64,000 nucleotides of DNA from Hyphobacterium sp. CCMP332. Its GTDB lineage: Bacteria; Bacteroidota; Bacteroidia; Cytophagales; CCMP332. The stretch covers positions 1,342,001-1,406,000 of the forward strand of contig CP058647.1 in the NCBI GenBank assembly GCA_014323545.1, written 5' to 3'. The notes under the pieces were generated by a model. That model was not told where the DNA came from and made no database searches. It saw nothing but the letters and a program-made list of their open reading frames with translations. Positions 1 through 64,000 of this stretch are shown here, one piece after another. Each line of letters starts with the position of its first letter. The stretch's first letter is position 1. The position numbers and the translations under genes are program-made.

Positions 1-483
1 GGAAACATTGACGGTATTTGCAAATGGCACCAATACACAGAATCGTCCCGGAAATGATAATTCACAGGATAAACGCGGTCCTTTAGTCGAAATGGGTTCT
101 TTGGCAATTTGTACCAAAACCCGCTGACCTTTTTTCAGAACATCGTTGATCTTACCGAATTTATTGATATCCGGTAATATTTTGATGCCTCCGAGTTTGT
201 GCGTAGCATTTTTATTTGAAAGCGCCCTTTGCATAAATCTGTCCAGGGTGCTGAATTTTGGGCCTAAATCGTGATAATGAAGAAAGGCGTCTTTTTCGTG
301 TCCAACATCAACAAATGCGGCATTTAGACCCGGAACGACTTTTTTGACAGCTCCGAGATAAATATCACCTACATTAAATTGATTGTCCGGCTTCTCATGA
401 TGAAACTCAACGAGTTTTTTGTTCTCGATTAAAGCTATTCGAGATCCTTCATGAGCCGCATTAATGAATAATTCGTTACTCAA
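1..483 (-). CDS. rng: Ribonuclease G, N-terminal part (cut by window edge)
   Basis: The reverse strand from 483 reads SNELFINAAHEGSRIALIEN and continues into an S1-type RNA-binding region with VGDIYLGAVKKVVPGLNAAF and a KDAFLHYHDLGP segment. This is the N-terminus of RNase E/G family endoribonucleases, which process rRNA and decay mRNA in the cytoplasm. An in-frame TAA lies just upstream and the only reasonable start is TTG at 483. The frame is open to base 1, so the catalytic part lies outside the window. It is the last gene of a minus-strand run HU, TPR protein, small basic protein, rng. Identity is firm; the TTG start is inferred. Confidence 0.9.
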   Translation of the reverse strand, partial: MSNELFINAAHEGSRIALIENKKLVEFHHEKPDNQFNVGDIYLGAVKKVVPGLNAAFVDVGHEKDAFLHYHDLGPKFSTLDRFMQRALSNKNATHKLGGIKILPDINKFGKINDVLKKGQRVLVQIAKEPISTKGPRLSCELSFPGRFCVLVPFANTVNVS

Positions 484-555
484 TTTTGAAGGAATTTAGA
501 TGTGAGAAATACAGCTGATTTTATGGTACAGCCTTATTGACCAAACAAAATAAGA

Positions 556-645
556 TTACTTCTTCTTATGTCTGTTTTTTCTCAATCTTTTCTTCCTTTT
601 GTGAGTTGCGATTTTATGTCTTTTTCTTTTCTTTCCGCAAGGCAT
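556..645 (-). CDS. 29-residue AURKAIP1/COX24-like basic protein
   Basis: A very short reading frame starts with ATG at 645 and ends with TAA at 556. It begins MPCGKKRKRHKIATHKRK and ends RKNRHKKK, with about half Lys or Arg. I recognise this as the tiny AURKAIP1/COX24-domain protein of Bacteroidota, related to the mS38 family of mitochondrial ribosomal proteins. A role in or on the ribosome is therefore likely but inferred. It sits 11 bases after the TPR gene stop and about 70 bases before the RNase G start, all on one strand. No other frame in this gap makes sense. Standard gene callers would drop it for length. Confidence 0.85.
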   Translation of the reverse strand: MPCGKKRKRHKIATHKRKKRLRKNRHKKK

Positions 646-656
646 AATAAAATGTT

Positions 657-1487
657 TTATAGTTCTTTTAACAATGCATTAATGGAAGCTTGCACTTCCG
701 GATCAGCATCGAGCGTTGAGGCTTTTGCCAAAGCCTGTTTGGCCTCTTCTGCTTTTCCTGTTTCTTTCAAACACAAACCCAAATAATACCAGGCCCTTAC
801 ATTGGAGCTGTCTATTTGAGTCAATTTGACGAATCTTTCGATTCCTTTATCATATTGGCCCGATTGGATGGAAAGAATTCCCAGATTGAATATTGCATCA
901 ATATTATCGGGATCTTTTTCCAATACTTCGCGCAGCATCATAATCCCCTTCATAGGAGCTTCCGATACCACGTAAGTCATGGCCATTTTATTCATTAAAT
1001 CAAATCGCCGAGGCTGCTCTTCAAGCAAACCTTGCATGAGTTCTCTTGCCTGAGTTCCCATTTTGCCGGCATCATCCATATTTAAAGAAAAGGTCATGGC
1101 TTCGTAATAATAATTGGCCAGATTTTCCCTGTTTCCGGATGTCTCATTTAGCTCCAAAGCCTGCTTTCCATATTTGATGGCATTGTCAAAATCACGCATC
1201 TTGGAATAGGCCTGCGCCAAAGAGTCCGCAAAGATAGACTTTTTTTTATTATTTTCAGCAAGTTGAAAAGCGCTTTTAAATTTTTCCACCCTGGACTCGT
1301 AGAGTGAATCAGAGAGAATGGAATGGCCATCCATGGGATTCTCATCCGAAGCTAATGTATCGCTTTTTTCTTCTTCCAGTTCTGCAATCTCATCCGTTTC
1401 GTTATCAATGATAATTTTTGGAAGTGAATACAAAAAAACCAATAAGAGAATCGCGGCTCCGATGAGGAGCCACTGTTTTTTATTCAT
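657..1487 (-). CDS. Membrane-anchored tetratricopeptide repeat protein
   Basis: 276 residues. Residues 5-24 form one hydrophobic anchor (WLLIGAAILLLVFLYSLP). An acidic linker follows, then about five TPR units from residue 70 to the end; ALELNETSGNRENLANYYYE and the DPDNIDAIFNLGILSIQSGQ stretch have the usual spacing. TPRs are protein-binding scaffolds and the partner is not visible. The protein probably faces the periplasm. ATG at 1487 lies 6 bases after the HU gene stop, so the two are probably co-transcribed. The same order next to rng is common in Bacteroidota, which suggests a housekeeping role, but no specific function can be named. Confidence 0.85.
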   Translation of the reverse strand: MNKKQWLLIGAAILLLVFLYSLPKIIIDNETDEIAELEEEKSDTLASDENPMDGHSILSDSLYESRVEKFKSAFQLAENNKKKSIFADSLAQAYSKMRDFDNAIKYGKQALELNETSGNRENLANYYYEAMTFSLNMDDAGKMGTQARELMQGLLEEQPRRFDLMNKMAMTYVVSEAPMKGIMMLREVLEKDPDNIDAIFNLGILSIQSGQYDKGIERFVKLTQIDSSNVRAWYYLGLCLKETGKAEEAKQALAKASTLDADPEVQASINALLKEL

Positions 1488-1493
1488 TATAAA

Positions 1494-1799
1494 TTATTTC
1501 GCGTTGGCTCTTTTAACCTTGTCGCTTTTTTTCACTTGTTCTACAAATGATTTTGAAGGCTTGAATGAAGGAATGTAGTGTTCATCAATGATAATGGCTG
1601 TATTTTTGGAAATGTTTCTGGCTACTTTCTTTGCTCTTTTTTTATTCACAAAACTTCCAAAGCCTCTCACATAAACATTATTACCGTCAACCATGGAATC
1701 CTTCATGACCTTAAAGAAAGCCTCAATAGTAATTTGCACATCTGCCTTCTCAATTCCGGTCTTCTCGGCTATCTCATTTATTACATCTGCTTTAGTCAC
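1494..1799 (-). CDS. HU/IHF family DNA-binding protein
   Basis: 101 residues covering the whole HU fold. The N-terminal helical pair MTKADVINEIAEKTGIEKAD is followed by the VYVRGFGSFVNKKRAKKVAR strand region and the DNA-binding arm. The arm reads NISKNTAIIIDEHYIPSFKPS, where IPSFKPS corresponds to the usual VPAFKPGK. A short basic tail KVKRANAK follows. It bends and compacts DNA as a dimer. The start is GTG at 1799. A TAnnTTTG-type box lies 38 bases upstream on the same strand. It heads the run towards the TPR gene and rng and diverges from mutY. Confidence 0.93.
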   Translation of the reverse strand: MTKADVINEIAEKTGIEKADVQITIEAFFKVMKDSMVDGNNVYVRGFGSFVNKKRAKKVARNISKNTAIIIDEHYIPSFKPSKSFVEQVKKSDKVKRANAK

Positions 1800-1837
1800 A
1801 ACTCTGTCTTTTAGTGATACTCAAAAAATTAGGTGCG

Positions 1838-1845
1838 CAAAGGTA
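1838..1845 (-). promoter_or_regulatory. Candidate Bacteroidota -7 promoter element for the HU gene
   Basis: The reverse strand reads TACCTTTG, an exact match to the TAnnTTTG -7 consensus of the Bacteroidota primary sigma factor. It ends 38 bases before the HU start codon. I do not see a clean -33 TTG partner, so this rests on one motif and its position. Confidence 0.4.
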
Positions 1846-1928
1846 ATTGCTAGTCCTTATTTTTGAAAACCATTATGAAAGAAAAAAGGATTATTTTAAT
1901 AATGAATAAGCCGATATGCTGTTTTTGA

Positions 1929-3002
1929 ATGAATAAATTAGACTTTTTATCTAAAGATTTGCAGAAGTGGTATTTGAAGAATAAACGCGAATTGCCCTGG
2001 AGAGATACCAAAGACCCCTATAAAATATGGCTTTCGGAAATTATCCTTCAACAAACACAGGTTGTACAGGGCCTGCCCTATTATCTGAAATTTGTTAAAA
2101 AATATCCTCAAATAGAGGATCTCGCCAATGCCCCGGAGGCCCAATTATTAAGAGATTGGCAAGGCCTTGGGTATTATTCAAGAGCCAGAAATCTCTTGCA
2201 CTCTGCTCAAATAATCTGCAATGAAATGGAGGGAATCTTCCCGAAACGGTACAATGAAATTATAAAACTCAAAGGTGTTGGAAAATACACTGCGGCGGCC
2301 ATTGCCTCTTTTGCTTTCAATGAATCGAAAGCCGTGGTAGATGGCAATGTAATACGGGTAATTGCAAGGCTATTTGCGATAAAAGATGCCGTAGATCAAA
2401 TGCCCGGAATGCGTAAAATTGAAAATCTAGCTGACGAATTAATTGATTCAAAGAGACCGGACCTTCACAATCAGGCGATGATGGAATTGGGTGCAATGAT
2501 CTGCACGCCAAAAAATCCGAACTGCGAAGCATGTCCTTTTCAGAACCATTGCGAAGCCTATGATCGTAAAATTCAAACCGAATTGCCTCTGAAATCGAAA
2601 AAAATAAAAACCCGAAATCGCTATTTCTATTATCTGGTCATTATTTCAAAAGATCAGATCCTAATGAAAAAAAGAGTGGAAAAGGACATTTGGCAAAATT
2701 TATACGATTTTCCTTTAATAGAATTTAAAAAGGAATTAAATGAAGATTCTTTCTTAAAAAATAAAAGGCTTGAGCAATTGATTAATGCAGGATTTGACAT
2801 CCGCGAAATAAGCCCATTTCAAAAACACCAACTTTCACACCAAAGTATTTGGGCTAAATTCATAATTTTGCAAAATGATCGGATAAATTATTCGACTTTT
2901 GAACAAATTTTTGAACACAGTTCATTCTTCAGCAAAGTAGAAAGCAAGGATTTGGGCAAACCGAAATTAATTCTTAATTTTTTAGAGAAATACATTTATT
3001 AA
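1929..3002 (+). CDS. mutY: A/G-specific adenine glycosylase MutY
   Basis: 357 residues. MutY removes adenine mispaired with 8-oxoguanine. The catalytic region EIILQQTQV is near residue 40. A helix-hairpin-helix LKGVGKYTAAAIASF lies near 115, followed by the catalytic Asp segment VVDGNVIRV. A 4Fe-4S cluster loop CTPKNPNCEACPFQNHC lies near 195. The C-terminal third is a NUDIX-like lesion-recognition domain. ATG at 1929 gives the standard N-terminus KWYLKNKRELPWR. ssb follows after 6 bases. mutY-ssb-gldE-gldD is a recurring order in gliding Bacteroidota. Confidence 0.97.
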   Translation: MNKLDFLSKDLQKWYLKNKRELPWRDTKDPYKIWLSEIILQQTQVVQGLPYYLKFVKKYPQIEDLANAPEAQLLRDWQGLGYYSRARNLLHSAQIICNEMEGIFPKRYNEIIKLKGVGKYTAAAIASFAFNESKAVVDGNVIRVIARLFAIKDAVDQMPGMRKIENLADELIDSKRPDLHNQAMMELGAMICTPKNPNCEACPFQNHCEAYDRKIQTELPLKSKKIKTRNRYFYYLVIISKDQILMKKRVEKDIWQNLYDFPLIEFKKELNEDSFLKNKRLEQLINAGFDIREISPFQKHQLSHQSIWAKFIILQNDRINYSTFEQIFEHSSFFSKVESKDLGKPKLILNFLEKYIY

Positions 3003-3008
3003 AAGCAT

Positions 3009-3461
3009 ATGGCAGGCGTTAACAAAGTAATTTTAATTGGTAATCTGGGTAAAGATCCCGAAGTAAGATATCTTGAAAGTGGCTCAGTGGTGGCCAATAT
3101 AGCGCTTGCAACAACCGAGTCCTACAAAGATAAAAATGGCAACAGAGTAGATAATACCGAATGGCACGATCTCGAAATGTGGGACGGGCTGGCCAAAATA
3201 GCAGAACAATATCTTAAAAAAGGAAGCTCTGTTTATGTAGAGGGAAAAATTAAATCTGACACCTGGCAGGATGAACAGGGAAATAATCGAAAAAAAACTA
3301 AAATACGTGTTTTAAACATGACCATGCTCGGTGGAAGAAGCGATTCGGGAACCGATAATACGGCTTCTCAGACACCCAGAACCGAGGCTCCAAAAAAGGA
3401 AGTTAGTCCTGCAGATATCAATCAGGGTGCATCGGATGATGCCGATGATCTACCATTCTAA
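3009..3461 (+). CDS. ssb: Single-stranded DNA-binding protein
   Basis: 150 residues. An OB-fold occupies residues 1-105 (MAGVNKVILIGNLGKDPEVR, then TEWHDLEMWDGLAKIAEQYL and VYVEGKIKSDTWQDEQGN). A flexible tail ends in the acidic DDADDLPF tip that recruits repair and replication partners. Length is normal. It lies 6 bases after mutY and 27 bases before the likely gldE start, so a shared transcript is likely. Confidence 0.97.
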   Translation: MAGVNKVILIGNLGKDPEVRYLESGSVVANIALATTESYKDKNGNRVDNTEWHDLEMWDGLAKIAEQYLKKGSSVYVEGKIKSDTWQDEQGNNRKKTKIRVLNMTMLGGRSDSGTDNTASQTPRTEAPKKEVSPADINQGASDDADDLPF

Positions 3462-3488
3462 GTATATGTTTAACCTAGCAAACATCTT

Positions 3489-4862
3489 TTGGAAGGCAGC
3501 AGTTTAGACCCCGGTCCGGAACAGGTCCTGGTCAATTTCGCGCAAATACTCTTCGAAATTGATCTGTTATTTTTTGGATTCAATATTCTGGTATTCCTAT
3601 TCCTCTTATTGGCTTCGGCCATTATTTCAGGTTCAGAAGTAGCCTTTTTCTCTTTGCCAAAAAGCGTATTGAGTGACTTGTACTTTAGCGAGAAAAAAAC
3701 CGACAAGCGGATTTTGGAATTGCTTAATAGGCCACAGCGACTCCTGGCTACCATCCTTATCCTTAATAATTTTATAAATGTGACCATGGTCATTTATTCT
3801 ACTTACCTTGTGTGGTTTTATTTTCCACAACAGGGCAACAGCGGTTCCATCCTGGCAGCCCTCACATTTGTAGTTACATTTCTGATCGTTTTTATTGGTG
3901 AGCTCACACCAAAAGTATATGCCAACAGAAATAATCTGAGTTTTTCCAGGTTTACTTCGGGTATATTATATGTAGCGAGTGTAGTATTAATGCCTTTATC
4001 CTACCTTTTGACAAAAAGCTCATCATTTATCGAAAAGCGGGTTCAAAAGAAAGGTTTCAATGTATCGGTAGACAAATTGCATCGCGCCCTCGAACTGACC
4101 GCAAATGAAGACACTACCGTTGAGGAAAAAGAAATTTTAAAAGGGATATTAAATTTTGGACAAATCACCGCCAAGCAAATCATGAAGTCCAGAATGGAAA
4201 TCCTCGCCCTTGATGAGGAAATCAACTATCACGAACTTTTGGACATCATCAATAAAAATGGCTATAGCAGAATGCCGGTCTTTAAAGAAACCGTTGATGA
4301 TATCCAGGGTATTTTATTCATAAAAGACCTGTTACCTCATATCGATGAAGAAGATAACTTTGAATGGCAGAAACTGGTCCGAAAAGGATTTTTTATTCCT
4401 GAAACCAAAAAAATTGATGACTTACTCAGGGATTTTCAGGAAAAACGTGTTCATATGGCCATCGTTGTAGATGAATACGGTGGTACGGCCGGATTGGTAA
4501 CGCTTGAAGATGTCATCGAAGAAATTGTTGGAGAATTCAACGATGAATTTGATGATGAAGACAAGACTTATATTAAAGAAGATGAAAGTCTATATACATT
4601 TTTAGGCAAAACCCCGCTCAATGATTTTTGTAGGGCTCTGGACATAGACCTGAATATTTTTGAAGATGTAAAAGGCGAAAGTGAGTCACTCGGTGGTCTG
4701 CTGCTTGAAATGTTTTCGCATTTACCAAAGGTCGGTGAAAAAATCAATTTTAAACAGTTTCAGTTTACTGTCGTCGCTGTTGATCTAAAGAAAATAAAAA
4801 AAGTCAAGGTTGAAATCCTTGAAGAATCAGCAATCAATGATCAGGAAAGTTTTTCAGATTAG
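3489..4862 (+). CDS. gldE: GldE, gliding-associated CNNM/CBS-domain membrane protein
   Basis: 457 residues. The N-terminal third is a DUF21/CNNM membrane domain with about four helices, including ILVFLFLLLASAIISGSEVA and the GELTPKVYANRN motif. A CBS pair follows (MKSRMEILALDEEINYHELL to VDEYGGTAGLVTLEDVIEEI), then a CorC/HlyC C-terminal domain. HlyC/CorC proteins are inner-membrane transporters or regulators; in Flavobacterium gldE supports GldD and gliding. The start is probably TTG at 3489, since no ATG is available before the first helix. Its end overlaps the gldD start, which supports translational coupling. Confidence 0.9.
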   Translation: MEGSSLDPGPEQVLVNFAQILFEIDLLFFGFNILVFLFLLLASAIISGSEVAFFSLPKSVLSDLYFSEKKTDKRILELLNRPQRLLATILILNNFINVTMVIYSTYLVWFYFPQQGNSGSILAALTFVVTFLIVFIGELTPKVYANRNNLSFSRFTSGILYVASVVLMPLSYLLTKSSSFIEKRVQKKGFNVSVDKLHRALELTANEDTTVEEKEILKGILNFGQITAKQIMKSRMEILALDEEINYHELLDIINKNGYSRMPVFKETVDDIQGILFIKDLLPHIDEEDNFEWQKLVRKGFFIPETKKIDDLLRDFQEKRVHMAIVVDEYGGTAGLVTLEDVIEEIVGEFNDEFDDEDKTYIKEDESLYTFLGKTPLNDFCRALDIDLNIFEDVKGESESLGGLLLEMFSHLPKVGEKINFKQFQFTVVAVDLKKIKKVKVEILEESAINDQESFSD

Positions 4863-5412
4863 TATTTTTTCGGTTTTTCTATTCGCTTGTGAAGGCGAAT
4901 TTACACCTAAGCAAAAGGGATATAATCGAATCGATTTACCGCCACATCATTACGACAGCCTGAAGGGTGATTATCCCTATACGTTTTTAGTTTCAAAAGA
5001 AGCTGAAGTTCGCCAACACAGCTCCCCTTATGCCACCAAAGACTGGATCGATATTGAATATTACGATTTCAATGCCGATATGCAGATTACCTACATTCCC
5101 ATTGAAAATGAAGCGATGTACCGGAGTTTGATCAATGATGCCTATAAACTTACTTCAAAACATCAAATCAAAGCCACTGCCATCGACAGGGTGGAAATTA
5201 AAACCGATAATGGACAGTCGGCCACCATTTTTGAATTGGAGGGTGAAGTACCGAGTCCAATGCAATTTTACCTTAGCGACAGTACAAAGCATTTTCTTCG
5301 CGGTGCGATCTACTTTAAAACGGCCACAAAAAATGATTCTTTAGCTCCGGTAATCGAATACCTCAAAAAAGATGCGCTGGTATTGATCAACAGTCTGGAG
5401 TGGAAAAACTAG
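4837..5412 (+). CDS. gldD: GldD, gliding motility lipoprotein
   Basis: 191 residues from ATG at 4837. A further in-frame ATG lies at 4810 but would place nine polar residues before the signal peptide. The signal MIRKVFQISIFSVFLFAC has a lipobox-like FLFAC with Cys at 18. The mature part starts EGEFTPKQKGYNRIDLPPHH and continues as typical GldD, including VPSPMQFYLSDSTKHFLRGA. GldD is an envelope lipoprotein required for gliding and T9SS function in Flavobacterium. The start lies inside the last 26 bases of gldE. Its stop overlaps the convergent apbE stop by 4 bases, leaving no room for a separate terminator. Confidence 0.92.
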   Translation: MIRKVFQISIFSVFLFACEGEFTPKQKGYNRIDLPPHHYDSLKGDYPYTFLVSKEAEVRQHSSPYATKDWIDIEYYDFNADMQITYIPIENEAMYRSLINDAYKLTSKHQIKATAIDRVEIKTDNGQSATIFELEGEVPSPMQFYLSDSTKHFLRGAIYFKTATKNDSLAPVIEYLKKDALVLINSLEWKN

Positions 5413-6443
5413 TTCTCAATTATCATTTTTCTAAGCCCATCGGACATGTATGAAATGGTTTCTCCGTTTTCATCGGAGTATACCAGGTAAATCATTAGGC
5501 CAAGTTCCCGAGCTAATTCAATCGTTGCTTCCGTACCCATTACCATAAAAGCAGTAGCGTAGGCATCGGCCGTCATGCAGTTTTCTGAAAAAACCGAAGC
5601 GCTGAGTAAGGTATGATCAACGGGATAACCTGTAATTGGATTTATGGTATGCGCGTACTTCACGCCTTCTTTGACATAAAAATTTCTGTAATTCCCCGAA
5701 GTTGCTAATGACAAATTTTCAAGCTTGACAGTCGCTTTCAGACTTTTGCCATCTTCGTTGTATTTGGGATTGTCAATTCCAATAAGCCAAATGCTATTTT
5801 TATTGTTCTTTCCTCTACATCTTACCTCACCGCCTATTTCAACCATATAATTTTTAATGCCTCTTTCTTCAAAATACTCCCCAATCAGGTCTACCCCATA
5901 ACCTTTCGCAATGGCTGAAAAATCAAGCATAACACCGCTTGTATCCTTTTTAATGGAATTTTCATTATAAATTATGTGTTCAAAGCCTACAAATTGCATG
6001 AGCGAATCGATATCTGTGGAATCAATGTTCTCACTGTTTTTAAAACCAAAACCCCATGCATTTACCAATGGCATAACAGTGGGGTCGAAAGCACCTTTGG
6101 AAAATTCATACACCTCTTTTGCTTTAATAAGCACCGGTAAAAAAAATTCGCTTCTAAAAATTATACTGTCGGATTGATTGAATTGTGATATTTCCGAATC
6201 TGAAATATAAGTGGAAAGGGATTGATTGAAATCGACCAATAAATTATCAATTTCTGATTTGTAATTGATCTTTTTATCGTCAATGTATTTAATATGGTAG
6301 GTCGTCCCCATGGTATTTCCTTCAATCTGGATATAGGTTTCCGCTTTTTTGGATTCCCGGTACTGATAAACGATCAAAACCAATACGATCAAAACAATTG
6401 GATAAATCGCGCTCTTTTTCCAATTTGGTTTTCTTTGCTTCAT
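5409..6443 (-). CDS. apbE: FAD:protein FMN transferase (ApbE family)
   Basis: 344 residues with an N-terminal membrane anchor (IYPIVLIVLVLIVYQY, about 14-29). The family motifs follow in order: EGNTMGTTYHIKY near 42, DFSAIAKGYGVDLIGEYF near 170, MVEIGGEVRCRGKN near 196, and near the end INPITGYPVDH and NCMTADAYATAFMVMG. ApbE attaches FMN covalently to Thr of flavoproteins such as Na+-NQR and RnfG subunits at the membrane. None of those partners is in the window. ATG at 6443 is clear. It diverges from ruvB across 56 bases that contain a possible promoter. Confidence 0.93.
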   Translation of the reverse strand: MKQRKPNWKKSAIYPIVLIVLVLIVYQYRESKKAETYIQIEGNTMGTTYHIKYIDDKKINYKSEIDNLLVDFNQSLSTYISDSEISQFNQSDSIIFRSEFFLPVLIKAKEVYEFSKGAFDPTVMPLVNAWGFGFKNSENIDSTDIDSLMQFVGFEHIIYNENSIKKDTSGVMLDFSAIAKGYGVDLIGEYFEERGIKNYMVEIGGEVRCRGKNNKNSIWLIGIDNPKYNEDGKSLKATVKLENLSLATSGNYRNFYVKEGVKYAHTINPITGYPVDHTLLSASVFSENCMTADAYATAFMVMGTEATIELARELGLMIYLVYSDENGETISYMSDGLRKMIIEN

Positions 6444-6484
6444 ATTAAATTAAAAGGATAAACGGTATAAATTGTAAATTGCGA

Positions 6485-6492
6485 CAAAGTTA
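6485..6492 (-). promoter_or_regulatory. Candidate -7 promoter element for apbE
   Basis: The reverse strand reads TAACTTTG, matching TAnnTTTG, 41 bases before the apbE ATG in the short apbE/ruvB divergent gap. No convincing -33 TTG was found. Support is motif and position only. Confidence 0.3.
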
Positions 6493-6499
6493 TTGATTA

Positions 6500-7528
6500 A
6501 TGCGGGAAGATTATATTCAGGGTGATAAAGCTCATATGAGCCAGGAAGATAAAGAGCTTGAAAAAGCACTACGGCCATTGAGTTTTGATGACTTCCAGGG
6601 CCAGGAAAAGATCGTTGATAATTTAAAAGTTTTTGTTGGCGCCGCAAAGATGCGTGAAGAATCTCTCGATCACGTTTTATTGCACGGGCCACCGGGCCTG
6701 GGGAAAACTACGCTTTCGCATATTATCGCCAATGAGCTTAAATCCAATTTAAAAATTTCTTCCGGACCGGTATTGGATAAGCCGGGAGACCTGGCAGGAC
6801 TCCTAACCAACCTTGAACCTTATGATGTTTTGTTTATCGATGAAATTCATCGTTTGAATCCTGTGGTAGAAGAATATTTGTATTCTGCCATGGAAGACTA
6901 CCGCATCGATATTATGTTGGATTCCGGCCCATCTGCCAGATCGGTACAGATTGAATTAAACCCTTTTACCTTGATTGGCGCTACAACGCGTTCCGGTCTT
7001 TTAACCGCACCCTTGCGCGCACGTTTCGGTATTACCGCGAGACTTGATTATTACGATCAAGAATTATTGACAAAAATCATCAAAAGATCATGTGGGATTT
7101 TGGAAACGGAATACGATGACAACGCAGCCGATGAAATTGCAGGCAGAAGTAGGGGTACCCCAAGAATTGCAAATAATCTTTTGAGAAGAACCAGGGATTT
7201 TGCTTTGGTGAAAGGCAAAGGAAAGGTAACTTTTGATATCGCAAGAATGGCACTTGAAGCTCTGAATGTGGATAAAGCCGGATTGGATGAAATGGATAAC
7301 CGGATACTCAAGACTATAATTGACAAATTCAAAGGAGGTCCCGTTGGTATTTCTACCATTGCAACCGCCTGTGGTGAAGAAACAGAAACCATCGAAGAAG
7401 TTTATGAGCCTTATCTGATTAAAGAAGGCTATTTAAAACGCACTGCCAGAGGTCGGGTTTGCACCGAACTCTCATATAAGCATTTGGGAATAGTGCCTCC
7501 GAATTCCACTCGCGATCTATTTAGTTAA
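6500..7528 (+). CDS. ruvB: Holliday junction branch-migration helicase RuvB
   Basis: 342 residues, full length. Walker [15 protein letters not shown] is near 64, Walker [11 protein letters not shown] near 112, sensor region [20 protein letters not shown] near 160 with the RARFG arginine finger, and a winged-helix C-terminus ending LGIVPPNS. RuvB is the AAA+ motor that moves Holliday junctions with RuvA; ruvA lies elsewhere in this window (about 32 kb), next to sprA. The stop overlaps the queG start (TAATG), so the pair is translationally coupled. Confidence 0.97.
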
Positions 7529-8454
7529 TGGATTCTTTCCGGAAAAAAGTACGTACCGAGCAAGTCAAAAAACTGGCAATAAATGCAGGATTTGATGAAT
7601 GTGGGATTTCTGAATCGGGATTTTTAGAGGAAGAGGCACCTAAGCTGGAAAAATGGCTTAAAGCCGGACAACACGGGGAAATGAGCTGGATGGAAAACTG
7701 GTTTGACAAAAGGCTGGACACCAGAAAACTGGTAGAAGAATCCAAAAGTGTTATTACTGTTCTCTTAAATTACTATCCTAAAAGAAAACAAAAAGCCAAC
7801 TCATATAAAATCTCCAAATACGCTTATGGAAAGGATTATCATTTTGTTGTAAAGGATAAATTGAAATCTTTTTTTGAATCCATTCAAAAAGAAATCGGTG
7901 CGATTAACGGAAGATTATTTGTGGATTCCGCCCCGGTAATGGATAGGGTCTGGGCAAAAAAAGCAGGCTTGGGCTGGATTGGAAAACATACGCTTTTGAT
8001 AAATAAAGGTGCCGGATCCTATTTTTTTATAGGACACATCATCTCGGACCTGGAACTCGAAGCAGATAATGAGATTCCTGATTTTTGTGGTGATTGTACA
8101 CGCTGTATCGATGCCTGCCCTACAGATGCCATCAGCAATCCTTATTGGCTGGATGCAACAAAATGCATTTCCTATTTAACCATTGAGCTGCGCAATGAAA
8201 TTCCGGATACTTTTAAAGGGAAAATGGATAACTGGATTTTCGGTTGTGATATCTGTCAGGATGTTTGTCCTTGGAATCGATTTTCAAAATATCATACAAC
8301 AGAAGAATTTAAACCACTTAATGCCCTGATGGAAATGTCGAAAAATGAATGGGAAAATCTAAATGAATCAAAATTCTCAGAACTATTTTCAAGGTCGGCC
8401 GTGAAACGTACAAAGTTTAAAGGTTTAAAGCGGAATATTGACTTTGCTCGCTAG
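7528..8454 (+). CDS. queG: Epoxyqueuosine reductase QueG
   Basis: 308 residues. QueG is a cobalamin and 4Fe-4S enzyme that reduces epoxyqueuosine to queuosine in tRNA. The two ferredoxin-like clusters are CGDCTRCIDACPTDAI near 189 and FGCDICQDVCPWN near 237. The N-terminal part has the expected SYFFIGHIISDLELE and DSAPVMDRVWAKKAGLGWIG stretches, which include the family catalytic Asp region. ATG at 7528 shares its A with the ruvB stop. It converges on a small membrane protein 6 bases away with no visible terminator. Confidence 0.95.
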   Translation: MDSFRKKVRTEQVKKLAINAGFDECGISESGFLEEEAPKLEKWLKAGQHGEMSWMENWFDKRLDTRKLVEESKSVITVLLNYYPKRKQKANSYKISKYAYGKDYHFVVKDKLKSFFESIQKEIGAINGRLFVDSAPVMDRVWAKKAGLGWIGKHTLLINKGAGSYFFIGHIISDLELEADNEIPDFCGDCTRCIDACPTDAISNPYWLDATKCISYLTIELRNEIPDTFKGKMDNWIFGCDICQDVCPWNRFSKYHTTEEFKPLNALMEMSKNEWENLNESKFSELFSRSAVKRTKFKGLKRNIDFAR

Positions 8455-8460
8455 CCTTCG

Positions 8461-8814
8461 TCACTCATTGCCAGACCTCTTCTTGTAATTGGCCAAAAGA
8501 AAAGCACCGTTTCCAAGACAAGCAATACTCATTGACCAGAAGACAACTATTCTCCGCGATTTTTCCGGTGAATCTTCTTTATCATAGGATTTGAAAGCCA
8601 TATTGGCTGTCATTACACCAAAGAGAAGGCTTAGTAAAAGCGAAAAATAATAAGAGCGGATATTTCTGCCCAGACCGATACTCAGAAAAAGTAAAACTAC
8701 TCCAATGAATGGTCCGATAAAAGCTGTAGGAGGACGGCTGGGGTTTAGAAAAAAGCTTGACAATCCGGCCAATATCATGATCAGCCCCGCGAGTCTTTGA
8801 ATATTTTTGTTCAT
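8461..8814 (-). CDS. Small membrane protein of unknown function
   Basis: 117 residues with about four hydrophobic segments: IQRLAGLIMILAGLSSFFL, FIGPFIGVVLLFLSIGLG, YFSLLLSLLFGVMTANMAF and VVFWSMSIACLGNGAFLLAN. The C-terminus is basic. I recognise no catalytic motif or named family. The ATG at 8814, the clean hydrophobic pattern and the tight fit between neighbours support a real gene. It may share a transcript with the small gene upstream at 8846-9034. Confidence 0.7.
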   Translation of the reverse strand: MNKNIQRLAGLIMILAGLSSFFLNPSRPPTAFIGPFIGVVLLFLSIGLGRNIRSYYFSLLLSLLFGVMTANMAFKSYDKEDSPEKSRRIVVFWSMSIACLGNGAFLLANYKKRSGNE

Positions 8815-8845
8815 AAGGAAAAAACTGATAAATCAGCTTTTTGTT

Positions 8846-9034
8846 TTAGCTGACGGTATTAAAAGCACGTATTAGTATGTCGCGATGGCTTTGCCCGAAA
8901 TGAATAAAACACCATCTTCGAAATTCTTCCAATTTTTCAGTAATGATGTTTCTGATGGCTTTTAATAATTCCCTTTCGAAAAGTGCATTATCAAAACTCA
9001 CTTTTTTCAAAATAGTCTTACTGTATTCCAACAT
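8846..9034 (-). CDS. Small conserved-looking protein, unknown function
   Basis: 62 residues starting MLEYSKTILKKVSFDNALFE, then ELLKAIRNIITEKLEEFRRW and CFIHFG. Short proteins with this opening and a W-C pair near residue 41 are familiar in Bacteroidota, so I consider it real despite its size. It is helical and soluble with no known catalytic motif. ATG at 9034 lies back to back with batD across about 97 bases. Confidence 0.65.
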   Translation of the reverse strand: MLEYSKTILKKVSFDNALFERELLKAIRNIITEKLEEFRRWCFIHFGQSHRDILIRAFNTVS

Positions 9035-9094
9035 TTTATATTAACGTTTTGGCTAGAAAATTAACGCATGTATTACTCTCATATTTCATTTTAT

Positions 9095-9102
9095 TAAATT
9101 TG
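9095..9102 (+). promoter_or_regulatory. Candidate -7 promoter element for batD
   Basis: TAAATTTG matches TAnnTTTG and lies 29 bases before the ATG at 9132. A clear -33 TTG is not visible. Fits the start of the batD-aroC-symporter-nfu run. Confidence 0.4.
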
Positions 9103-9131
9103 TATTTGCAAACTCAATATTGGAGGAAAGG

Positions 9132-10583
9132 ATGCGCTATTTTACTAACATAATATTACTATTTTTTCTGATATTTTCCAGATCTTTTTTACAGGCGGCT
9201 CCTGGGGATGTACGCATTGAATTGGGCCGAAACAGTATTGCCCAAAATCAGGTTTACACGATTAAAATTATTTTGGAAAATGAAAATTTCAAGGCCTATT
9301 CCGACTTTCCGGAAATACCTGGTTTTCAGAAAAGAGGCACCTCCTCAAGTACCAATACTACCATAGTAAATGGAAAAATGTCTGTTTCAACCAGCATTAC
9401 ACAGAATTATTTTCCGACCAAACAAGGAACATTTTCGCTCGCCCCTTTCAAAATGACCATTAATGGTAAAACGGTAAGCTCAAAGGGTACAAAAATTACA
9501 GTAGGTCCACCTGTTCAAAATCAGCGGCGGCGCGACCCTTTCGCCTGGGATCCATTTGACGAATTCTTTAACCAGGGCAGAAGCAATATAGAATATGTAG
9601 ATGTGGAAGCAGATGCCTTCTTTGCAGTCACAACTGATAAAACAGAAGTGTATCGCGGTGAAGGATTCAATTTGACCGTGTCATTTTTTGTAGCCGAGAA
9701 AAACAAGGCACAAATGCGATTTCCGGGTGATATTGGCAATCAATTAAACGAAATAATAAAAGAAATAAAACCGGCCAACGTTTGGGAAGAAAATTTTGGA
9801 ATTAGCGAAATTATGAGAAAACCGGTGAAACTCAATGGTAAAAATTATGATCAATACATTCTATTTCAATCCTCCTATTTTCCATTAAATGAAAAAGACA
9901 TAGTCATCCCTCCAACACAACTGAGAGTAATAAAATACAAGGAAGCCAGAACCAGAAGTTTCTTTGGTTCTCCCAGACAAGAAGACGAAGCCGTCTTTAA
10001 ATCGAAAAAAAGGCGGATTCGTGTAAAGCCTTTGCCTGAGCATCCTTTAAAGGAATTGGTAAGTGTGGGTAATTATAAATTGGAGGAAGACCTCAATGGA
10101 AGCAATTTAAAAACGGGTAACAGTTTTGAATATTCGTTTAAAATAAAAGGCCAGGGAAATATTGCTGGAATCAATGACCTGCAGGCACCTCAGGATGAGA
10201 ATTTTGATTTTTATTCACCAAGCGTAGCCCAAAATATTCAAAGGGCGAACAATTCTGTTGGCGGTTCCAAATCATTTAATTTTTATGCCATTCCAAAAGA
10301 ACCCGGGGCTTATGATTTAGGGGACTATTTTTCATGGATATTTTTTAACCCAAAAACAGAAAAGTACGATACCTTAAAATCTGAAATCAAAATTGAAGTT
10401 ACAGGTGAAAGTCAAAAAAACTCCTATATTTTATCGAATGATATGGGTACATTTTACGATCTCATTGAGTTTCAAAATAATAAATTACAAGCCAGGGAAG
10501 AATCAATTGTTCCAAAAATCATTTACCTTTCTCTGCTAAGTCTGAGTCTTTTGGTCAGTATTTATGTTTACATTAAAAAATAA
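9132..10583 (+). CDS. batD: BatD-like exported membrane protein
   Basis: 483 residues from ATG at 9132. The frame also opens at a TTG at 9120, but that TTG overlaps a strong GGAGGAAAG ribosome-binding sequence just before the ATG. Signal peptide 1-24 (IILLFFLIFSRSFLQAA), then BatD beta-sandwich repeats such as TSITQNYFPTKQGTFSLAPF, and one C-terminal helix IIYLSLLSLSLLVSIYVYI. BatD belongs to the Bat (aerotolerance) set but no batA, batB, batC or batE is present here. aroC starts immediately after the stop. Confidence 0.85.
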   Translation: MRYFTNIILLFFLIFSRSFLQAAPGDVRIELGRNSIAQNQVYTIKIILENENFKAYSDFPEIPGFQKRGTSSSTNTTIVNGKMSVSTSITQNYFPTKQGTFSLAPFKMTINGKTVSSKGTKITVGPPVQNQRRRDPFAWDPFDEFFNQGRSNIEYVDVEADAFFAVTTDKTEVYRGEGFNLTVSFFVAEKNKAQMRFPGDIGNQLNEIIKEIKPANVWEENFGISEIMRKPVKLNGKNYDQYILFQSSYFPLNEKDIVIPPTQLRVIKYKEARTRSFFGSPRQEDEAVFKSKKRRIRVKPLPEHPLKELVSVGNYKLEEDLNGSNLKTGNSFEYSFKIKGQGNIAGINDLQAPQDENFDFYSPSVAQNIQRANNSVGGSKSFNFYAIPKEPGAYDLGDYFSWIFFNPKTEKYDTLKSEIKIEVTGESQKNSYILSNDMGTFYDLIEFQNNKLQAREESIVPKIIYLSLLSLSLLVSIYVYIKK

Positions 10584-11660
10584 ATGTCGAATTCCCTCGG
10601 TAGGATACTAAAACTCACAACTTTTGGCGAATCTCACGGTGAAGGCCTTGGTTTTATACTGGATGGTTTTCCGGCAGGAGTCAGCATTGACATCGGCAAA
10701 ATCGAGAGGGAAATGGCGAGAAGAAAACCCGGACAATCGAAACTTACTTCCCAAAGAAAAGAAAACGATGGCATCAAAATTCTGAGTGGAATAAAAGATG
10801 GCATCAGTCTCGGTACCCCCATATCCGTTTATATTGAAAACAGAGATAAGAAATCAAAGGATTACGATCATTTAGAACATAATTACCGACCGGGGCATGC
10901 CGATTATACCTATGAACAAAAATACGGTATCAGAGAGCATCGCGGTGGCGGAAGAAGTTCGGCCCGTGAAACCGCCAACTGGGTAGCTGCTGGTGCTATT
11001 GCTGCCCAATTGCTGGACAATACGGAAATTCAAATCCATTCTTTTGTAAAACAAATTGGCAATATTTCTACTCAACTAAAAAACGATGAAATTGACTACA
11101 GCTCAATCGATTCCAACATGGTCAGGTGTCCGGATCAGCCAATAGCCGAAAAAATGATCAGTCATTTGGAGTCCGTTCGCAAGGAAGGTGATACACTTGG
11201 AGGCATAATTCGATGTGTGGTGAAAAATATGCCTATTGGTCTTGGAGAGCCGGTATTTAATAAATTACAATCTGCTTTGGCCCAGGCCATGATGAGCATA
11301 AATGCAGCAAAGGGTTTTCAATATGGATCTGGCTTCGAATCTGCCCAAATGAAAGGATCCGAGCACAATGATATATACGAGAAAAGAGATAATGTCCTAA
11401 AAACCAAAACCAATAATGCCGGTGGAATTCAGGGTGGTATCAGCAATGGAGAAAATTTATATTTCGATGTCGCCTTTAAACCGATTTCTACGATAATGAA
11501 AGATCAACCAAGTGTTAATGATAGCGGTGAAGAGGTAATATTAAAAGGAAAGGGACGACATGACCCATGTGTGGTACCGAGAGCTGTTCCCATTGTAGAT
11601 GCACTTACCGCCTTTGTTCTTGCAGATTTTTACTTACTTAGCAGGATTTCAAAAATTTGA
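10584..11660 (+). CDS. aroC: Chorismate synthase
   Basis: 358 residues. It makes chorismate from 5-enolpyruvylshikimate-3-phosphate using reduced FMN. Signature segments are GRILKLTTFGESHGEGLGFI at the N-terminus, GHADYTYEQKYGIREHRGGG near 105 and GRHDPCVVPRAVPIVDA near the C-terminus. Length is normal. Its ATG directly abuts the batD stop. A symporter gene follows with one base between. Confidence 0.97.
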   Translation: MSNSLGRILKLTTFGESHGEGLGFILDGFPAGVSIDIGKIEREMARRKPGQSKLTSQRKENDGIKILSGIKDGISLGTPISVYIENRDKKSKDYDHLEHNYRPGHADYTYEQKYGIREHRGGGRSSARETANWVAAGAIAAQLLDNTEIQIHSFVKQIGNISTQLKNDEIDYSSIDSNMVRCPDQPIAEKMISHLESVRKEGDTLGGIIRCVVKNMPIGLGEPVFNKLQSALAQAMMSINAAKGFQYGSGFESAQMKGSEHNDIYEKRDNVLKTKTNNAGGIQGGISNGENLYFDVAFKPISTIMKDQPSVNDSGEEVILKGKGRHDPCVVPRAVPIVDALTAFVLADFYLLSRISKI

Positions 11661-11661
11661 A

Positions 11662-13059
11662 ATGAAGAGATTCCCCTTGCATATAAATATCATTTTTGGA
11701 TTAATCCTCGGAATTATCTGGGCTCTCTTATCCAGTTATTTCGGATGGTCAGAATTTACCATAAAATGGATCGATCCATTTGGATTAATTTTTATCCGAT
11801 TGATGAAACTCATCGCTGTTCCTTTGGTCCTTTTTTCAATCATTCAGGGCGTTTCGGGGTTGAGCAATATCGGTAAACTGGGAAGAATTGGTGCAAAAAC
11901 ACTAGGGTTATACCTCATTACAACCATGACAGCAATAACGGTTGGGTTGCTGATTGCAAATATTGTAAAACCCGGGGCATTGATAGATCAGGAACAAAGG
12001 AAAGTAAATCGCAAAAGCTATGAATCATGGGTGGCTCAAAAAGATGGGGTAGAAATTCTGGATGGAAGAAATTTAACGGAAGCCGGAGCACCAACAAAGA
12101 CGATTGAAGAAAAAGAGGAGTTTATAAAAGAAAAAATGGAATCGGTTGAGAAAAGAAAAGAGCAGGGACCCTTGCAATTTCTGGTGGATATGGTTCCGGA
12201 AAATATTTTCTTTTCACTAGGTGATAATAGCCTGATGCTGCAGGTGATTTTCTTTGGAATATTCTTTGGACTTTGCCTTCTCATGATTCCCTCCGAACAA
12301 TCACAAACTATTATTTCGGTGGTAAGCGCGCTCTCAGAAGTATTTCTGAAAATGGTAGATATTGTAATGCAAGCAGCACCATTTTTTGTCTTTGCCTTAT
12401 TAGCAGGGCAAGTGTCTAAAATGGCCGGTGACAGCCCCTCTCAGGTGGTTGAAATATTTAAAGGTCTGGGTTGGTATTCGCTTTGCGTAGTTCTGGGATT
12501 GGGCATTTTACTTTTTTTGATATATCCGGGAGTTATCAGTGCCGTTATCAAAAAGCTCAGCTATAAGAATTTCTTCAGAGCAATGAGTCCGGCACAATTG
12601 CTAGCCTTCTCCTCCAGTAGTAGTGCGGCCACTTTGCCGGTGACTATTGAATGTGTTAATGACAATTTAGGCGTGAGTAAAGAAATTACAAGTTTTGTAT
12701 TACCGATCGGCGCCACCGTAAATATGGATGGCACAAGCTTGTATCAATCTGTCGCTGTACTTTTTTTAGCACAGTTACACATGGTTGATTTAACACTTGG
12801 ACAACAACTTTTGATCGTCCTGACAGCTACGCTTGCTTCGATTGGTTCTGCTGCTGTTCCCAGCGCCGGATTGATTATGTTGATCATTGTACTCGAATCT
12901 GTGGGTCTGAATCCCGCCTGGATAGCCATAATTTTTCCGGTGGATAGAATCCTTGACATGTGCAGAACCGTTATAAATGTCACCGGTGATGCTACCGTTG
13001 CCAGTATTGTAGCCAGTACAGAAAATGAAATAAATTATTCAGTGCAAGATCATGAATAA
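11662..13059 (+). CDS. Dicarboxylate/amino acid:cation symporter (DAACS family)
   Basis: 465 residues from ATG at 11662. The open frame extends to 11599 inside aroC, but only this start places the first helix properly. About eight membrane segments; signatures are LLAFSSSSSAATLPVTIE near 315 and the MDGTSLYQSVAVLFLAQLH and NVTGDATVASIVAS segments of GltP/DctA-type transporters. A charged, helical cytoplasmic or periplasmic insertion (about 110-165, IEEKEEFIKEKMESVEKRKE) is typical of Bacteroidota members. It imports glutamate, aspartate or C4-dicarboxylates with Na+ or H+; the substrate is not decidable here. Confidence 0.92.
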   Translation: MKRFPLHINIIFGLILGIIWALLSSYFGWSEFTIKWIDPFGLIFIRLMKLIAVPLVLFSIIQGVSGLSNIGKLGRIGAKTLGLYLITTMTAITVGLLIANIVKPGALIDQEQRKVNRKSYESWVAQKDGVEILDGRNLTEAGAPTKTIEEKEEFIKEKMESVEKRKEQGPLQFLVDMVPENIFFSLGDNSLMLQVIFFGIFFGLCLLMIPSEQSQTIISVVSALSEVFLKMVDIVMQAAPFFVFALLAGQVSKMAGDSPSQVVEIFKGLGWYSLCVVLGLGILLFLIYPGVISAVIKKLSYKNFFRAMSPAQLLAFSSSSSAATLPVTIECVNDNLGVSKEITSFVLPIGATVNMDGTSLYQSVAVLFLAQLHMVDLTLGQQLLIVLTATLASIGSAAVPSAGLIMLIIVLESVGLNPAWIAIIFPVDRILDMCRTVINVTGDATVASIVASTENEINYSVQDHE

Positions 13060-13103
13060 GAACTTAAAAAGGAAATACCTTGTTGAATCACAAAGCCAAA
13101 AAA

Positions 13104-13682
13104 ATGGAGCAAATTAAAAAGCATATAGAAGTTTATACTGAAGCAAATCCAAACCCGAATTCTTTGAAGTTTGTGGCCAATTTTCTTATTTCCCCCGATA
13201 ATAACAGCTACGATTTTGAAAGTGTACACAATACTGAAAATTCTCCCCTGGCAAAAGAATTATTTGCTCATAAGTTCGTAGAGCGTGTTTTTATTATGAA
13301 TAATTTTGTGACCGTCACAAAAGATGAAACAAGTGAATGGGCAGACATAATTCCTAAGCTTAAAAAAACCATCAAAAACTATCTTGAAAGTGGAGAAGAT
13401 GTAATCCGAAAATCGCAAAATGACGCGAATGAGATTCAGGATTCAGATCCTGAAGAAGTTAAAAAAATTAAGGAAATACTAAATGAATACATTCGTCCGG
13501 CGGTAGAAATGGACGGTGGATCTATTCAATTTTCCGACTATAAAGATGGTGTGGTTAAAGTTGAATTGCACGGAGCCTGTAGCGGTTGTCCCTCATCAAC
13601 ACTGACGCTTAAATCCGGAATTGAGAACCTCCTTAAAAGATTCATGCCGCAGGTTAAAGAGGTCGTTGCTGAAAACAAATAA
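13104..13682 (+). CDS. NifU-family Fe-S scaffold/carrier (Nfu)
   Basis: 192 residues from ATG at 13104; a TTG at 13080 is in frame but unlikely. The N-terminal Nfu domain (EANPNPNSLKFVANFLI) is joined by an acidic linker to the NifU C-terminal domain. The latter has VEMDGGSIQFSDYKDGVVKV and the cluster-binding CSGCPSS motif. It carries Fe-S clusters to apoproteins. It is the last gene of the batD-aroC-symporter run, about 45 bases after the symporter stop. Confidence 0.93.
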   Translation: MEQIKKHIEVYTEANPNPNSLKFVANFLISPDNNSYDFESVHNTENSPLAKELFAHKFVERVFIMNNFVTVTKDETSEWADIIPKLKKTIKNYLESGEDVIRKSQNDANEIQDSDPEEVKKIKEILNEYIRPAVEMDGGSIQFSDYKDGVVKVELHGACSGCPSSTLTLKSGIENLLKRFMPQVKEVVAENK

Positions 13683-13716
13683 TTCGTATTTTAATGTATT
13701 CAAACAATGGGTTTGT

Positions 13717-16146
13717 ATGCATATCATATTCCAAATACGAATTTCTCTCTTTATACTTGTTGTCTTTCTGACATTTGGTGTTACAAAGGCCCAGGTTTCA
13801 GTATCTGATACCGGTTCTATACAGCAAATTGTTCAATCGCTGGTTTCTGAAGGAGTTGTGGTTCAAAATATTAATCTCAATTGCCCAAGTGGGGCGTATG
13901 GAACATTTGCCGATACCACAAATACTTTAAATATTCCCAATGGATTAATCCTTACATCGGGTTCAATATTCGACGCACCCGGACCAAATGACGCGCCGGG
14001 CAGCGGGACCGATAACTTTTCACCCGGCGATCCCAGCCTGGATAGTTTAATTTTGTCAACAGGCGCAAACACGCAAGATGCATGTTTTGTTGAATTTGAT
14101 GTCATTCCCTCTTCAGATACGCTCCAGTTTAATTATGTTTTTAGTTCAGAGGAATATCTTGAATTTGTAAATGCTGGATTCAATGATGTTTTTGGATTTT
14201 TCATTAGTGGCCCGGGCATAAGTGGAAATAAAAATATTGCCATAATTCCTGGTACGGTCAATACTCCGGTATCAATTGATAATGTTAACAATGTATCTAA
14301 TTCTGCATTTTATGTTGACAATGGAGATGGAACGACACCTGCTTTAAATCCTAATCTGCAATACGATGGGTTTACAACGGTTTTAACTGCAAAAACTCCG
14401 GTTATTCCATGCCAGACCTATCGCTTAAAACTCGCTGTTGCCGATGTTGGAGATGGTATTCTGGATTCGGGTGTATTTATCGAAAAAGGGAGTCTTGGCA
14501 GTTTTGGAGCTCGAATATTGCCAAAATCCGTCTATACGCGCTTTGAATATGGCGTGGAAGGATGCAACAATGGAAAATTTGTTTTTATTCGAACCATAGA
14601 ACCCAGTTTTCCTGTTCCCCTGCGTTGGGATTTGGGAGGTACGGCTCAAAACGGAATTGACTTTGTAGATCTTAATGGAAATCCGGTTGGCGATCGCGAT
14701 ACGATTCCTGCATTTGTGGATTCCATAGAACTGTTTATTGTTCCAATAGATGATACTATTGTTGATCCCTTGGAAACCATCGTGTTAACACTTTTTGATC
14801 CATGCGATGACACCACATCTGTTCCCACCGGCGATTCTGTAACCTTGCTTATCCGCGAAACCTTTGTTTACGATGCCGGACCGGATGACAGTGTTTGTGT
14901 TGGCGAAGCGGTGGAATTGAATAGTAATTTTCTTGATAGTGATAGTATCGTTTGGTCTCCCGGGAATAGTTTGAGTTGCAATATTTGTCCAAATCCTTTT
15001 GCCTCACCACAGATTACCACCAATTACATTGTTCAAGTACAGGATTCAGTTACCAAATGTCTGGCTTTGGATTCGGTAGAAGTCCGTGTTTTTAATTTTC
15101 CTTTGGCCAATCCTGTTTCTTTTTCAGATTCTGCATTTACAGTATGCAATGGTGCGCCCATTGCAGTTGATCTTAACGTTGTACCGGATTCTACTTACAA
15201 TTCGCTGATTTATTCCTGGGATTCTACCACGGCCCTTGTTTTAAGTCCCGATTCTTCAAGAACAGTATTGCGAACATCGGTGGATAGGTATTTCCCTTTT
15301 GAAATTACCAATGAAAAGGAATGTACCAGTCGCGATTCCATCCTGATTACAGTTTTTCCAAAAACAGACATTTTTCTTGAGGATATCCCTGATTTGTGTT
15401 TTGGCGATGAGATTTTTATCGAACCTGATTTAATAACCTTTCCGGAATATTCATACAGTTATGAATGGATCCCAATAGGATCCGATGCAAATCCTGAAGA
15501 TATTTCAAATCCAAATGCTGCGAGCAGCACAATTAAACCACAGGGAAGTGGAGACCCGAGTTATGAGTATATCGTTTCAAATGGCGTTTGTAATGACGCA
15601 ATTCTAATTGAATTTGAAGTGAAAGAAGAAATTGAAGTGGATTATATCTATGAGGATCTTGGGGAATTTCCCCTGGCTCCTATCGAAGTAAATTTCGAAA
15701 ACAACACCTTTTTAATGTTCAGATACAATTACCAATGGAAAATATTTAATGCAGAGATCAATGTATTGATTGATAGTTTTGAATCTGAAAATCTTGATTA
15801 TATCTTTAACTACCCCGGACAATATCGAATAGAACTTCAGGCCAAAGATGATTTATTCGGTTGCGAAAACAGCATTTCTTTTACTGAAGAAATAAATGGG
15901 GTCATCAGGCCAAACGTAATTACCCCTAATGGAGATGGCTTTAATGACTTTTTTGAAATCCAGGCACCTCCAAGCCAGGTTTGGGAAATAAGTATTTATA
16001 ATCGCTGGGGGCATAAAGTATTTTCCAGTGAGAATTATAAGAATGAATGGGCGGCTGAAAATCTTAACTCAGGTGATTATTTTTACGAAATGCGGCTCAG
16101 CGAAAGTGACCTGAGATACAAGGGTTGGGTAAAAGTTTTAAAATAA
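13717..16146 (+). CDS. Large secreted T9SS type B cargo protein (choice-of-anchor L)
   Basis: 809 residues from ATG at 13717, which places the signal HIIFQIRISLFILVVFLTFG correctly; the open frame begins earlier inside nfu. A choice-of-anchor-L-like domain follows (SSEEYLEFVNAGFNDVFGFF, about 145), then Ig/PKD-like repeats. The end is a gliding-type C-terminal domain with NVITPNGDGFNDFFEI, YNRWGHKVFSSENYKNEW and GDYFYEMRL. That CTD is the type B signal for export through T9SS and surface attachment. Adhesin or matrix function is likely; ligand unknown. Confidence 0.9.
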   Translation: MHIIFQIRISLFILVVFLTFGVTKAQVSVSDTGSIQQIVQSLVSEGVVVQNINLNCPSGAYGTFADTTNTLNIPNGLILTSGSIFDAPGPNDAPGSGTDNFSPGDPSLDSLILSTGANTQDACFVEFDVIPSSDTLQFNYVFSSEEYLEFVNAGFNDVFGFFISGPGISGNKNIAIIPGTVNTPVSIDNVNNVSNSAFYVDNGDGTTPALNPNLQYDGFTTVLTAKTPVIPCQTYRLKLAVADVGDGILDSGVFIEKGSLGSFGARILPKSVYTRFEYGVEGCNNGKFVFIRTIEPSFPVPLRWDLGGTAQNGIDFVDLNGNPVGDRDTIPAFVDSIELFIVPIDDTIVDPLETIVLTLFDPCDDTTSVPTGDSVTLLIRETFVYDAGPDDSVCVGEAVELNSNFLDSDSIVWSPGNSLSCNICPNPFASPQITTNYIVQVQDSVTKCLALDSVEVRVFNFPLANPVSFSDSAFTVCNGAPIAVDLNVVPDSTYNSLIYSWDSTTALVLSPDSSRTVLRTSVDRYFPFEITNEKECTSRDSILITVFPKTDIFLEDIPDLCFGDEIFIEPDLITFPEYSYSYEWIPIGSDANPEDISNPNAASSTIKPQGSGDPSYEYIVSNGVCNDAILIEFEVKEEIEVDYIYEDLGEFPLAPIEVNFENNTFLMFRYNYQWKIFNAEINVLIDSFESENLDYIFNYPGQYRIELQAKDDLFGCENSISFTEEINGVIRPNVITPNGDGFNDFFEIQAPPSQVWEISIYNRWGHKVFSSENYKNEWAAENLNSGDYFYEMRLSESDLRYKGWVKVLK

Positions 16147-16152
16147 TCTTTA

Positions 16153-16458
16153 ATGTATATATACAACGTGACAGTTTCCCTTAGTTCAGAAATTGAAAAA
16201 GACTGGTTGAAATGGATGAACGAGGTCCACATTCCCGAAGTACTCGAAACCGGTTATTTTGCCGGACATGAAATGTTTCGTGTCCTTTTAAATAAGGAAG
16301 ACAATTCGGTGACCTACTCAATTCAATATCGTTTTTCAGAGATGAAAGATCTACAACTCTACCAGGCAAATGCTGCACCCGCCCTTCAAGCTAAACACAG
16401 CGAACGCTTCAAGGATGAATGTGTGGCTTTTAGATCAATTCTTGAAAAAGTCTATTAA
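16153..16458 (+). CDS. DUF4286 family protein
   Basis: 101 residues, starting MYIYNVTVSLSSEIEKDWLK and containing WMNEVHIPEVLETGYF. This matches the DUF4286 family, small ferredoxin-like-fold proteins of unknown function in Bacteroidota. No signal peptide. It starts 6 bases after the large cargo gene and its stop overlaps the convergent serS stop by 4 bases. Confidence 0.85.
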   Translation: MYIYNVTVSLSSEIEKDWLKWMNEVHIPEVLETGYFAGHEMFRVLLNKEDNSVTYSIQYRFSEMKDLQLYQANAAPALQAKHSERFKDECVAFRSILEKVY

Positions 16459-17726
16459 ATTTTATCAAAACCCGTATAGGCCTGCAATGCCTTGGGAATT
16501 GATATGTGCCCGTCTTTTTGATTATTTTCCAATAAAGCCGCCACTATTCTCGGCAAGGCCAATGCACTACCGTTCAAGGTATGAAGTAAACTGGTTTTAC
16601 CTTCTTCATTTTTATACCTCAATTTAAGTCTATTGGCCTGGTAGGTTTCAAAATTGCTGACCGAACTTACTTCCAACCATTTTTTTTGTGCTGCAGCAAA
16701 TACTTCAAAATCAAAGGTCAATGCCGAGGTAAATCCCATATCTCCACCACAGAGCTTAAGTTTTCTGTAAGGCAATTCCAGTTTTTCAAGCAGAGAAGCA
16801 ACGTGTTCACACATTTCATCTAATGTTTTATACGAATCTTCGGGTTTGGAAATTTGAACGATTTCAACTTTATCAAATTGATGCAATCGGTTTAAACCGC
16901 GTACATGTGATCCCCAGGATCCGGCTTCTCTTCTAAAACAGGGGGTATATCCTACGTTTTTAATAGGTAAATCTGAATCCTTTAAAATAACATCCCTGTA
17001 TAAATTTGTAATGGGCACTTCTGCAGTTGGAATTAAAAATAATTTTTCTTTCTCCACTTCGTACATCATTCCCTCCTTATCGGGTAATTGACCGGTGCCA
17101 TAACCCGATTCCTCATTAATGACAATGGGCGGCTGTACTTCATCATAGCCCGCATTGCCAGCTTCGAATAGAAAGAAATTGATCAGTGCTCTTTGAAGTT
17201 TTGCCCCTTTCCCCTTATATACAGGAAATCCCGCACCTGTGATTTTTACACCCAGTTTAAAGTCGATGATATCCAAATCTTCAATAAGCTCCCAATGCGG
17301 CTTTGCATTTGATTGTAGTTCGGGAGTTGTTCCGGATTGAAATACATTGATATTATCTTCTGCAGAATGGCCTGCCGGAACAGATTCATGCGGCGCATTT
17401 GGAATCTGATAAAGAAGCTGAACAAGCTTATTTTCAATTTCCTTTAAGGAATTGCCCAATTCTTTTGTTTTCTGTTTGAGTTCTGAAGAACGCTTTTTAG
17501 CCTTTTCTGCTTCTTCTTTATTTCCGGATTTCATCAAAGTTCCAATTGACTTGGCGATTTGATTTGCTTCAGCAAGCAAATCGTCATTTTCTCTCTGAAT
17601 TGCTCTTCGCTTTTCGTCTTCGGCTATAATTTCTTCGAGTATACCACCCGCATCTGCAATATTTCTTTTGCCTAAAGCCTTTGCAATGGATGCCTTATTC
17701 TGAATAATATTTTTTAACTCTAACAT
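16455..17726 (-). CDS. serS: Seryl-tRNA synthetase
   Basis: 423 residues. It charges tRNA-Ser in the cytoplasm. The N-terminal 110 residues are the tRNA-binding antiparallel coiled coil, with heptads rich in Glu and Lys. The class II core has motif 2 FRREAGSWGSHVRGLNRLHQ near 270 and motif 3 LNGSALALPRIVAALLENNQ near 385. ATG at 17726. It diverges from rho over a 231-base gap. Confidence 0.98.
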   Translation of the reverse strand: MLELKNIIQNKASIAKALGKRNIADAGGILEEIIAEDEKRRAIQRENDDLLAEANQIAKSIGTLMKSGNKEEAEKAKKRSSELKQKTKELGNSLKEIENKLVQLLYQIPNAPHESVPAGHSAEDNINVFQSGTTPELQSNAKPHWELIEDLDIIDFKLGVKITGAGFPVYKGKGAKLQRALINFFLFEAGNAGYDEVQPPIVINEESGYGTGQLPDKEGMMYEVEKEKLFLIPTAEVPITNLYRDVILKDSDLPIKNVGYTPCFRREAGSWGSHVRGLNRLHQFDKVEIVQISKPEDSYKTLDEMCEHVASLLEKLELPYRKLKLCGGDMGFTSALTFDFEVFAAAQKKWLEVSSVSNFETYQANRLKLRYKNEEGKTSLLHTLNGSALALPRIVAALLENNQKDGHISIPKALQAYTGFDKI

Positions 17727-17957
17727 TTTAGGGTATTTACAAGCGCGAAATTAAGAAAATTGAAGTTCAAGATGATTTTTTTGAATTTTTTGGACATAAA
17801 TGAATAATTTCTGTCCGATTCTTTGAAATTATTGTGCGCTTGTTCTATTATTGCATTACCTATAAACGGTCAAGAGTTTCCCTGATTCGTTTACAACCAA
17901 TCATTTTTTACTTCTATTCTAATAACGTATAAATTCTACACCGATTAATTTCACATT

Positions 17958-19523
17958 ATGTATACTCTCGAAGAGTTAAATGTCAGACTTCTTTCTGAAC
18001 TTAAGGATATCGCCCAGGAACTGGAGATCGCCAACTTTAAAAAACTTCAGAAAAAAGATCTTATTTACAAAATTTTAGATGTTCAGGCCGCTTCACCTGA
18101 CAAGGTCAAAAAAGTCATTTCCAGCAATGGAGATGGAAAAGACAAAAAAGAAGCAAAACCGGTTAAAAAAGAAAGTCCGGAAAAGAAATCCAAAACAGAT
18201 GAACTTTTTGATATATCACTGGACGAAGATGATGCTGATTTCAAGCTTCCCGATATAGAGGAAGTTGAAGAAAGCGGTTCTGATGATAACAGAAAAGGAA
18301 CTGCAAAGCCCGCCAATAAAACGGTAGATAAAAAGGGACAGGATAGAGATAGAGCTCAAGATAAACCTCAACACCGTCAGAAAAAGAATCTCCCGAATTT
18401 TAAGGAGTTTGATGGCGTCATTGAAAGTGAAGGTGTTCTTGAAATCATGCAGGACGGCTATGGATTTTTGAGATCCACAGATTATAATTATCTCGCCAGC
18501 CCGGATGATATATACGTTTCACCTTCTCAGATTAAACTGTTTGGTCTGAAAACAGGAGATACAGTTCAGGGTCAGATTAGACCTCCAAAAGATGGAGAGA
18601 AATATTTTGCGCTTTTGAAAGTTGTTAGCGTTAACAACAAAACCACTGAGCAAATAAGAGACCGAGTGCCTTTTGAGCATTTGACTCCTCTATTTCCGGA
18701 AGAAAAAATCAATCTCAGTACCAGTCCGGGACAATATTCAACGAGAATACTCGATCTTTTTGCTCCTATTGGAAAAGGACAAAGAGGTATGATTGTTTCT
18801 CAGCCAAAATCGGGTAAAACAGTCTTGCTTAAAGATGTAGCCAACGCGATATCAAAAAATCATCCCGAGATTTATTTGATGATTTTACTAATCGATGAAA
18901 GACCCGAAGAGGTAACGGATATGGCCAGAAGTGTTGATGCCGAAGTAATAGCTTCGACATTTGATGAACAAGCTGAGCGCCATGTAAGAGTAGCTACAAT
19001 GGTTATCGAAAAGGCTAAAAGAATGGTAGAATGTGGTCATGACGTAGTCATCCTTTTGGATTCTATTACAAGATTGGCCAGGGCTTACAATACCGTAATT
19101 CCTTCATCGGGTAAAATTCTTTCGGGTGGTGTGGATGCAAATGCACTTCATAAACCAAAAAGATTTTTTGGTGCAGCCAGAAATGTTGAAAATGGGGGTT
19201 CATTGACAATTATTGCCACAGCCCTAATAGAAACGGGTTCAAAAATGGATGAAGTGATTTTTGAAGAATTTAAGGGAACAGGTAATATGGAATTACAACT
19301 TGACAGAAAACTTGCGAATAAGCGAGTTTATCCTGCTATCGATATTCCTGCTTCCGGTACCAGACGTGAAGACCTGTTGATGGATAAGGATGAACTTAAC
19401 AGAGTCTGGATTTTAAGAAAATTCATGAACGATATGAATTCCATTGAAGCCATGGAATTCCTACTTGAAAGAATCAAAGGGACAAGGAATAATGATGAAT
19501 TCCTTATTTCAATGAATGGATAA
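17958..19523 (+). CDS. rho: Transcription termination factor Rho
   Basis: 521 residues. The N-terminal helical domain (1-50) is followed by a long charged insertion rich in Lys, Asp and Glu (about 50-145), then the cold-shock-type RNA-binding domain with [15 protein letters not shown]. The ATPase core has Walker [19 protein letters not shown] near 280, with [17 protein letters not shown] and [20 protein letters not shown] behind it. The insertion is a known Bacteroidota feature. Rho is a hexameric RNA helicase that ends transcripts. A strong intrinsic terminator follows the stop. Confidence 0.98.
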
Positions 19524-19529
19524 AAAAAC

Positions 19530-19564
19530 AACCCTCGAATTAATTAATTTGGGGGTTTTTCTTG
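19530..19564 (+). terminator. Intrinsic terminator after rho
   Basis: A 12-base stem with a 4-base loop runs from 19530 to 19557: AACCCTCGAATT pairs with AATTTGGGGGTT (two G-U pairs), followed by a short T-rich tract. It begins 7 bases after the rho stop. The arm overlaps the last codons of the convergent gene at 19544-20182, so both transcripts share it. Confidence 0.85.
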
Positions 19565-20182
19565 TTCCAATATTCTAATAAATCTCCTTATTTCTTTATC
19601 GAGTTCCTTACTGCTTTTTTCAAGCATTTCCATATAAGGATCGTATTTATCTTCCAGTTTCATTATTTCAATCAAACCCATTATTCGCGCAAGGGGAGAC
19701 CGAACCCGATGTGAAGTGGCGAAATTGATGTTGTGCAGTTCGCGTATCCGGCGATTTAATTCATCCGAAAGATTTTGTAGTTTTCTTTCGTAGTACTGAT
19801 CAATTGTGATTTTATCAATTACTCCGCTAAAACTTTCAATTTGCTTGTTTTTATCTGTATTGATGCTATACCGCCCCAGGTAATATTTGTATTTATCCTT
19901 TGATTCCTCTTCACTAAATTGAATTTCAAATGATTTTTCGTCTAAAGCCTTCTCAAGACAAGCTTTTGTAAATGGCTCATTGTCTCCAAAAAAATCTATT
20001 AGTTTTAATTTTTTTAAATCTCCTTCCGTGTCAAATTCTTTTTTATAAGAATCGGTCAGGTCTACAAGCTTCAAATTATCATAAATTGATTCAAGTGACT
20101 TCGTACTTTGATCCCATTCAATATTTTTGGACAGGACAAAGAAAAAACCTAATTCATCCTTATCGTAAGGAAGATTGTACAT
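19544..20182 (-). CDS. Histidine-kinase-like protein with DHp domain but no ATPase domain
   Basis: 212 residues. Residues 1-125 form a PAS-like sensory part (LGRYSINTDKNKQIESFSGV resembles a PAS core). Residues 130-205 form a HisKA-type helical hairpin with the H-box FATSHRVRSPLARIMGLIE. The protein stops after the second helix (IRRFIRILEQEKPPN), so the N, G1 and G2 boxes of a HATPase domain are absent. It could be a phosphotransfer or dimerisation partner, or the remnant of a longer kinase. The residue after the His is Arg instead of the usual Glu or Asp. Its 3' end lies inside the rho terminator. Confidence 0.75.
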   Translation of the reverse strand: MYNLPYDKDELGFFFVLSKNIEWDQSTKSLESIYDNLKLVDLTDSYKKEFDTEGDLKKLKLIDFFGDNEPFTKACLEKALDEKSFEIQFSEEESKDKYKYYLGRYSINTDKNKQIESFSGVIDKITIDQYYERKLQNLSDELNRRIRELHNINFATSHRVRSPLARIMGLIEIMKLEDKYDPYMEMLEKSSKELDKEIRRFIRILEQEKPPN

Positions 20183-20278
20183 AGATTAGAATTGTATTAC
20201 ACGATTAGTAAGACCAATAAAACACAAATTTAGCTTTTTCAAATTGAATCCTTAGTATTAAAACTGTATTATTAATAA

Positions 20279-21034
20279 ATGCTTAAAAAGTTTTGTTTTG
20301 CTGTCCTGTATTTGACCTTTTTTTACATCAATATAGGAATTGCTCAAACCTCCATAGAAGAGCTCAAGCAGGCCTATGCCAAAAATTCAGGTGGATCTAA
20401 AGAAAATTGTCTTTTAAAAATTATCACTTCTGAAGCAAAAAATTATCCGGACAATCAAAGAATACAACAAATTATCTTAATCAGACATGGTGAGCCCTTA
20501 TTGCCAAAAGATGGTCTATTTACTTCTTATATGGCTCAGGAATACAGCCGATTGTATGATGAAGTCGAGGTAATGGACTTTGAACAAAGACCTGTTTGTC
20601 TGGAAAATCTTGATTTAGACACTATTTACGCGAGTAATCTTGTCCGCGCCAAAAATACAGCACAAAAAATTATTGAGAATAGAAATATCCATTTACAAAG
20701 CGAAAAGCTTTTTAGAGAATTTGAAAGGGAAATATTGCCTGTTCCATTTATACGTTTGCCTCTTAATTTTTGGTTGGTTTTTTCAAGATTAATGTGGTAT
20801 GCAAGATTGAATACATCAAATATAGAAGGCTACGACATGGCCAAAAAAAGAATTGCCTATGCTGCTAAATTTCTTGAGTATAAAAGCAATAAGAATGATT
20901 TAACGCTACTTGTAGCACATGGTATGTTTAACAAAAGTTTGGCCGCTGAACTCAAAAAAAGAGGCTGGACATTGGTTTACAGCAATGGTTTGGGTTATCT
21001 GAATGTCAGGGTACTGGCCAAACAAACTGAATAA
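20279..21034 (+). CDS. Exported histidine phosphatase family protein
   Basis: 251 residues. Signal peptide about 1-22 (FCFAVLYLTFFYINIGIA). The phosphoglycerate-mutase-like core has the catalytic LIRHGEPLL near 63, YASNLVRAKNTAQKI near 120, an acidic REFEREI near 149 and a second catalytic His in LLVAHGMFNKSLA near 216. Members dephosphorylate small molecules or proteins. An exported version suggests a periplasmic substrate, which cannot be named. Its stop is 2 bases from the convergent tonB stop. Confidence 0.85.
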   Translation: MLKKFCFAVLYLTFFYINIGIAQTSIEELKQAYAKNSGGSKENCLLKIITSEAKNYPDNQRIQQIILIRHGEPLLPKDGLFTSYMAQEYSRLYDEVEVMDFEQRPVCLENLDLDTIYASNLVRAKNTAQKIIENRNIHLQSEKLFREFEREILPVPFIRLPLNFWLVFSRLMWYARLNTSNIEGYDMAKKRIAYAAKFLEYKSNKNDLTLLVAHGMFNKSLAAELKKRGWTLVYSNGLGYLNVRVLAKQTE

Positions 21035-21036
21035 TA

Positions 21037-21852
21037 CTATTCCAATTTAAAGAATACAGGCACTGTCATTCTCACTTTTACGGGCCTGCCTCTCTGTTTT
21101 CCCGGATTCCATTTTGGTGCGCTTAAAACAACTCTTAAGGCCTCTTCGTCACAACCACCCCCTATTCCTTTGACTACTTTGGCATTAGTAAGAGAACCGT
21201 CTTTATCGACCACAAATTCTACAAAAACACGACCGCTAATACCGATTCTTCTGGCTTCATCAGGATAGCGGATATTTTCACTTAGATACTCGTAAAAGCT
21301 GCTTATACCACCAACAGGTTGAGGTTGATCCTGAACTACTAAAAATATTTGTTCTACATCTTCTTCTTCCGGTTCTTCAACTTCAGGAAAATGCTTAGTT
21401 ACTTCTTCAATCTTGGTTTCATTGGTAATTTCGACATCAAGATTTATTTCGATTTCCTGTTCAATAACCTCCTCATCCGGTACGGCAACTATTTCAGGTT
21501 GTTGCAATTGTGGTTTAGGAGGTGGAGGCTGAGTGGTTTGAGGGATTTCATATACTTCTTCAAAGTCATCTTCTACTTTTCCCAGAGAAATGATTTGTTT
21601 TTCATCATAGCTCTTCCACTCGATAATTACATTGACTAATACCAAAGTGAGAACAAAACCAATCCCCAGAAGCAAGGCATAATAACGATCCAATTTGGCT
21701 ATTGAGATCTTTTTTACCTTGAAATCCAAATGATCAAGACGGCCATGACTCAATGCAAATGAAGTACTGTTATCAATTGCAAACTTTAAAATAAGTATTA
21801 CAAATAGAATTACTGCGAAAAAGGCTCCTATAACTAATAATATCTGTAACAT
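21037..21852 (-). CDS. TonB-like energy transducer, copy 1 of 3
   Basis: 271 residues. It has two hydrophobic segments (about 3-25 and 58-80) where classical TonB has one. The second ends with the Bacteroidota hallmark IIEWKSYDEK. A Pro-rich and Glu-rich periplasmic linker (PQTTQPPPPKPQLQQPE) leads to the TonB C-terminal domain from about 190, with IRYPDEARRIGISGRVFVEF and GCDEEALRV. TonB transmits proton-motive force from ExbBD to outer-membrane receptors. No exbB or exbD is nearby. Confidence 0.9.
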   Translation of the reverse strand: MLQILLVIGAFFAVILFVILILKFAIDNSTSFALSHGRLDHLDFKVKKISIAKLDRYYALLLGIGFVLTLVLVNVIIEWKSYDEKQIISLGKVEDDFEEVYEIPQTTQPPPPKPQLQQPEIVAVPDEEVIEQEIEINLDVEITNETKIEEVTKHFPEVEEPEEEDVEQIFLVVQDQPQPVGGISSFYEYLSENIRYPDEARRIGISGRVFVEFVVDKDGSLTNAKVVKGIGGGCDEEALRVVLSAPKWNPGKQRGRPVKVRMTVPVFFKLE

Positions 21853-22008
21853 AAAATATTGCTTTAGATAAATGTAATTTTGTTTTTACAGCTCTAACAT
21901 GATTATTTTTTATTTATGTCTATGATTTTAATCAGTTATATAATATTTAAAATTTAATATTGAATCTAGTTATTTTTTAGTCGCAATACTTAGACAAATG
22001 GTCTTTTT

Positions 22009-22806
22009 TCAATGAAACTTTAATACAATCGGAACAATAATTTTCATTCGGATCGGTCTTCCCTGATTCATTCCATATTCCCAATCAGGAGCGATGCTAA
22101 TTACTCTTAATGCCTCTTCATCGCATTCTTTGCAAAGGCCTTTCATCACTTGAGCTTCGGATAAGGAGCCATCTTCATTGACCGTAAACTGAACTACTAT
22201 TCTTCCTTCTATGCCATTTCTTTTTGCCGTTTCCGGAAATTGATAATTCTTTGCAATAAACCTAAGAAAATTTTTCATCCCCCCCTTTGGCCCTGGATTT
22301 CTGTCAACTTTTTCGTAGGAATCAAAGACTTTTACAGTTTCTTCAGGTGCTTCGTCAAATTTTATAATTTCTGTCGGTGCTTCGTCCAGGTCATTTAACC
22401 AGTCTATTTCAATGAGTTCATCTTCCTCTATTATTTCCTTGACTTCCACAATTTTTGGTTTAACAATTTTTGGTTTTGGAGGAAGAGGAATTTCAGTAAT
22501 TGGAATATCTGTGAATTCTTCAAATAATTTTGACTCCTTTTCAAATTCAATAATTGTCTTTGAGTCATAATCCTTCCATTCAAAAGCTGTGATAACTAAT
22601 AAGAGGGCGATTACAAAAGCTGCTGATTTTATTGCCTGTCGATATTTGACTAAATCCACTGATGGATTTTTTTTTAGGTAATAAACCGATCTCCCAGCTC
22701 TATTAATTTTAGGATAGGATTTTTTTTGGTGATGGATAAAAATTTTAAATAGAAAGGTCGTAGTTATTAACAGCAACAATAAAGCTACTGTGATGAATAC
22801 GATCAT
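22009..22806 (-). CDS. TonB-like energy transducer, copy 2 of 3 (divergent)
   Basis: 265 residues. Same build as its neighbours: two hydrophobic segments (about 2-24 and 56-77), AFEWKDYDSKT, a linker, and a TonB C-terminal domain with YQFPETAKRNGIEGRIVVQF. The linker is quite different, with a duplicated DEAPTEI/DEAPEET unit and fewer prolines. The C-terminal domain is also the most diverged of the three and has CKECDEEALRV. This suggests a different receptor partner. About 156 bases separate it from copy 1. Confidence 0.88.
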   Translation of the reverse strand: MIVFITVALLLLLITTTFLFKIFIHHQKKSYPKINRAGRSVYYLKKNPSVDLVKYRQAIKSAAFVIALLLVITAFEWKDYDSKTIIEFEKESKLFEEFTDIPITEIPLPPKPKIVKPKIVEVKEIIEEDELIEIDWLNDLDEAPTEIIKFDEAPEETVKVFDSYEKVDRNPGPKGGMKNFLRFIAKNYQFPETAKRNGIEGRIVVQFTVNEDGSLSEAQVMKGLCKECDEEALRVISIAPDWEYGMNQGRPIRMKIIVPIVLKFH

Positions 22807-22896
22807 TGTTTTGGCGTTTTATTATCATTAAAATACGTATGTGTATATATAAAACGATTAAAGCCAACAAATCGTGTATTATCTGAAAATCATAAA

Positions 22897-22923
22897 AAAA
22901 GCCAATCTGCAGATTGGCTTTTA
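22897..22923 (-). terminator. Intrinsic terminator after tonB copy 3
   Basis: A perfect palindrome AGCCAATCTGCAGATTGGCT at 22900-22919 extends to longer A/T-paired arms and is followed on the reverse strand by a T7 run. It lies about 18 bases past the copy 3 stop and separates copies 3 and 2 into different transcripts. Confidence 0.85.
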
Positions 22924-22940
22924 TTTAGTATGATTAAGTT

Positions 22941-23738
22941 TTAACTCAGTTTAAAAAACACAGGTACGGTCATTTTTACTTTGACCGGTCTACCCCTTTG
23001 ACGGCCCGGAGTCCAGTTAGGCGATGATTTTACTATCCTTACAGCTTCCTCATCACATCCGGCACCAATGCCTTTTACTACTTTTACATTGGTCAACGCA
23101 CCGTCTTTATCCACTACAAACTCCACAAATACTCTGCCTTCCACACCCATTCTTCTGGCTTGCTCCGGATAACGTATATTTTTACCAAGATATTCATAGA
23201 AGGCACCCATACCGCCTTTAGGCTCGGGTTGGTCTTCTACAATTAGAAATACCTGCTCTACTTGTTCTTCCTCAGGCTCATCTTCAACCACAACTTCCTC
23301 AATTACGGTTTCTTCCGTGACCTCAACATCGAGATTTACTTCTATTTCTTCTTCAATTTCTTCTTCATCAGGCACTTCGATGATTTCAGGTTGTTGAACT
23401 TTTGGCGGTGGTGGAGGTGGTTGCTGAGTTGGTGGAATTTCGATTACATCTTCAAAATTATCTTCAACCGAGCCCAAATCTATGGTTGATTTTTCATCGT
23501 AATCCTTCCACTCAAAGGCGGTTATTACAATTCCCAAACTTATAACCAATCCTATATTGGCCAGAAGCCCTGAATATTTATGAATATTCGAAACTTCGTA
23601 TTTCTTTTCTAAATGATGAGAATCTGCATGTTTGCCTTCTTCCATATATTTTGACGTTCGTTTATCAATAATAAATCTGAAAAGAAAGATCAAAAATACA
23701 AGAAGGAATAAGAGACCTCCTACAATTACCAGTGCCAT
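22941..23738 (-). CDS. TonB-like energy transducer, copy 3 of 3
   Basis: 265 residues, closest in sequence to copy 1. Hydrophobic segments lie at about 3-25 and 59-79, followed by AFEWKDYDEKSTIDLG. The linker is very acidic (VPDEEEIEEEIEVNLDVEVT) after PPTQQPPPPPPKVQQPE. The C-terminal domain has IRYPEQARRMGVEGRVFVEF and GAGCDEEAVRIV. It follows vanZ in the sprA-gcvH-vanZ direction with a 55-base gap and ends in its own terminator. Confidence 0.9.
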   Translation of the reverse strand: MALVIVGGLLFLLVFLIFLFRFIIDKRTSKYMEEGKHADSHHLEKKYEVSNIHKYSGLLANIGLVISLGIVITAFEWKDYDEKSTIDLGSVEDNFEDVIEIPPTQQPPPPPPKVQQPEIIEVPDEEEIEEEIEVNLDVEVTEETVIEEVVVEDEPEEEQVEQVFLIVEDQPEPKGGMGAFYEYLGKNIRYPEQARRMGVEGRVFVEFVVDKDGALTNVKVVKGIGAGCDEEAVRIVKSSPNWTPGRQRGRPVKVKMTVPVFFKLS

Positions 23739-23793
23739 AGTATTATGTTTTAGAGTTTAAAGTTCTATAATCCAACGATTAAATCAAAGGATT

Positions 23794-24174
23794 TTATATA
23801 AGCCTTGTTTTATATATCATAAAAAACATAAATCTACCAAAAATCACGCCAAGTCCATTTGCCACTGCGTCCCATATTTCAAAATTGCGATCAGGGATAT
23901 ATTGCTGAATAAATTCCAATAAAGCACCATAGCTGATTAAACTGAAAATCGTTAAATAATAAATATTAAAATGATAGCAGCCATCGGAGTATTGCTTGTT
24001 AAATCCAACGATCATTAATAATGAAAGTAAGGCAAAGGCAAAAAAATGAACGAGTTTATCAAATCCCAATAAATTGAAAAATTCCAAATTAGGCAGACTG
24101 CCCCCTGGGATTAATATAATTGAGCTTACAATTATGGCCCAAACAATTGTAAATATGTGATATTTAATGGTCAA
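23794..24174 (-). CDS. VanZ-like family membrane protein
   Basis: 126 residues with four hydrophobic segments. The family pattern is visible: IPGGSLPNLEFFNL, FDKLVHFFAFALLSLLM near 39 and the acidic GALLEFIQQYIPDRNFEIWD with DAVANGLGVIFG near 84. VanZ-like proteins are small inner-membrane proteins of unclear role. The start appears to be TTG at 24174, one base after the gcvH stop. Position after gcvH is typical next to sprA. Confidence 0.85.
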   Translation of the reverse strand: MTIKYHIFTIVWAIIVSSIILIPGGSLPNLEFFNLLGFDKLVHFFAFALLSLLMIVGFNKQYSDGCYHFNIYYLTIFSLISYGALLEFIQQYIPDRNFEIWDAVANGLGVIFGRFMFFMIYKTRLI

Positions 24175-24175
24175 T

Positions 24176-24553
24176 TTATTCTATTGATCCTTCGTAAGAA
24201 GCCGCATCTAAAAGTGAATCCAGTTCGGAAGGATTCGACATCTCAATTTTAATCATCCAGCCCGCTCCATATGGGTCATCATTAACTTTTTCCGGCGAAG
24301 ACTCAAGGTCTTCATTCAATGCGATTACCTTTCCGCTTACCGGCATGAACAAGTCAGCGACCGTTTTAACCGCTTCAACAGATCCAAAAACATCTTTTTG
24401 ATTTAAATCTTCATCTAATTCGGTTATATCAACATAAACGACATCACCAAGTTCCTGCTGGGCGTAGTCTGTAACACCAATTGTTGCGACATTGCCTTCT
24501 ACACGAACCCATTCGTGATCATCTGTATATTTTAAGTCTTTTGGGATATTCAT
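24176..24553 (-). CDS. gcvH: Glycine cleavage system H protein
   Basis: 125 residues. It carries lipoyl-bound aminomethyl groups between P, T and L proteins. The lipoylated Lys is in FGSVEAVKTVADLFMPVSG near 63. The N-terminus MNIPKDLKYTDDHEWVRVEG is standard. gcvP, gcvT and lpd are not in the window. It starts 60 bases after the end of the sprA region, in the usual ruvA-sprA-gcvH order. Confidence 0.97.
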   Translation of the reverse strand: MNIPKDLKYTDDHEWVRVEGNVATIGVTDYAQQELGDVVYVDITELDEDLNQKDVFGSVEAVKTVADLFMPVSGKVIALNEDLESSPEKVNDDPYGAGWMIKIEMSNPSELDSLLDAASYEGSIE

Positions 24554-24613
24554 TGCTCTGTTTTTTGGTCAAAATTAATAGAATTTCATGCAATTAAAAC
24601 CAAGTGCTAATTT

Positions 24614-26704
24614 TTATCCTGATAAGCTAAATCGCAATTGAATTCCAAATGCAGTACTTGTGGATTTAAAGGAGGTTGAAATTTTTGGATTATTGACATT
24701 TCTTTCAAAATAAGCCTGTAGGGATAGTCGCTGGTTTAGCATGTATTCAATGGTAGGTCTCAATTGAAACACAAAATTTCCTGCTGTTATTAAGCCGTTT
24801 TGATCAATTAATCTTTGCGTGGTTTCCGAGTCCCTGAAGGTCACCTGAGTTCGCATGGTCAAATCATTTTTTAAGGTCACCGTTCTTCCCTGCACCCTAA
24901 ATGGCAGTTTCATACCTGCTTTGGTATAGCCAAGGCTAACTACATAGTCGTTATTATTAATTTCCGTGACCGACCTGTTGTTAACATTTAAAGAAACATT
25001 TCGGCTTACACGGTACTCAAAGCTGGCATTGATCTTACTTTTTGTTCTGACGTTAACCCCAAAGAGAGGCGAAAATGACTCATTGATAGTAACGGTGGGA
25101 ATTATAAAAACAGGCACATAGGTGAAGCCGATAGAGTCTTTTTCTGTCTTTATCGTCGGATATGGCGGTTGTAATTCATAGGTAAATAAATCTATGCTCG
25201 ATTCGATATACTCCCCTGAAGAATTGTAATTGCTTACTGCATATGTGGATGAATAGGCATGATTTAAATTTATTGAACTGAATTTCTTTTTCAGCCATTT
25301 TACTTTACCCAAACCGGCATAATCCACTCTCCAATTCGGCAATGGAATTGTGGGAAATTGCTCAATACTTGAACTTCCGGCATCTCTTCCCGTGTATGCC
25401 ATGAAAAATGAAGAAATGAGAACTTCCTGATTATTTAAATCGTATCCAGACCCATTTGGATTTTCCTGATCCAGTCGAGCTCTTACGATAGCTCTGTTGT
25501 TTTCAAATTGTTGAAACACTTCGGTTACGTCTTTTCTGCCAGTAGCATTTGGACTAAATGCCGTTTTAATTGATATGGTTGAAATGGTGTAATTTCCATT
25601 TATTTGAGGCTGGAACCCTCTTTCTTCAGGAAACCCCGCTGCTCTGACTATGTTTCCCAAACTGTCAAATTCAGCTATGGAATATCTGAACTGTTCTGAA
25701 TAATTATCGGATTTTGACCTTTTTGCATCCAATTGAATTCTAAAATCCCGAATGGGTTCAAGAGAGGTTCTGAGTTGAATGGTTTCTGTTCTGCCCTGTG
25801 AAAATTGTGAGAAAAAGTTTTGATCTCGCGTAAGCCAACCATTTTGAGCTGCCCTGATTCTGATATCCGGGTTTTGATCACCCATTATAAATTTCCAACC
25901 AGGGGCGCTGGTGGTTGCGTAATTCAGCCCTGGATCATAGTATCTCCGATCAACCCCTACAATATCAACTTCAGGCATATAACCAGGTAAAAAGGTATTT
26001 CTGGTCAATGTATAAGTTCCATTAATGCTTTTGAGCGACATCAATACACGCAAGCCCGCTTTTAATCCTTTTAAGTCTTTTTTCTCTTTTTCTGTGCTAT
26101 CCTGTTTGGCATTGTTATTTCTTCGGGCCGGGGTCCTTCTCAAAGTCCTTCTCCTGGGTTGATTAACCTCCTTTAAAAATTTTGATTTATTGTAGAGCTT
26201 CAACATGTCAATTCTTCCATTTACAGCTGTCGTTTGTCTGTTGGAAATACTATTTCCGAGTCGGACAACCTGTCTTGATGCCGCGTTCCAGTCGTAGCCG
26301 GCCGTATAACTGACATCCGCATTCATCCAGTCGATTAATGGGATTTTGCTGAGTGGCACTTTATAGTTTGCTACAACCGTTTGTGTGTAATTGGTCATTC
26401 TTCCCAATTCGCCGATTTTTTGAAATAGCTCATCCCTGTATTCGCCTTTGTTTGGTTCACCTTCGGGTTCATCTATGATGGCTCTGACATTAACATTATA
26501 ATTTAGGCTTAAACTCTTTGTAATATTCCAACGAACGGCATAAGTCCTGTTAAATGTGAAAAGCTTTTGATAAAAAGTCTCCATGCCAATTGTATTCAGT
26601 TCATTATTTAGGTTTTGTGTTTTGGTGAAATCTCTGTTTAAATCACCTCTAACTGTATATGAATTGGGGAAGGGCGATAAATTGAAGTCCTTTATTAATT
26701 TCAA
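24614..26704 (-). CDS. sprA: SprA T9SS translocon, C-terminal part after an in-frame stop
   Basis: 696 residues if started at TTG 26704, which begins LKLIKDFNLSPFPNSYTVRG. This continues exactly where the upstream SprA frame stops: both are in the same frame, separated only by TAA at 26726-26728 and seven codons (KFLDKAY). The part contains the last beta-strands of the barrel, including FEYRVSRNVSLNVNNRS and the terminal TAFGIQLRFSLSG. On its own it has no signal peptide and could not reach the outer membrane. I treat it as the 3' portion of one gene, not a separate gene. Confidence 0.85.
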   Translation of the reverse strand: MKLIKDFNLSPFPNSYTVRGDLNRDFTKTQNLNNELNTIGMETFYQKLFTFNRTYAVRWNITKSLSLNYNVNVRAIIDEPEGEPNKGEYRDELFQKIGELGRMTNYTQTVVANYKVPLSKIPLIDWMNADVSYTAGYDWNAASRQVVRLGNSISNRQTTAVNGRIDMLKLYNKSKFLKEVNQPRRRTLRRTPARRNNNAKQDSTEKEKKDLKGLKAGLRVLMSLKSINGTYTLTRNTFLPGYMPEVDIVGVDRRYYDPGLNYATTSAPGWKFIMGDQNPDIRIRAAQNGWLTRDQNFFSQFSQGRTETIQLRTSLEPIRDFRIQLDAKRSKSDNYSEQFRYSIAEFDSLGNIVRAAGFPEERGFQPQINGNYTISTISIKTAFSPNATGRKDVTEVFQQFENNRAIVRARLDQENPNGSGYDLNNQEVLISSFFMAYTGRDAGSSSIEQFPTIPLPNWRVDYAGLGKVKWLKKKFSSINLNHAYSSTYAVSNYNSSGEYIESSIDLFTYELQPPYPTIKTEKDSIGFTYVPVFIIPTVTINESFSPLFGVNVRTKSKINASFEYRVSRNVSLNVNNRSVTEINNNDYVVSLGYTKAGMKLPFRVQGRTVTLKNDLTMRTQVTFRDSETTQRLIDQNGLITAGNFVFQLRPTIEYMLNQRLSLQAYFERNVNNPKISTSFKSTSTAFGIQLRFSLSG

Positions 26705-26725
26705 ATAGGCCTTATCAAGGAATTT

Positions 26726-29700
26726 TTATCTTTTGAAAGGTTCAATGCTTATATTTTTGGCCGAGTAGTTATAGCCAATGCCAAATGTGTGGTTGGTTCG
26801 TTTAAAAACAGCAATGGTGGGGCTGTTCCGTAAATTTTCTGTGTAACCTGCGGAAAGATTTAAATTCTCAATATCGTAAATCCTTGATTTGGCATTTGGA
26901 TTGGTTTTTATCTTTTGAAGGTTGGATACTCTGAAACTTCTGATCGTGTTATTGGTCGTCACTTTATCCTCATATTCCTTGGCCACCTCTGCTCCGGATT
27001 CCGCTTCTATCGCATCGAGTTTGTTTTCAAGGCGCACATCGGGGTCGAGTGGGTCAAATTTTGGTGTTACTCTTGACCTTTCATAACGAACAAAAAACGG
27101 CACCTTCAATCCAACTGACTCCGGGATGAATTTATCAACATTAATATTGGATTGAATGTCGTATTGCTCTTGTGTTGATCGCGAACGATCCGAAATTTTA
27201 TCGCCTATTGCTCCAAACCCTTCGGTGACATATTTACCGGAAGTGGTCACGGTAGCAAAATCAGCCAGTTTGGAATTGACTCTCGCCGTTGCTGCCCAAC
27301 CTGCGTTTTTGTCAAATTCAGCCACGCGAAGTTCATTAAACCACAAACAAACTGATTTTTGTTCATTAAGCTGCTCACTATCAAGGTATAAATTTCTAAC
27401 CCCTAGCATGACAGTTAGAACATTGCTTAAATCTGGATTTCCTTTCACCGAAATGGTGTATTTACCATTTTGATATTCGTAATAATTTACATCGCTATCA
27501 GGATTTGGGCTCAAGCCGTTTCTCTCTCTTCTCAGGGCTTTTGCTTTGGTAAGATCATCGAAAAGTATGTCAAATTCATTGCTTTCAGGCCAGATTTCTT
27601 CCGCTCCTCCGGCACCAGGATCGGTGATGTCTAAAGGAATTGAAACTTCATAATAATTGTCTTCGAAATCCGTTCCGATACGGATAAACGCTGCCATCTC
27701 TCCATCTTCCGCGCTTTGATCCGGAGAGTGCGCATGTACATACATTCTCAATCGTTTATAATTTAGGAAATCGAAGGTAACATTTTTGAAGACGGCTCTG
27801 GCCCGGTCGTTTCGCAGATCGTCCACACAGATTTGAAGCGATTGCTCATTGAGTTGTCTTGAAACTTGTGAGGTATTATCAAAATCACGAATTACGCCCG
27901 GTGGTAGCACATATGGTGAATTGTTCGCATCTCCCTGACCGTTTTCTTCAATATTTACGGTTGAGATGAAAAGGTTGCTTCTTTGATCATTTACAGGTTC
28001 TAAACCGGTATTTCTTGCTGCAAACTCATCTTCATAGCGTCTCCACTGACTCGATACCAATTGAAGATTTACAAACCTCAAAACAACAGGTTCCTCCCAG
28101 CCTGTTAAAAACATTCTCATCCATTTTATTGAATTAAAAGTCAGCCCTGAGCCGCCCTCCTGAGAAGCCAGGCTATTTTCCAACTCCCGAATTGGAATTC
28201 TGAATTGATACCAGCTGACATCCTCTCCATTGACATTGGCCACCACTCTGTCGGTAATGTACCCATTTCCTACTTGCATTTGCGCAGGTTTGAGGTCTAT
28301 CTTGTATTGAAAATATCTATTGAGCGGATCAACATTAAAATTTTGATTTAAATCTTCATCATCGGGGAGAGGACTATTCGATGGTGTAAAAAGATTGCTG
28401 TTGTTTTGAGCTGGGGAATTGCCCTGATTTCCATTGAATTTTTTATATCTCTCAATTACTGAAGGCTCTGAAACCGGGTAATCTCCTTGCAAGTAATAAA
28501 CGAAATCATCATTTGAGGGATCATCCAAAAGTCTTTGAGCTGCATCGGGATTTGCAATTTGCGATACCGCAGTGATATAAGGTTGATATGGACCAAAATT
28601 TCTTTCGCCTTCATTATTTAAACCATCCAAACCGATATCCTGCTGATTTCTGGCGTCCGGATCATTGTCAAATGCTCTGGTTACATTTGAAATGGTCGGT
28701 ACCTGAGCCCAATCTGTCGCTTCTGTAGCACCGACAGGAGGTAAACCGTTTTCAAAGGAATATTTTCCGTCTTTTAAAACGTCTTCTGAGATATCTCCAA
28801 GGTTAAAAAAGAGAGTTCCTCCCGTTGTATTATTGCTTCCTTCTGTCCCATTGGGACCTGTGGCCACTCTTCCATTATCCCCATCGAGGAATGGGTCCAT
28901 CAACCAAAATTCGATGTATTCAATATTTGCTGCATCAAAATTATTATTGAATGTAATTGGCCTCGTTATCCCCGCCCACTTGCTTTTAGCTACTTCGGGT
29001 CTGAATTTTCCGGTATTGAGGTCAATTTCAGAAAGATTGGGGTTGTAATTATAGGGCCCTCTTTCGGTCGGAAAAAAAGCTAGGTCAAAAGTAAATTCAT
29101 TAAAATTAACTGCCTGTCCTTGTCGGTTCGGAAACACCTCGTTGAAGCCAACGGCTCTTACATAGTGGTTTGCCAGCTGTTCCTGAGTAATGTGATCGGG
29201 CTTTCCCCTCCCCTGTTGACGGTAAAAAACATTATCAATGGTATACCATGCCAGTCTTGCACGATTATATCCGAATTCCAGACCATTCAATGAACTTTCG
29301 GGAAAAAGGAGCGGTGTGGATGCCAGTTTCCATGAATTAGGCACCCTGGTAAAATCGTAAGGTATTTCAGCTCCCTCGAAATCGTCGATATAAGAATTTC
29401 CTCCCGAACCCAATCTTCTATGCGATCCGGGGATAAGGTAAGCTGCTTCGGCATTTACGGTTACTGAAGATTTTTCTTTTGTAGAAATCAACGGAATAGC
29501 ATCTACGGCTTTGGTCAATAATCTGGATTCCTTCGACATACTCATGTCCATTCCCACCATTACATTTTTTGTGGGTTCATCGCCTATGTTTACCCTTGTA
29601 ATGATAGGCCGCTCATTTAGCATCATGAATGTACCCCCCAGGTTTACATCGCGATTTAATTTATAATCGAGTCTTGCCCCAAAGAGTGATCTTTGTTGAA

Positions 29701-31957
29701 AATTAAAGAGATCGGCTTTCTCGTATTGTATTCTAATTTCACTACCAGAGTTCAGTACGCCCTCATCGGTGATCAATACGCTTCCAAGATTGTAATTCAC
29801 TGTAAATTGCTGGCCTTCCGTAAGCTCAGAACTCCCTGCAAATACCTTCACCGAGCCTCTGGCAATATTGAATCCCGGTAGATTGATTTCTGATCCTGCC
29901 GAACCCTGATAAGATCCTTTAATCCTGAATTTATTTTTATCAGCTTGCAGACGCGCGATAGCTCTGGCGCCAGTATATAAAGTATCAAATGCATACTTAT
30001 TGGCCAATAAGCCTTGTTCCTGATCAAATACCTCTTCTCTTAAATAGGACCCAAAGGGTTCCAGTTTTGTAAAGAAGATTTTCCCTCTTCTTACATCGAT
30101 AGTAACAGGTTCATAAATCAGATTGGTTGAATTATCGACAAAATCAAAATTTCCATCTGCACCCGGATCATTATTGGGATTTAATTTATCGACTTCAAGC
30201 AATTGAACCAATGGAACATCTTTAATTCCGGGCCCACCTTCATGCAAAGAGGGATTATCAACACCTGAAGCATCATCCCTGTATATCACGCGCATTTCAA
30301 AGTTTTGCTGGGAAATCTGATTGGCACCTAATGAATAGACGTTTTTCATCATCAGATCCCATGTGGGATTATCCAAAAGAGGGCTCGAACTAGGCCTAAG
30401 CAATTTTAGATATATATTTTGGCGGTCTCCAAGGTTACTGTAATCCTCCTGCAATTCCCCAACCTTGTAATTTCTTCCGTTGACAGAATATTCAAAGGCC
30501 ACCGCTACAACCACATCCTGCTGGAAAGATTGGTGAATGGTTATATATCCAAGTTTTGGATGAAAACTGTATTCTGAATCCGTAAGTTTTCTTACTCTAT
30601 CAATGGTTTCAAAATCCTGCCCCGGCAATAATCCGTAAACCTCAAGATTCGCTACTGTTCCATCATTTCTAATGGCCTGATCGGAACGCATGGTTTGATA
30701 TAAATTATTATTCTCATTATCAACCGGTGCATTAGGGTTTACTGTAAAGCCAAATTGTGCATTATCCTGGATTCTGGTAATTTCAGGACGAGCTTCACCC
30801 AAATCGGTAAAAGCGATCATGTTTCTTTGTGACTGGGTTTCCTGGTTTCTGTTGGTTACATAAACTTCAACCCTATTAATAATTACCCCGGAATTTATAA
30901 TTGGATAATTTTCAAGCCAGGTTTCATAATTATCGCGGAAATAATGGGATAAAAAGAAATGTCGGTCTTCATCGTAATCTGAAACCGGAATATCAAATTC
31001 TGTATTTTGAACACCTCCGGAACTGATGGTAATGGATTCCGTTCTACCCCTCTGGTTCGACACAACTGCTTCAACATTTAGCTTGCCGAATTTTAGTTTT
31101 GTTTTAACACCCATTAGGTTTTGTGAACCCTGAATCAAGGCACTCGGTGGGTTAAAGGAAATGTTTCCCGCTTCAATATCCTGAATGATATCTTCTTCAA
31201 AACCCTGATAATCTACTTTTACCTGATTCTCAAATTCAAATGATGCTTTGGTATCCCAATTGGCTGTGATTTTAAGTTTTTCTCCTACATTTCCTACCAG
31301 GTTCATACTGATTTGTTGATCGAAATTAAATCCTCCATTTCGTTGTTGTCGAATTGGAATTGCCGGATTATCTACTCTTTGCCATCTGGCTCCGAAATCG
31401 AGGGTTACAAATCCATTTGGCCGTATATCCACATAATTCCCTCCAAAAATTCTGTCAAAAGCCGGGGATAAATATATTTTGGGGATCAGGCTTCTGTCAT
31501 TTCCAAGTGGATTATCATCGCCCTTGCTGCCTGTTTTTTCCATGAAATACTGGCGATCCATCTCTGCTTTTCGCATTTCATAAAATCGATCATAAGACAT
31601 GGTCGTTGGGGGTCTGTAGAGATCGTCACCAACTTTTTCGGTTATGGTAAAATTTTTAAGGCTATCATCGATTTGTACATCCGTATCGATATTAGATGGA
31701 AGTCCTAAATACAAGGAAGACCGCGAAAGGCGGTCGGTCATTGAATTTCCATAATAATCTTGTGTACCAAAATTTGGTCGCCGGCTGGGCTCATAGGGTT
31801 TTATTGAGTCCGTATCCAATGAATCAGGAGGAACCATTGCGCCCACCAATGAAGATAATTCCAGAAATTCGCCAATAGCGATTCCTGCAAAGCCTTCTCC
31901 TATTGCGCATAAGAGAAGAATGAATATTCCACATATGAAGCGTAATTTAAAACTCAA
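26726..31957 (-). CDS. sprA: SprA T9SS outer-membrane translocon, N-terminal part
   Basis: 1743 residues up to an in-frame TAA. SprA is the giant 36-strand barrel that passes T9SS cargo across the outer membrane. It starts at TTG 31957 with signal LRFICGIFILLLCAIGEGFA. Typical SprA segments are IPKIYLSPAFDRIFGGNYVD near 155, the GFVTLDFGARWQRVDNP region and VNAEAAYLIPGSHRRLG near 840. With the 3' part the frame spans about 2447 codons, matching the family (about 2400). Order ruvA-sprA-gcvH is conserved. No other damage is seen, so the stop is isolated. Confidence 0.93.
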   Translation of the reverse strand: MSFKLRFICGIFILLLCAIGEGFAGIAIGEFLELSSLVGAMVPPDSLDTDSIKPYEPSRRPNFGTQDYYGNSMTDRLSRSSLYLGLPSNIDTDVQIDDSLKNFTITEKVGDDLYRPPTTMSYDRFYEMRKAEMDRQYFMEKTGSKGDDNPLGNDRSLIPKIYLSPAFDRIFGGNYVDIRPNGFVTLDFGARWQRVDNPAIPIRQQRNGGFNFDQQISMNLVGNVGEKLKITANWDTKASFEFENQVKVDYQGFEEDIIQDIEAGNISFNPPSALIQGSQNLMGVKTKLKFGKLNVEAVVSNQRGRTESITISSGGVQNTEFDIPVSDYDEDRHFFLSHYFRDNYETWLENYPIINSGVIINRVEVYVTNRNQETQSQRNMIAFTDLGEARPEITRIQDNAQFGFTVNPNAPVDNENNNLYQTMRSDQAIRNDGTVANLEVYGLLPGQDFETIDRVRKLTDSEYSFHPKLGYITIHQSFQQDVVVAVAFEYSVNGRNYKVGELQEDYSNLGDRQNIYLKLLRPSSSPLLDNPTWDLMMKNVYSLGANQISQQNFEMRVIYRDDASGVDNPSLHEGGPGIKDVPLVQLLEVDKLNPNNDPGADGNFDFVDNSTNLIYEPVTIDVRRGKIFFTKLEPFGSYLREEVFDQEQGLLANKYAFDTLYTGARAIARLQADKNKFRIKGSYQGSAGSEINLPGFNIARGSVKVFAGSSELTEGQQFTVNYNLGSVLITDEGVLNSGSEIRIQYEKADLFNFQQRSLFGARLDYKLNRDVNLGGTFMMLNERPIITRVNIGDEPTKNVMVGMDMSMSKESRLLTKAVDAIPLISTKEKSSVTVNAEAAYLIPGSHRRLGSGGNSYIDDFEGAEIPYDFTRVPNSWKLASTPLLFPESSLNGLEFGYNRARLAWYTIDNVFYRQQGRGKPDHITQEQLANHYVRAVGFNEVFPNRQGQAVNFNEFTFDLAFFPTERGPYNYNPNLSEIDLNTGKFRPEVAKSKWAGITRPITFNNNFDAANIEYIEFWLMDPFLDGDNGRVATGPNGTEGSNNTTGGTLFFNLGDISEDVLKDGKYSFENGLPPVGATEATDWAQVPTISNVTRAFDNDPDARNQQDIGLDGLNNEGERNFGPYQPYITAVSQIANPDAAQRLLDDPSNDDFVYYLQGDYPVSEPSVIERYKKFNGNQGNSPAQNNSNLFTPSNSPLPDDEDLNQNFNVDPLNRYFQYKIDLKPAQMQVGNGYITDRVVANVNGEDVSWYQFRIPIRELENSLASQEGGSGLTFNSIKWMRMFLTGWEEPVVLRFVNLQLVSSQWRRYEDEFAARNTGLEPVNDQRSNLFISTVNIEENGQGDANNSPYVLPPGVIRDFDNTSQVSRQLNEQSLQICVDDLRNDRARAVFKNVTFDFLNYKRLRMYVHAHSPDQSAEDGEMAAFIRIGTDFEDNYYEVSIPLDITDPGAGGAEEIWPESNEFDILFDDLTKAKALRRERNGLSPNPDSDVNYYEYQNGKYTISVKGNPDLSNVLTVMLGVRNLYLDSEQLNEQKSVCLWFNELRVAEFDKNAGWAATARVNSKLADFATVTTSGKYVTEGFGAIGDKISDRSRSTQEQYDIQSNINVDKFIPESVGLKVPFFVRYERSRVTPKFDPLDPDVRLENKLDAIEAESGAEVAKEYEDKVTTNNTIRSFRVSNLQKIKTNPNAKSRIYDIENLNLSAGYTENLRNSPTIAVFKRTNHTFGIGYNYSAKNISIEPFKR

Positions 31958-31971
31958 ACGTAGACTGAGGT

Positions 31972-32562
31972 TTAGGCAGATTTTAAAACTGACTTAATTA
32001 ATTCTTCTAACCGGATGTTTGTTCCCTTGTCTCTCATCACATTATCAATTGCTTTTTCTGCTGCGGCTTTAGTATAGCCGAGAGTTAATAAAGCGGATAA
32101 CGCTTCTGAGCGCATAGTATTGTCAGTTCCGGAAGAATTTAATGAGGAATTTTCAAGGAGTTCATCAGGTAATTTGTCTTTTAATTCGAGGATAATTCTC
32201 TGCGCTGTTTTAGCACCTATTCCCTTGACGGCCTGGATGACGCTGACCTGTGAATTAAGAATGGCAGACATAAGGTCCGAAGGCTTCAAGCTGGACAAAA
32301 GCATCAATGCTGTATTTGGCCCGACCCCACTTATGGAAATTAATTGTTGAAAAACCATTTTTTCTTTTTTGTCATTGAAACCATAAAGTGTGTGTGAGTC
32401 CTCCTTGACATGAAAATGGGTATGTAAAAATACCTCTTCTTTATCGCCTATTTCAGAATAAGTATTAAGTGAAATTCGTACTTCATGCCCAATTCCATTG
32501 ACATCAATTATAAAGTGTGAGGGGTCCTTAAAGACTATCTGACCTCTGATGAATGCTATCAT
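31972..32562 (-). CDS. ruvA: Holliday junction branch-migration protein RuvA
   Basis: 196 residues from ATG at 32562; the open frame extends upstream into maeB but MIAFIRGQIVFKDPSHFII is the true N-terminus. The OB-fold is followed by helix-hairpin-helix motifs (LISISGVGPNTALMLLSSL and VKGIGAKTAQRIILELKDKL) and a C-terminal RuvB-binding helical domain. RuvA binds four-way junctions and loads RuvB, encoded at 6500. maeB precedes it by 7 bases and sprA follows by 14. Confidence 0.96.
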   Translation of the reverse strand: MIAFIRGQIVFKDPSHFIIDVNGIGHEVRISLNTYSEIGDKEEVFLHTHFHVKEDSHTLYGFNDKKEKMVFQQLISISGVGPNTALMLLSSLKPSDLMSAILNSQVSVIQAVKGIGAKTAQRIILELKDKLPDELLENSSLNSSGTDNTMRSEALSALLTLGYTKAAAEKAIDNVMRDKGTNIRLEELIKSVLKSA

Positions 32563-32569
32563 TTGTTTT

Positions 32570-34831
32570 CTATTTGCTTTGGGCATCAACCACACCCACT
32601 GCAACCATATTTATAATTTCTCTTATTGTGCTTCCTTGTTGTAAAATGTGAACCGGCTTATTCATTCCCATGAGAATCGGACCGATCGAATCCATTCCCC
32701 CCAGTTCCTGTAATAGTTTGTAAGTAATATTCCCTGAAGCAAGGTCAGGAAATATCAGTGTATTGGCACCGTCTTTTACCAGGGTGCTAAATGAAAAATG
32801 CTCTTTTTGAAGATCTGGGCTAATTGCTACATTGGCTTGAAATTCACCTTCAATTAATAAATCCGGGAATTTCTCTTTGGCTTTTTTAACCGCCTTCATC
32901 ATTCTTTCAGGCACTTTACCTTTGGCAGAGCCAAAATTAGAATAAGAAAGCAGACCAATTTTAGGCTCTAAGTTAAAATTCTTAACTGCCTTGGCTGTCA
33001 TTCCTATAATCTCTACCAAATCATCTACATCGGGTTCCCGATGGATGGTCGTATCTGCGAGAAAAAATATCCCTTTCTCATTGATCAAAATGTACATTCC
33101 GGCCACCCGTTTCCATTCCGGATCAGCGCCGATAACTTCCAGTGCCGGACGAATGGTTTTAGGATAATCTCTGGTCAACCCGGAAATCATTACATCTGCC
33201 ATTCCGGTTTCCACCATGGCAGCGGCAAAATAATTTCTATCCCTCATCAATTTGGTGGCCATATATTTCGTTACACCTCTTCTTTGTCGTTTTTCGTAAA
33301 GAAGATTTCCAAATTTCTCACATAAGTCCGGTGTGAGGAAAGGATCAATAATTTCGCATGCATCCAGATCCAGATTATTTTCTTCAATCAGTGCTTTGAT
33401 CTTTTTTTCATTACCCAGAAGAATCGGGAAAGCAATGCCCTCATCAAGAGATGCCTGAGCTGCTTTTAAAATGGTAAGATTATCGCTTTCTACAAATGCA
33501 ACTTTTTTGGGATCCTTTGTCGCCCTGTTAATAATTCTGGAAATTAAGCGCTGATCTATGCCAATACGTTGTAAAAGGTCATTTTCATATTCTTTCCAAT
33601 CAGAAATGAGCAATTGAGCTACATTGGAATCCATTGCAGCTTTTGCCACCGCCGGAGAAATTCTCGTAATCAATCGTGGATCGAGTGGTTTTGGGATTAG
33701 ATAATCTTTGCCAAAGCTGAGGGTATTATTTCCATAAGCTTTATTAACGATCTCAGGAACCGGTTCTTTTGCCAGGTTGGCTATGGCATAGACCGCAGCC
33801 AATTTCATTTCGCTGTTTATGCTTTTAGCTCTTACATCAAGCGCTCCGCGGAAAATAAATGGAAATCCCAGCACATTATTGACCTGATTTGGATGGTCTG
33901 ATCTTCCCGTTGCCATATAAATATCTTTCCTGGTTTTCATGGCCAGGTCATAATCGATTTCTGGAACCGGATTTGCCAACGCAAATACAATAGGATCCTT
34001 ATTCATATTCTTGAGCATTTTAGGACTTACCAAGTTGCCTACAGACAAGCCTACAAAAACATCGGCATCTATAAATGCATCTTCAAGCTGAATCTCTTTA
34101 TCCGTGCTTGCAAAAGCCCTTTTAAGATCATCAATATCTTTTCGTTTTTTGTTAATCAAGCCCTTGCTGTCAAACATGAAAAGATTTTTTTTCTGCGCAC
34201 CAAGTTCAATCATCAGGCTGGCACAGGACAATGCTGCCGCGCCTGCTCCATTAAATACAATTTTAATGTCCTTTATTTTTTTGCCATTCAAATCCAACGC
34301 ATTTATCAGCGCAGCACAGGAAATTATTGCGGTGCCGTGTTGGTCATCGTGCATGACAGGAATATCCATTTTATCCCGGAGTTCCCTTTCTATTTCAAAT
34401 GCTTCCGGCGATTTGATGTCCTCCAGATTGATCCCTCCAAAAGTCGGTTCCAGCGATTTGACAATTTTTATAAATTCTTTCGGATCGGTTTCGTCTATTT
34501 CCAAATCAAATACATCGATTCCTGCAAATTTTTTAAAAAGCACGCCTTTACCCTCCATTACGGGCTTACTTGCCTCAGGCCCAATATTTCCAAGTCCTAA
34601 TACGGCTGTGCCATTTGAAATAACACCTACAAGATTGCCCTTGGCTGTATAGCGATATACGTCGGTAGGATTTTCGGCAATATCCTTACAAGGTTCTGCA
34701 ACGCCCGGTGAATATGCCAATGCCAGGTCTTGTTGTGAGCTTAATGGTTTGGTAGGAATAACCTCTATTTTTCCCGGCTTTCCCTGCTCATGATAGGATA
34801 GAGCATCCTTTCTTCTAATCTTAATAGCCAT
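32570..34831 (-). CDS. maeB: NADP-dependent malic enzyme fused to a phosphotransacetylase-like domain
   Basis: 753 residues. Residues 1-420 are malic enzyme: YSPGVAEPCKDIAENP, the VLGLGNIGPEASKPVMEGKG loop, MHDDQHGTAI and the NAD(P)-binding IVFNGAGAAALSC. Residues 430-750 are a phosphate acetyltransferase-like domain (FPILLGNEKKIKALIEEN, GPILMGMNKPVHILQQGST) that acts as a regulatory part in MaeB. It converts malate to pyruvate and CO2. ATG at 34831. A long antisense open frame inside it is a shadow. Confidence 0.96.
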   Translation of the reverse strand: MAIKIRRKDALSYHEQGKPGKIEVIPTKPLSSQQDLALAYSPGVAEPCKDIAENPTDVYRYTAKGNLVGVISNGTAVLGLGNIGPEASKPVMEGKGVLFKKFAGIDVFDLEIDETDPKEFIKIVKSLEPTFGGINLEDIKSPEAFEIERELRDKMDIPVMHDDQHGTAIISCAALINALDLNGKKIKDIKIVFNGAGAAALSCASLMIELGAQKKNLFMFDSKGLINKKRKDIDDLKRAFASTDKEIQLEDAFIDADVFVGLSVGNLVSPKMLKNMNKDPIVFALANPVPEIDYDLAMKTRKDIYMATGRSDHPNQVNNVLGFPFIFRGALDVRAKSINSEMKLAAVYAIANLAKEPVPEIVNKAYGNNTLSFGKDYLIPKPLDPRLITRISPAVAKAAMDSNVAQLLISDWKEYENDLLQRIGIDQRLISRIINRATKDPKKVAFVESDNLTILKAAQASLDEGIAFPILLGNEKKIKALIEENNLDLDACEIIDPFLTPDLCEKFGNLLYEKRQRRGVTKYMATKLMRDRNYFAAAMVETGMADVMISGLTRDYPKTIRPALEVIGADPEWKRVAGMYILINEKGIFFLADTTIHREPDVDDLVEIIGMTAKAVKNFNLEPKIGLLSYSNFGSAKGKVPERMMKAVKKAKEKFPDLLIEGEFQANVAISPDLQKEHFSFSTLVKDGANTLIFPDLASGNITYKLLQELGGMDSIGPILMGMNKPVHILQQGSTIREIINMVAVGVVDAQSK

Positions 34832-34904
34832 AGGCGAGGTTCTTTAATGGCAAATATAGCCATATCAATAAGTAATAATCAATTGTATGAAAGGGCGGGG
34901 CTTG

Positions 34905-35996
34905 TTATGATTCCATATCTTCTTCTGAATAGATTTTGAATGTATATAACACCGCTTCCAGCTCTCTAACTATATGCCTTTTAATTTTATTGGGAGCGTA
35001 CAGGAAGCCCTCTATATAATACATTCGATTTGAGGCTTCATCAACAAAGGTATAGGAGATAAATGGACCTCCCCTTGTGTTGTTTTTGAGTTTCCAGAGA
35101 CCGCGGCATTCAATGGCAAATTTTCCATTGAAATCCACTTTTTGGCTAAGTACCGGCAAATACTTTTCATCCGTGAGCATGTAGGAAACGGTGTCTTTTT
35201 CACCACTACCAAAAAGATGATTTTTGCCAATTTCATTTCTCCATTTAATGATAGAATCTTTTTCAAACTCGGCTTCTGATAGGTAATTTTTCCGTGCTAT
35301 TATTAGATTCCTGAAAAGATCTGTACCCAATTGACTCATCCAAACAAATGTGTCGCGATCAACTGCCAAATCGTATCCGAAAGGTACCCTGAATCCATAC
35401 TCATGTTTGTTTTCCAGGTACTTGGTCAAATCTTTTTCTTCCTTACCGCGGTACAATTCCAATTGAATTCTTCTTCTTTCATGATCATCGATCATGTCGA
35501 TAATGTTCTGCTCGTTGTTTTTCACATTTTCAATGAGCTCTTTTTCATTTCGGCCATAGAGGTGAATTACCAATTGGTTTTTTGCAAATTCATCCTTCCT
35601 TGTATAAATAAATTCCTTTCCGTCTTTCTTTATTTTATTAAGTGATTTTTTTGAAAAATAACCCTGAATTCTCCTATTGGCCTTTGATTTGTTGTCCAAT
35701 GTAGTGACGTAGATAATTGTGGATTGATATTTTAATAAGCCATCGAACAAGGATGGTTTAATATGTCTCAAATTAAAATAAGCTTCTGCCTGGGGAAGTC
35801 CCGGAAATGGTTTTTGAAAAGTAGTTTTTAATGCATATCCCAGCTCACCTTCCCATTGCAATGAATCCATAACAAGAACTACTTCACCGTAAGCACCCTG
35901 ACTGTTTTTTTTGGTGCTGGTATTATTTCTAATTTCCTCGCAAGAGCTGAATAAGATGATGAGAACAGAAAAACCGAATACGAAATAACTTTTCAT
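34905..35996 (-). CDS. DUF4837 family lipoprotein
   Basis: 363 residues. The signal SYFVFGFSVLIILFSSC has a lipobox with Cys near 19. The rest matches the DUF4837 pattern: SQGAYGEVVLVMDSLQWEGE near 33, and CRGLWKLKNNTRGGPFISYT with RMYYIEGFLYAPNKIKR near the end. Function is unknown; presence in Bacteroidota envelopes is known. No operon partner is obvious; maeB starts about 70 bases further on. Confidence 0.85.
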   Translation of the reverse strand: MKSYFVFGFSVLIILFSSCEEIRNNTSTKKNSQGAYGEVVLVMDSLQWEGELGYALKTTFQKPFPGLPQAEAYFNLRHIKPSLFDGLLKYQSTIIYVTTLDNKSKANRRIQGYFSKKSLNKIKKDGKEFIYTRKDEFAKNQLVIHLYGRNEKELIENVKNNEQNIIDMIDDHERRRIQLELYRGKEEKDLTKYLENKHEYGFRVPFGYDLAVDRDTFVWMSQLGTDLFRNLIIARKNYLSEAEFEKDSIIKWRNEIGKNHLFGSGEKDTVSYMLTDEKYLPVLSQKVDFNGKFAIECRGLWKLKNNTRGGPFISYTFVDEASNRMYYIEGFLYAPNKIKRHIVRELEAVLYTFKIYSEEDMES

Positions 35997-36047
35997 GAAT
36001 AGAATATATTAAAACCGAAATTGATCTGGCTAAAATATAAAAGCCTT

Positions 36048-37010
36048 TTAAACTTGAGCCGATTGAACCAGAGTATCTTGATAACGAAAGGCCAATTCTT
36101 CTATTTCTTTTTTCTTGGGAAGGGCGTTGATCCATTCCTCGGGTATCTTTTCACCTCCGTAAAATATCGCAGCAAGAGCTCCTGAAAGTGCGGCGTTGGT
36201 ATCTGTATCTTCTCCTAAATTAACCGCTTTTAGTACACATTCGGTATAAGAACGGCTTTTCATAAAAGACCAAAGTACCGCTTCAAGGGAATGAATTACA
36301 TAACAGGAAGCTTTAATTTCAGATTCATAATAGGTCGAAATAGAATTTTTTAAAATTCTGTCATAATCTGAAACGACTTTTTTATTCAATTCCTCGTGAC
36401 TCCCTATAAATTCATTGACCTTGTCCTGCATTTTTTTGTAGGCCATCAATTTATTATTGCCATTTATCAATTGAATACAAAACTCAATATAAATAAAGCA
36501 GGCTAAAACAGATTTTTGATTGCTATGTGTAATGGATGAAATTTCTTTGATCTTTTTATATCTGTTTTCTACATCGTCTTCCAGTACATCAAATGCGAGG
36601 GGTAAAATTCTCATAAGGGCTCCATTACCCGTGGCATAGTCCTCGAAATCGCCTGATTCTTCCGGGCTAACACCTCTGTTCAATCTTTCAATGGCATTTT
36701 TGGTAGAAGTTTCAAGATGAAATAATTTGCCATGAGGGGTCCAGTAATTTCGGAAATAAAAATCGGTTAGTTTTTTACAGAAGTCTTTTACATTATATCC
36801 ATTGCAAAGACTTTCCATGAAGATAAAAGAAAGTGAACTGTCATCTGACCAGGTCCCTGCCGGTTGACTATGAGTTCCATTCTGACGCATGCCAACGACG
36901 GGGTCATTTTTTAATACCGATCTTGATTTATATTCAACAGGTAATCCCAGAGCATCTCCAACTGCGAATCCAAATATTGCATCTCGAACGAGATTGCGAC
37001 TCATGCTCAT
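36048..37010 (-). CDS. ADP-ribosylglycohydrolase family protein
   Basis: 320 residues. The family's metal-binding motifs are present: AVGDALGLPVEYKSR near 15, GTWSDDSSLSF near 47 and NLGEDTDTNAALSGALAAIF near 268. Enzymes of this family remove ADP-ribose from proteins or nucleic acids, or hydrolyse related compounds, with two Mg2+ ions. The substrate cannot be told and no ADP-ribosyltransferase is adjacent. ATG at 37010 is used; a second Met two codons in is possible. Confidence 0.93.
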   Translation of the reverse strand: MSMSRNLVRDAIFGFAVGDALGLPVEYKSRSVLKNDPVVGMRQNGTHSQPAGTWSDDSSLSFIFMESLCNGYNVKDFCKKLTDFYFRNYWTPHGKLFHLETSTKNAIERLNRGVSPEESGDFEDYATGNGALMRILPLAFDVLEDDVENRYKKIKEISSITHSNQKSVLACFIYIEFCIQLINGNNKLMAYKKMQDKVNEFIGSHEELNKKVVSDYDRILKNSISTYYESEIKASCYVIHSLEAVLWSFMKSRSYTECVLKAVNLGEDTDTNAALSGALAAIFYGGEKIPEEWINALPKKKEIEELAFRYQDTLVQSAQV

Positions 37011-37112
37011 TGTTCTTGATTTAGGCGTTCCAATAAAATGACTTAATAGCCTAAAGTATTACAAATTTGAGAAATTATCAAGTATTTAATAATGAAGCTT
37101 TTACCGACTTAA

Positions 37113-37655
37113 TTATTCTTCCAGAAGCTTAGTGATCTCATCAAATTTTTCGTCTGAATATTCTCCGGAGGTATTGTGCAAAATATTTCCTTCCTCGTCG
37201 AGGATAAAGAAATAGGGAACATCTTTGGCGCCAAAATTTAAAACCTCTTTATAATCGTTGATACTCCCCTCATATACGAGGATATAAGAATGAAGACGGG
37301 GATCGATCCCTTCTTTCATTTTCTTAACGATTTTACCACTTGCCGCCTTTGCTGCGCCTTTAAGCATGGGGATAAAAATTATATTAACATCGTAATCTGT
37401 AACGGGAATCAGACTGTTTTTTGGTGGATCGATAAATGTTCGGTAAGCCGGTTCAAACCAGGATCTTAAATCTTCATCCGACTTTTTTGAAAATGCGAGC
37501 CCTACTATGGTTTTCTTGCCATTGAAATCTTTCGGAATTGTCATGGAATTGTCTTCAAGCGTAATTCCAGCAATATCAGGAAATGGGCTTTGAGCTTGCA
37601 GATTATGGGAACCAAATAAACTGAGCGCAAAAGTCAATACAATTAATCGTTTCAT
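37113..37655 (-). CDS. Exported thioredoxin-fold-like protein without CXXC
   Basis: 180 residues. Signal peptide ends near 21 (LTFALSLFGSHNLQAQ). The mature part starts SPFPDIAGITLEDNSMTIPK and has the strand KKTIVGLAFSK, an expanded middle and a YFFILDEEGNILHNTSGEYS end. This resembles peroxiredoxin/TlpA or Atp10-type thioredoxin folds. There is no Cys pair at the active-site position, so redox activity is doubtful; a chaperone or structural role is possible. Monocistronic by spacing. Confidence 0.65.
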   Translation of the reverse strand: MKRLIVLTFALSLFGSHNLQAQSPFPDIAGITLEDNSMTIPKDFNGKKTIVGLAFSKKSDEDLRSWFEPAYRTFIDPPKNSLIPVTDYDVNIIFIPMLKGAAKAASGKIVKKMKEGIDPRLHSYILVYEGSINDYKEVLNFGAKDVPYFFILDEEGNILHNTSGEYSDEKFDEITKLLEE

Positions 37656-37775
37656 AGAATAGTATTTGTTTCAATTCTCTTTTTTAAACGCTTAAAAAAA
37701 ATCTTTGTTGATTTTCATCGAAAAAATTTACGTGAGGAAAAAGAATAAAGCTTAATTTAATAGCCCAAATGCAAT

Positions 37776-39545
37776 ATGGAAGATCTGTTAAATAAAAAGG
37801 AATTTATAAATGCCACCAATCTGCACAAATTCCGAATGGAACTGGCGGCAGGGCTATTGATGAAGATTACCGGTTTGAGCAATCTCAATAAACTTTATCT
37901 TCAAATTGCGGAGAACCAGGATTTTTCATTTATCGAAAAACTTCTGGATGAATTAAACATACAAATCGATATTAATGAGGTCGATTTTGAAAATATCCCA
38001 AAGGAGGGGGCCTTCGTTACGGTATCTAATCATCCTTTTGGCATGCTCGACGGAATTTTGCTTTTGTATCTAGTGGCTTCCCGGCGTCCTGATTTTAAAG
38101 TAGTGGCCAATTTCCTTTTAAAAAAAATCGGGCCCATAGAAAATTTTTTTATTCCCGTCAATCCATTTGACGGTAGCTCCGGAAGCCTTGGAGGTATGAG
38201 AGAGGCATTAAAACATTTAGATACGGGGAAACCTATTGGGATATTTCCTGCCGGAGAGGTTGCAAGTTTGCATCCAAAGGGGGAACAAATTATTTCAGAC
38301 CGCCAATGGCAATTGCCATCGATGAAACTGGTGAAGAAAGCAAGAGTTCCGGTAGTGCCAATCTATTTTAAAGGGGGCAATAGTGTTGTATTTCAATTGC
38401 TGGGATTAATCCACCCCATGTTGAGGACTGCCACACTAGCTTCAGAATTTTTAAAAAAGAAAAATGCCACAATCAAAGTTCGAATTGGAAGGCCTATTTC
38501 CGTTGCTGATCAGGACCGATTTGTGAGATATGACAATTATGCACGATACCTTAGGGCCAAAACTTATTCGCTCAATGCATCTCTCGATGTTAAAAAGTTT
38601 TATTTGCCAAAATTTTCAGACTTGCGCAGGGCAATGCCTATCTGCGAAAAAGAGCCTCAGGACTTGATAGAAAAGGAAATAGAGAGCATTAAAAATCAAT
38701 TAATTCTTGAGAAGAATAATTTCAGAGTTTACATTTCCCGGGCTGATGAAATTCCTCATATTTTAAAAGAACTGGGCCGGCTCCGTGAAATTACATTCAG
38801 GGAAGTTGGGGAAGGTACCAACAAAGAGCGAGATCTGGATGCCTATGACTTGTATTATCAGCACTTATTTGTTTGGGATACCCTGGAAAAAGAAATTATA
38901 GCAGCTTACAGAATTGGCCGGGGAATGGACATAATGCAGCGTTATGGTAAACGCGGATTTTATATTCATAGCCTTTTTAAAATTGATGATGAATTTAATC
39001 CCTATCTCGAAAAGTCACTTGAACTCGGTCGATCATTTGTAGTTAAAAAACATCAGAAAAAACCACTTCCTTTATTTTTACTGTGGAAAGGAATCTTGCA
39101 CCACCTAATGCATCATCCGGAATATTTGTATATCATCGGGCCGGTCAGTATTAGCAATTCCTATTCCAGGCTTTCAAAAAATTTATTGGTCGCCTACATC
39201 AAGAAATTTCACTACAATAAAGAATTGGCAAGATTTATCAAGGCCAGAAAAAATTTCAAACTCGGTTTAAAGCGAGTGGATTCAGAAATTTTGATGGAGG
39301 GAATGGATAAAAATACCTTCACGCAAATTGATAAAACCATTGCAGGCATCGAGCCCTTTCATTTGTCAATTCCCGTTTTACTCAAGAAATATATAAAGGA
39401 AAATGCCGAAATAATCGGTTTCAACGTCGATCCTCATTTCAACAATTCGCTCGACGGTTTGATGATACTCGATCTTAAAAATTTAAATTCTGATATGGTC
39501 GAAAAGCTTAATAAAGAAATGAAGGAGGAAAGTCAAAATTCATAA
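37776..39545 (+). CDS. Two-domain acyltransferase (PlsC-like plus GNAT-like, OlsF type)
   Basis: 589 residues. Residues 75-290 are a PlsC/LPLAT acyltransferase with the NHPFGMLDG box (His and Asp spaced as in OlsA/OlsF) and the PAGEVASL segment. Residues 320-500 are a GNAT-like N-acyltransferase resembling OlsB (GRLREITFREVGEGTNKERD, RIGRGMDIMQ, ELGRSFV). OlsF proteins N-acylate then O-acylate ornithine or glycine to make phosphorus-free aminolipids, common in Bacteroidota. The amino acid substrate is not clear from sequence. The stop overlaps the convergent rlpA-like gene by 13 bases. Confidence 0.85.
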   Translation: MEDLLNKKEFINATNLHKFRMELAAGLLMKITGLSNLNKLYLQIAENQDFSFIEKLLDELNIQIDINEVDFENIPKEGAFVTVSNHPFGMLDGILLLYLVASRRPDFKVVANFLLKKIGPIENFFIPVNPFDGSSGSLGGMREALKHLDTGKPIGIFPAGEVASLHPKGEQIISDRQWQLPSMKLVKKARVPVVPIYFKGGNSVVFQLLGLIHPMLRTATLASEFLKKKNATIKVRIGRPISVADQDRFVRYDNYARYLRAKTYSLNASLDVKKFYLPKFSDLRRAMPICEKEPQDLIEKEIESIKNQLILEKNNFRVYISRADEIPHILKELGRLREITFREVGEGTNKERDLDAYDLYYQHLFVWDTLEKEIIAAYRIGRGMDIMQRYGKRGFYIHSLFKIDDEFNPYLEKSLELGRSFVVKKHQKKPLPLFLLWKGILHHLMHHPEYLYIIGPVSISNSYSRLSKNLLVAYIKKFHYNKELARFIKARKNFKLGLKRVDSEILMEGMDKNTFTQIDKTIAGIEPFHLSIPVLLKKYIKENAEIIGFNVDPHFNNSLDGLMILDLKNLNSDMVEKLNKEMKEESQNS

Positions 39546-40231
39546 ACGAAACAATCTGAATACTGATTTTTTAATGTTTGTTGCAATTCCTGTGCTTTTT
39601 TAGCACTTTTTATATGCCCGATAATTACCTTGTACACAGGTACCTGGTTCACATCTACAACCTCAACAATGACTTTTTTCTGATATGACTTTTTCAGATT
39701 GTGAATGGTTTCCATCATATTGGTCAATTCTCTAAAGGTAGCGATCTGCACCCCAAACCCAGCCGGACTTATTGCTTCAGAATGCACTTCGTAAAATTCC
39801 TTTTTGTGTTCAGGTACATCTCTGTTGGCTCTTTTATGACTCGATTTACCTTTTTCCATCTGGTCACTGTGTTCCAATACTTCAATTTCTACCTCAGCCA
39901 ATCCTTCATGAACAAAACCTAGGGCTTCGGCTGCAGATTTTGACAGGTCAATTAGACGACCTTCAACATATGGCCCTCTGTCGTTAACTTCCACCTCAAC
40001 AAAATTCCCATTCTTTATATTTGTAACCTTTACGATCGTTCCAAATGGAAGCATAAGATGTGCTGCCGTCAATTTTGAAGCCCGGTATTTATCCCCACTT
40101 GCTGTTTCTTTTCCCTCAAAACTATCGTCATAAAAACTGGCAGTTCCTGTTTGCTTAAATACGCTTTGAGACATTGCGGAGGACCAAATTAATAGGAGTA
40201 AAATGCAAAGAGGCAGCCTGCGATAGTTCAT
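39533..40231 (-). CDS. RlpA-like septal ring lytic transglycosylase with SPOR domain
   Basis: 232 residues. Signal peptide 1-21 (LPLCILLLLIWSSAMSQ). A double-psi beta-barrel follows at 28-120 (TGTASFYDDSFEGKETASGD, LPFGTIVKVTN and VNDRGPYVEGRLIDLSK). A SPOR domain lies at 155-232 (FGVQIATFRELTNMMETI). RlpA cleaves naked glycan strands and SPOR binds denuded peptidoglycan at the division site. Cysteines typical of lipoprotein RlpA are absent, so it is periplasmic and soluble. Confidence 0.9.
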   Translation of the reverse strand: MNYRRLPLCILLLLIWSSAMSQSVFKQTGTASFYDDSFEGKETASGDKYRASKLTAAHLMLPFGTIVKVTNIKNGNFVEVEVNDRGPYVEGRLIDLSKSAAEALGFVHEGLAEVEIEVLEHSDQMEKGKSSHKRANRDVPEHKKEFYEVHSEAISPAGFGVQIATFRELTNMMETIHNLKKSYQKKVIVEVVDVNQVPVYKVIIGHIKSAKKAQELQQTLKNQYSDCFVYEF

Positions 40232-40383
40232 AATGTTTTATTTAATGTCAAATTAGTTCATTTTGATACAGACCATCAAATTTGGCAATGAAATATTAAA
40301 GTAAAATCATCGAAAATTTCACGATTCTGACTTTATATTAATTCTTAATAATTAAATAATTCAAATGAAAAAATCTGAATTCA

Positions 40384-40391
40384 TATATTTG
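40384..40391 (+). promoter_or_regulatory. Candidate -7 promoter element for the sterol desaturase gene
   Basis: TATATTTG matches TAnnTTTG and lies 31 bases before the ATG at 40423 in a 191-base AT-rich intergenic gap. No clear -33 TTG. Confidence 0.4.
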
Positions 40392-40422
40392 CGGCTTGTA
40401 GAATTGTGAAAGCGAATTTAAA

Positions 40423-41406
40423 ATGGTAGACATCCCTGATTACAGCCAAGGAATTCTGATGCCCTGGGGTGGCATCGCCTTTGGAGTCCTGATTATTACA
40501 GAAATCATTTTCAGTTTAAAGTACGATAAAGAATTGTACCAATGGAAGGATTTCGCGGCGAGCACATCGATGGGCCTAGGAGCAACTATACTTTCAGTAG
40601 CATCAAAAGCATGGGCCTTTTTTCTTTTTTTTGCGGTATATGAATTATTTAATGTTTACGACCCGGCCACTGGTTGGTACAAAAATATTCTAGGTTATGC
40701 ATCTTTTGGTTTTGAATGGTATATGTTCCTCATCTGTCAGTTTTTTGATGATTTCAATTACTACTGGCATCATCGATTGAGTCATGAAATCAGAGTACTT
40801 TGGGCAGCGCATATCGTTCATCACTCCTCTGATAATTTTAATCTTGGAACGGCAATAAGAAATGGTTGGGTGACCTTGTTTTACAAACCGCTATTCTGGT
40901 TGTGGTTGCCGGCGCTGGGATTTCATCCAATAATGGTGATGACCTGCCTTGCCATACAGTCGCTATGGCAATTTCAATTGCACTCAAAATTTGTTCCTTA
41001 TCTCGGGTTTTTGGAAAAATTCATGAATACTCATAAACAGCATCAGGTGCATCATTCTTCCAATATTGATTACCTCGATAAAAATCACGGTGGGTATTTA
41101 AACATTTTCGATAAAATTTTTGGGACGCATAAAGTTTTGGATGACAATCAGGAAATAAAATTTGGTGTATTGCATCCACCTCAATCTTACAATCCATTGG
41201 TTATTGTATCGCATGAGTACCGTGACATTTGGAATGATGTAAAGAGCACTAAAAACTGGAAGGAAAAATTTATGTATGTTTTCGGCCCTCCCGGATGGAG
41301 CCCAGATGGCTCAAGAAAAACTGTAAAAGAGATGCAGGAGGAGAAAGAAAAAGTAGAAATAAAAAAACCCGTAACTAATTCCTCAAGAGAAATGGCAGCG
41401 GCATAA
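40423..41406 (+). CDS. Sterol desaturase/fatty acid hydroxylase superfamily protein
   Basis: 327 residues, di-iron membrane hydroxylase. Several membrane helices carry the conserved His boxes WHHRLSHEIR near 124, HIVHHSSDNFN near 138 and HKQHQVHHSSN near 206, plus HGGYLNIFDKIFGTH. A C-terminal extension reads DIWNDVKSTKNWKEKF and PGWSP. Substrates of this family range from fatty acids and sterols to carotenoids and cannot be told here. An alkB-like gene follows after 8 bases; a paralogue lies at the right edge of the window. Confidence 0.9.
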   Translation: MVDIPDYSQGILMPWGGIAFGVLIITEIIFSLKYDKELYQWKDFAASTSMGLGATILSVASKAWAFFLFFAVYELFNVYDPATGWYKNILGYASFGFEWYMFLICQFFDDFNYYWHHRLSHEIRVLWAAHIVHHSSDNFNLGTAIRNGWVTLFYKPLFWLWLPALGFHPIMVMTCLAIQSLWQFQLHSKFVPYLGFLEKFMNTHKQHQVHHSSNIDYLDKNHGGYLNIFDKIFGTHKVLDDNQEIKFGVLHPPQSYNPLVIVSHEYRDIWNDVKSTKNWKEKFMYVFGPPGWSPDGSRKTVKEMQEEKEKVEIKKPVTNSSREMAAA

Positions 41407-41414
41407 GATTGGAT

Positions 41415-41996
41415 ATGCAAACTTTTAATATTAAGGGTGGAGAATTGCTTCTTCACCCTAATTTTTTGTCTGAATCTGAAGCACTTAAGCTATTAGATCA
41501 GATATTAAATTCAAGTTCCTGGAATCAGGATGAGATACAAATATTTGGTAAATGGCATAAACAACCCCGCTTAACCGCCGTTTATGCAGACGCCGGTGTG
41601 AAATATACCTATTCGGGATTAACCCAAAAAACAGCCCCATGGCCTGATTATTTATTGTCGATTAAACAAAAAGTAGAAGTCTTAGCCGAAGCTGATTTTA
41701 ATCTTGTTTTGCTCAATTATTATCGCGATGGTAATGATAGCATGGGCTGGCACAGCGACGATGAAAAAGAACTCGGGAAGAATCCCTGTATAGCTTCACT
41801 GAGTATTGGAGCCGCGCGTGACTTTAAATTCCGGCCGAAAAAGACCATTGAAACACGACCATTTAAGATCAATTTGATCAATGGTTCTTTGCTAATAATG
41901 AAAGGGGAAACCCAACACAATTGGCAGCACAGCATTGCGAAAAGCAGGAAAGTTCAGGCACCGAGAATTAATCTGACGTTTAGAAGGATTAATTAA
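41415..41996 (+). CDS. AlkB-like 2-oxoglutarate/Fe(II) dioxygenase
   Basis: 193 residues from ATG at 41415 (an upstream TTG at 41409 is also in frame). Catalytic features: LNYYRDGNDSMGWHSDDEKE with the HxD iron ligands, the distal His in QHNWQHSI, and the 2-oxoglutarate Arg in APRINLTFRRI. It oxidatively removes alkyl lesions from DNA or RNA. It probably shares a transcript with the hydroxylase gene upstream; both are Fe enzymes but no functional tie is proven. The stop overlaps the convergent dehydrogenase by 4 bases. Confidence 0.92.
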   Translation: MQTFNIKGGELLLHPNFLSESEALKLLDQILNSSSWNQDEIQIFGKWHKQPRLTAVYADAGVKYTYSGLTQKTAPWPDYLLSIKQKVEVLAEADFNLVLLNYYRDGNDSMGWHSDDEKELGKNPCIASLSIGAARDFKFRPKKTIETRPFKINLINGSLLIMKGETQHNWQHSIAKSRKVQAPRINLTFRRIN

Positions 41997-43141
41997 TTCT
42001 CCCACATCTTGTCGAGCAAGCTGTTGTAGATATCATCGTTCATCTTAAAAAAAGCACCGTTGACCTTGTTCTTTTTTAGATTTTCAACAATTTTCTGCCT
42101 GGCATTTTCCTGGATCCCAGCCTCTTTTAGTCTTACCGGTGTTCCAATGGTTTTAAAAAAATCTTCCAGGCCATCAATAAATACTTTGGGATCGGCAGAG
42201 CCAAACACTCTCTCGGATAAATATTGCAGTTTTTTTGAATTATCATCGAAAAATACTTTCATCCAGGCCGGATAAACTATTGAAAGACCCGCGCCGTGGG
42301 CGATATCATAAAGCACACTCAAACTGTGCTCAAAACCATGCACACCCCAATCGCCTCCTTTTTTGCCTTGCCTTAAAGTTCCGTTTAGCGCCATGGTTGC
42401 CAACCACATGATATTAGCCCTGGCATCGTAATCATGTGGATTGTCCTTTAATTCTAGTCCATATCTGATAGCCTGTGAAATTATATCGCTGGCGATGGCG
42501 TCACTAAGGGGTGCATCGGATGGATCAAAATATTGTTCCAGTGTATGAGCGATCAGGTCAGAAATTCCAAATGCCGTATAATCCGTAGGTACTGATTTGG
42601 TAAATTCAGGGTCCAAATAGGATGTTTTTGGATACAATAATGGGCTTCCAAAGCCGTATTTTCTACCTTCTCTCGTATTTTGAATGACCGTAAATTGATT
42701 CATTTCAGTTCCGGTTGCTGCCAATGTCAGAACTGAGATAATCGGCAGGGCTTTTGTTGGTACCTCAGCTTTTTTAACATAAAAATCCCAAATACTATGA
42801 TCTCTGTAAAAGCCCATGGCTACTGCTTTGGCTGTATCAATAACTGATCCGCCTCCTACGGGTATAATCATTTGACATCCTGCTTCTTTGGCCACAGTAG
42901 TCGCTTTATCTGCGGTTTCAAATTCGGGATTGGATTTAACGCCTTCAAATATTTCATAGCTTATTCCCGCATTTTTTAAAGCACCCACTACCTGATCCAA
43001 AACACCGTTTTTCTTTACTGATCCTTTTCCTATAAGTATTAAAGCCTTATTTCCATAGCTTGAGGCATCATCTCCCAATTTGGATACACAGCCTTTACCA
43101 AATTCGATTTTTGTTGGGTTGTAAGAAGTAAAATTTTCCAT
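41993..43141 (-). CDS. Iron-containing alcohol dehydrogenase (butanol dehydrogenase-like)
   Basis: 382 residues. Starts MENFTSYNPTKIEFGKGCVS. The NAD(P)-binding loop VGGGSVIDTAKAVAMGF lies near 96 and the metal-binding region DLIAHTLEQYF and WGVHGFEHSLSVLYDIAHGA near 195-275. Closest in pattern to YqhD/BdhA long-chain and butanol dehydrogenases that reduce aldehydes with NAD(P)H. ATG at 43141. An 8-base gap separates it from the small gene upstream on the same strand. Confidence 0.93.
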   Translation of the reverse strand: MENFTSYNPTKIEFGKGCVSKLGDDASSYGNKALILIGKGSVKKNGVLDQVVGALKNAGISYEIFEGVKSNPEFETADKATTVAKEAGCQMIIPVGGGSVIDTAKAVAMGFYRDHSIWDFYVKKAEVPTKALPIISVLTLAATGTEMNQFTVIQNTREGRKYGFGSPLLYPKTSYLDPEFTKSVPTDYTAFGISDLIAHTLEQYFDPSDAPLSDAIASDIISQAIRYGLELKDNPHDYDARANIMWLATMALNGTLRQGKKGGDWGVHGFEHSLSVLYDIAHGAGLSIVYPAWMKVFFDDNSKKLQYLSERVFGSADPKVFIDGLEDFFKTIGTPVRLKEAGIQENARQKIVENLKKNKVNGAFFKMNDDIYNSLLDKMWEN

Positions 43142-43149
43142 TTTTTAAT

Positions 43150-43668
43150 TTATAAATCCAATCCTTTATCCATATTAATGATATAAAGACGTTTATTGTT
43201 TCTTATTTTATGTTTTCTGTGTTTCCAGGGTTTGATGATAAAGCCGGCAATTACCAGTATCGCACTCGCATTTATACTTTTTTGATCCAAAATGTCGCTG
43301 TTATTTATGCCGTTATTAAAAGAGTCAATAATCAAATAACCTGCACCTCCGGTGATCATCACACTTGATAGCACTGATCTGAACTTTGAAAAAGTAGTAT
43401 TGCTCTTAACCCTAATGTATTGAATCGAGTCAACATTGATTGCTAGCGTATTTTCAAATAATATCGTATTATCGTTAAAATCTACTATTCTATCCTTAAT
43501 AAAAGATCGGGAGTTATTTGCCTTAAATACTAAATTGTCATTTGGGTAAAAACGAACTCTTTTTACCAGACCGGGTTTATCAAAAACAAGATATTCCTGT
43601 CCATGACAATTTTCATAAATGATGAAAAATAAAATTAAGAGACTTAACTTGTAAAATGATTTTGGCAT
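43150..43668 (-). CDS. Hypothetical exported or membrane protein
   Basis: 172 residues. Signal or anchor at 5-23 (FYKLSLLILFFIIYENCHGQ). The mature N-terminal half is strand-rich (YLVFDKPGLVKRVRFYPNDN). Two weaker hydrophobic segments follow (VLSSVMITGGAGYLIIDSF, ASAILVIAGFIIKPW) with a very basic KHRKHKIRNNKR between. I do not recognise the family. It lies 18 bases from the divergent oxidase-subunit gene. Confidence 0.65.
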   Translation of the reverse strand: MPKSFYKLSLLILFFIIYENCHGQEYLVFDKPGLVKRVRFYPNDNLVFKANNSRSFIKDRIVDFNDNTILFENTLAINVDSIQYIRVKSNTTFSKFRSVLSSVMITGGAGYLIIDSFNNGINNSDILDQKSINASAILVIAGFIIKPWKHRKHKIRNNKRLYIINMDKGLDL

Positions 43669-43686
43669 TTAATCGTTTTGAGATAA

Positions 43687-44310
43687 ATGAACAAAAAAAA
43701 TACTATTCAAAAAGATAAGAAACTTTCATTAGATACCATCGAAAGAATACACCCTTATAAGATGTTATTGTTTTTGGGTGCTCTGGGAAGTTTTTTAATT
43801 TTCACCTTTTTATTAATTGCCTTTTCTGTATTGCATAAGCACACAGACGGACAGGTATTCAATCTTCCGAAATCATTTTTGATTAGTACCTTTTTGATAC
43901 TTTATGCTTCATTTACAGCATTTAGGGCAGAACAATCTTTAAAATCAGAAAACACCAAAAGTTTATTAAAATACCTCGGGCTGACGATTGTGCTCTCAGC
44001 GCTTTTTCTTTCTTTTCAATGCTATTCATGGATTGAGATGTACAACAGAGGTTTATTTTTTGATGGTCACCCTTCCTCTTCCTTTATGTACGTACTTACG
44101 GGTTTACACATGCTTCACCTTTTGATCGGTTTCGCATTTTTGATTTATTCATTCGCTGTCATTGGGAGAAAAACTAAGGACAATGTACAGGAATTGGTGT
44201 TTTTTACAAATCCATATGAGAAAACACGTCTTGAGGTATTGTTTCTTTTCTGGCATTATATGGCAGGAATATGGATTCTGATTTTTCTTTATCTTTTCTT
44301 TACATTTTAG
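43687..44310 (+). CDS. Cytochrome c oxidase subunit III-like protein
   Basis: 207 residues, about five membrane segments. The heme-copper oxidase subunit III pattern is visible: YKMLLFLGALGSFLIFTFLL, the GLHMLHLLIGFAFLIYSF segment near 140, and the end EVLFLFWHYMAGIWILIFLY, which matches the usual VDVVWLFLY-type last helix. Subunit III stabilises the oxidase. Subunits I and II are not here, so this is a stand-alone copy. DUF4442 gene follows 9 bases later. Confidence 0.85.
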   Translation: MNKKNTIQKDKKLSLDTIERIHPYKMLLFLGALGSFLIFTFLLIAFSVLHKHTDGQVFNLPKSFLISTFLILYASFTAFRAEQSLKSENTKSLLKYLGLTIVLSALFLSFQCYSWIEMYNRGLFFDGHPSSSFMYVLTGLHMLHLLIGFAFLIYSFAVIGRKTKDNVQELVFFTNPYEKTRLEVLFLFWHYMAGIWILIFLYLFFTF

Positions 44311-44319
44311 AATAGATTT

Positions 44320-44784
44320 ATGAAACTCAAACCCTGGGCTGCAAGGTGGTTTATGAATTTATATCCACCTAATCTTCTAAACCGAATCGTAATTTCCAAG
44401 TTAAGTGATGATTTTCGGGAAGTAGATATCAAAATCAAAAAATCCATCCTAAATAAAAATCTTCAAGGCAGTATTTTTGGAGGTACTTTGTACAGTGCTG
44501 CAGATCCATATCCAGCACTATTGTATTGGCAATGCCTTCATCAGCAGGACATTAATACAGAGGCCTGGCTAAAAAAGGCTGAAGTAGAGTATCATAAGCC
44601 CGCCTCTACAAGCATTCTGTTCAAATACAAAATAAGTGAAAAAGAAATTTCTGAAGCCATGGAAGAACTATTTAAAGATGGAAAATTTTCCCGATGGCAT
44701 ACTGTTGAAGGCAAAGACCAATCAGGAGATACCTGCATCAGTATAAAATCGCTGATAGTATTAAAACTGCGTAAGTCGAAATAA
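44320..44784 (+). CDS. DUF4442 hotdog-fold protein (thioesterase-like)
   Basis: 154 residues. MKLKPWAARWFMNLYPPNLL at the N-terminus and GSIFGGTLYSAADPYPALLY near 52 match DUF4442, a hotdog-fold family related to acyl-CoA thioesterases. The acidic active residue of true thioesterases is not assigned here. It starts 9 bases after the oxidase-like gene and probably shares its transcript. Converges with the DUF2490 gene, 6 bases apart. Confidence 0.85.
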   Translation: MKLKPWAARWFMNLYPPNLLNRIVISKLSDDFREVDIKIKKSILNKNLQGSIFGGTLYSAADPYPALLYWQCLHQQDINTEAWLKKAEVEYHKPASTSILFKYKISEKEISEAMEELFKDGKFSRWHTVEGKDQSGDTCISIKSLIVLKLRKSK

Positions 44785-44790
44785 TAATTT

Positions 44791-45576
44791 TTAATGGAGG
44801 TTTGGACCTTTGTTCCTTCTTAAATCCATATTGTGGTACACCGACATTCTTATGATATCCTGATGGCGAAATTTATGCCCTTCAGGTTTTTGAGCATAGT
44901 GCCAGGCATAACCCAATTGAAACTGCCAGTTGTTATTTAGCAAATAACCGATACCATTGAAGACCCGGATTTCCTCCAGGTTGTTGTAAATTACTTTTTG
45001 ACCCGACTGAATAAAAATTTCTGCATTTTGAGCGAGAAATACAGTTTTGTTTTGGATATGATTATGATTCAATGGCGTGTAAATTGTAAACTTATATCTG
45101 TAGCGTTGGGAAAAATGATAGGGTTCACCTTTAAAATGATCCCGTTTCCATCGTTCTTCAAATCTGAATTGGTGATACAGTTTTAACCTTCCTACTTCCT
45201 GTACAAATAAAAACTGTTGCCAAAATCTGAATTCGGGTACAACACGGTCTTCCAGTTCTCTACTCTCAACCTGATACCAAGAATAGGGATTGACAAAACC
45301 GGCTGTAATTTCCAAACTAGGGTTAATCAAATACGCCAGACCAAATCGCAGGTACAATTTATTCATGTGCGTATTCCACTCGGTACGTCTTACATGGTAT
45401 TCTCCATAATAGAATAGCTTGTTGGCAATCATGTACTTGGTATATAAGCCATACCAAATTCCGGTTTCATGGAAAATCTCCCTAGGAGGAAGCGATCTGT
45501 CTTCACCACTGTCCCCATAAGACAATCCACAATTCAGGATTGAAATTAATACTGCTATTAGTAAAATCTGCCTCAT
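44791..45576 (-). CDS. DUF2490 outer-membrane barrel-like protein
   Basis: 261 residues. Signal peptide 1-20 (LLIAVLISILNCGLSYG). The mature protein has alternating strands with aromatic girdle residues, such as GEYHVRRTEWNTHMNKLYLR and LKLYHQFRFEERWKRDHF, as in DUF2490 barrels. Last gene of a seven-gene minus-strand run; its ATG overlaps the stop of the 647-residue protein by 4 bases, which implies coupled translation and maybe joint function in the envelope. Confidence 0.85.
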   Translation of the reverse strand: MRQILLIAVLISILNCGLSYGDSGEDRSLPPREIFHETGIWYGLYTKYMIANKLFYYGEYHVRRTEWNTHMNKLYLRFGLAYLINPSLEITAGFVNPYSWYQVESRELEDRVVPEFRFWQQFLFVQEVGRLKLYHQFRFEERWKRDHFKGEPYHFSQRYRYKFTIYTPLNHNHIQNKTVFLAQNAEIFIQSGQKVIYNNLEEIRVFNGIGYLLNNNWQFQLGYAWHYAQKPEGHKFRHQDIIRMSVYHNMDLRRNKGPNLH

Positions 45577-47516
45577 TCCTCGAGTTCCAACAATTTTTTA
45601 ATGTCCTTATGATCTGTTGTCTTTTTAAGCTTTTTTTCAAGGCTCCTTGTATTCTCTCTTGCGAGTTCCATGAGTCTTTGTTGTAATGTTTCTATTTCTT
45701 CCACATGTTTTGAAATTTCCTCGGCGTGGTTTTCATTTATTAACTCTGACTTTAGGTGATTGTAATAACTGATGGCTGCTGCATCATAAAGTCTTTTCTT
45801 CAAACGCTTTTTAATATTTTGGCTATAGGTATAAGGATCAAACACATACTCCGTATAGGCAGAATCAATTTCACTTTCCATATATTCAATACTGTCAATT
45901 CTAGACTTTAACTCTTTCAAATCTTCAAGCACTCCCAAAATAAATCTTCCCTCCATTTCCCTTTTATCCATTTCATTAATGCTTGCGTATTGCTGCATGA
46001 TGTTGGAGGTCCATGGTTTAATTGAGTTTTGATAAATTTCATTGCTCAGGCCTTGTCCTTTTTCGGTGTAACTGTTTTCGATTTTTCTGGAACTGAATTG
46101 AATATCCTGCTCCAATGCAGTAAGTCTTTGTTGTTGAAGTATTTTTTCAAATTCCGAACGAATATCAACCATGGCTTTCTCACTTCTGTCGTTTAATATG
46201 GAAATGGCATCTTCCAATTTGTAAAAAGGAGAAAGGTCTTTATCTGTTCGTTCATCCAATAGAATACTTCTGGTCTCACCGTCATATTCGTAATAAATAG
46301 TGTCAACTTGATCGATGTATTTATTATAAATATTTGAGAAATAGACCTCGCGGTCAATGTGCTCATAAAGGGAATCGGCTCTTGAATTAACCAATTCTAA
46401 AATCCCCTGCGCTTTTTCTTTTTCATACCTCAGAATCGCCTCTGATTTTGAAAGGAGTTCACTCAGGTGAAAATTGATATAGAATTTGGGGTCATCGAGC
46501 ATCTCATCCGATCTTTCGATAATTCCATTGAGATCTTCCCTCATTTCATTTAGATTTTTGAGAAAGGATTTTGGTAAATCATACTCGAAACGGCCTGTTC
46601 CCGGATTGAAATCATGCCTGGATCCTTCTAGTGCCCCTCTACCCAAATCTGCCCATAAAAAGGCTTTATAAGCTACTTTTAGGAGTTCATTTCCACTTTT
46701 TTGTTGTTTGAGATAAGGCGATTCCAATAAAAATCCATCATCGAAAAGAACATCGAAATTTTCACTGGCTTTACTGACAATCCCGGTGCTGAGTTTATTA
46801 ATCACCTCTTCATACACAAGGGAATCCATTATTTCACCTGTTTTTTTATTTTTTCGAATTAGCGTTAATAAAAATCCATCATTGTAATTTCTTGTCTCCT
46901 GAATCTCGATACTATCGGTAAAATAGTGCAATTCCCAATAGCCGTCCAGTCTCCCAAGTGAATCAAATTTTCCATCCAATTCGTATCGTGGTGATTTCAA
47001 ACTTTTAAAAGCAAAATCACCAAAAGGTTTTCCATTTTGAAAACGCAGAGAACCTACTTTTTCAACACTTTGATCGCCGGCTGAGTCTATATGATAAAAT
47101 GCATAACTCCACAAGCCTTCGGGGACACCTTTTACATATTTGGCATCGGTGATTTCTTTTTTACCCCAATAAATCATTCTAATTTCTTCGTTTTCAATAT
47201 CCTGAACGCTGTAGCTTAAATCCAATTGGTCGTATTCCCATTTTCCTGTTTTAAAGCCATTTTTATACTGGCCTATATAGGTTTCTTTTATAAAGCGATG
47301 CCCATCCTTTAAATCCTGCTTAATGACAAAATGAAATGTCCCGTCAAATACGGTGTCTTCATCTATAATTTTGTATTCTGCTTTTACTGTACCTTTTCTG
47401 TCCACCAGATTGGTATATTCTCCCTCGAGGACCTGCGCGATTAAATTATCTGAATAAAGCAAGAGGAGAAAAGCTGATGAAAGCAATATGTTAAATAATT
47501 TGAAAGATTTTACCAT
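45573..47516 (-). CDS. Exported MORN-like and coiled-coil protein, unknown function
   Basis: 647 residues. Signal peptide about 1-27 (LLSSAFLLLLYSDNLIAQ). Residues 75-230 carry MORN-like or toxin-antitoxin-style repeats (GQYKNGFKTGKWEYD, KGVPEGLWSYAFY, RLDGYWELHYFT). From about 290 on the protein is charged and helical with long predicted coiled coils (HAEEISKHVEEIETLQQRLM). I know no named family with this order. Its neighbours are an enoyl-CoA hydratase (7-base overlap) and a DUF2490 barrel (4-base overlap). Confidence 0.8.
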   Translation of the reverse strand: MVKSFKLFNILLSSAFLLLLYSDNLIAQVLEGEYTNLVDRKGTVKAEYKIIDEDTVFDGTFHFVIKQDLKDGHRFIKETYIGQYKNGFKTGKWEYDQLDLSYSVQDIENEEIRMIYWGKKEITDAKYVKGVPEGLWSYAFYHIDSAGDQSVEKVGSLRFQNGKPFGDFAFKSLKSPRYELDGKFDSLGRLDGYWELHYFTDSIEIQETRNYNDGFLLTLIRKNKKTGEIMDSLVYEEVINKLSTGIVSKASENFDVLFDDGFLLESPYLKQQKSGNELLKVAYKAFLWADLGRGALEGSRHDFNPGTGRFEYDLPKSFLKNLNEMREDLNGIIERSDEMLDDPKFYINFHLSELLSKSEAILRYEKEKAQGILELVNSRADSLYEHIDREVYFSNIYNKYIDQVDTIYYEYDGETRSILLDERTDKDLSPFYKLEDAISILNDRSEKAMVDIRSEFEKILQQQRLTALEQDIQFSSRKIENSYTEKGQGLSNEIYQNSIKPWTSNIMQQYASINEMDKREMEGRFILGVLEDLKELKSRIDSIEYMESEIDSAYTEYVFDPYTYSQNIKKRLKKRLYDAAAISYYNHLKSELINENHAEEISKHVEEIETLQQRLMELARENTRSLEKKLKKTTDHKDIKKLLELEE

Positions 47517-48277
47517 GAGATTTTTTCCTTATTGAGAAATGCGGATATACCTTTTTTACAATCTTCATTTTCCCTCGCTTTTGCATTTTGAGCTGCGGCG
47601 AAGTCCAGGGCTTCATTCAAATTCATACCGGAAATTTTTGCAATCATTGCTTTTGTCATCGCCATTGAGCTACCGGCATTTTTATTGACAAGTTTTGATG
47701 CAAATTCCATGACTTTATTGTCAATTTCATTTTTATCAATTATATCATTGATAATTCCCCATTTTAGAGCCTTTTCCGCATCGATCATCTCACCGGAAAG
47801 CAAAAGATGCCTGGCTCTCCCCTCGCCAATTTTTCTCAAAAGAAAAACCATTACAAGGGCGGGTACAAATCCTATCCTCACTTCTGTATATGCCATTTTC
47901 ATTTCCGGAACCGCAAATACAAAATCACAAATGCTTGCAAGCCCCGCACCACCAGCAATTGCCGGACCTTCTACCTGCGCAATAACCATTTTTGGGGAAT
48001 CATAAATCATTTGAAATAAACCTCTCAGATGCTGAGAATCAGCAAGATTTTCTTCAAATGAATTATTTCGAAGCTCCTTTAGATATGCAAGATCAGCACC
48101 GGCGCAAAATGCCTCACCCTTTGCTTTTAATATGATGACTTTTACCTTATCGTCCTCTAATAGTTGGTTTAAACCATTTTTTATATGAGAAACCATATCT
48201 GCACTGAGTGCATTTCTTTTTTCAGGACGGTTCAAAGTCAATATACCTATCCGGTCAGACGTAGTAGTAGTGATCAT
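47510..48277 (-). CDS. Enoyl-CoA hydratase/isomerase family protein
   Basis: 255 residues, full crotonase fold. TSDRIGILTLNRPEKRNALS at the start, the oxyanion-hole region AFCAGADLAYLKELR near 57, QVEGPAIAGGAGLASICDFV near 102 and YTEVRIGFVPALVMVFLLR near 130. The second acidic catalytic residue position is compatible with hydratase activity. Acts on CoA thioesters in the cytoplasm, in fatty acid or branched-chain breakdown. comEC ends one base before its start. Confidence 0.92.
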   Translation of the reverse strand: MITTTTSDRIGILTLNRPEKRNALSADMVSHIKNGLNQLLEDDKVKVIILKAKGEAFCAGADLAYLKELRNNSFEENLADSQHLRGLFQMIYDSPKMVIAQVEGPAIAGGAGLASICDFVFAVPEMKMAYTEVRIGFVPALVMVFLLRKIGEGRARHLLLSGEMIDAEKALKWGIINDIIDKNEIDNKVMEFASKLVNKNAGSSMAMTKAMIAKISGMNLNEALDFAAAQNAKARENEDCKKGISAFLNKEKISW

Positions 48278-48278
48278 T

Positions 48279-50351
48279 TTATTTTAGTACAAGCGCGCCC
48301 TCCGACCTGAGATCGTGAAAGGCCTTATTCTTTTCTTTCAATTCCTTAATTATCTTCAATCTAATAAAGTAAGGAATATTATTACCTAAAATAAAACCTT
48401 TAATAGGATTAAAATTGGATTGAAGTACCATTTTTGCATTTAATGAATCGATTATTAAATAATCTACATCTTTTGAGAATTCAATCTTTTTTTTGGGCTT
48501 AACAAGAATCAAATCATCGTAAAACCAGCAATCATAGGATGACATGGCCTTAAAAAAATCCGATTGGGGCGAAGTTATTTTTTCAATTCCTTTTTCTCTG
48601 GAATAGGCGGAGAGACTGTATTTCCAGAAATTACTTTGTTCCATTTGATCTGTGTCAATATCTATTTGAAGATTTTTGCCATTGACCAGAGCCACAAAAT
48701 CATTGTCTTTTTCACTAAACAAAATCATTTCCTTTTGATTGGAAAAAAGGTAGTTCAAATACCACTGATAGCCTCCAAAACAGCTGATAAAGATTAAGAG
48801 TAAATAGGCAAATCGCTTTTGGCGATATCTTAGGATTAGAACAAAGGATGTCAGAATTAATAGGCTTATAACAAACTGCCATTGATCAAAATAAAGAGCT
48901 TTTGATACTGAATAGGGCAATTCCTGAATGATAAAGACGGACTTATTCAAAATCGAAATACTCAAATCGAGTACATAGGCGATTATGCTTTTAATAAATA
49001 CCAGAAAATGAAAAGCAAGCAAGGCAATCCCCAAACTTAAAATGATGCCGGCGAATGGAATTACAATAAAATTACTGAGTATAAAAAGATTGGGAAACTG
49101 ATGAAAATAATAGAGCGTGATTGGCACAGTTCCTATTTGTGCTGCAAGCGAAACCGCGCTCAACTTATACATTTTATCCAGCATCGAATTGCTGAATTCT
49201 ACTCGATTTGTAAAATAAGGATAAAAGAAAACTATGCTGAATACCGCTAGAAATGACAGCTGAAATCCCAAATCAAAAATCATCATTGGATCTATGATCA
49301 GAATAATAAATGCGGCCAGGGCTAGGTTATTGTAAATGTCGGATCGCCTGTTAATTAATTTTGATAAAGCAAGGGTTGAAAACATAATGACTGCCCTGCT
49401 CACTGAAGGTGAAAAACCTGTAATGGCAGCATAGGCAAAAAGTACAGTGACTGTAATAAAAAATAAGCCTTGTCTGCCGTATTTAAGCTTGTTTAAAAAT
49501 GACAAGAGGTAAATAAGAATCTGATATATTATACCTACATGCAGACCCGAAACTGCTAAAACATGAATCGCGCCGGCATCGGCAAAGGCTTCTCTTACTT
49601 CATTTGGCAGATCATCTTTCTGACCTAAAATTAATGCCTGTGCTACATGCAAATTATCCGGATTTGAAATGTTATCCTTAAGTACGAATTGAAAATAATT
49701 TCTAATTTTTAATGCCATTTTAATAATCGGACTGCCTTTGTCCTTTTCTAAAATTAGCACATCGCTGCTCTCTGTAAATACCTGAAATAGGAAGCCCTTT
49801 CTCCGCATAAATGATGCATAATCAAAGCTTTCCGGATTTTTTGGACCTACAATTCTTTTTGGTGAATTATTTATGTAAACCAGGTCACCGTATTCAAGCA
49901 TTTTTCTAACATCGGATTTCTTGAGATACAGTAAGGTTTTGAAATTAACATCGATGGTTTTATCACCTTTTTTAATTTGTTCTACTCTTAAAAGATATCT
50001 GGTGGTTTTGGCTGTTTCTTTGGACTCCGAAATGATAATTCCGGATATTCCCTCAGCACTTAGAACTTCTGTAATCCTTTGATTATCTGAAATATATCGG
50101 CTTGAATATTTTTGAATGAAAATTCCAAAAAGAAATAACAAGGCTAAAAATCCAATTCCTTTTAACAAAAGTGATAAAGGCTGAATTTTTAGAAAGTTTA
50201 GAAGGAAAGTGAAGATTGCTAGTCCTGCCAAAGACAGGATAATTAACTCATTTGGGATGCCGGGAAAGTACTCTGAACTTACTATTCCCAAAATAAAAAA
50301 CAGGACATACCTGAGTATGGGAAAAGGCATCCAGGCAAAGCCCGAAATCAT
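48279..50351 (-). CDS. comEC: ComEC/Rec2-type DNA uptake channel
   Basis: 690 residues. The N-terminal membrane helices precede a DUF4131/OB-like part. The competence core reads VLAVSGLHVGIIYQILIYLL near 270 and AAITGFSPSVSRAVIMFSTL near 310. Around eleven helices in total. The C-terminal soluble part is short and lacks a recognisable metallo-beta-lactamase HxHxDH motif, as in many Bacteroidota ComEC. ComEC passes single-stranded DNA through the inner membrane. Overlaps the GNAT gene stop by 4 bases. Confidence 0.9.
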   Translation of the reverse strand: MISGFAWMPFPILRYVLFFILGIVSSEYFPGIPNELIILSLAGLAIFTFLLNFLKIQPLSLLLKGIGFLALLFLFGIFIQKYSSRYISDNQRITEVLSAEGISGIIISESKETAKTTRYLLRVEQIKKGDKTIDVNFKTLLYLKKSDVRKMLEYGDLVYINNSPKRIVGPKNPESFDYASFMRRKGFLFQVFTESSDVLILEKDKGSPIIKMALKIRNYFQFVLKDNISNPDNLHVAQALILGQKDDLPNEVREAFADAGAIHVLAVSGLHVGIIYQILIYLLSFLNKLKYGRQGLFFITVTVLFAYAAITGFSPSVSRAVIMFSTLALSKLINRRSDIYNNLALAAFIILIIDPMMIFDLGFQLSFLAVFSIVFFYPYFTNRVEFSNSMLDKMYKLSAVSLAAQIGTVPITLYYFHQFPNLFILSNFIVIPFAGIILSLGIALLAFHFLVFIKSIIAYVLDLSISILNKSVFIIQELPYSVSKALYFDQWQFVISLLILTSFVLILRYRQKRFAYLLLIFISCFGGYQWYLNYLFSNQKEMILFSEKDNDFVALVNGKNLQIDIDTDQMEQSNFWKYSLSAYSREKGIEKITSPQSDFFKAMSSYDCWFYDDLILVKPKKKIEFSKDVDYLIIDSLNAKMVLQSNFNPIKGFILGNNIPYFIRLKIIKELKEKNKAFHDLRSEGALVLK

Positions 50352-50782
50352 AACATTCTTGTCATGGTTTTATGTAGAATGCCGCATTCCTCAAAAATTT
50401 CTCCTTCGATTTCAAAGCCAAATTTGAGATAAAGCGGAATGGCATCGAGTTGAGAATGCAAAAGTAATTTTGCAGGTTTTTTAATGATTTCTTCTATATC
50501 CTTCAAAACGGATTCAACAAGGGCAGATCCAATTTTTTTATTTCTGAATTCCTTTAAAACGGCAAAACGTTCGAGTTTAATGTAATTCTCCAATTCTCGC
50601 CAACGCGCGGCTCCGACGGCTTGATCATTGTATCTGGCCAAAAAATGTCGTGCCTCTTTCTCAAATTCATCTACCTCATCTTCCAAGGCCACTTTTTGTT
50701 CATCAACAAAAACTTTCTTGCGGATTTCAAGACAGAATTGATAGTCCGGGCTGTCCATTGAAGTCTGTATTACTTCTATCAT
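50348..50782 (-). CDS. GNAT family acetyltransferase
   Basis: 144 residues. GNAT core: CLEIRKKVFVDEQKVALEDE near 17, RFAVLKEFRNKKIGSALVES near 72 with the acetyl-CoA-binding R-x-x-x-I-G-x loop, and LLLHSQLDAIPLYLKFGFEI near 102. It acetylates an unknown amine. 4-base overlaps on both sides place it in the phoH-to-DUF2490 run. Confidence 0.9.
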   Translation of the reverse strand: MIEVIQTSMDSPDYQFCLEIRKKVFVDEQKVALEDEVDEFEKEARHFLARYNDQAVGAARWRELENYIKLERFAVLKEFRNKKIGSALVESVLKDIEEIIKKPAKLLLHSQLDAIPLYLKFGFEIEGEIFEECGILHKTMTRML

Positions 50783-52080
50783 GGTTTTAAAGGTCCATAA
50801 ATTTTGAAACGCTGGGTATCTCCATTTTTATAATGGATTTTCATAATATATATCCCTCTTCTTTCTGCACTCAGAGCAAACTGAATTTCTCCAAATGCAT
50901 TTGAGCGTATGAATGCATCTTCAAGCCGTTTTCCCTGCAGGTTAAAAATCGTGATTTTGTAATCTGTTCCCGGGTCGAGATTAAAGATCAGATATCGGCC
51001 TTCCACCTGATCGACGGTCCCAATTTTTACATTTTCCCTGATTGGGTTATTGTCTGTGGTATCCTGTCCGAGATCACAATTGATGGAACCTGTTAAACTT
51101 GAAAGCAAAAATGAACTTCTGTTATTGGGCAGGTTGGCATCAAATATATTTCGGGTTAAAAGTTTTTGACATTGAGTGAAAATATTAAAACAATGATCAT
51201 CGGAATAGTCCATGTAATTTCGAACCATATCCGGGCTTCCACAGGATTCATGTGTAGTATCGCATCCAAAATTACCCGCATCTGAATCCGGAGTATCATC
51301 GCAACCGTCATCCACAGCACAATTTCCATCTCCCCAAATGTGCACCAGACCGAGCCAATGCCCAACTTCATGGGTCATGGTTCTTCCGCGATTATAAGGA
51401 AATGCAAATGCATCGATTGAAGTACCTGTGCGATTTCCGAAATACCTGTTTGACATGACTATTCCGTCTGTTTCCCTGGGATCCTCGGGAAAACTCGCAT
51501 AACCGAGAAAATTATCGCTCAATCGTGGCACAACATAAACATTCATATATTGATCGGCAGGCCAATGGACAATTCCTTTTATTTCTCCGTCATCAGCGCC
51601 CGCATCGTATTCATCTTTAGCTCTGTAATGTCTGGTAATCCCATCCGTTGCTTGCCCCTGTGGGTCAAGTTTCGCCATGCAAAATTCTATTTCCATGTCT
51701 GCACCTTCGGGCAAATCATTAAAACCCGGGCTGCCAAATTTTCTTCTATAGTCCTGGTTGAGAACTTCGATCTGAGACATAATCTGTTCTTTGGAAATAT
51801 TTCCAATATTAGGGTCATCTGAGATAATTCCCGCCTCCGATGTGTGAATGACATGTACGACTGTAGGAATATACAAAAGCGTATGCTTAAGCCCATCGCT
51901 TAACTTTTCTGCCGTAGTGGATCTAGCTATTCTTTCAATTCTTTGTTTGAGATAATCCGGATTAGTTTGTAGGGCAATAGAATCTCTGTAAGTTGTAGCA
52001 CATTTTTGCCCATAGGAATACCCAAATAGGCTTAGAGCAAAAATGAAAATACTAATCTTCTTTTTTACTCTGCTTGTCAT
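50779..52080 (-). CDS. Secreted M43 (pappalysin-like) zinc metalloprotease
   Basis: 433 residues. Signal peptide near 1-24 (ISIFIFALSLFGYSYG). The catalytic zinc motif MTHEVGHWLGLVHIWGD (HExGHxxGLxH) is near 237, with the C-rich CDDTPDSDAGNFGCDTTHES loop and the RNYMDYSDDHCFNIFT met-turn region behind it. Residues about 350-433 form a beta-rich T9SS type A-like tail (ITIFNLQGKRLEDAF, RGIYIMKIHYKN). Predicted to be exported through T9SS. Overlaps phoH by 29 bases; no later start would keep the signal peptide. Confidence 0.9.
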   Translation of the reverse strand: MTSRVKKKISIFIFALSLFGYSYGQKCATTYRDSIALQTNPDYLKQRIERIARSTTAEKLSDGLKHTLLYIPTVVHVIHTSEAGIISDDPNIGNISKEQIMSQIEVLNQDYRRKFGSPGFNDLPEGADMEIEFCMAKLDPQGQATDGITRHYRAKDEYDAGADDGEIKGIVHWPADQYMNVYVVPRLSDNFLGYASFPEDPRETDGIVMSNRYFGNRTGTSIDAFAFPYNRGRTMTHEVGHWLGLVHIWGDGNCAVDDGCDDTPDSDAGNFGCDTTHESCGSPDMVRNYMDYSDDHCFNIFTQCQKLLTRNIFDANLPNNRSSFLLSSLTGSINCDLGQDTTDNNPIRENVKIGTVDQVEGRYLIFNLDPGTDYKITIFNLQGKRLEDAFIRSNAFGEIQFALSAERRGIYIMKIHYKNGDTQRFKIYGPLKP

Positions 52081-53008
52081 AAGCTCTTATAATGGATTTC
52101 ACTAATTTATGACGCGTCACATCTTCTTCATCAAGGTGCACAAAACCAATTCCTTCAGTTTTACCCAATATATTCAAGGCCTCCTTTAAACCTGATTTTT
52201 GGTTTCTGGGAAGATCCAGCTGAGACTGGTCACCGTTAATTATCATTTTTGAATTTGGACCCATCCGTGTCAAAAACATCTTCATTTGCATGGGCGTGGT
52301 ATTTTGGGCTTCATCTAATAGTACAAATGCATTGTTAAGGGTTCTTCCCCTCATATAAGCCAAAGGAGCTATTTCTATAATTCTTCGTTCCTGATAATAA
52401 AGAAGCTTTTCAGCCGGTATCATGTCATCGAGCGCATCGTAAATGGGCCTAAGGTAGGGATCAATCTTTTCTTTGAGATCACCTGGCAGAAAACCAAGAT
52501 TTTCTCCCGCTTCCACTGCCGGTCTTGTAATAATGATTTTCTTTATTTCCTTATTTTTCAGCGCCCTGACTGCCAGCGCTACGGAAATATAGGTTTTCCC
52601 TGTTCCTGCAGGTCCAAGGGCAAATACTACATCATTTTCTTTAACATTTTTTACCAGGTTTACCTGATTGCGGGTTTTGGGCTTAATCACAACACCCCTG
52701 GTTCCATAAATTAGCACTTCCTCTTTGAGGTGTTTCAGGTTGTCGAGTTTCTCAATGTCATTTCTTATATAATCCTGAATACTATCTTCGGTGATTTTAC
52801 CGTATTGATGATAATGCTGTATCAGCGAATTGATAATATCATTGATCTTAATTATTTCCGGGGGTGAACCCTGAATTTTAATTTCATTGCCCCTACTTAC
52901 AACCTTGCTTTTGGGGAATGCCTCAGCAACTCTTTTGATATTTTGATTTTCGAGTCCGAGAAAATCAGGAAGGGAAACATTTTCAAGCGTAATTATTTTT
53001 TCTACCAA
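52052..53008 (-). CDS. phoH: PhoH family ATPase
   Basis: 318 residues. Walker A GPAGTGKTYISVALAV near 132, Walker B FVLLDEAQNTTPMQMKMFLT near 225, and INGDQSQLDLPRNQKSGLK. The N-terminal part resembles a KH-like RNA-binding region. PhoH is an RNA-binding ATPase linked to stress and RNA metabolism. The start is TTG at 53008, which gives VEKIITLENVSLPDFLGLEN. It is the first gene of the long minus-strand run. Divergent from a plus-strand gene with about 80 bases between. Confidence 0.93.
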   Translation of the reverse strand: MVEKIITLENVSLPDFLGLENQNIKRVAEAFPKSKVVSRGNEIKIQGSPPEIIKINDIINSLIQHYHQYGKITEDSIQDYIRNDIEKLDNLKHLKEEVLIYGTRGVVIKPKTRNQVNLVKNVKENDVVFALGPAGTGKTYISVALAVRALKNKEIKKIIITRPAVEAGENLGFLPGDLKEKIDPYLRPIYDALDDMIPAEKLLYYQERRIIEIAPLAYMRGRTLNNAFVLLDEAQNTTPMQMKMFLTRMGPNSKMIINGDQSQLDLPRNQKSGLKEALNILGKTEGIGFVHLDEEDVTRHKLVKSIIRAYDKQSKKED

Positions 53009-53059
53009 ATGCTATCTGCTTTAATCAATGATTTAATTTTGCGTAATTTTAGCCGATTA

Positions 53060-53067
53060 CAAAAATA
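53060..53067 (-). promoter_or_regulatory. Candidate -7 promoter element for phoH and its operon
   Basis: The reverse strand reads TATTTTTG, matching TAnnTTTG, 51 bases before the phoH start. AT-rich context makes chance matches likely. Confidence 0.3.
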
Positions 53068-53089
53068 ATCAAAATTCCTCTTTGGCTAT

Positions 53090-53872
53090 ATGGCTATGAT
53101 CACATTTACATCCGATTTTGGATTAAAAGACCATTACGTTGCAGCCCTCAAAGCCAGGATCTTAAGCGATTTTCCAAGCGCTGTTATAGTGGACATCACT
53201 CATAGCATTCCCGCCTTTGATCTGATCCACGGTTCCTATGTCCTCGGCTCTGTATATGACAACTTTCCGGCTGGAACGGTTCATATTGTTGCTCTAAATT
53301 CCCATAAGCAAAAAACCATGAAGTTTATTGCCGCTAAATTAGATGGGCATTTTTTTCTCCTTCCAAACAATGGATTGTTATCGCTAATTTCAGAAATGGC
53401 ACCCGATATGGTTGTGGAATTGCCTTTCAGCAATAAGTCAGACGTCTCATTTCCCGAAAAAAATATTTTGTCAAAGGCAGCAAGTCAATTGGCCAAAGGA
53501 GCTGATTTGAGCAGTTTGGGTAAGGCCATGGTGGATTATGAAAAATCATTGATGCTAAAACCAAAAGCTACAAAATCCGGAATTTTTGGCCATGTCATTT
53601 ACATCGATCGATTTGGAAATCTGATCACCAATATTAAAAGGAAGGTATTTGAGGATTTGAAAAAACTTGTTGGACCCGGCTTTGACCTGAATTTCAGTAA
53701 AGAGCACTTGCATCAGATTAATAATCACTACGGAGACGTAGGAGAAGGAGATATTGTAGCCCTATTCAATGAGCGTGATTTATTGGAAATCGCCGTACGC
53801 GAGGGAAATGCAGCTCAATTATTTGGATTGCGTTATGATAGTCCGGTGAGGATTACTTTTGAAAAGAGTTAA
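53090..53872 (+). CDS. SAM hydroxide adenosyltransferase (DUF62 family)
   Basis: 260 residues. The N-terminal FTSDFGLKDHYVAALKARIL and the C-terminal beta domain with IYIDRFGNLITNIKRK match the SAM hydrolase/chlorinase/fluorinase superfamily. Those without the halogenase active site hydrolyse SAM to adenosine and methionine. The N-terminal Asp-Phe-Gly-Leu and the HIPAFD-like THSIPAFDLIHGSYV are present. Two tandem ATGs (53090, 53096) are possible starts. Cytoplasmic. Confidence 0.92.
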   Translation: MAMITFTSDFGLKDHYVAALKARILSDFPSAVIVDITHSIPAFDLIHGSYVLGSVYDNFPAGTVHIVALNSHKQKTMKFIAAKLDGHFFLLPNNGLLSLISEMAPDMVVELPFSNKSDVSFPEKNILSKAASQLAKGADLSSLGKAMVDYEKSLMLKPKATKSGIFGHVIYIDRFGNLITNIKRKVFEDLKKLVGPGFDLNFSKEHLHQINNHYGDVGEGDIVALFNERDLLEIAVREGNAAQLFGLRYDSPVRITFEKS

Positions 53873-53942
53873 TAAAACCTGCTAAAATTCTTAAGCCTTA
53901 ATATTAATCAAAAATCATATTAATTGAGTGTGAGAACGAAGT

Positions 53943-53952
53943 GTGAGGAGAG
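53943..53952 (+). repeat. Left arm of 10-bp inverted repeat flanking the four-helix-bundle gene
   Basis: GTGAGGAGAG lies about 50 bases past the 3' end of the gene at 53999-54352, within a GTGTGAG-rich stretch. Its exact reverse complement is at 54471-54480 on the other side. Confidence 0.6.
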
Positions 53953-53998
53953 AAAGAATGTCGAATGTTCAGTGTGATAGCCAAGATAATAAGCTTTG

Positions 53999-54352
53999 CT
54001 ACTTTTTAATTTTAAGATTCCTGATCATTGTAAACAAAATTTTTGATAACTCTTCGGACTTGTTATACAAGTTTGAGTGAGATTCAATAGAAATCATTTT
54101 CTCATCTCTTAGGATGTCAATGACCGCGGTACATTCAAACAAAGAACTTCTTGACATTACATAAAAGTGAGCTCTATCAGCTTTACTAAATCTACCTGAT
54201 CCCTCGACAAGGTTTAAAACCACACTCAAAGCGGCGCGACTTAATTGGTTTTCGATGATACGATCAAGGTTGTTACCTCGAATAAGATTTAAATTTGCAC
54301 AATAAAATTTTTTAGCCTTTTTGTAAACATCAAGTTTTTCAAAATCAAACAT
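53999..54352 (-). CDS. Four-helix bundle protein (S23/IVP family)
   Basis: 117 residues, all helical. The family pattern is FEKLDVYKKAKKFYCANLNL at the start, QLSRAALSVVLNLVEGSGR near 37 and RAHFYVMSRSSLFECTAVID near 59. Such proteins were first seen inside 23S rRNA intervening sequences but are widespread as stand-alone genes in Bacteroidota; the function is unknown. This one is isolated, AT-rich and flanked by an inverted repeat, which suggests a dispersed cassette. Confidence 0.9.
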   Translation of the reverse strand: MFDFEKLDVYKKAKKFYCANLNLIRGNNLDRIIENQLSRAALSVVLNLVEGSGRFSKADRAHFYVMSRSSLFECTAVIDILRDEKMISIESHSNLYNKSEELSKILFTMIRNLKIKK

Positions 54353-54470
54353 ATAAAAGTGGTTGAATTTTGCATTAATATAGTTTGAAACCTGTTTACT
54401 TTAGAACGGTATTTCGTAATGACGGCTTTTTATTATGCAAAACAATAATTGAATTTATTTAACAATTTCA

Positions 54471-54480
54471 CTCTCCTCAC
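54471..54480 (-). repeat. Right arm of 10-bp inverted repeat flanking the four-helix-bundle gene
   Basis: CTCTCCTCAC is the exact reverse complement of the arm at 53943-53952 and is followed by more of the same word (TCCACACT). It is about 118 bases upstream of the gene's start. Confidence 0.6.
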
Positions 54481-54562
54481 TCCACACTATTAAGATCTTT
54501 TGCATTATCAATTTATCTTTGAGTCCTAATATTAGAATTTATTCTAAATAAGTTTCCAATCC

Positions 54563-54859
54563 ATGTTAATCCGAATTGTACGCATGTCTTTTAAACCTGA
54601 AGAGGTTGATAATTTCCTAAAATTCTTTGATTCAAAAAAAGAAAAAATAAGGGCTTTCCCAGGATGCAGGCATTTGGAATTGTGGCAGGATCATCATTTT
54701 AAAAACGTATTCAGCACATATAGCCACTGGGATGGAGATGAAGACCTTCAAAATTATCGCAATTCAGAATTGTTTCGGGATGTTTGGTCAAAAACAAAAC
54801 TTCTATTTTTAGAAAAAGCCATTGCCTATTCGAATGAGGTTGTAGTGAAGCTCGATTAA
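54563..54859 (+). CDS. Antibiotic biosynthesis monooxygenase-like (ABM) protein
   Basis: 98 residues, single ferredoxin-like ABM domain. MLIRIVRMSFKPEEVDNFLK at the start and CRHLELWQDHHFKNVFSTYS near 33 fit the family, which includes quinol monooxygenases and heme-degrading enzymes. No partner identifies the substrate. Its stop overlaps the convergent lipoprotein gene by 4 bases. Confidence 0.85.
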   Translation: MLIRIVRMSFKPEEVDNFLKFFDSKKEKIRAFPGCRHLELWQDHHFKNVFSTYSHWDGDEDLQNYRNSELFRDVWSKTKLLFLEKAIAYSNEVVVKLD

Positions 54860-55767
54860 TAGATTGAATAAAAGCCCAGAATCAAAATGAAGACAAAGAG
54901 TGCAAACAAAAGATAAACTGATCCTATGCCAATCCCCGCATATGCATATCCCTTTCCTCTGAATTTCTGAGTGTTTTTTTTATGCTTCGACAAGCTATAA
55001 ACACCAAAAATGAATGACATTAAAGCCAAAAATGGAATAAATGCAATTAGTATAGCTGAGTTGTATGGCCCAAAAGCCAGAAGGGTTAAAAAAATTGAAA
55101 AAAAGCCACTCAAAAAGCTGAAAAACCCCAATTTTTCAATTTCCAGATTTTGTCTTTCTTTATTGCTAAGCAACTCTTCTGCAATAATAGTTTCGTTTTC
55201 CGGGTAATCCTCTTTCAAATTCTCTTTTGCTTTTTTTGCAGATTTTTCGGGGTGCACCCTATTGCTTGCAATGCCAAAAGCAATTGATCCCCCTACCAGA
55301 ATTAAAAACAATGAGGCAGATCCCAGAAAAACCGATACCACACTCGATATTCCCAATGCCCCCGCGATGAGTCCAAAAAGCCTTGAACGTCTTTTTTTCT
55401 TTTTGAAATCTTCAGCTTCATTAATGTTGATTGTATTGTTTGAATATGACAAGTAATCAGAATTATCCCATAGAAAAGAATTTGGCAATGGTTCGAAATT
55501 TTTCTTTGAAACACTAAAGTCCAGATCTGCAGTTTTATCCGCGCTATTCTCATAAATAGAAATCAAATCGCGGGTTTTGTCTCGTTTGATCCCCTCACTG
55601 TTTTTTAGACAAAGTATTGGTTCTTTTTCTGGAGTCTTAATCTCAGAACTATGATGACGGGTGTAATAGTCCCATGGCACATGATTAAATAAAGAGATAT
55701 TTTTTTGACAGGAACTGTATAAGGTCAAAAGAATAAACCCCAGGCTAATAATTATAAATCTCTTCAT
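54856..55767 (-). CDS. Predicted lipoprotein with C-terminal membrane helices
   Basis: 303 residues from ATG at 55767; the frame opens 12 codons earlier. The signal IIISLGFILLTLYSSC has a lipobox-like LYSSC with Cys near 20. A soluble part follows, then membrane segments at about 135-180 (LFGLIAGALGISSVVSVFLG) and 215-300 (GFFSFLSGFFSIFLTLLAFG to ALFVFILILGFYS). Gly-rich helices and RGKGYAYAGIGIGSVYLLFA resemble DUF4190-type proteins. Function unknown; the lipoprotein call is from sequence pattern only. Confidence 0.65.
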   Translation of the reverse strand: MKRFIIISLGFILLTLYSSCQKNISLFNHVPWDYYTRHHSSEIKTPEKEPILCLKNSEGIKRDKTRDLISIYENSADKTADLDFSVSKKNFEPLPNSFLWDNSDYLSYSNNTININEAEDFKKKKRRSRLFGLIAGALGISSVVSVFLGSASLFLILVGGSIAFGIASNRVHPEKSAKKAKENLKEDYPENETIIAEELLSNKERQNLEIEKLGFFSFLSGFFSIFLTLLAFGPYNSAILIAFIPFLALMSFIFGVYSLSKHKKNTQKFRGKGYAYAGIGIGSVYLLFALFVFILILGFYSIY

Positions 55768-55900
55768 GCTGTAGTCTAATACAAATCTAAGCTTGAATTC
55801 CATACTGTCGCTGAAAGAAAAGAATAATCTTCAAATAAAAATTAGATTGAAATCAATTCTTTAATACATTTGCAATCCCAAATTTCTAATGCCCAGGTGG

Positions 55901-55929
55901 ACCTCCTTCGTGCTATGCACTTCGGTGGT
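55901..55929. repeat. Imperfect palindrome upstream of tRNA-Leu
   Basis: GTGC and GCAC form a stem around TAT (55910-55920), and further out CC/GG and ACC/GGT pair around mismatches. It follows GCCCAGGTGG at 55891-55900, a copy of the first ten bases of the tRNA gene 104 bases downstream. Origin unknown. Confidence 0.5.
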
Positions 55930-55993
55930 TGAACGGAATTGTAAAGTTATAGTAATGACTATTGCTTGCAATTCGAAGCCTTGGCGAAGAATT

Positions 55994-56077
55994 GCCCAGG
56001 TGGCGGAATTGGTAGACGCGTTGGTCTCAAACACCAATGTCAGCAATGACGTGCCGGTTCGACTCCGGCCCTGGGTA
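55994..56077 (+). tRNA. tRNA-Leu (anticodon CAA)
   Basis: 84 bases fold as a class II tRNA. Acceptor GCCCAGG pairs with CCTGGGT (first pair G-U), the D arm is GGCGGAATTGGTAGACGC, and the anticodon stem TTGGT/ACCAA closes the loop CTCAAAC with anticodon CAA. A variable arm and a TTC-loop arm (GCCGGTTCGACTCCGGC) follow. CCA is not encoded. It reads UUG. Next to it lies a terminator and then decayed genes. Confidence 0.97.
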
Positions 56078-56081
56078 CTAG

Positions 56082-56117
56082 AAACCTCTTTTAGATTATT
56101 CTATTTGAGGTTTTTTT
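56082..56117 (+). terminator. Terminator after tRNA-Leu
   Basis: AAACCTC at 56082-56088 pairs with GAGGTTT at 56107-56113, with an inner AGA/TCT pairing, followed by a T run to 56117. It starts 4 bases after the tRNA. Confidence 0.85.
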
Positions 56118-56122
56118 GTGAA

Positions 56123-56149
56123 TTGACCCACAGGTTGACCCTCAAGGGT
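56123..56149. repeat. TTGACCC direct repeat plus short palindrome next to tRNA-Leu
   Basis: TTGACCC occurs at 56123-56129 and 56135-56141; the second copy runs into ACCCTCAAGGGT (56138-56149), with 5-base arms. It lies directly past the tRNA terminator, where integrative elements often leave attachment-site remnants. No integrase is visible, so the role is inference. Confidence 0.4.
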
Positions 56150-56243
56150 AGTGAAACATTGATTATTTCTCTAAGTAAATGATTGTTCAAATCAAATAGA
56201 GGGGTGTTTGTTTTGAATTGATCATTGATTCAATCGGTTTATT

Positions 56244-56771
56244 TCAGTTTAAACTAAAAACCATAATTGAAAGAAACTGAATAAGCGATATCACAATACC
56301 TAACATGAGTTTTGAACTCCATATTCTCTGCTTTATATCTCTATCAAGCTTTTCAGAGTAGTTGTTTAAAATGAACTTCCAGATATCGGTAATATTTGAT
56401 ATCGAATCATTCAAAATAATAAATTGTCTTTTAGTTGAATCTTCAAATATTATACCTTGATGGTCTCGCGCGCGATCTTTTGGATTATGTCTATTGAAAC
56501 CCTTTAGTTCATTTGTTGATAAGGATATTTTCCAAAAGCCGAGCTAAATGACTTCAATTATCCTTTTATCAGGAATTAAATTCCATTGTGGAGTTGACCA
56601 AATGGCAAAATACGATAAAATGTAAAGCGGAAGTATTGTAAAGCTAATCATCACTACAACTGCCATTTCAAAATCCTGCAGTAAAATTCTTATTAAAAGA
56701 AGATCAAAAGCAAATAAAAATAAAGCAAAAAATAGCAAAATTGCTGTTCTGATTTTTGCTTTTGTAGTCAA
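56244..56771 (-). pseudogene. Small membrane protein interrupted by an in-frame TAG
   Basis: One frame runs from ATG at 56771 to TGA at 56244-56246 (175 sense codons) and is broken once, by TAG at 56544-56546. Before the stop it encodes 75 residues with two helices (AILLFFALFLFAFDLLLIRI, then ISFTILPLYILSYFAIW). After it comes LGFWKISLSTNELKGFNRHN, a soluble part and a last helix LMLGIVISLIQFLSIMVFSL. The second half has no ATG before it, so it reads best as one gene with a nonsense codon. Family not recognised. Confidence 0.6.
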
Positions 56772-56936
56772 CCTTGTTTCTATTAAATCTTTTTAAAAAT
56801 TGGAGATGTTCGATCTATTCTTGTAATAATAATGAAACTCGCCTTCTTGCGAGCAGCCCTTCCTTAATACAATCAGTTTTCAATGTATCTACATTTTTTC
56901 GACAATTCTTGAAAAAATTTTTGTTTCATCAATTCG

Positions 56937-56944
56937 TATATTTG
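56937..56944 (+). promoter_or_regulatory. Candidate -7 promoter element for the antitoxin gene
   Basis: TATATTTG matches TAnnTTTG only 4 bases before the ATG at 56949, so the transcript would be leaderless or nearly so. Weak support. Confidence 0.3.
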
Positions 56945-56948
56945 AAAT

Positions 56949-57164
56949 ATGAGCTCAATTGTCATAAATCTAAAAGATAAAAGTAAATTTGATTTCATTT
57001 CAAAACTTCTTAAAAAGCTTGGCGTAAAGTCAAATGAACTTAGTGAAGAAGAAATGGAGGATATTGGATTGGGCATAATAATGAAAGAAGTTAAGTGCTG
57101 GGAAACTGTCTCCGATTCAGAAATTCTGAAAAAGCTAAATGGCAAATTAAACTTGTCTTTCTGA
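56949..57164 (+). CDS. Small antitoxin-like protein
   Basis: 71 residues: MSSIVINLKDKSKFDFISKL, then KLGVKSNELSEEEMEDIGLG and a short tail. Length, charge and the acidic ELSEEEMEDIG segment fit antitoxins that pair with RelE/ParE toxins in Bacteroidota. The clearest support is the next gene, a decayed RelE/ParE-type toxin that starts inside this gene's last codons. The antitoxin frame is intact. Confidence 0.7.
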   Translation: MSSIVINLKDKSKFDFISKLLKKLGVKSNELSEEEMEDIGLGIIMKEVKCWETVSDSEILKKLNGKLNLSF

Positions 57165-57410
57165 AAAGCTTCAGCAAAGATCTTGACAGGATCAATTCAT
57201 TAAAAGACAAACAGAGTATTTTAGATATCAAAGAAAAAGTCCGATGCTCAATGTTCTAACAAAATTACCGACATAAAAAAGTTAAAAGGATTTAATGATG
57301 CTTTTCGGCTGCGATCAGGAAATTAACGTATCGGAATCTTTATAGATAATGATTCTATCATCTTCGCCCGAGTGGCTCACAGAAAAAACATTTATAAAAT
57401 CTTTCCATGA
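57146..57410 (+). pseudogene. Decayed RelE/ParE-type toxin
   Basis: Translation in pieces gives IKLVFLKSFSKDLDRINSLK from an ATT at 57146, then a frame slip near 57243 (one extra base before GATGCTCAATG), then KITDIKKLKGFNDAFRLRSG. A TAA stands where the family has Tyr (GN-stop-RIGIFIDNDSIIFARV), and the end is HRKNIYKIFP before TGA at 57408. This is the full RelE/ParE mRNA-interferase-like fold with one frameshift, one nonsense codon and no ATG. It should be inactive. Confidence 0.75.
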
Positions 57411-57742
57411 TCCTCTCCATCACTCATCTAAAACTCAAATCTCCCTGGAAGATTTTTCCATTTATGGCAACTACGGCGAAAATCATAAAGCAGCTGGATA
57501 AAAGTGCAGTTGTAAATTTTAAGTCTAATTCCACACTACGCAATCACTACACCATGTCGCTCTGGAAGAATGAAAAGGATATGCGCGACTTTTATCGAAA
57601 CGGAGATCATGCTAAAGCAATGAAGAATGCAAAGAACATTGCCGCCGAAATCAAAACTATTCACTTTGAAGCAGATGCATTTTTGCCCTGGAAAAAAGCT
57701 AAAAAAGAGGTTGATGAGAAGGGGAAAAAATTGACTTATTAA
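57407..57742 (+). CDS. Small DUF3291-like/ABM-superfamily protein
   Basis: 111 residues: MILSITHLKLKSPWKIFPFM, HYTMSLWKNEKDMRDFYRNG near 47 and a basic tail. The HYTMSLW and NEKDMRDF words resemble DUF3291-type ferredoxin-like proteins distantly related to antibiotic monooxygenases. Its ATG overlaps the toxin remnant's stop. Function unknown. Confidence 0.6.
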   Translation: MILSITHLKLKSPWKIFPFMATTAKIIKQLDKSAVVNFKSNSTLRNHYTMSLWKNEKDMRDFYRNGDHAKAMKNAKNIAAEIKTIHFEADAFLPWKKAKKEVDEKGKKLTY

Positions 57743-57875
57743 TTATGAATTCTGTAGTCTGGAACTATTAATTGATTCATTAGTTCTAAACAGCATGTCA
57801 AGCGTATTATTTGATCAAAGTTCTTGAACCCATAAAGATGAATGAATCATTAACTCGCTCTTAAATTTCAGGGGA

Positions 57876-57894
57876 TTCCGGATTATATCCGGAA
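57876..57894. repeat. Perfect 8-bp inverted repeat
   Basis: TTCCGGAT and ATCCGGAA flank TAT, 8 bases past the stop of the minus-strand gene at 57903. On the reverse strand no T run follows, so it is a poor intrinsic terminator; it may stabilise a 3' end. Confidence 0.5.
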
Positions 57895-57902
57895 ATAGGT
57901 CT

Positions 57903-59291
57903 TTAATTTTCAATGATTAGTTTGCCTTGTATCATATCATTGTTCAATTCAAGCTCATAGATGTAGATACCTCTTCTGAGGTGAGAAATATCAACACTAT
58001 TTATTTTTGAATTTAATGAACTTTCAAATTCAAGAACTCCACTAAGATTGAATAATTTTAGGGTGTTAGTTGGTACTTGCACTAATTCGATATTCAAGTT
58101 TCCATTCGATGGATTTGGATAAAATTTCAGATCATTTCTCTCAGAATTTTGCAAAGAATTTGTGCTTTCAATAATCCTGGAAATTTTTCCATCGTACAAA
58201 CCGGCCACAAATACTTCTCCCTTATTGTCTTCACCAAAGGCCACAAAATAGTTTGAACTCGAAAAGGTACCGTGATTCGTCACATTGAAATTCCCATCCA
58301 GTGAGCTAATCCAACCGGGGCATATATCAGCGAAAAAATATCTACCATATAATCCGGGATATCTACTCCCGCGATAGACTACTCCTCCGGTAACGGAACA
58401 CCCGCCCGAATTATGAGCGTATTCATAAACCGGATCGGTCATTGTAGAATCCGGTGGGCAATTATTTAAATTATAAGAGCTGGTGCCTTCATAGCATCGC
58501 CAACCGTAATTTTCACCCCCCGTACTTGTAAAAGGCTGAAAATCAATTTCTTCTTTGGCGTCCTGCCCTACATCACCTATCCACAAATCGCCGGTTTGTC
58601 GGTCGAAACTCATCTTCCAGGGATTTCTCAATCCATAAGCCCATATTTCCTCCCTTACAAAGGTGCTCATGCCTACAAAAGGATTATCCGGTGGAATGCC
58701 ATAGGGCATGGCGGTGTTTAAGTTTATTCGCAGAATTTTACCCAATACTGTCGTAAGGTCCTGAGACCTGTTGCCGGGATCACCTGCGGAACCACCATCT
58801 CCTAATGCGACATATAAATAACCGTCCGGACCAAATGCTATGCTGCCTCCGTTGTGATTTGAATAGGGTTGAGGCTCATTTAGTATTGGAAATTCAGCGT
58901 TCGGATCTGCACTGTCGGGATCATTGCTCACTGGAAACAAAGAGATCTGCGTGCTTCCATCCAAAGCTGTATAGTGGACGATGAAATTTGGATTAGATGC
59001 AAAATCAGGAGGAAAAGCTATTCCCAAAAGTCCTTGTTCATTTCCGGTACTGTTTACCTGATTAGAAATATCCAGAAAAGGAGTGCTGTTTTTATTCCCA
59101 AGAGAATCAAGAATCCAGATTTTACCGGCCTGCTCTACGATAAACAAGCGCGAGTCATTTCCACCAGGACTTTGAATATCCACCGGACGGGTAAAACCGG
59201 TAGCAAAAGTTTCCAGATCGATGATTGGCTGAGAAAAAAGTGAAAAGTTGAAAGTTAATAGTGAAAAGGTAATGAGTAATAGCTTTTTCAT
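57903..59291 (-). CDS. Secreted PQQ-type sugar dehydrogenase-like protein, T9SS type A
   Basis: 462 residues. Signal KKLLLITFSLLTFNFSLFSQ, then a glucose/sorbosone dehydrogenase beta-propeller (FATGFTRPVDIQSPGGNDSR, HNGGSIAFGPDGYLYVALGD near 148, EIWAYGLRNPWKMSFDRQTG near 213). The tail has the T9SS type A pattern LKFYPNPSNGNLNIEL and RRGIYIYELELNN. Such enzymes oxidise sugars with PQQ and Ca2+; here export is predicted. Its ATG overlaps the previous gene's stop by 4 bases. Confidence 0.92.
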   Translation of the reverse strand: MKKLLLITFSLLTFNFSLFSQPIIDLETFATGFTRPVDIQSPGGNDSRLFIVEQAGKIWILDSLGNKNSTPFLDISNQVNSTGNEQGLLGIAFPPDFASNPNFIVHYTALDGSTQISLFPVSNDPDSADPNAEFPILNEPQPYSNHNGGSIAFGPDGYLYVALGDGGSAGDPGNRSQDLTTVLGKILRINLNTAMPYGIPPDNPFVGMSTFVREEIWAYGLRNPWKMSFDRQTGDLWIGDVGQDAKEEIDFQPFTSTGGENYGWRCYEGTSSYNLNNCPPDSTMTDPVYEYAHNSGGCSVTGGVVYRGSRYPGLYGRYFFADICPGWISSLDGNFNVTNHGTFSSSNYFVAFGEDNKGEVFVAGLYDGKISRIIESTNSLQNSERNDLKFYPNPSNGNLNIELVQVPTNTLKLFNLSGVLEFESSLNSKINSVDISHLRRGIYIYELELNNDMIQGKLIIEN

Positions 59292-60193
59292 TCGATGATT
59301 AGTTTGTTACGGTGAAATTGTCCTTCACTTTCTATTTCGTAGATGTACATGCCAGGTTCGAGATTTGAGACATCGAGTGTTTGGGATTCTTTCGTTATTT
59401 GGGTTCGAATCTGAAGATTTCCCTGAAGGTCGAAAAGTTGAACGTTGAAAGTTTGAAATGAAAAGTTAGGTATTGAGATATTAATCTGGGCTGATGCAGG
59501 GTTGGGGAAAAGTCGAATTTCATTAGCTAATTCTAAATATTCAATCACACTGAAAAGATTCCAAAGTGAATCACAAGGATATGAGACCAAACTTGTATCA
59601 ATCTGAGAATCAGAATAGCACCGCATTCCTGCCCCTGCTTCCAGAATCATTCCAAATCTTGGATAAAACCAAAAAAAGCTGCCAATGCGATCCATATAAT
59701 AGGTGCCAAACAATAGGTCAGAATGAAAATAGTATTTGTTCAGCAATTGCCCATCTAGGTTTTGATGGGAAACAGAGTCGATAACCATGTTATAAGTGGT
59801 ATCAGTAGCCTGACTATTTTCTAAAAAAGATGGATAGTCCAAAACAAGTGAATCACCGGTATTGACATTAAAAATGTAAGTCACAAGAAATTTCTGATTT
59901 ACAGGACTCCACATGAATACCGTATCATTCTCCTCATAAACAAACATTGAAGGATAAGTATAAGTGTTCGATATATTGTTATGCCAGGTATGATTTGCTA
60001 TTAACTTATGACATGTTTTTCCATTAATAATGCTATCGCTTACACTTTGAACATGAACATAAGAACAAACCTGAGGACAAGGCCCTCCATGATTACCGTC
60101 AAAATACCATTCGGAGCCCAGCTGACCAAAATCTTGACTAAGTGAAAAGTGAAAAATTAAAAGAGAGAAGTTGAATAGTAGAATTTTCTTCAT
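59288..60193 (-). CDS. Secreted T9SS type A protein, tandem copy A
   Basis: 301 residues. Signal KKILLFNFSLLIFHFSLSQ. The middle is beta-rich and not recognised (GSEWYFDGNHGGPC, INGKTCHKLIANHTWHNN). The tail is a T9SS type A sorting domain: IRLFPNPASAQINISI and LEPGMYIYEIESEGQFHRNK. It resembles the next gene along its length. The last bases of its 3' end share a 30-base exact match with that gene. Overlaps both neighbours by 4 bases. Confidence 0.85.
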   Translation of the reverse strand: MKKILLFNFSLLIFHFSLSQDFGQLGSEWYFDGNHGGPCPQVCSYVHVQSVSDSIINGKTCHKLIANHTWHNNISNTYTYPSMFVYEENDTVFMWSPVNQKFLVTYIFNVNTGDSLVLDYPSFLENSQATDTTYNMVIDSVSHQNLDGQLLNKYYFHSDLLFGTYYMDRIGSFFWFYPRFGMILEAGAGMRCYSDSQIDTSLVSYPCDSLWNLFSVIEYLELANEIRLFPNPASAQINISIPNFSFQTFNVQLFDLQGNLQIRTQITKESQTLDVSNLEPGMYIYEIESEGQFHRNKLIIE

Positions 60194-61101
60194 TCGATAA
60201 GTAGTTTGTTGCGGTAGAATTGTCTTTCACTTTCTATTTCGTAGATGTACATGCCGGGCTTGAGATCGGAAACGTCAAAGTTTGAACTCGGATTACTCAT
60301 TCGGAATTCTTTCAACAAGGCCCTATGAATATCGAACATGCGAAAGATCAGCTCATCAGAATTCTCAATTTCAGATCGAATGGTAATAGTATTTTGTGCA
60401 GGATTTGGATAAATACTTAATAATCCTGGATCTAGCACATTATCTAATCCCACATTTGAGACTGTTGTATCACAATCCAGATTAAACCCAGGGCTTTTAT
60501 AAAAACCTAAAACAGAATCTTCGTAACACCTCAACCCCGATGGTCCGCTACTAAAATCATCATATCCATACCAGGTAACCTCTCCGCCACTTATTCTTTC
60601 AATTGCAAAGGTTCCAAATTCTCCAATACCAACAACACAAGAATTCATAGGTTGTGCCTGATATGTTTTCAATGTATCAGAACCTAATATGATTTCAGAT
60701 GTATTGTAAATTATAATATAATAGTCAACCAAATTCATACTCGGGCATTCGGCATACTGAAATTGAGGAAAAAAAATGGTGTCTCCTATTTGTTTTGAGA
60801 AATCGTACATTAAATGCCAATTTGATTGATTAGTATATTGATAGTAATAAACCTTGCCATTTTCCTCATAGCGATAGGAACTGAAGCTTTGTGAGCCAAT
60901 CAAATTAATTTTTTTACAGCTTTTACCTAAGATCATAGTATCCTTCTCTACTTCAAAATACTTTGGATAATTCCCATAATATGGACCAGTGCTCCAGTAC
61001 CATTCATAAGTCCACTTCGCACCAACCGGAAACCACTCCTGACTAAGTGAAAAGTTGAAAGTGTAAAGTGAAAGGAAAAATAGTATTAACAGTTTTTTCA
61101 T
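60190..61101 (-). CDS. Secreted T9SS type A protein, tandem copy B
   Basis: 303 residues from ATG at 61101, chosen because the paralogues begin MKK; a Met four codons earlier (61113) is also open. Signal KKLLILFFLSLYTFNFSLSQ, then EWFPVGAKWTYEWYWSTGPY and ILGKSCKKINLIGS, parallel to copy A. Tail LLSIYPNPAQNTITIRSE and LKPGMYIYEIESERQFYRNK. First gene of the three-gene T9SS run. Function unknown. Confidence 0.85.
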   Translation of the reverse strand: MKKLLILFFLSLYTFNFSLSQEWFPVGAKWTYEWYWSTGPYYGNYPKYFEVEKDTMILGKSCKKINLIGSQSFSSYRYEENGKVYYYQYTNQSNWHLMYDFSKQIGDTIFFPQFQYAECPSMNLVDYYIIIYNTSEIILGSDTLKTYQAQPMNSCVVGIGEFGTFAIERISGGEVTWYGYDDFSSGPSGLRCYEDSVLGFYKSPGFNLDCDTTVSNVGLDNVLDPGLLSIYPNPAQNTITIRSEIENSDELIFRMFDIHRALLKEFRMSNPSSNFDVSDLKPGMYIYEIESERQFYRNKLLIE

Positions 61102-61297
61102 GCAATAAACCATGGTATTTCTATAATAAATATATAAAAATTATCCATGACATTTTTATTGAAATTTGATTAATACCATTATCTAATTGATTCATTTCAG
61201 TACTAACTGATATAAATCAATATAAACTCTCACACAGTGCATTTGCCGCTTAAAATATTTGACCTAAACTTATTTTCCGCATCAAAGTATCAATGTC

Positions 61298-62425
61298 ATG
61301 ACTAATAAAGCACAAGACCTCGCCGGGCCAGGAATAAGTACTTATGAAGAAGTATCCAAAATCCTACCCAATAATTATTCAGTTGCTCTGCCGCCTCTGA
61401 AACGTATGGAGGCATTATATATGATCAAAGATTATATCGAAAAAGGCATGGCGGAAGCGCTCAATCTCCAAATGGTGCAGGTGCCGCTAATTGTAACTAA
61501 AGACAGCGGGGTTAATGATTATCTTGATCGCGATGGCTCAAGGACACCCGTGGAATTTCCGGCGGGTCTGGGTCTGCCAAAACGATTGGAAGCACAGGTG
61601 GTACAAGCTGCCACCAAATGGAAAAGAATGGCTTTGAAACAATTTGATTGTCCCGTAGGCTCCGGAATTAATACAGATATGAGAGCCATCCGCAAAGACT
61701 ATTTCCTTGATCATGATCACTCATCTTACGTGGACCAATGGGACTGGGAAAAACGCATCACTGAAAAGGAAAGAAATCTTGAATACCTGAAAGACACAGT
61801 TAGAAAAATATGGAAAGTACTCCGCGGCGCGGGTATGATGGCCAGGGAAAAATTTCCTGAACTAAGTAATCCTAAATTCCCCGAATTTCCCGAAGAAATC
61901 AAATTCTTCCACGCAGAGGAAATCCTCGAAATGTATCCTGACCTTCCAAGGAAACAAAGAGAAACTAAACTGGTGCAAGAATATCCCGCGGTATTTATTA
62001 TTGGTATCGGCTGGGTTCTTAAAGACGGTTATCCGCATGAAATGCGAGCTGCCGATTACGATGACTGGGTCAGCCCGACCATTGAGAAAAATGGAGAGAT
62101 GATGCACGGATTAAACGGTGATATTCTGGTATGGAATCCTGTGACCCAAAGACGGCATGAATTGACTTCTATGGGAGTAAGGGTCACCAAAGAAAGCATG
62201 AAAAAGCAGCTTGAAATTTCAGGTCAGCTTGATTTTTTAAATCTCCCTTATCATCAGGCCATTTTAAACGATGAAATACCATTGAGTATCGGCGGTGGTA
62301 TTGGACAGGCCAGAACCTATATGTATTTATTGCGATGCGCACATCTTGGTGAAGTGACCGTGTCCATCTGGCCGGATCAATTGAAAAAAATCTGTGCCGA
62401 GAAGAATATTCATGTGCTTGAGTAA
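61298..62425 (+). CDS. asnA: Aspartate--ammonia ligase (asparagine synthetase A)
   Basis: 375 residues, slightly longer than the E. coli enzyme (330). AsnA makes asparagine from aspartate, ammonia and ATP. Class II synthetase-like core: MVQVPLIVTKDSGVNDYLDR near 65, GINTDMRAIRKDYFLDHDHS near 125 with the expected SYVDQWDWEK, and the GGGIGQARTYMYLLRCAHLG end near 330. Preceded by an AT-rich gap; no operator assigned. Confidence 0.95.
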   Translation: MTNKAQDLAGPGISTYEEVSKILPNNYSVALPPLKRMEALYMIKDYIEKGMAEALNLQMVQVPLIVTKDSGVNDYLDRDGSRTPVEFPAGLGLPKRLEAQVVQAATKWKRMALKQFDCPVGSGINTDMRAIRKDYFLDHDHSSYVDQWDWEKRITEKERNLEYLKDTVRKIWKVLRGAGMMAREKFPELSNPKFPEFPEEIKFFHAEEILEMYPDLPRKQRETKLVQEYPAVFIIGIGWVLKDGYPHEMRAADYDDWVSPTIEKNGEMMHGLNGDILVWNPVTQRRHELTSMGVRVTKESMKKQLEISGQLDFLNLPYHQAILNDEIPLSIGGGIGQARTYMYLLRCAHLGEVTVSIWPDQLKKICAEKNIHVLE

Positions 62426-62489
62426 GATGCAAAAATTGGCCTGTGAATTAAAAAAGAAATCATCATATTTAATACCTGAATTTATAAGC

Positions 62490-62981
62490 ATGAAATATTT
62501 AACATTTTTTCTCGCAATCGCTATTGTCGCATTTTTTTCATCCTGTTCTGAACAATCCCATGATTCTCATTCGGGGCATGAAGAGGCTGAAGGCCATTCA
62601 CATGAAAAAGGCGACGGCCATTCGCATGAAGAAGGGCATTCACATGAAAATTATGAAGTTCGCTTAAACGAGGGAGAAAAGTGGGAAGCCAACCCCGAAA
62701 CTACAGAAGGCATTAAAGCGATGAAGCAAAGCGTTAATGATTTTTTAGCCGAAGAGTCGGACAAAGACTTTGCACTTTTAAAAGAAGATTTGGAAATGGA
62801 GTTTCAAAATATTTTTCAGAAATGCACCATGACCGGCGAGGCCCATGAGCAGCTTCATAATTATCTCCTGCCCATGAAACATATTTTTGAAGAGCTGGAG
62901 TCAACGGATGAAGCATTGCTGGATGAAAAACTCGGAGAATTGCAGGATCATTTGGCCGAGTATTCGAATTATTTCGAATAG
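62490..62981 (+). CDS. Histidine-rich lipoprotein
   Basis: 163 residues from ATG at 62490. Signal KYLTFFLAIAIVAFFSSC with lipobox Cys near 19. Residues 23-52 are dominated by His, Glu and Gly, with GHSHE-type units repeated three times. The rest is helical (LAEESDKDFALLKEDLEMEF, TGEAHEQLHNYLLPMKHIFE). The His/Glu stretch suggests binding of Zn, Cu or Ni in the periplasm, which is inference. Codes between asnA and a DHFR-like gene; no metal transporter is adjacent. Confidence 0.8.
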   Translation: MKYLTFFLAIAIVAFFSSCSEQSHDSHSGHEEAEGHSHEKGDGHSHEEGHSHENYEVRLNEGEKWEANPETTEGIKAMKQSVNDFLAEESDKDFALLKEDLEMEFQNIFQKCTMTGEAHEQLHNYLLPMKHIFEELESTDEALLDEKLGELQDHLAEYSNYFE

Positions 62982-62983
62982 CA

Positions 62984-63499
62984 ATGGTCACACTCTACAT
63001 TGCTTCCTCATTAGACGGCTTTATCGCAGATGAAAAAGGCGGAATCGACTGGCTTGAAAATCCGGATCTCCATGAAAAAGATGAGGATTATGGCTACGGT
63101 GATTTTATTAAAGATATCGAAGTAACTTTTATGGGTGGAAATACCTATGAGCAGGTACTGGGATTTGGAGTATGGCATTATGGAGATCTCGAGAATTATA
63201 TTTTCACTTCCTCATTGAAAGTTGATCCCAAACATGGGAATGCAATAAAATCAGTGGATGAAGTATTAAATATCATCCCTAAAAAAAACTGCTGGCTTAT
63301 CGGTGGTGGAAGGCTCAATGATGAATTCTTAAGAAGAGGCCTAATCGACAAAATAATACTAACTACCATTCCGGTTTTTCTTGGAAAAGGCATTCCAATC
63401 TTTAATGTAGAATTAAATTCAAATCATTTTAGTTTAGAGAAGCATCGCTCTTACCCAAATGGGGTAATTCAGTATTATCTGTCAAAAGCGGATAAGTAG
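62984..63499 (+). CDS. Dihydrofolate reductase/RibD C-terminal family protein
   Basis: 171 residues. MVTLYIASSLDGFIADEKGG with NADPH-fold features, FMGGNTYEQVLGFG near 45 and CWLIGGGRLNDEFLRRGLID near 104. This is the pyrimidine reductase/DHFR-like family; true folate use is not certain because the DHFR substrate residues are not assigned. Starts 3 bases after the lipoprotein stop; its 3' end overlaps the convergent gene by about 70 bases. Confidence 0.88.
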   Translation: MVTLYIASSLDGFIADEKGGIDWLENPDLHEKDEDYGYGDFIKDIEVTFMGGNTYEQVLGFGVWHYGDLENYIFTSSLKVDPKHGNAIKSVDEVLNIIPKKNCWLIGGGRLNDEFLRRGLIDKIILTTIPVFLGKGIPIFNVELNSNHFSLEKHRSYPNGVIQYYLSKADK

Positions 63500-64000
63500 G
63501 CATTAGCCAAAACAAAGAGACTAGAAGCCATGCAATTCCGCTAATTAAAATCGGATTGCTCCATGCTATACCACCCATCAGGTAAACAAAAAATGGAATT
63601 GTAATTATTAATCGACTCAATTCCAGGTAATAGGCAATTTTTCTTCCATTAAACAATAAACCCAAAACAGCCATTGCAAAAAAGATCATGACTGCCCCCC
63701 AGAGACGCGTCTGAAAATCAAAAGTCTGTTGCTGAAATAAATAAAAGGCGGTTCCTCCAAGCGCAATCAGATATTGGAAAAATAAATAAAGATTTAGTCT
63801 CAGTGGAAGGGTGATATTGAATTTCTGATACGTATCCTTTTGCACTTCCTGAGGGGCGCGATACCCTCCCAATTCGGCTGGTAACCAACCGGGTTTGAAA
63901 AACAAAAGCTTTAACTTGTTCCCTAAGCCTTTTACCTGCTTTAGATCATTCCAAATATTACCATAGTGTGCCACCTGCGCATAGACCGGATTAAAACTGT
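63429..64000 (-). CDS. Sterol desaturase-family protein, C-terminal part (cut by window edge)
   Basis: The frame is open to base 64000, reading NPVYAQVAHYGNIWNDLKQV and PGWLPAELGGYRAPQ. After that come four to five hydrophobic segments (LFFQYLIALGGTAFYLFQQQ and IIFFAMAVLGLLFNGRKIA type). The NIWNDLKQ and PGWLP words parallel DIWNDVKS and PGWSP in the sterol desaturase-family protein at 40423, so this is the C-terminal part of a paralogue with an extra membrane domain. The His-box region is outside the window. GTG at 63974 is internal, not the start. Confidence 0.75.
   Translation of the reverse strand, partial: SFNPVYAQVAHYGNIWNDLKQVKGLGNKLKLLFFKPGWLPAELGGYRAPQEVQKDTYQKFNITLPLRLNLYLFFQYLIALGGTAFYLFQQQTFDFQTRLWGAVMIFFAMAVLGLLFNGRKIAYYLELSRLIITIPFFVYLMGGIAWSNPILISGIAWLLVSLFWLMPTYPLLTDNTELPHLGKSDASLN

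Follow-up and report, generated by a model that had tools for sequence, protein, structure and literature searches.

Three TonB paralogues with a second predicted N-terminal helix in Hyphobacterium sp. CCMP332, and the occurrence of this form among Cytophagales

How should a TonB protein with two predicted membrane helices be understood? The N-terminus of classical E. coli-type TonB lies inside (N-in), and the models of TonB action (pulling, rotation, or shuttling off the inner membrane) presuppose one anchoring helix only. A study on the evolution of TolA and TonB likewise gives TonB a single N-terminal helix with an SHLS motif, binding the motor (PMC12204202). The window analyzed here, i.e., the whole stretch of 64,000 nucleotides at C1:1342-1406 kb of the single 3.33-Mb contig of the Hyphobacterium sp. 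CCMP332 genome, contains three tonB-like genes, for all of which an extra N-terminal hydrophobic helix had been claimed in an initial annotation. A literature search by title, with most subscription papers outside its reach, found no title dealing with two-helix TonBs.

The three genes (copies a, b and c) are neighboring, intact open reading frames in the ORF listing, all on the same strand (Table 1). Their TonB_C scores lie well over the curated Pfam cut-off, and TonB_C is the only domain detected at E 0.01: no N-terminal Pfam domain, M56 or other, was found in any of them. Multi-helix TonB_C proteins whose N-terminal domain is BlaR/M56-like exist; the present proteins resemble them in having several helices before TonB_C, but the peptidase/sensor domain is absent here, as judged by Pfam. 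The model of copy a matches the TonB chain of 6i97 (Foldseek E 1.4e-5), which indicates the fold of the TonB C-terminal domain (CTD). Copies a and c are 78% identical in the CTD and 66% in the linker, while the corresponding figures for b against a are 43 and 37%, in agreement with the earlier description of two similar copies and a middle one with a different linker and CTD; copy b is nonetheless a TonB_C protein, and its TM1 is closer to that of a than the TM1 of c is. Full-length orthologues of a, 75 and 74% identical, are present in both other genomes of the window's family. Orthologues of c lie at L038 11409-12212 and L078 9944-10747, and a third tonB copy at the same locus is absent in both other genomes of the family.

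Table 1. Features of the tonB array and of the genes upstream of it (positions in the window).
Feature	Position	Strand	Evidence or remark
tonB copy a, 265 aa	22941..23738	-	TonB_C E 4e-23; orthologue of the sprA-locus TonB
Copy a, extra helix TM1, residues ~2-23	23670..23735	-	KD 3.18; AF2 block pLDDT 79-86 over residues 1-30
Copy a, predicted cytoplasmic loop, residues 24-56, internal KK (K45-K46)	23571..23669	-	Loops net positive on average
Copy a, TM2, residues 57-77	23508..23570	-	Alignment A1; residue profile
Copy a, TonB C-terminal domain, residues 187-265	22944..23180	-	Pfam; Foldseek
Terminator-like hairpin between a and b, T-tract on minus strand	22897..22922	-	Hairpin scan
tonB copy b, 265 aa, divergent	22009..22806	-	TonB_C E 9e-16; AlphaFold2 model
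Copy b, extra helix TM1	22741..22803	-	KD 2.74; AF2 block pLDDT 89-91 over residues 1-20
Copy b, TM2	22576..22638	-	Hydropathy; AF2
Copy b, TonB C-terminal domain	22024..22248	-	Pfam
tonB copy c, 271 aa, near a	21037..21852	-	TonB_C E 5e-22
Copy c, extra helix TM1	21781..21843	-	KD 3.46
Copy c, TM2	21622..21678	-	KD 2.77
Copy c, TonB C-terminal domain	21043..21276	-	Pfam
VanZ-like gene of the conserved block	23794..24174	-	PF04892
gcvH of the conserved block	24176..24553	-	PF01597
sprA (T9SS translocon)	24614..31957	-	TIGR04189; in-frame TAA at 26726-26728

Separate terminators and, hence, separate control of the three genes had also been proposed. The hairpin scan, which called three sites over the two strands where chance would give 2.7, supports this for a against b; no terminator was called between b and c, and separate control of the remaining pairs gains no support. 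The Bacteroidota-type promoter pattern has one match in the window, fewer than expected by chance, and none upstream of the tonB genes.

The claim of an extra helix was borne out by hydropathy, charge and the AlphaFold2 models of copies a and b, on which the helix calls are based. Each protein has two Kyte-Doolittle segments (residues 2-20 and 57-75 in a and in b, 4-22 and 59-77 in c), both of which precede the EWK-S/D-YD motif (alignment A1). In the models these form separate helices (residues 2-33 and 52-77 in a, 2-28 and 56-77 in b), with the CTD mostly at pLDDT >90 and the linker low. About 43 residues, i.e., the helix and some 20 more, precede the start of the alignment with one-helix relatives. 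The KK motif with which one-helix TonBs begin (M..KK within 12 residues in 105 out of 120 proteins) is internal in the two-helix form, just before TM2 (A1); K46 is invariant in 26/26 rows of alignment A2, and copy b has the one-helix-type KKNP motif at an internal position. By its residue profile, equal in 32 two-helix and 69 one-helix rows, TM2, not TM1, corresponds to the single helix found in related TonBs; the commonest letters, with their frequencies in two- and one-helix rows, are G (0.91/0.86), L (0.78/0.78), A (0.72/0.83), F (0.81/0.87) and E (0.81/0.70). As regards the SHLS motif, Ser or Thr is common in TM2, and His lies outside the three commonest residues of every TM2 column, in two-helix and one-helix proteins alike.

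In 32 two-helix proteins, the loop between TM1 and TM2 has a median length of 36 residues and a mean net charge of +2.9, and the charge of the N-tail is about 0. In consequence, an N-out topology is predicted, with a cytoplasmic loop and the C-terminus outside. TM1 is unlikely to be a signal peptide, judged by the charge pattern: the N-tail is nearly uncharged and the positive charges come after TM1.

The one-helix TonB that follows sprA, gcvH and vanZ in other Cytophagales shares with the window's proteins the neighborhood, the KK motif, the helix, the linker and TonB_C, with identity reaching 69% from about residue 45 onward, but it lacks TM1 and the stretch after TM1, and opens with the KK motif. 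Classical E. coli-type TonB shares the TonB_C fold, the proline-rich linker and the membrane helix joined to them; it has one N-terminal helix, whereas the window's proteins have two, and a charge pattern that predicts N-out, instead of a single anchor. In a, b and c, a Pro/Glu-rich linker directly follows a membrane helix (TM2) and a TonB_C domain lies at the C-terminus, as is required of TonB transducers in the broad sense; the three proteins may be regarded as TonB energy transducers in that sense, which would work with ExbBD and energize TonB-dependent receptors.

Probably, a, b and c are ordinary housekeeping TonB paralogues, in which TM2 goes to the ExbBD motor and TM1 is an accessory anchor. 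The three would be paralogues of the Cytophagales housekeeping TonB, at its usual place downstream of sprA-gcvH-vanZ, and each would retain the parts of a one-helix TonB: (i) the KK-containing cytoplasmic segment; (ii) the motor-facing TM2; (iii) the Pro/Glu-rich periplasmic linker; and (iv) the receptor-contacting TonB_C. One helix and about 20 residues would have been added in front, and a loop of about 36 residues would thus join the two helices, TM1 running inward and TM2 outward to a periplasmic C-terminus. TM2 would engage the ExbB-ExbD motor encoded elsewhere in the genome, while TM1, selected mainly for its hydrophobicity, would tether TonB in the inner membrane under force. Copy b may serve a different set of receptors.

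The rest of the genome is consistent with such a role. The nearest exbBD genes lie far from the array, as previously claimed: there are two ExbB and three ExbD matches, at C1:847 kb and at C1:2841-2843 kb, the latter in the order exbB, small membrane protein, exbD, exbD, where none of the ORFs read is a tonB. A TolA-like one-helix protein adjoins the exbBD pair at C1:847 kb. Such a distance of tonB from exbBD is usual among relatives: on the contig carrying their best TonB match, 19 of them show no ExbD match at 39 kb or less from it, a count limited by contig breaks. Seven TonB_C matches were found in the genome. Three of them are a, b and c; the other four fall in three proteins, namely two neighboring ones at C1:1953-1954 kb (three matches) and a 127-aa protein at C1:3129 kb (one match), which by eye have a secreted-type start and no TonB-type linker. 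Since no other protein of the genome combines a TonB_C match with a helix and a linker, and 20 Plug-domain matches are present, a, b and c would be the evident partners of the exbB-exbD-exbD motor. Further TonB-like proteins, diverged beyond the reach of Pfam, could be present.

The two-helix form is not peculiar to this genome, and the search for it in other Cytophagales that the initial annotation had proposed revealed it in several families. A scan of the order, covering 390 genomes, gave matches at 1e-50 or better in 144, and only these were classified, query coverage serving as a proxy for TM1. At least 44 stop-free frames align from query residue 13 or earlier (counted by hand among matches listed down to 9e-75), and the form was found in all matched genomes of three families: 3/3 in f1 (the window's family), 11/11 in f4 and 18/18 in f18, which the tree places with Flammeovirga. 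In other families, no stop-free frame into TM1 was present among the matches listed; 11 more listed rows reach residue 18 or earlier, solely by passing stops, and the nine matched f2 genomes fall below 9e-75, outside the listed rows. The f4 genome G545 has a one-helix copy besides. Read directly, two-helix proteins are present in f1, f2, f4, f16 and f18, and also in Flexithrix, Flammeovirga, one Flexibacter MAG and the MAG L126. In a second scan of 395 genomes over the phylum, 39 matched at 1e-40 or better, the window's own included, and among the matches listed no stop-free row outside the window's genome reaches TM1. The two-helix form, which otherwise resembles an ordinary TonB, is thus common to several families of related bacteria. 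These constitute a natural set of bacteria whose housekeeping TonB has two predicted helices; if such a TonB is functionally normal, TonB action requires neither release from the membrane nor free spinning.

A different explanation, rather unlikely but better placed than those that follow, is that TM1 makes a specific new contact with ExbB, or with the small protein between exbB and exbD, and alters the coupling or release of TonB. Two features are the best hints of a putative specific partner of TM1: (i) its LF[KR]-like end, which recurs in the alignment; and (ii) a Tyr before TM2, which occupies one loop position in 81% of two-helix vs. 10% of one-helix rows. Moreover, the TM1 and loop of copy a score 31.9 bits with an HMM of Flammeovirga/Flexithrix-type and f4-type rows, against a maximum of 18.5 among 500 shuffles. 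An LF[KR]-like end, together with a module of a recognizable across families, would fit a specific partner, and TM1 may hence not be purely generic. On the other hand, the modules of b and c score weakly with the same HMM (2 and 6 of 500 shuffles as high), and nonsynonymous change is greater in TM1 than in TM2 in 9 out of 13 pairs, with synonymous sites often saturated and the pairs not independent.

A co-change of the motor with the extra helix was looked for in ExbB and in the operon order, and was not found. All of 10 two-helix and 11 one-helix genomes share the exbB-small protein-exbD-exbD order and have similar ExbB proteins, and in this small set no ExbB column (ExbB being the only subunit compared, without ExbD) separates the two groups at 80%, which argues against a changed motor and leaves room for a new contact. 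In G017 (f16), a run of same-strand genes (exbB, small protein, exbD, exbD and another one) ends with a two-helix TonB (L066 8308-9120), and this operon links such a TonB, genetically and directly, to the ordinary motor. The G017 TonB is a very distant row, whose TM1 module (1.7 and 2.4 bits) is not recognizably related. The altered contact with ExbBD that had been suggested at the outset is possible, but the alike ExbB columns and gene order, the TM2 profile shared with one-helix proteins and the G017 linkage count against it; nothing found points to the non-classical transducer role suggested as its alternative.

As for the origin of the extra helix, trees of the shared part place the two-helix rows in several groups. 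From 202 TonB-like ORFs in the loci, 17 below 95 bits were removed, as were others at contig ends, outside 200-340 aa or duplicated, leaving 176 rows; with three f16 rows added by hand, and 8 rows and 62 near-identical one-helix rows taken out, 109 remained, whose helix states were curated by hand after an automatic call. In a quick tree of these 109 rows, the two-helix state needs seven changes, four of them forced by starred branches. A careful tree of 78 rows (31 more, long or divergent, having been dropped: 12 two-helix and 19 one-helix) needs four changes, two of them forced, its bootstrap not having settled. A single two-helix clade was borderline rejected (p-AU 0.046), for a group named after the tree was seen.

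The module formed by TM1 and the loop behaves differently from one row to another. With one HMM 6 of 17 modules, and with the other 12 of 26, outscored every shuffle; the remaining modules are weak or negative, with 2 to 459 of the 500 shuffles reaching their score, and include b and c of the window, the f16 rows and the paralogues L040, L041 and L061_11185. The L126 module scores 26.5 bits with the HMM of the window's family (largest shuffle 17.4) and 14.4 bits with the Flammeovirga/Flexithrix and f4-type HMM (10/500 shuffles as high). Judged by these scores, the module of a appears to have relatives in groups kept apart by the gene body; ancient presence with losses, module exchange or tree error are possible explanations. 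A bolder and improbable proposal is that the helix and loop were added more than once, by recombination, to housekeeping TonBs of Cytophagales; TM1 would then dock on a fixed partner within the ExbB complex, limiting the rotation or release of TonB, and copy b, with its internal KKNP motif and a TM1 closer to that of a than the TM1 of c is, would be a capture inside the array.

The position of the array at the end of a conserved block, with vanZ, gcvH and sprA upstream of a, raises the idea that the sprA-linked TonB is a dedicated energizer of the type IX translocon and not of general receptors, which must be rated as very improbable. Of 79 loci taken from genome contigs, 69 extend 3 kb or more beyond the best TonB on its upstream side; in these, blastp searches with the proteins of the window found upstream GcvH in 32/69, SprA in 30/69 and VanZ in 21/69, all of these being lower bounds because contigs end and VanZ is poorly conserved. 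The block is also present in two f26 genomes outside the order, L165 (without a VanZ match) and L175. The TonB of the GcvH-linked loci is one-helix in 30 of the 32 and two-helix in L078 and L126. Nevertheless, the putative link of the tonB genes to type IX secretion consists of synteny with sprA alone, and no paper title found in the search by title joins sprA with TonB. According to one source, type IX secretion is powered by the GldLM motor (PMC8986121), and a GldM match is present in this genome. Like TonB and its motor, GldLM/PorLM is a proton-driven envelope machine in this organism, where sprA lies next to the tonB array, but GldM belongs to a different family from TonB and is encoded elsewhere in the genome. 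Furthermore, the sole SprA match of the genome carries an in-frame stop, yet the three tonB genes are intact, and the one-helix homologue is the only TonB_C match in the small genomes G009, G014 and G027 (89-93% complete). The sprA-linked TonB is taken as the housekeeping TonB of Cytophagales.

It is scarcely credible that TM1 is a mis-called leader and that translation begins after it, giving ordinary one-helix TonBs: in-frame candidates for an internal start are present (an ATG at codon 32 in a, TTG codons in the loop of c and one GTG in the loop of b), but internal start codons vary among relatives, and the stretch examined contains none at all in 5 of the 23 two-helix genes listed. Upstream of one-helix genes, the reading frame is interrupted by a stop within 36 codons in 100 of 104 cases and, in consequence, the two forms differ at the DNA level. 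The hydrophobicity of TM1 was compared with that of randomly mutated codons: in four of six pairs, only 49, 11, 3 and 12 of 2000 simulations reach the real value, and in the other two pairs (158 and 403 of 2000) it is not clearly above random. With starts not conserved and hydrophobicity mostly kept, a true start after the first helix in all three genes, the finding that by the initial annotation's own account would overturn it, gains no support. Between the TM1 of a and its orthologues in the family, synonymous change is near saturation (0.70-0.80) and nonsynonymous change amounts to 0.15-0.42; in the close pair L044/L045, the dN/dS of TM1 is 1.47, on very few changes.

Between exbB and exbD, a small membrane protein is encoded in all 21 of the operons compared (L192 and L195-L214; 10 from genomes with two-helix TonBs and 11 from genomes with one-helix TonBs), with eight hydrophobic segments in one operon (L203) and three or four in each of the other 20. 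This protein is a possible candidate partner of TM1, the extra N-terminal helix of the two-helix TonBs. In genome G017 (family f16), the operon encodes, in this order: (i) ExbB; (ii) a small protein; (iii) two copies of ExbD; (iv) a protein of 186 aa; (v) a two-helix TonB; and (vi) a second TonB-like protein which lacks a clear hydrophobic helix. Elsewhere (L193), a TolA-like protein with one helix adjoins an exbB/exbD pair; it has a Ser...His stretch (SLGIH) within the helix and differs in this from the three TonBs of the window.

Regarding the N-terminus itself, the TonBs of two loci (L058 and L061) are almost identical in the loop between the two helices (pN 0.012) but much changed in TM1 (pN 0.44), a sequence pattern that looks as if TM1 alone had been swapped. 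A third N-terminal form is that of the second TonBs encoded downstream of a one-helix copy in eight loci (L081, L087, L100, L106, L113, L127, L134, and L148), whose long N-terminus, of approximately 60-80 residues, has no clear TM1. In two further records, (i) the tonB at locus L060 of G007 is interrupted by an in-frame TGA; and (ii) a Flexithrix-like two-helix TonB lies on a contig labelled Thalassobius (Pseudomonadota), which is probably mis-binned (L109).

The sprA gene of the window, the sole SprA match in its genome, contains a single in-frame stop, and the frame matches SprA on either side of it. In a relative (L039), the sprA frame is uninterrupted. The stop notwithstanding, the genome has GldM, and the type IX secretion C-terminal domain is matched 109 times in it, twice below the curated cut-off. 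The TAA could be an error in the sequencing or a null at the level of the strain; alternatively, it could be read through.

Coordinates of the features discussed, within the window or the named locus
Feature	Sequence	Position	Strand	Remark
sprA	window	24614-31957	-	in-frame TAA at 26726-26728
exbB operon of G017	L066	5030-10003		
TolA-like protein	L193	682-1518		
TonB of first locus	L058	8444-9259		
TonB of second locus	L061	9436-10257		
tonB of G007	L060	6194-6853		
TonB_C pair	L071	5060-6573		own genome, C1:1953-1954 kb

The genome of the window also encodes two neighbouring proteins with TonB_C domains and secreted-type starts, without linker or membrane anchor, approximately 2 kb upstream of a Plug-match gene.

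Follow-up and report, generated by a model that had tools for sequence, protein, structure and literature searches.

A single in-frame stop codon interrupts the only sprA gene of Hyphobacterium sp. CCMP332

The only sprA gene of Hyphobacterium sp. CCMP332, which encodes the outer-membrane translocon of the type IX secretion system (T9SS), is interrupted by one in-frame TAA codon. The remainder of the gene is intact, and the other T9SS genes that we tested are open. The explanation that we favour, with somewhat better than even confidence, is a real and very recent nonsense mutation that would have caused loss of function in the sole sprA gene of this organism. A single-base error in the genome sequence is the main alternative.

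The interrupted sprA gene and its surroundings

The sprA locus lies on the minus strand of the window, the 64,000 nt stretch of DNA analysed in this study (Table 1). The first-pass annotation described a gene split by a single in-frame TAA codon with no frameshift, and direct reading of the sequence upheld this description together with the coordinates and lengths of the two frames. In a profile search, the full gene matched TIGR04189, the SprA equivalog model, at 2414 bits across positions 4–2318 of 2319 with one TAA inside the match, which is above the model cut-off of 200 bits. The upstream half matched positions 4–1625 of 2319 and the downstream half positions 1635–2318 of 2319 (532 bits). 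The two halves cover the model without overlap and leave only nine positions around the stop codon between them, showing that the gene has neither lost nor duplicated any sequence at this point.

No second in-frame stop codon or frameshift was found in positions 24614–31957, in agreement with the earlier statement that sprA carries no other damage. The two halves had also been said to add up to a normal SprA length, and the 2447 residues obtained by reading through the stop codon do compare well with one-piece SprA relatives, the open frames of which are mostly ~2360–2620 residues in length. The host genome is a single contig of 3,325,829 bases with exactly one sprA match, and no second copy was found in this 3.33 Mb sequence.

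The gene is 62% identical to the SprA of a same-family genome (L029), and also matches F. johnsoniae SprA (6h3i). The F. johnsoniae protein (PDB 6h3i, 6h3j, 8gl6 and 8gl8; TIGR04189/Sov) belongs to the same family over its whole length and forms a single 36-strand barrel. Its 2403 residues form one unbroken chain, in which Thr1705 (numbered by counting along the alignment) occupies the position of the host TAA codon. In contrast, the host gene as sequenced ends at codon 1744, and does not encode a single continuous 36-strand-barrel chain.

Upstream of sprA on the same strand are ruvA and a malic enzyme/phosphotransacetylase fusion (window 31972–34831). ORFs of matching length to ruvA and the malic enzyme precede sprA at a same-family locus (L112), where the neighbours thus appear to be the same. 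On the minus strand at window 22009–23738 we observed two adjoining 265-residue TonB-family ORFs, each with a TonB C-terminal domain, which suggests a tandem duplication; two ORFs of 268 and 265 residues lie beyond sprA at the same-family locus.

Table 1. Coordinates of the sprA features, the direct repeat, T9SS cargo genes and same-frame gene pairs (window positions unless a locus is named)
Feature	Position	Strand	Remarks
sprA, T9SS outer-membrane translocon gene	24614..31957	minus	Contains a single in-frame stop; full readthrough length 2447 residues
sprA upstream frame, 1743 residues, start TTG 31957	26729..31957	minus	Signal peptide, N-terminal region and approximately the first half of the barrel
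sprA in-frame TAA, codon 1744	26726..26728	minus	Direct reading
sprA downstream frame, 703 codons and normal stop	24614..26725	minus	C-terminal half of the barrel
15 bp copy of TTCAAAAGATAAAAA containing the TAA	26723..26737	minus	Exact direct repeat
Second copy of TTCAAAAGATAAAAA	26905..26919	minus	182 bp upstream in sprA, other frame (LQKIK)
Type-A T9SS cargo gene	50779-52080		
Type-A T9SS cargo gene	57903-59291		
Type-A T9SS cargo gene	59288-60193		
Type-A T9SS cargo gene	60190-61113		
Type-B T9SS cargo gene	13621-16146		
Same-frame neighbour pair	L151:5348		GroES/GroEL
Same-frame neighbour pair	L157:12893		ECF-sigma-like start
Same-frame neighbour pair	L153:10490		Glycosyltransferase-like start

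The stop position among relatives and a local direct repeat

An order-level scan of 59 genomes identified SprA in 56, including the host, and an in-frame stop codon in the host alone. As none of the other 55 genomes with SprA contained such a stop, its presence in the host gene is more than a matter of chance. In a wider draw of 390 genomes, SprA was found in 367 and, among the matches listed, the stop was again seen only in the host. SprA was mostly absent from one family in the order-wide scan, the genomes of which are 0.7–1.9 Mb in size; this pattern looks like T9SS loss accompanying genome reduction.

Alignment of the region around the stop codon, a check proposed at first pass, gave a sense codon in the aligned relatives and a stop in none (0/109). 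The corresponding column was occupied by Ser in 30 of these 109 relatives, Val in 22, Ala in 16, Ile in 12, Met in 8, Leu in 5 and Lys in 1, with a gap in 3, and both same-family genomes have Ser. Given this composition, the TAA codon is most simply derived by one substitution from a Ser codon, and not from a Gln, Glu or Lys codon. CAA, GAA and AAA, which had been named among the possible origins of the stop, are poor candidates, with Lys in a single relative and Ser in the same-family genomes. Relatives with two truly separate sprA genes, also raised by the first-pass annotation, were looked for and not found.

Identity to the nearest relatives was somewhat lower downstream of the stop codon (54–56%) than upstream (67%), a difference that a fast-evolving barrel end may explain as well as decay. 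When 84,980 species genomes were searched, no relative closer than ~47% identity came up at the sprA locus, and no genome of the host species. With the nearest sprA relatives only ~62% identical, saturation is to be expected at silent sites.

The TAA codon falls within one of only two direct repeats of at least 15 bp within 500 bp in the window. To put this in proportion, a base-rate sample of 21 stretches of the host genome (434 kb, 308 long ORFs) had 0.14% of its bases in direct repeats of this kind, and 6 of 17,830 15-mers of the same G+C content had such a nearby copy. The codon before the stop encodes Arg, a residue found at that column in 3 of the 109 relatives. As this residue is likewise uncommon at its position, both the Arg and the stop codons could be accounted for by a single short copying event. 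The stop may have been templated by the upstream copy, although the repeat was noticed post hoc and its sequence provides a hint only.

The rest of the secretion system and the predicted effect on SprA

The T9SS partner genes gldKLMN, porU and porV, and cargo genes encoding C-terminal sorting domains (CTDs), are present in the host genome. The porP, gldK, gldL, gldM and gldN genes lie in a row and are all full frames, porV and porU are full frames without stops, and the GldM gene and two C25 peptidase genes are open. Type-A sorting domains matched 116 times in the genome, and no stop fell within any of these matches. Five T9SS cargo genes with clean frames had been reported in the window, and all five were recovered, four of type A and one of type B. 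With its partner genes and cargo domains open, the T9SS as a whole has not decayed, which means that the stop codon is either very young or not there. A sequence error would predict intact cargo and machine genes just as well.

Three of the type-A cargo genes (window 57903–61113) are arranged head to tail with overlapping ends, forming a cargo operon within the window that also holds the interrupted sprA. Elsewhere, a small type-A cargo gene on the minus strand (L167:2113-2863; C1 ~1252612-1253362) looks frameshifted: its first part, an ORF of 136 residues, begins like a signal peptide and overlaps an ORF of 145 residues, which is in a different frame and has the sorting domain at its end. Either this is a second gene with recent damage, or the sequence contains a base error.

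The effect of the stop codon on the barrel was modelled with AlphaFold2 for residues 1501–2447, with the stop treated as a residue (mean pLDDT 82, pTM 0.72). In the model, codon 1744 falls in a loop that separates the strands at model positions 215–232 and 266–282, and 18 strands of at least 12 residues, counted from the element list, follow the stop. The top four PDB matches of the model were all F. johnsoniae SprA. As SprA is a 36-strand barrel (PMC10994853), 18 long strands beyond the stop imply that a protein ending there would be missing roughly half of the barrel, the C-terminal strand included. After the stop, the frame encodes no signal peptide and lacks a start or leader of its own; the first downstream start in the ORF list, TTG 26704, falls within a conserved LKLIKDFN segment. 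In barrel proteins, the C-terminal strand usually carries the outer-membrane insertion signal. Judged from the structure model, a real TAA codon would be expected to create a complete SprA null.

In Cytophaga hutchinsonii, deletion of sprA leaves most T9SS substrates unsecreted and abolishes gliding, and the deletion mutant grows in rich or suitable medium (PMC7906972), indicating that a sprA null is viable. Together, the structure model and the literature support the earlier claim that a true stop should abolish T9SS export. The accompanying description of SprA as one 36-strand barrel with a second half devoid of a signal peptide was likewise borne out, by the literature for the barrel and by the lack of a leader in the frame.

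Origin of the stop codon and its meaning

Several observations favour a real mutation. Across the 308 ORFs of the 434 kb sample, no other gene was split by an in-frame stop codon. The other same-frame pairs of long frames in the sample were set aside because, judged by eye from the peptide that follows the stop, they looked like adjacent genes, the second starting shortly after the first had ended (Table 1). The reading frame and the neighbouring A runs of sprA show no damage, whereas most errors in long-read data are indels in homopolymers (PMC12007338). By analogy with mutants of other species, sprA nulls would be both viable and selectable. The position of the TAA codon within a rare local 15 bp repeat adds a hint in the same direction.

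Stop codons in sprA are present in isolates of F. columnare exposed to phage (PMC9233685 Table 2), and sprA stops or frameshifts accompany phage resistance in this species (PMC9233685). The sprA and gld stop and frameshift mutants selected with phage V156 (PMC9233685) resemble the host in having a premature stop in an otherwise intact sprA, in keeping their other T9SS genes, and in the expected loss of secretion and gliding. They differ in coming from a controlled experiment with known ancestor and phenotype, while the host belongs to another bacterial order and is known here from sequence alone. We found nothing on stop codons in natural sprA genes in the literature beyond F. columnare.

If the stop is a real mutation, translation would end at codon 1744, and roughly half of the 36-strand barrel, with the C-terminal strand, would be absent from the product. 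The truncated SprA would presumably be degraded, and T9SS export and gliding would be lost in cells carrying the TAA allele. We speculate that this allele probably spread during culture or through selection, for example by phage attack; alternatively, it may be one variant of a mixed population. It would be too young for decay of the cargo and other machine genes to have followed, and the mutation was possibly templated by the copy of the same 15 bases located 182 bp upstream.

A tenable though less probable explanation is that the TAA codon reflects a single wrong base introduced in sequencing, polishing or assembly, and that sprA is intact and the T9SS functional in the living organism. The open state of all other tested T9SS genes and of the 116 cargo domains is consistent with such an error, as are the sense codons at the stop column in all relatives and the Ser codon of both same-family genomes, which is one substitution away from TAA. 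The frameshifted-looking small cargo gene may also point to residual errors in the sequence. Gene-fragmenting errors of long-read assemblies (PMC12007338) likewise interrupt a conserved gene that is whole in relatives, in a genome assembled as one contig. However, those errors are mostly frame-breaking homopolymer indels, and both the frame and the homopolymers of the host sprA are preserved. Furthermore, the 434 kb sample contained no other in-frame stop split, and a random miscall would have no reason to fall in a rare local 15 bp repeat.

The first-pass annotation listed base error, recent null mutation and readthrough as possible explanations. This set was the right one, but readthrough does not stand on a par with the other two. 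We consider it very unlikely that translation passes the TAA codon, by readthrough or recoding, and yields some full-length SprA from the gene in its present form. The downstream 703 codons are intact, SprA-like and free of further stops, and the remaining secretion system has been kept, as readthrough would predict; an intact downstream frame is equally explained by a very recent stop. TAA is the main terminator of the host, ending 196 of the 308 ORFs sampled, and the 33 tRNA genes found all decode normal codons, with no suppressor anticodon among them. The pattern occurs in no second gene of the 434 kb sample, and the stop is conserved in none of the 109 aligned relatives or 55 other genomes. 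The base after the stop is A, and to our knowledge TAAA is not a leaky context, which also counts against readthrough. On this sequence evidence, recoding of the sprA TAA codon appears unlikely.

Slighter still is the likelihood of a regulated or leaky stop that allows a little full-length translocon to be made and acts as a translational brake on the whole T9SS. The least credible reading is a SprA produced in two pieces that join to form a single barrel. Neither half is damaged and the stop falls in a loop predicted to separate two strands, but the second half, without its own signal peptide, start or leader, would stay cytoplasmic, and the split gene is found in no relative.

Nonsense alleles of sprA are already known, and the host case is either a further such allele, in a new lineage, or an artefact. 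Either way, the point is a small one, and only proven readthrough would surprise. If the stop codon is an error, automatic annotation will list sprA as two partial genes in an organism that has a T9SS. If it is a real mutation, the representative genome of a Cytophagales lineage describes a secretion-null, non-gliding clone, to which predictions of >100 secreted proteins would not apply, and sprA of this organism would represent one more loss of the T9SS through a nonsense change, as seen under phage pressure.
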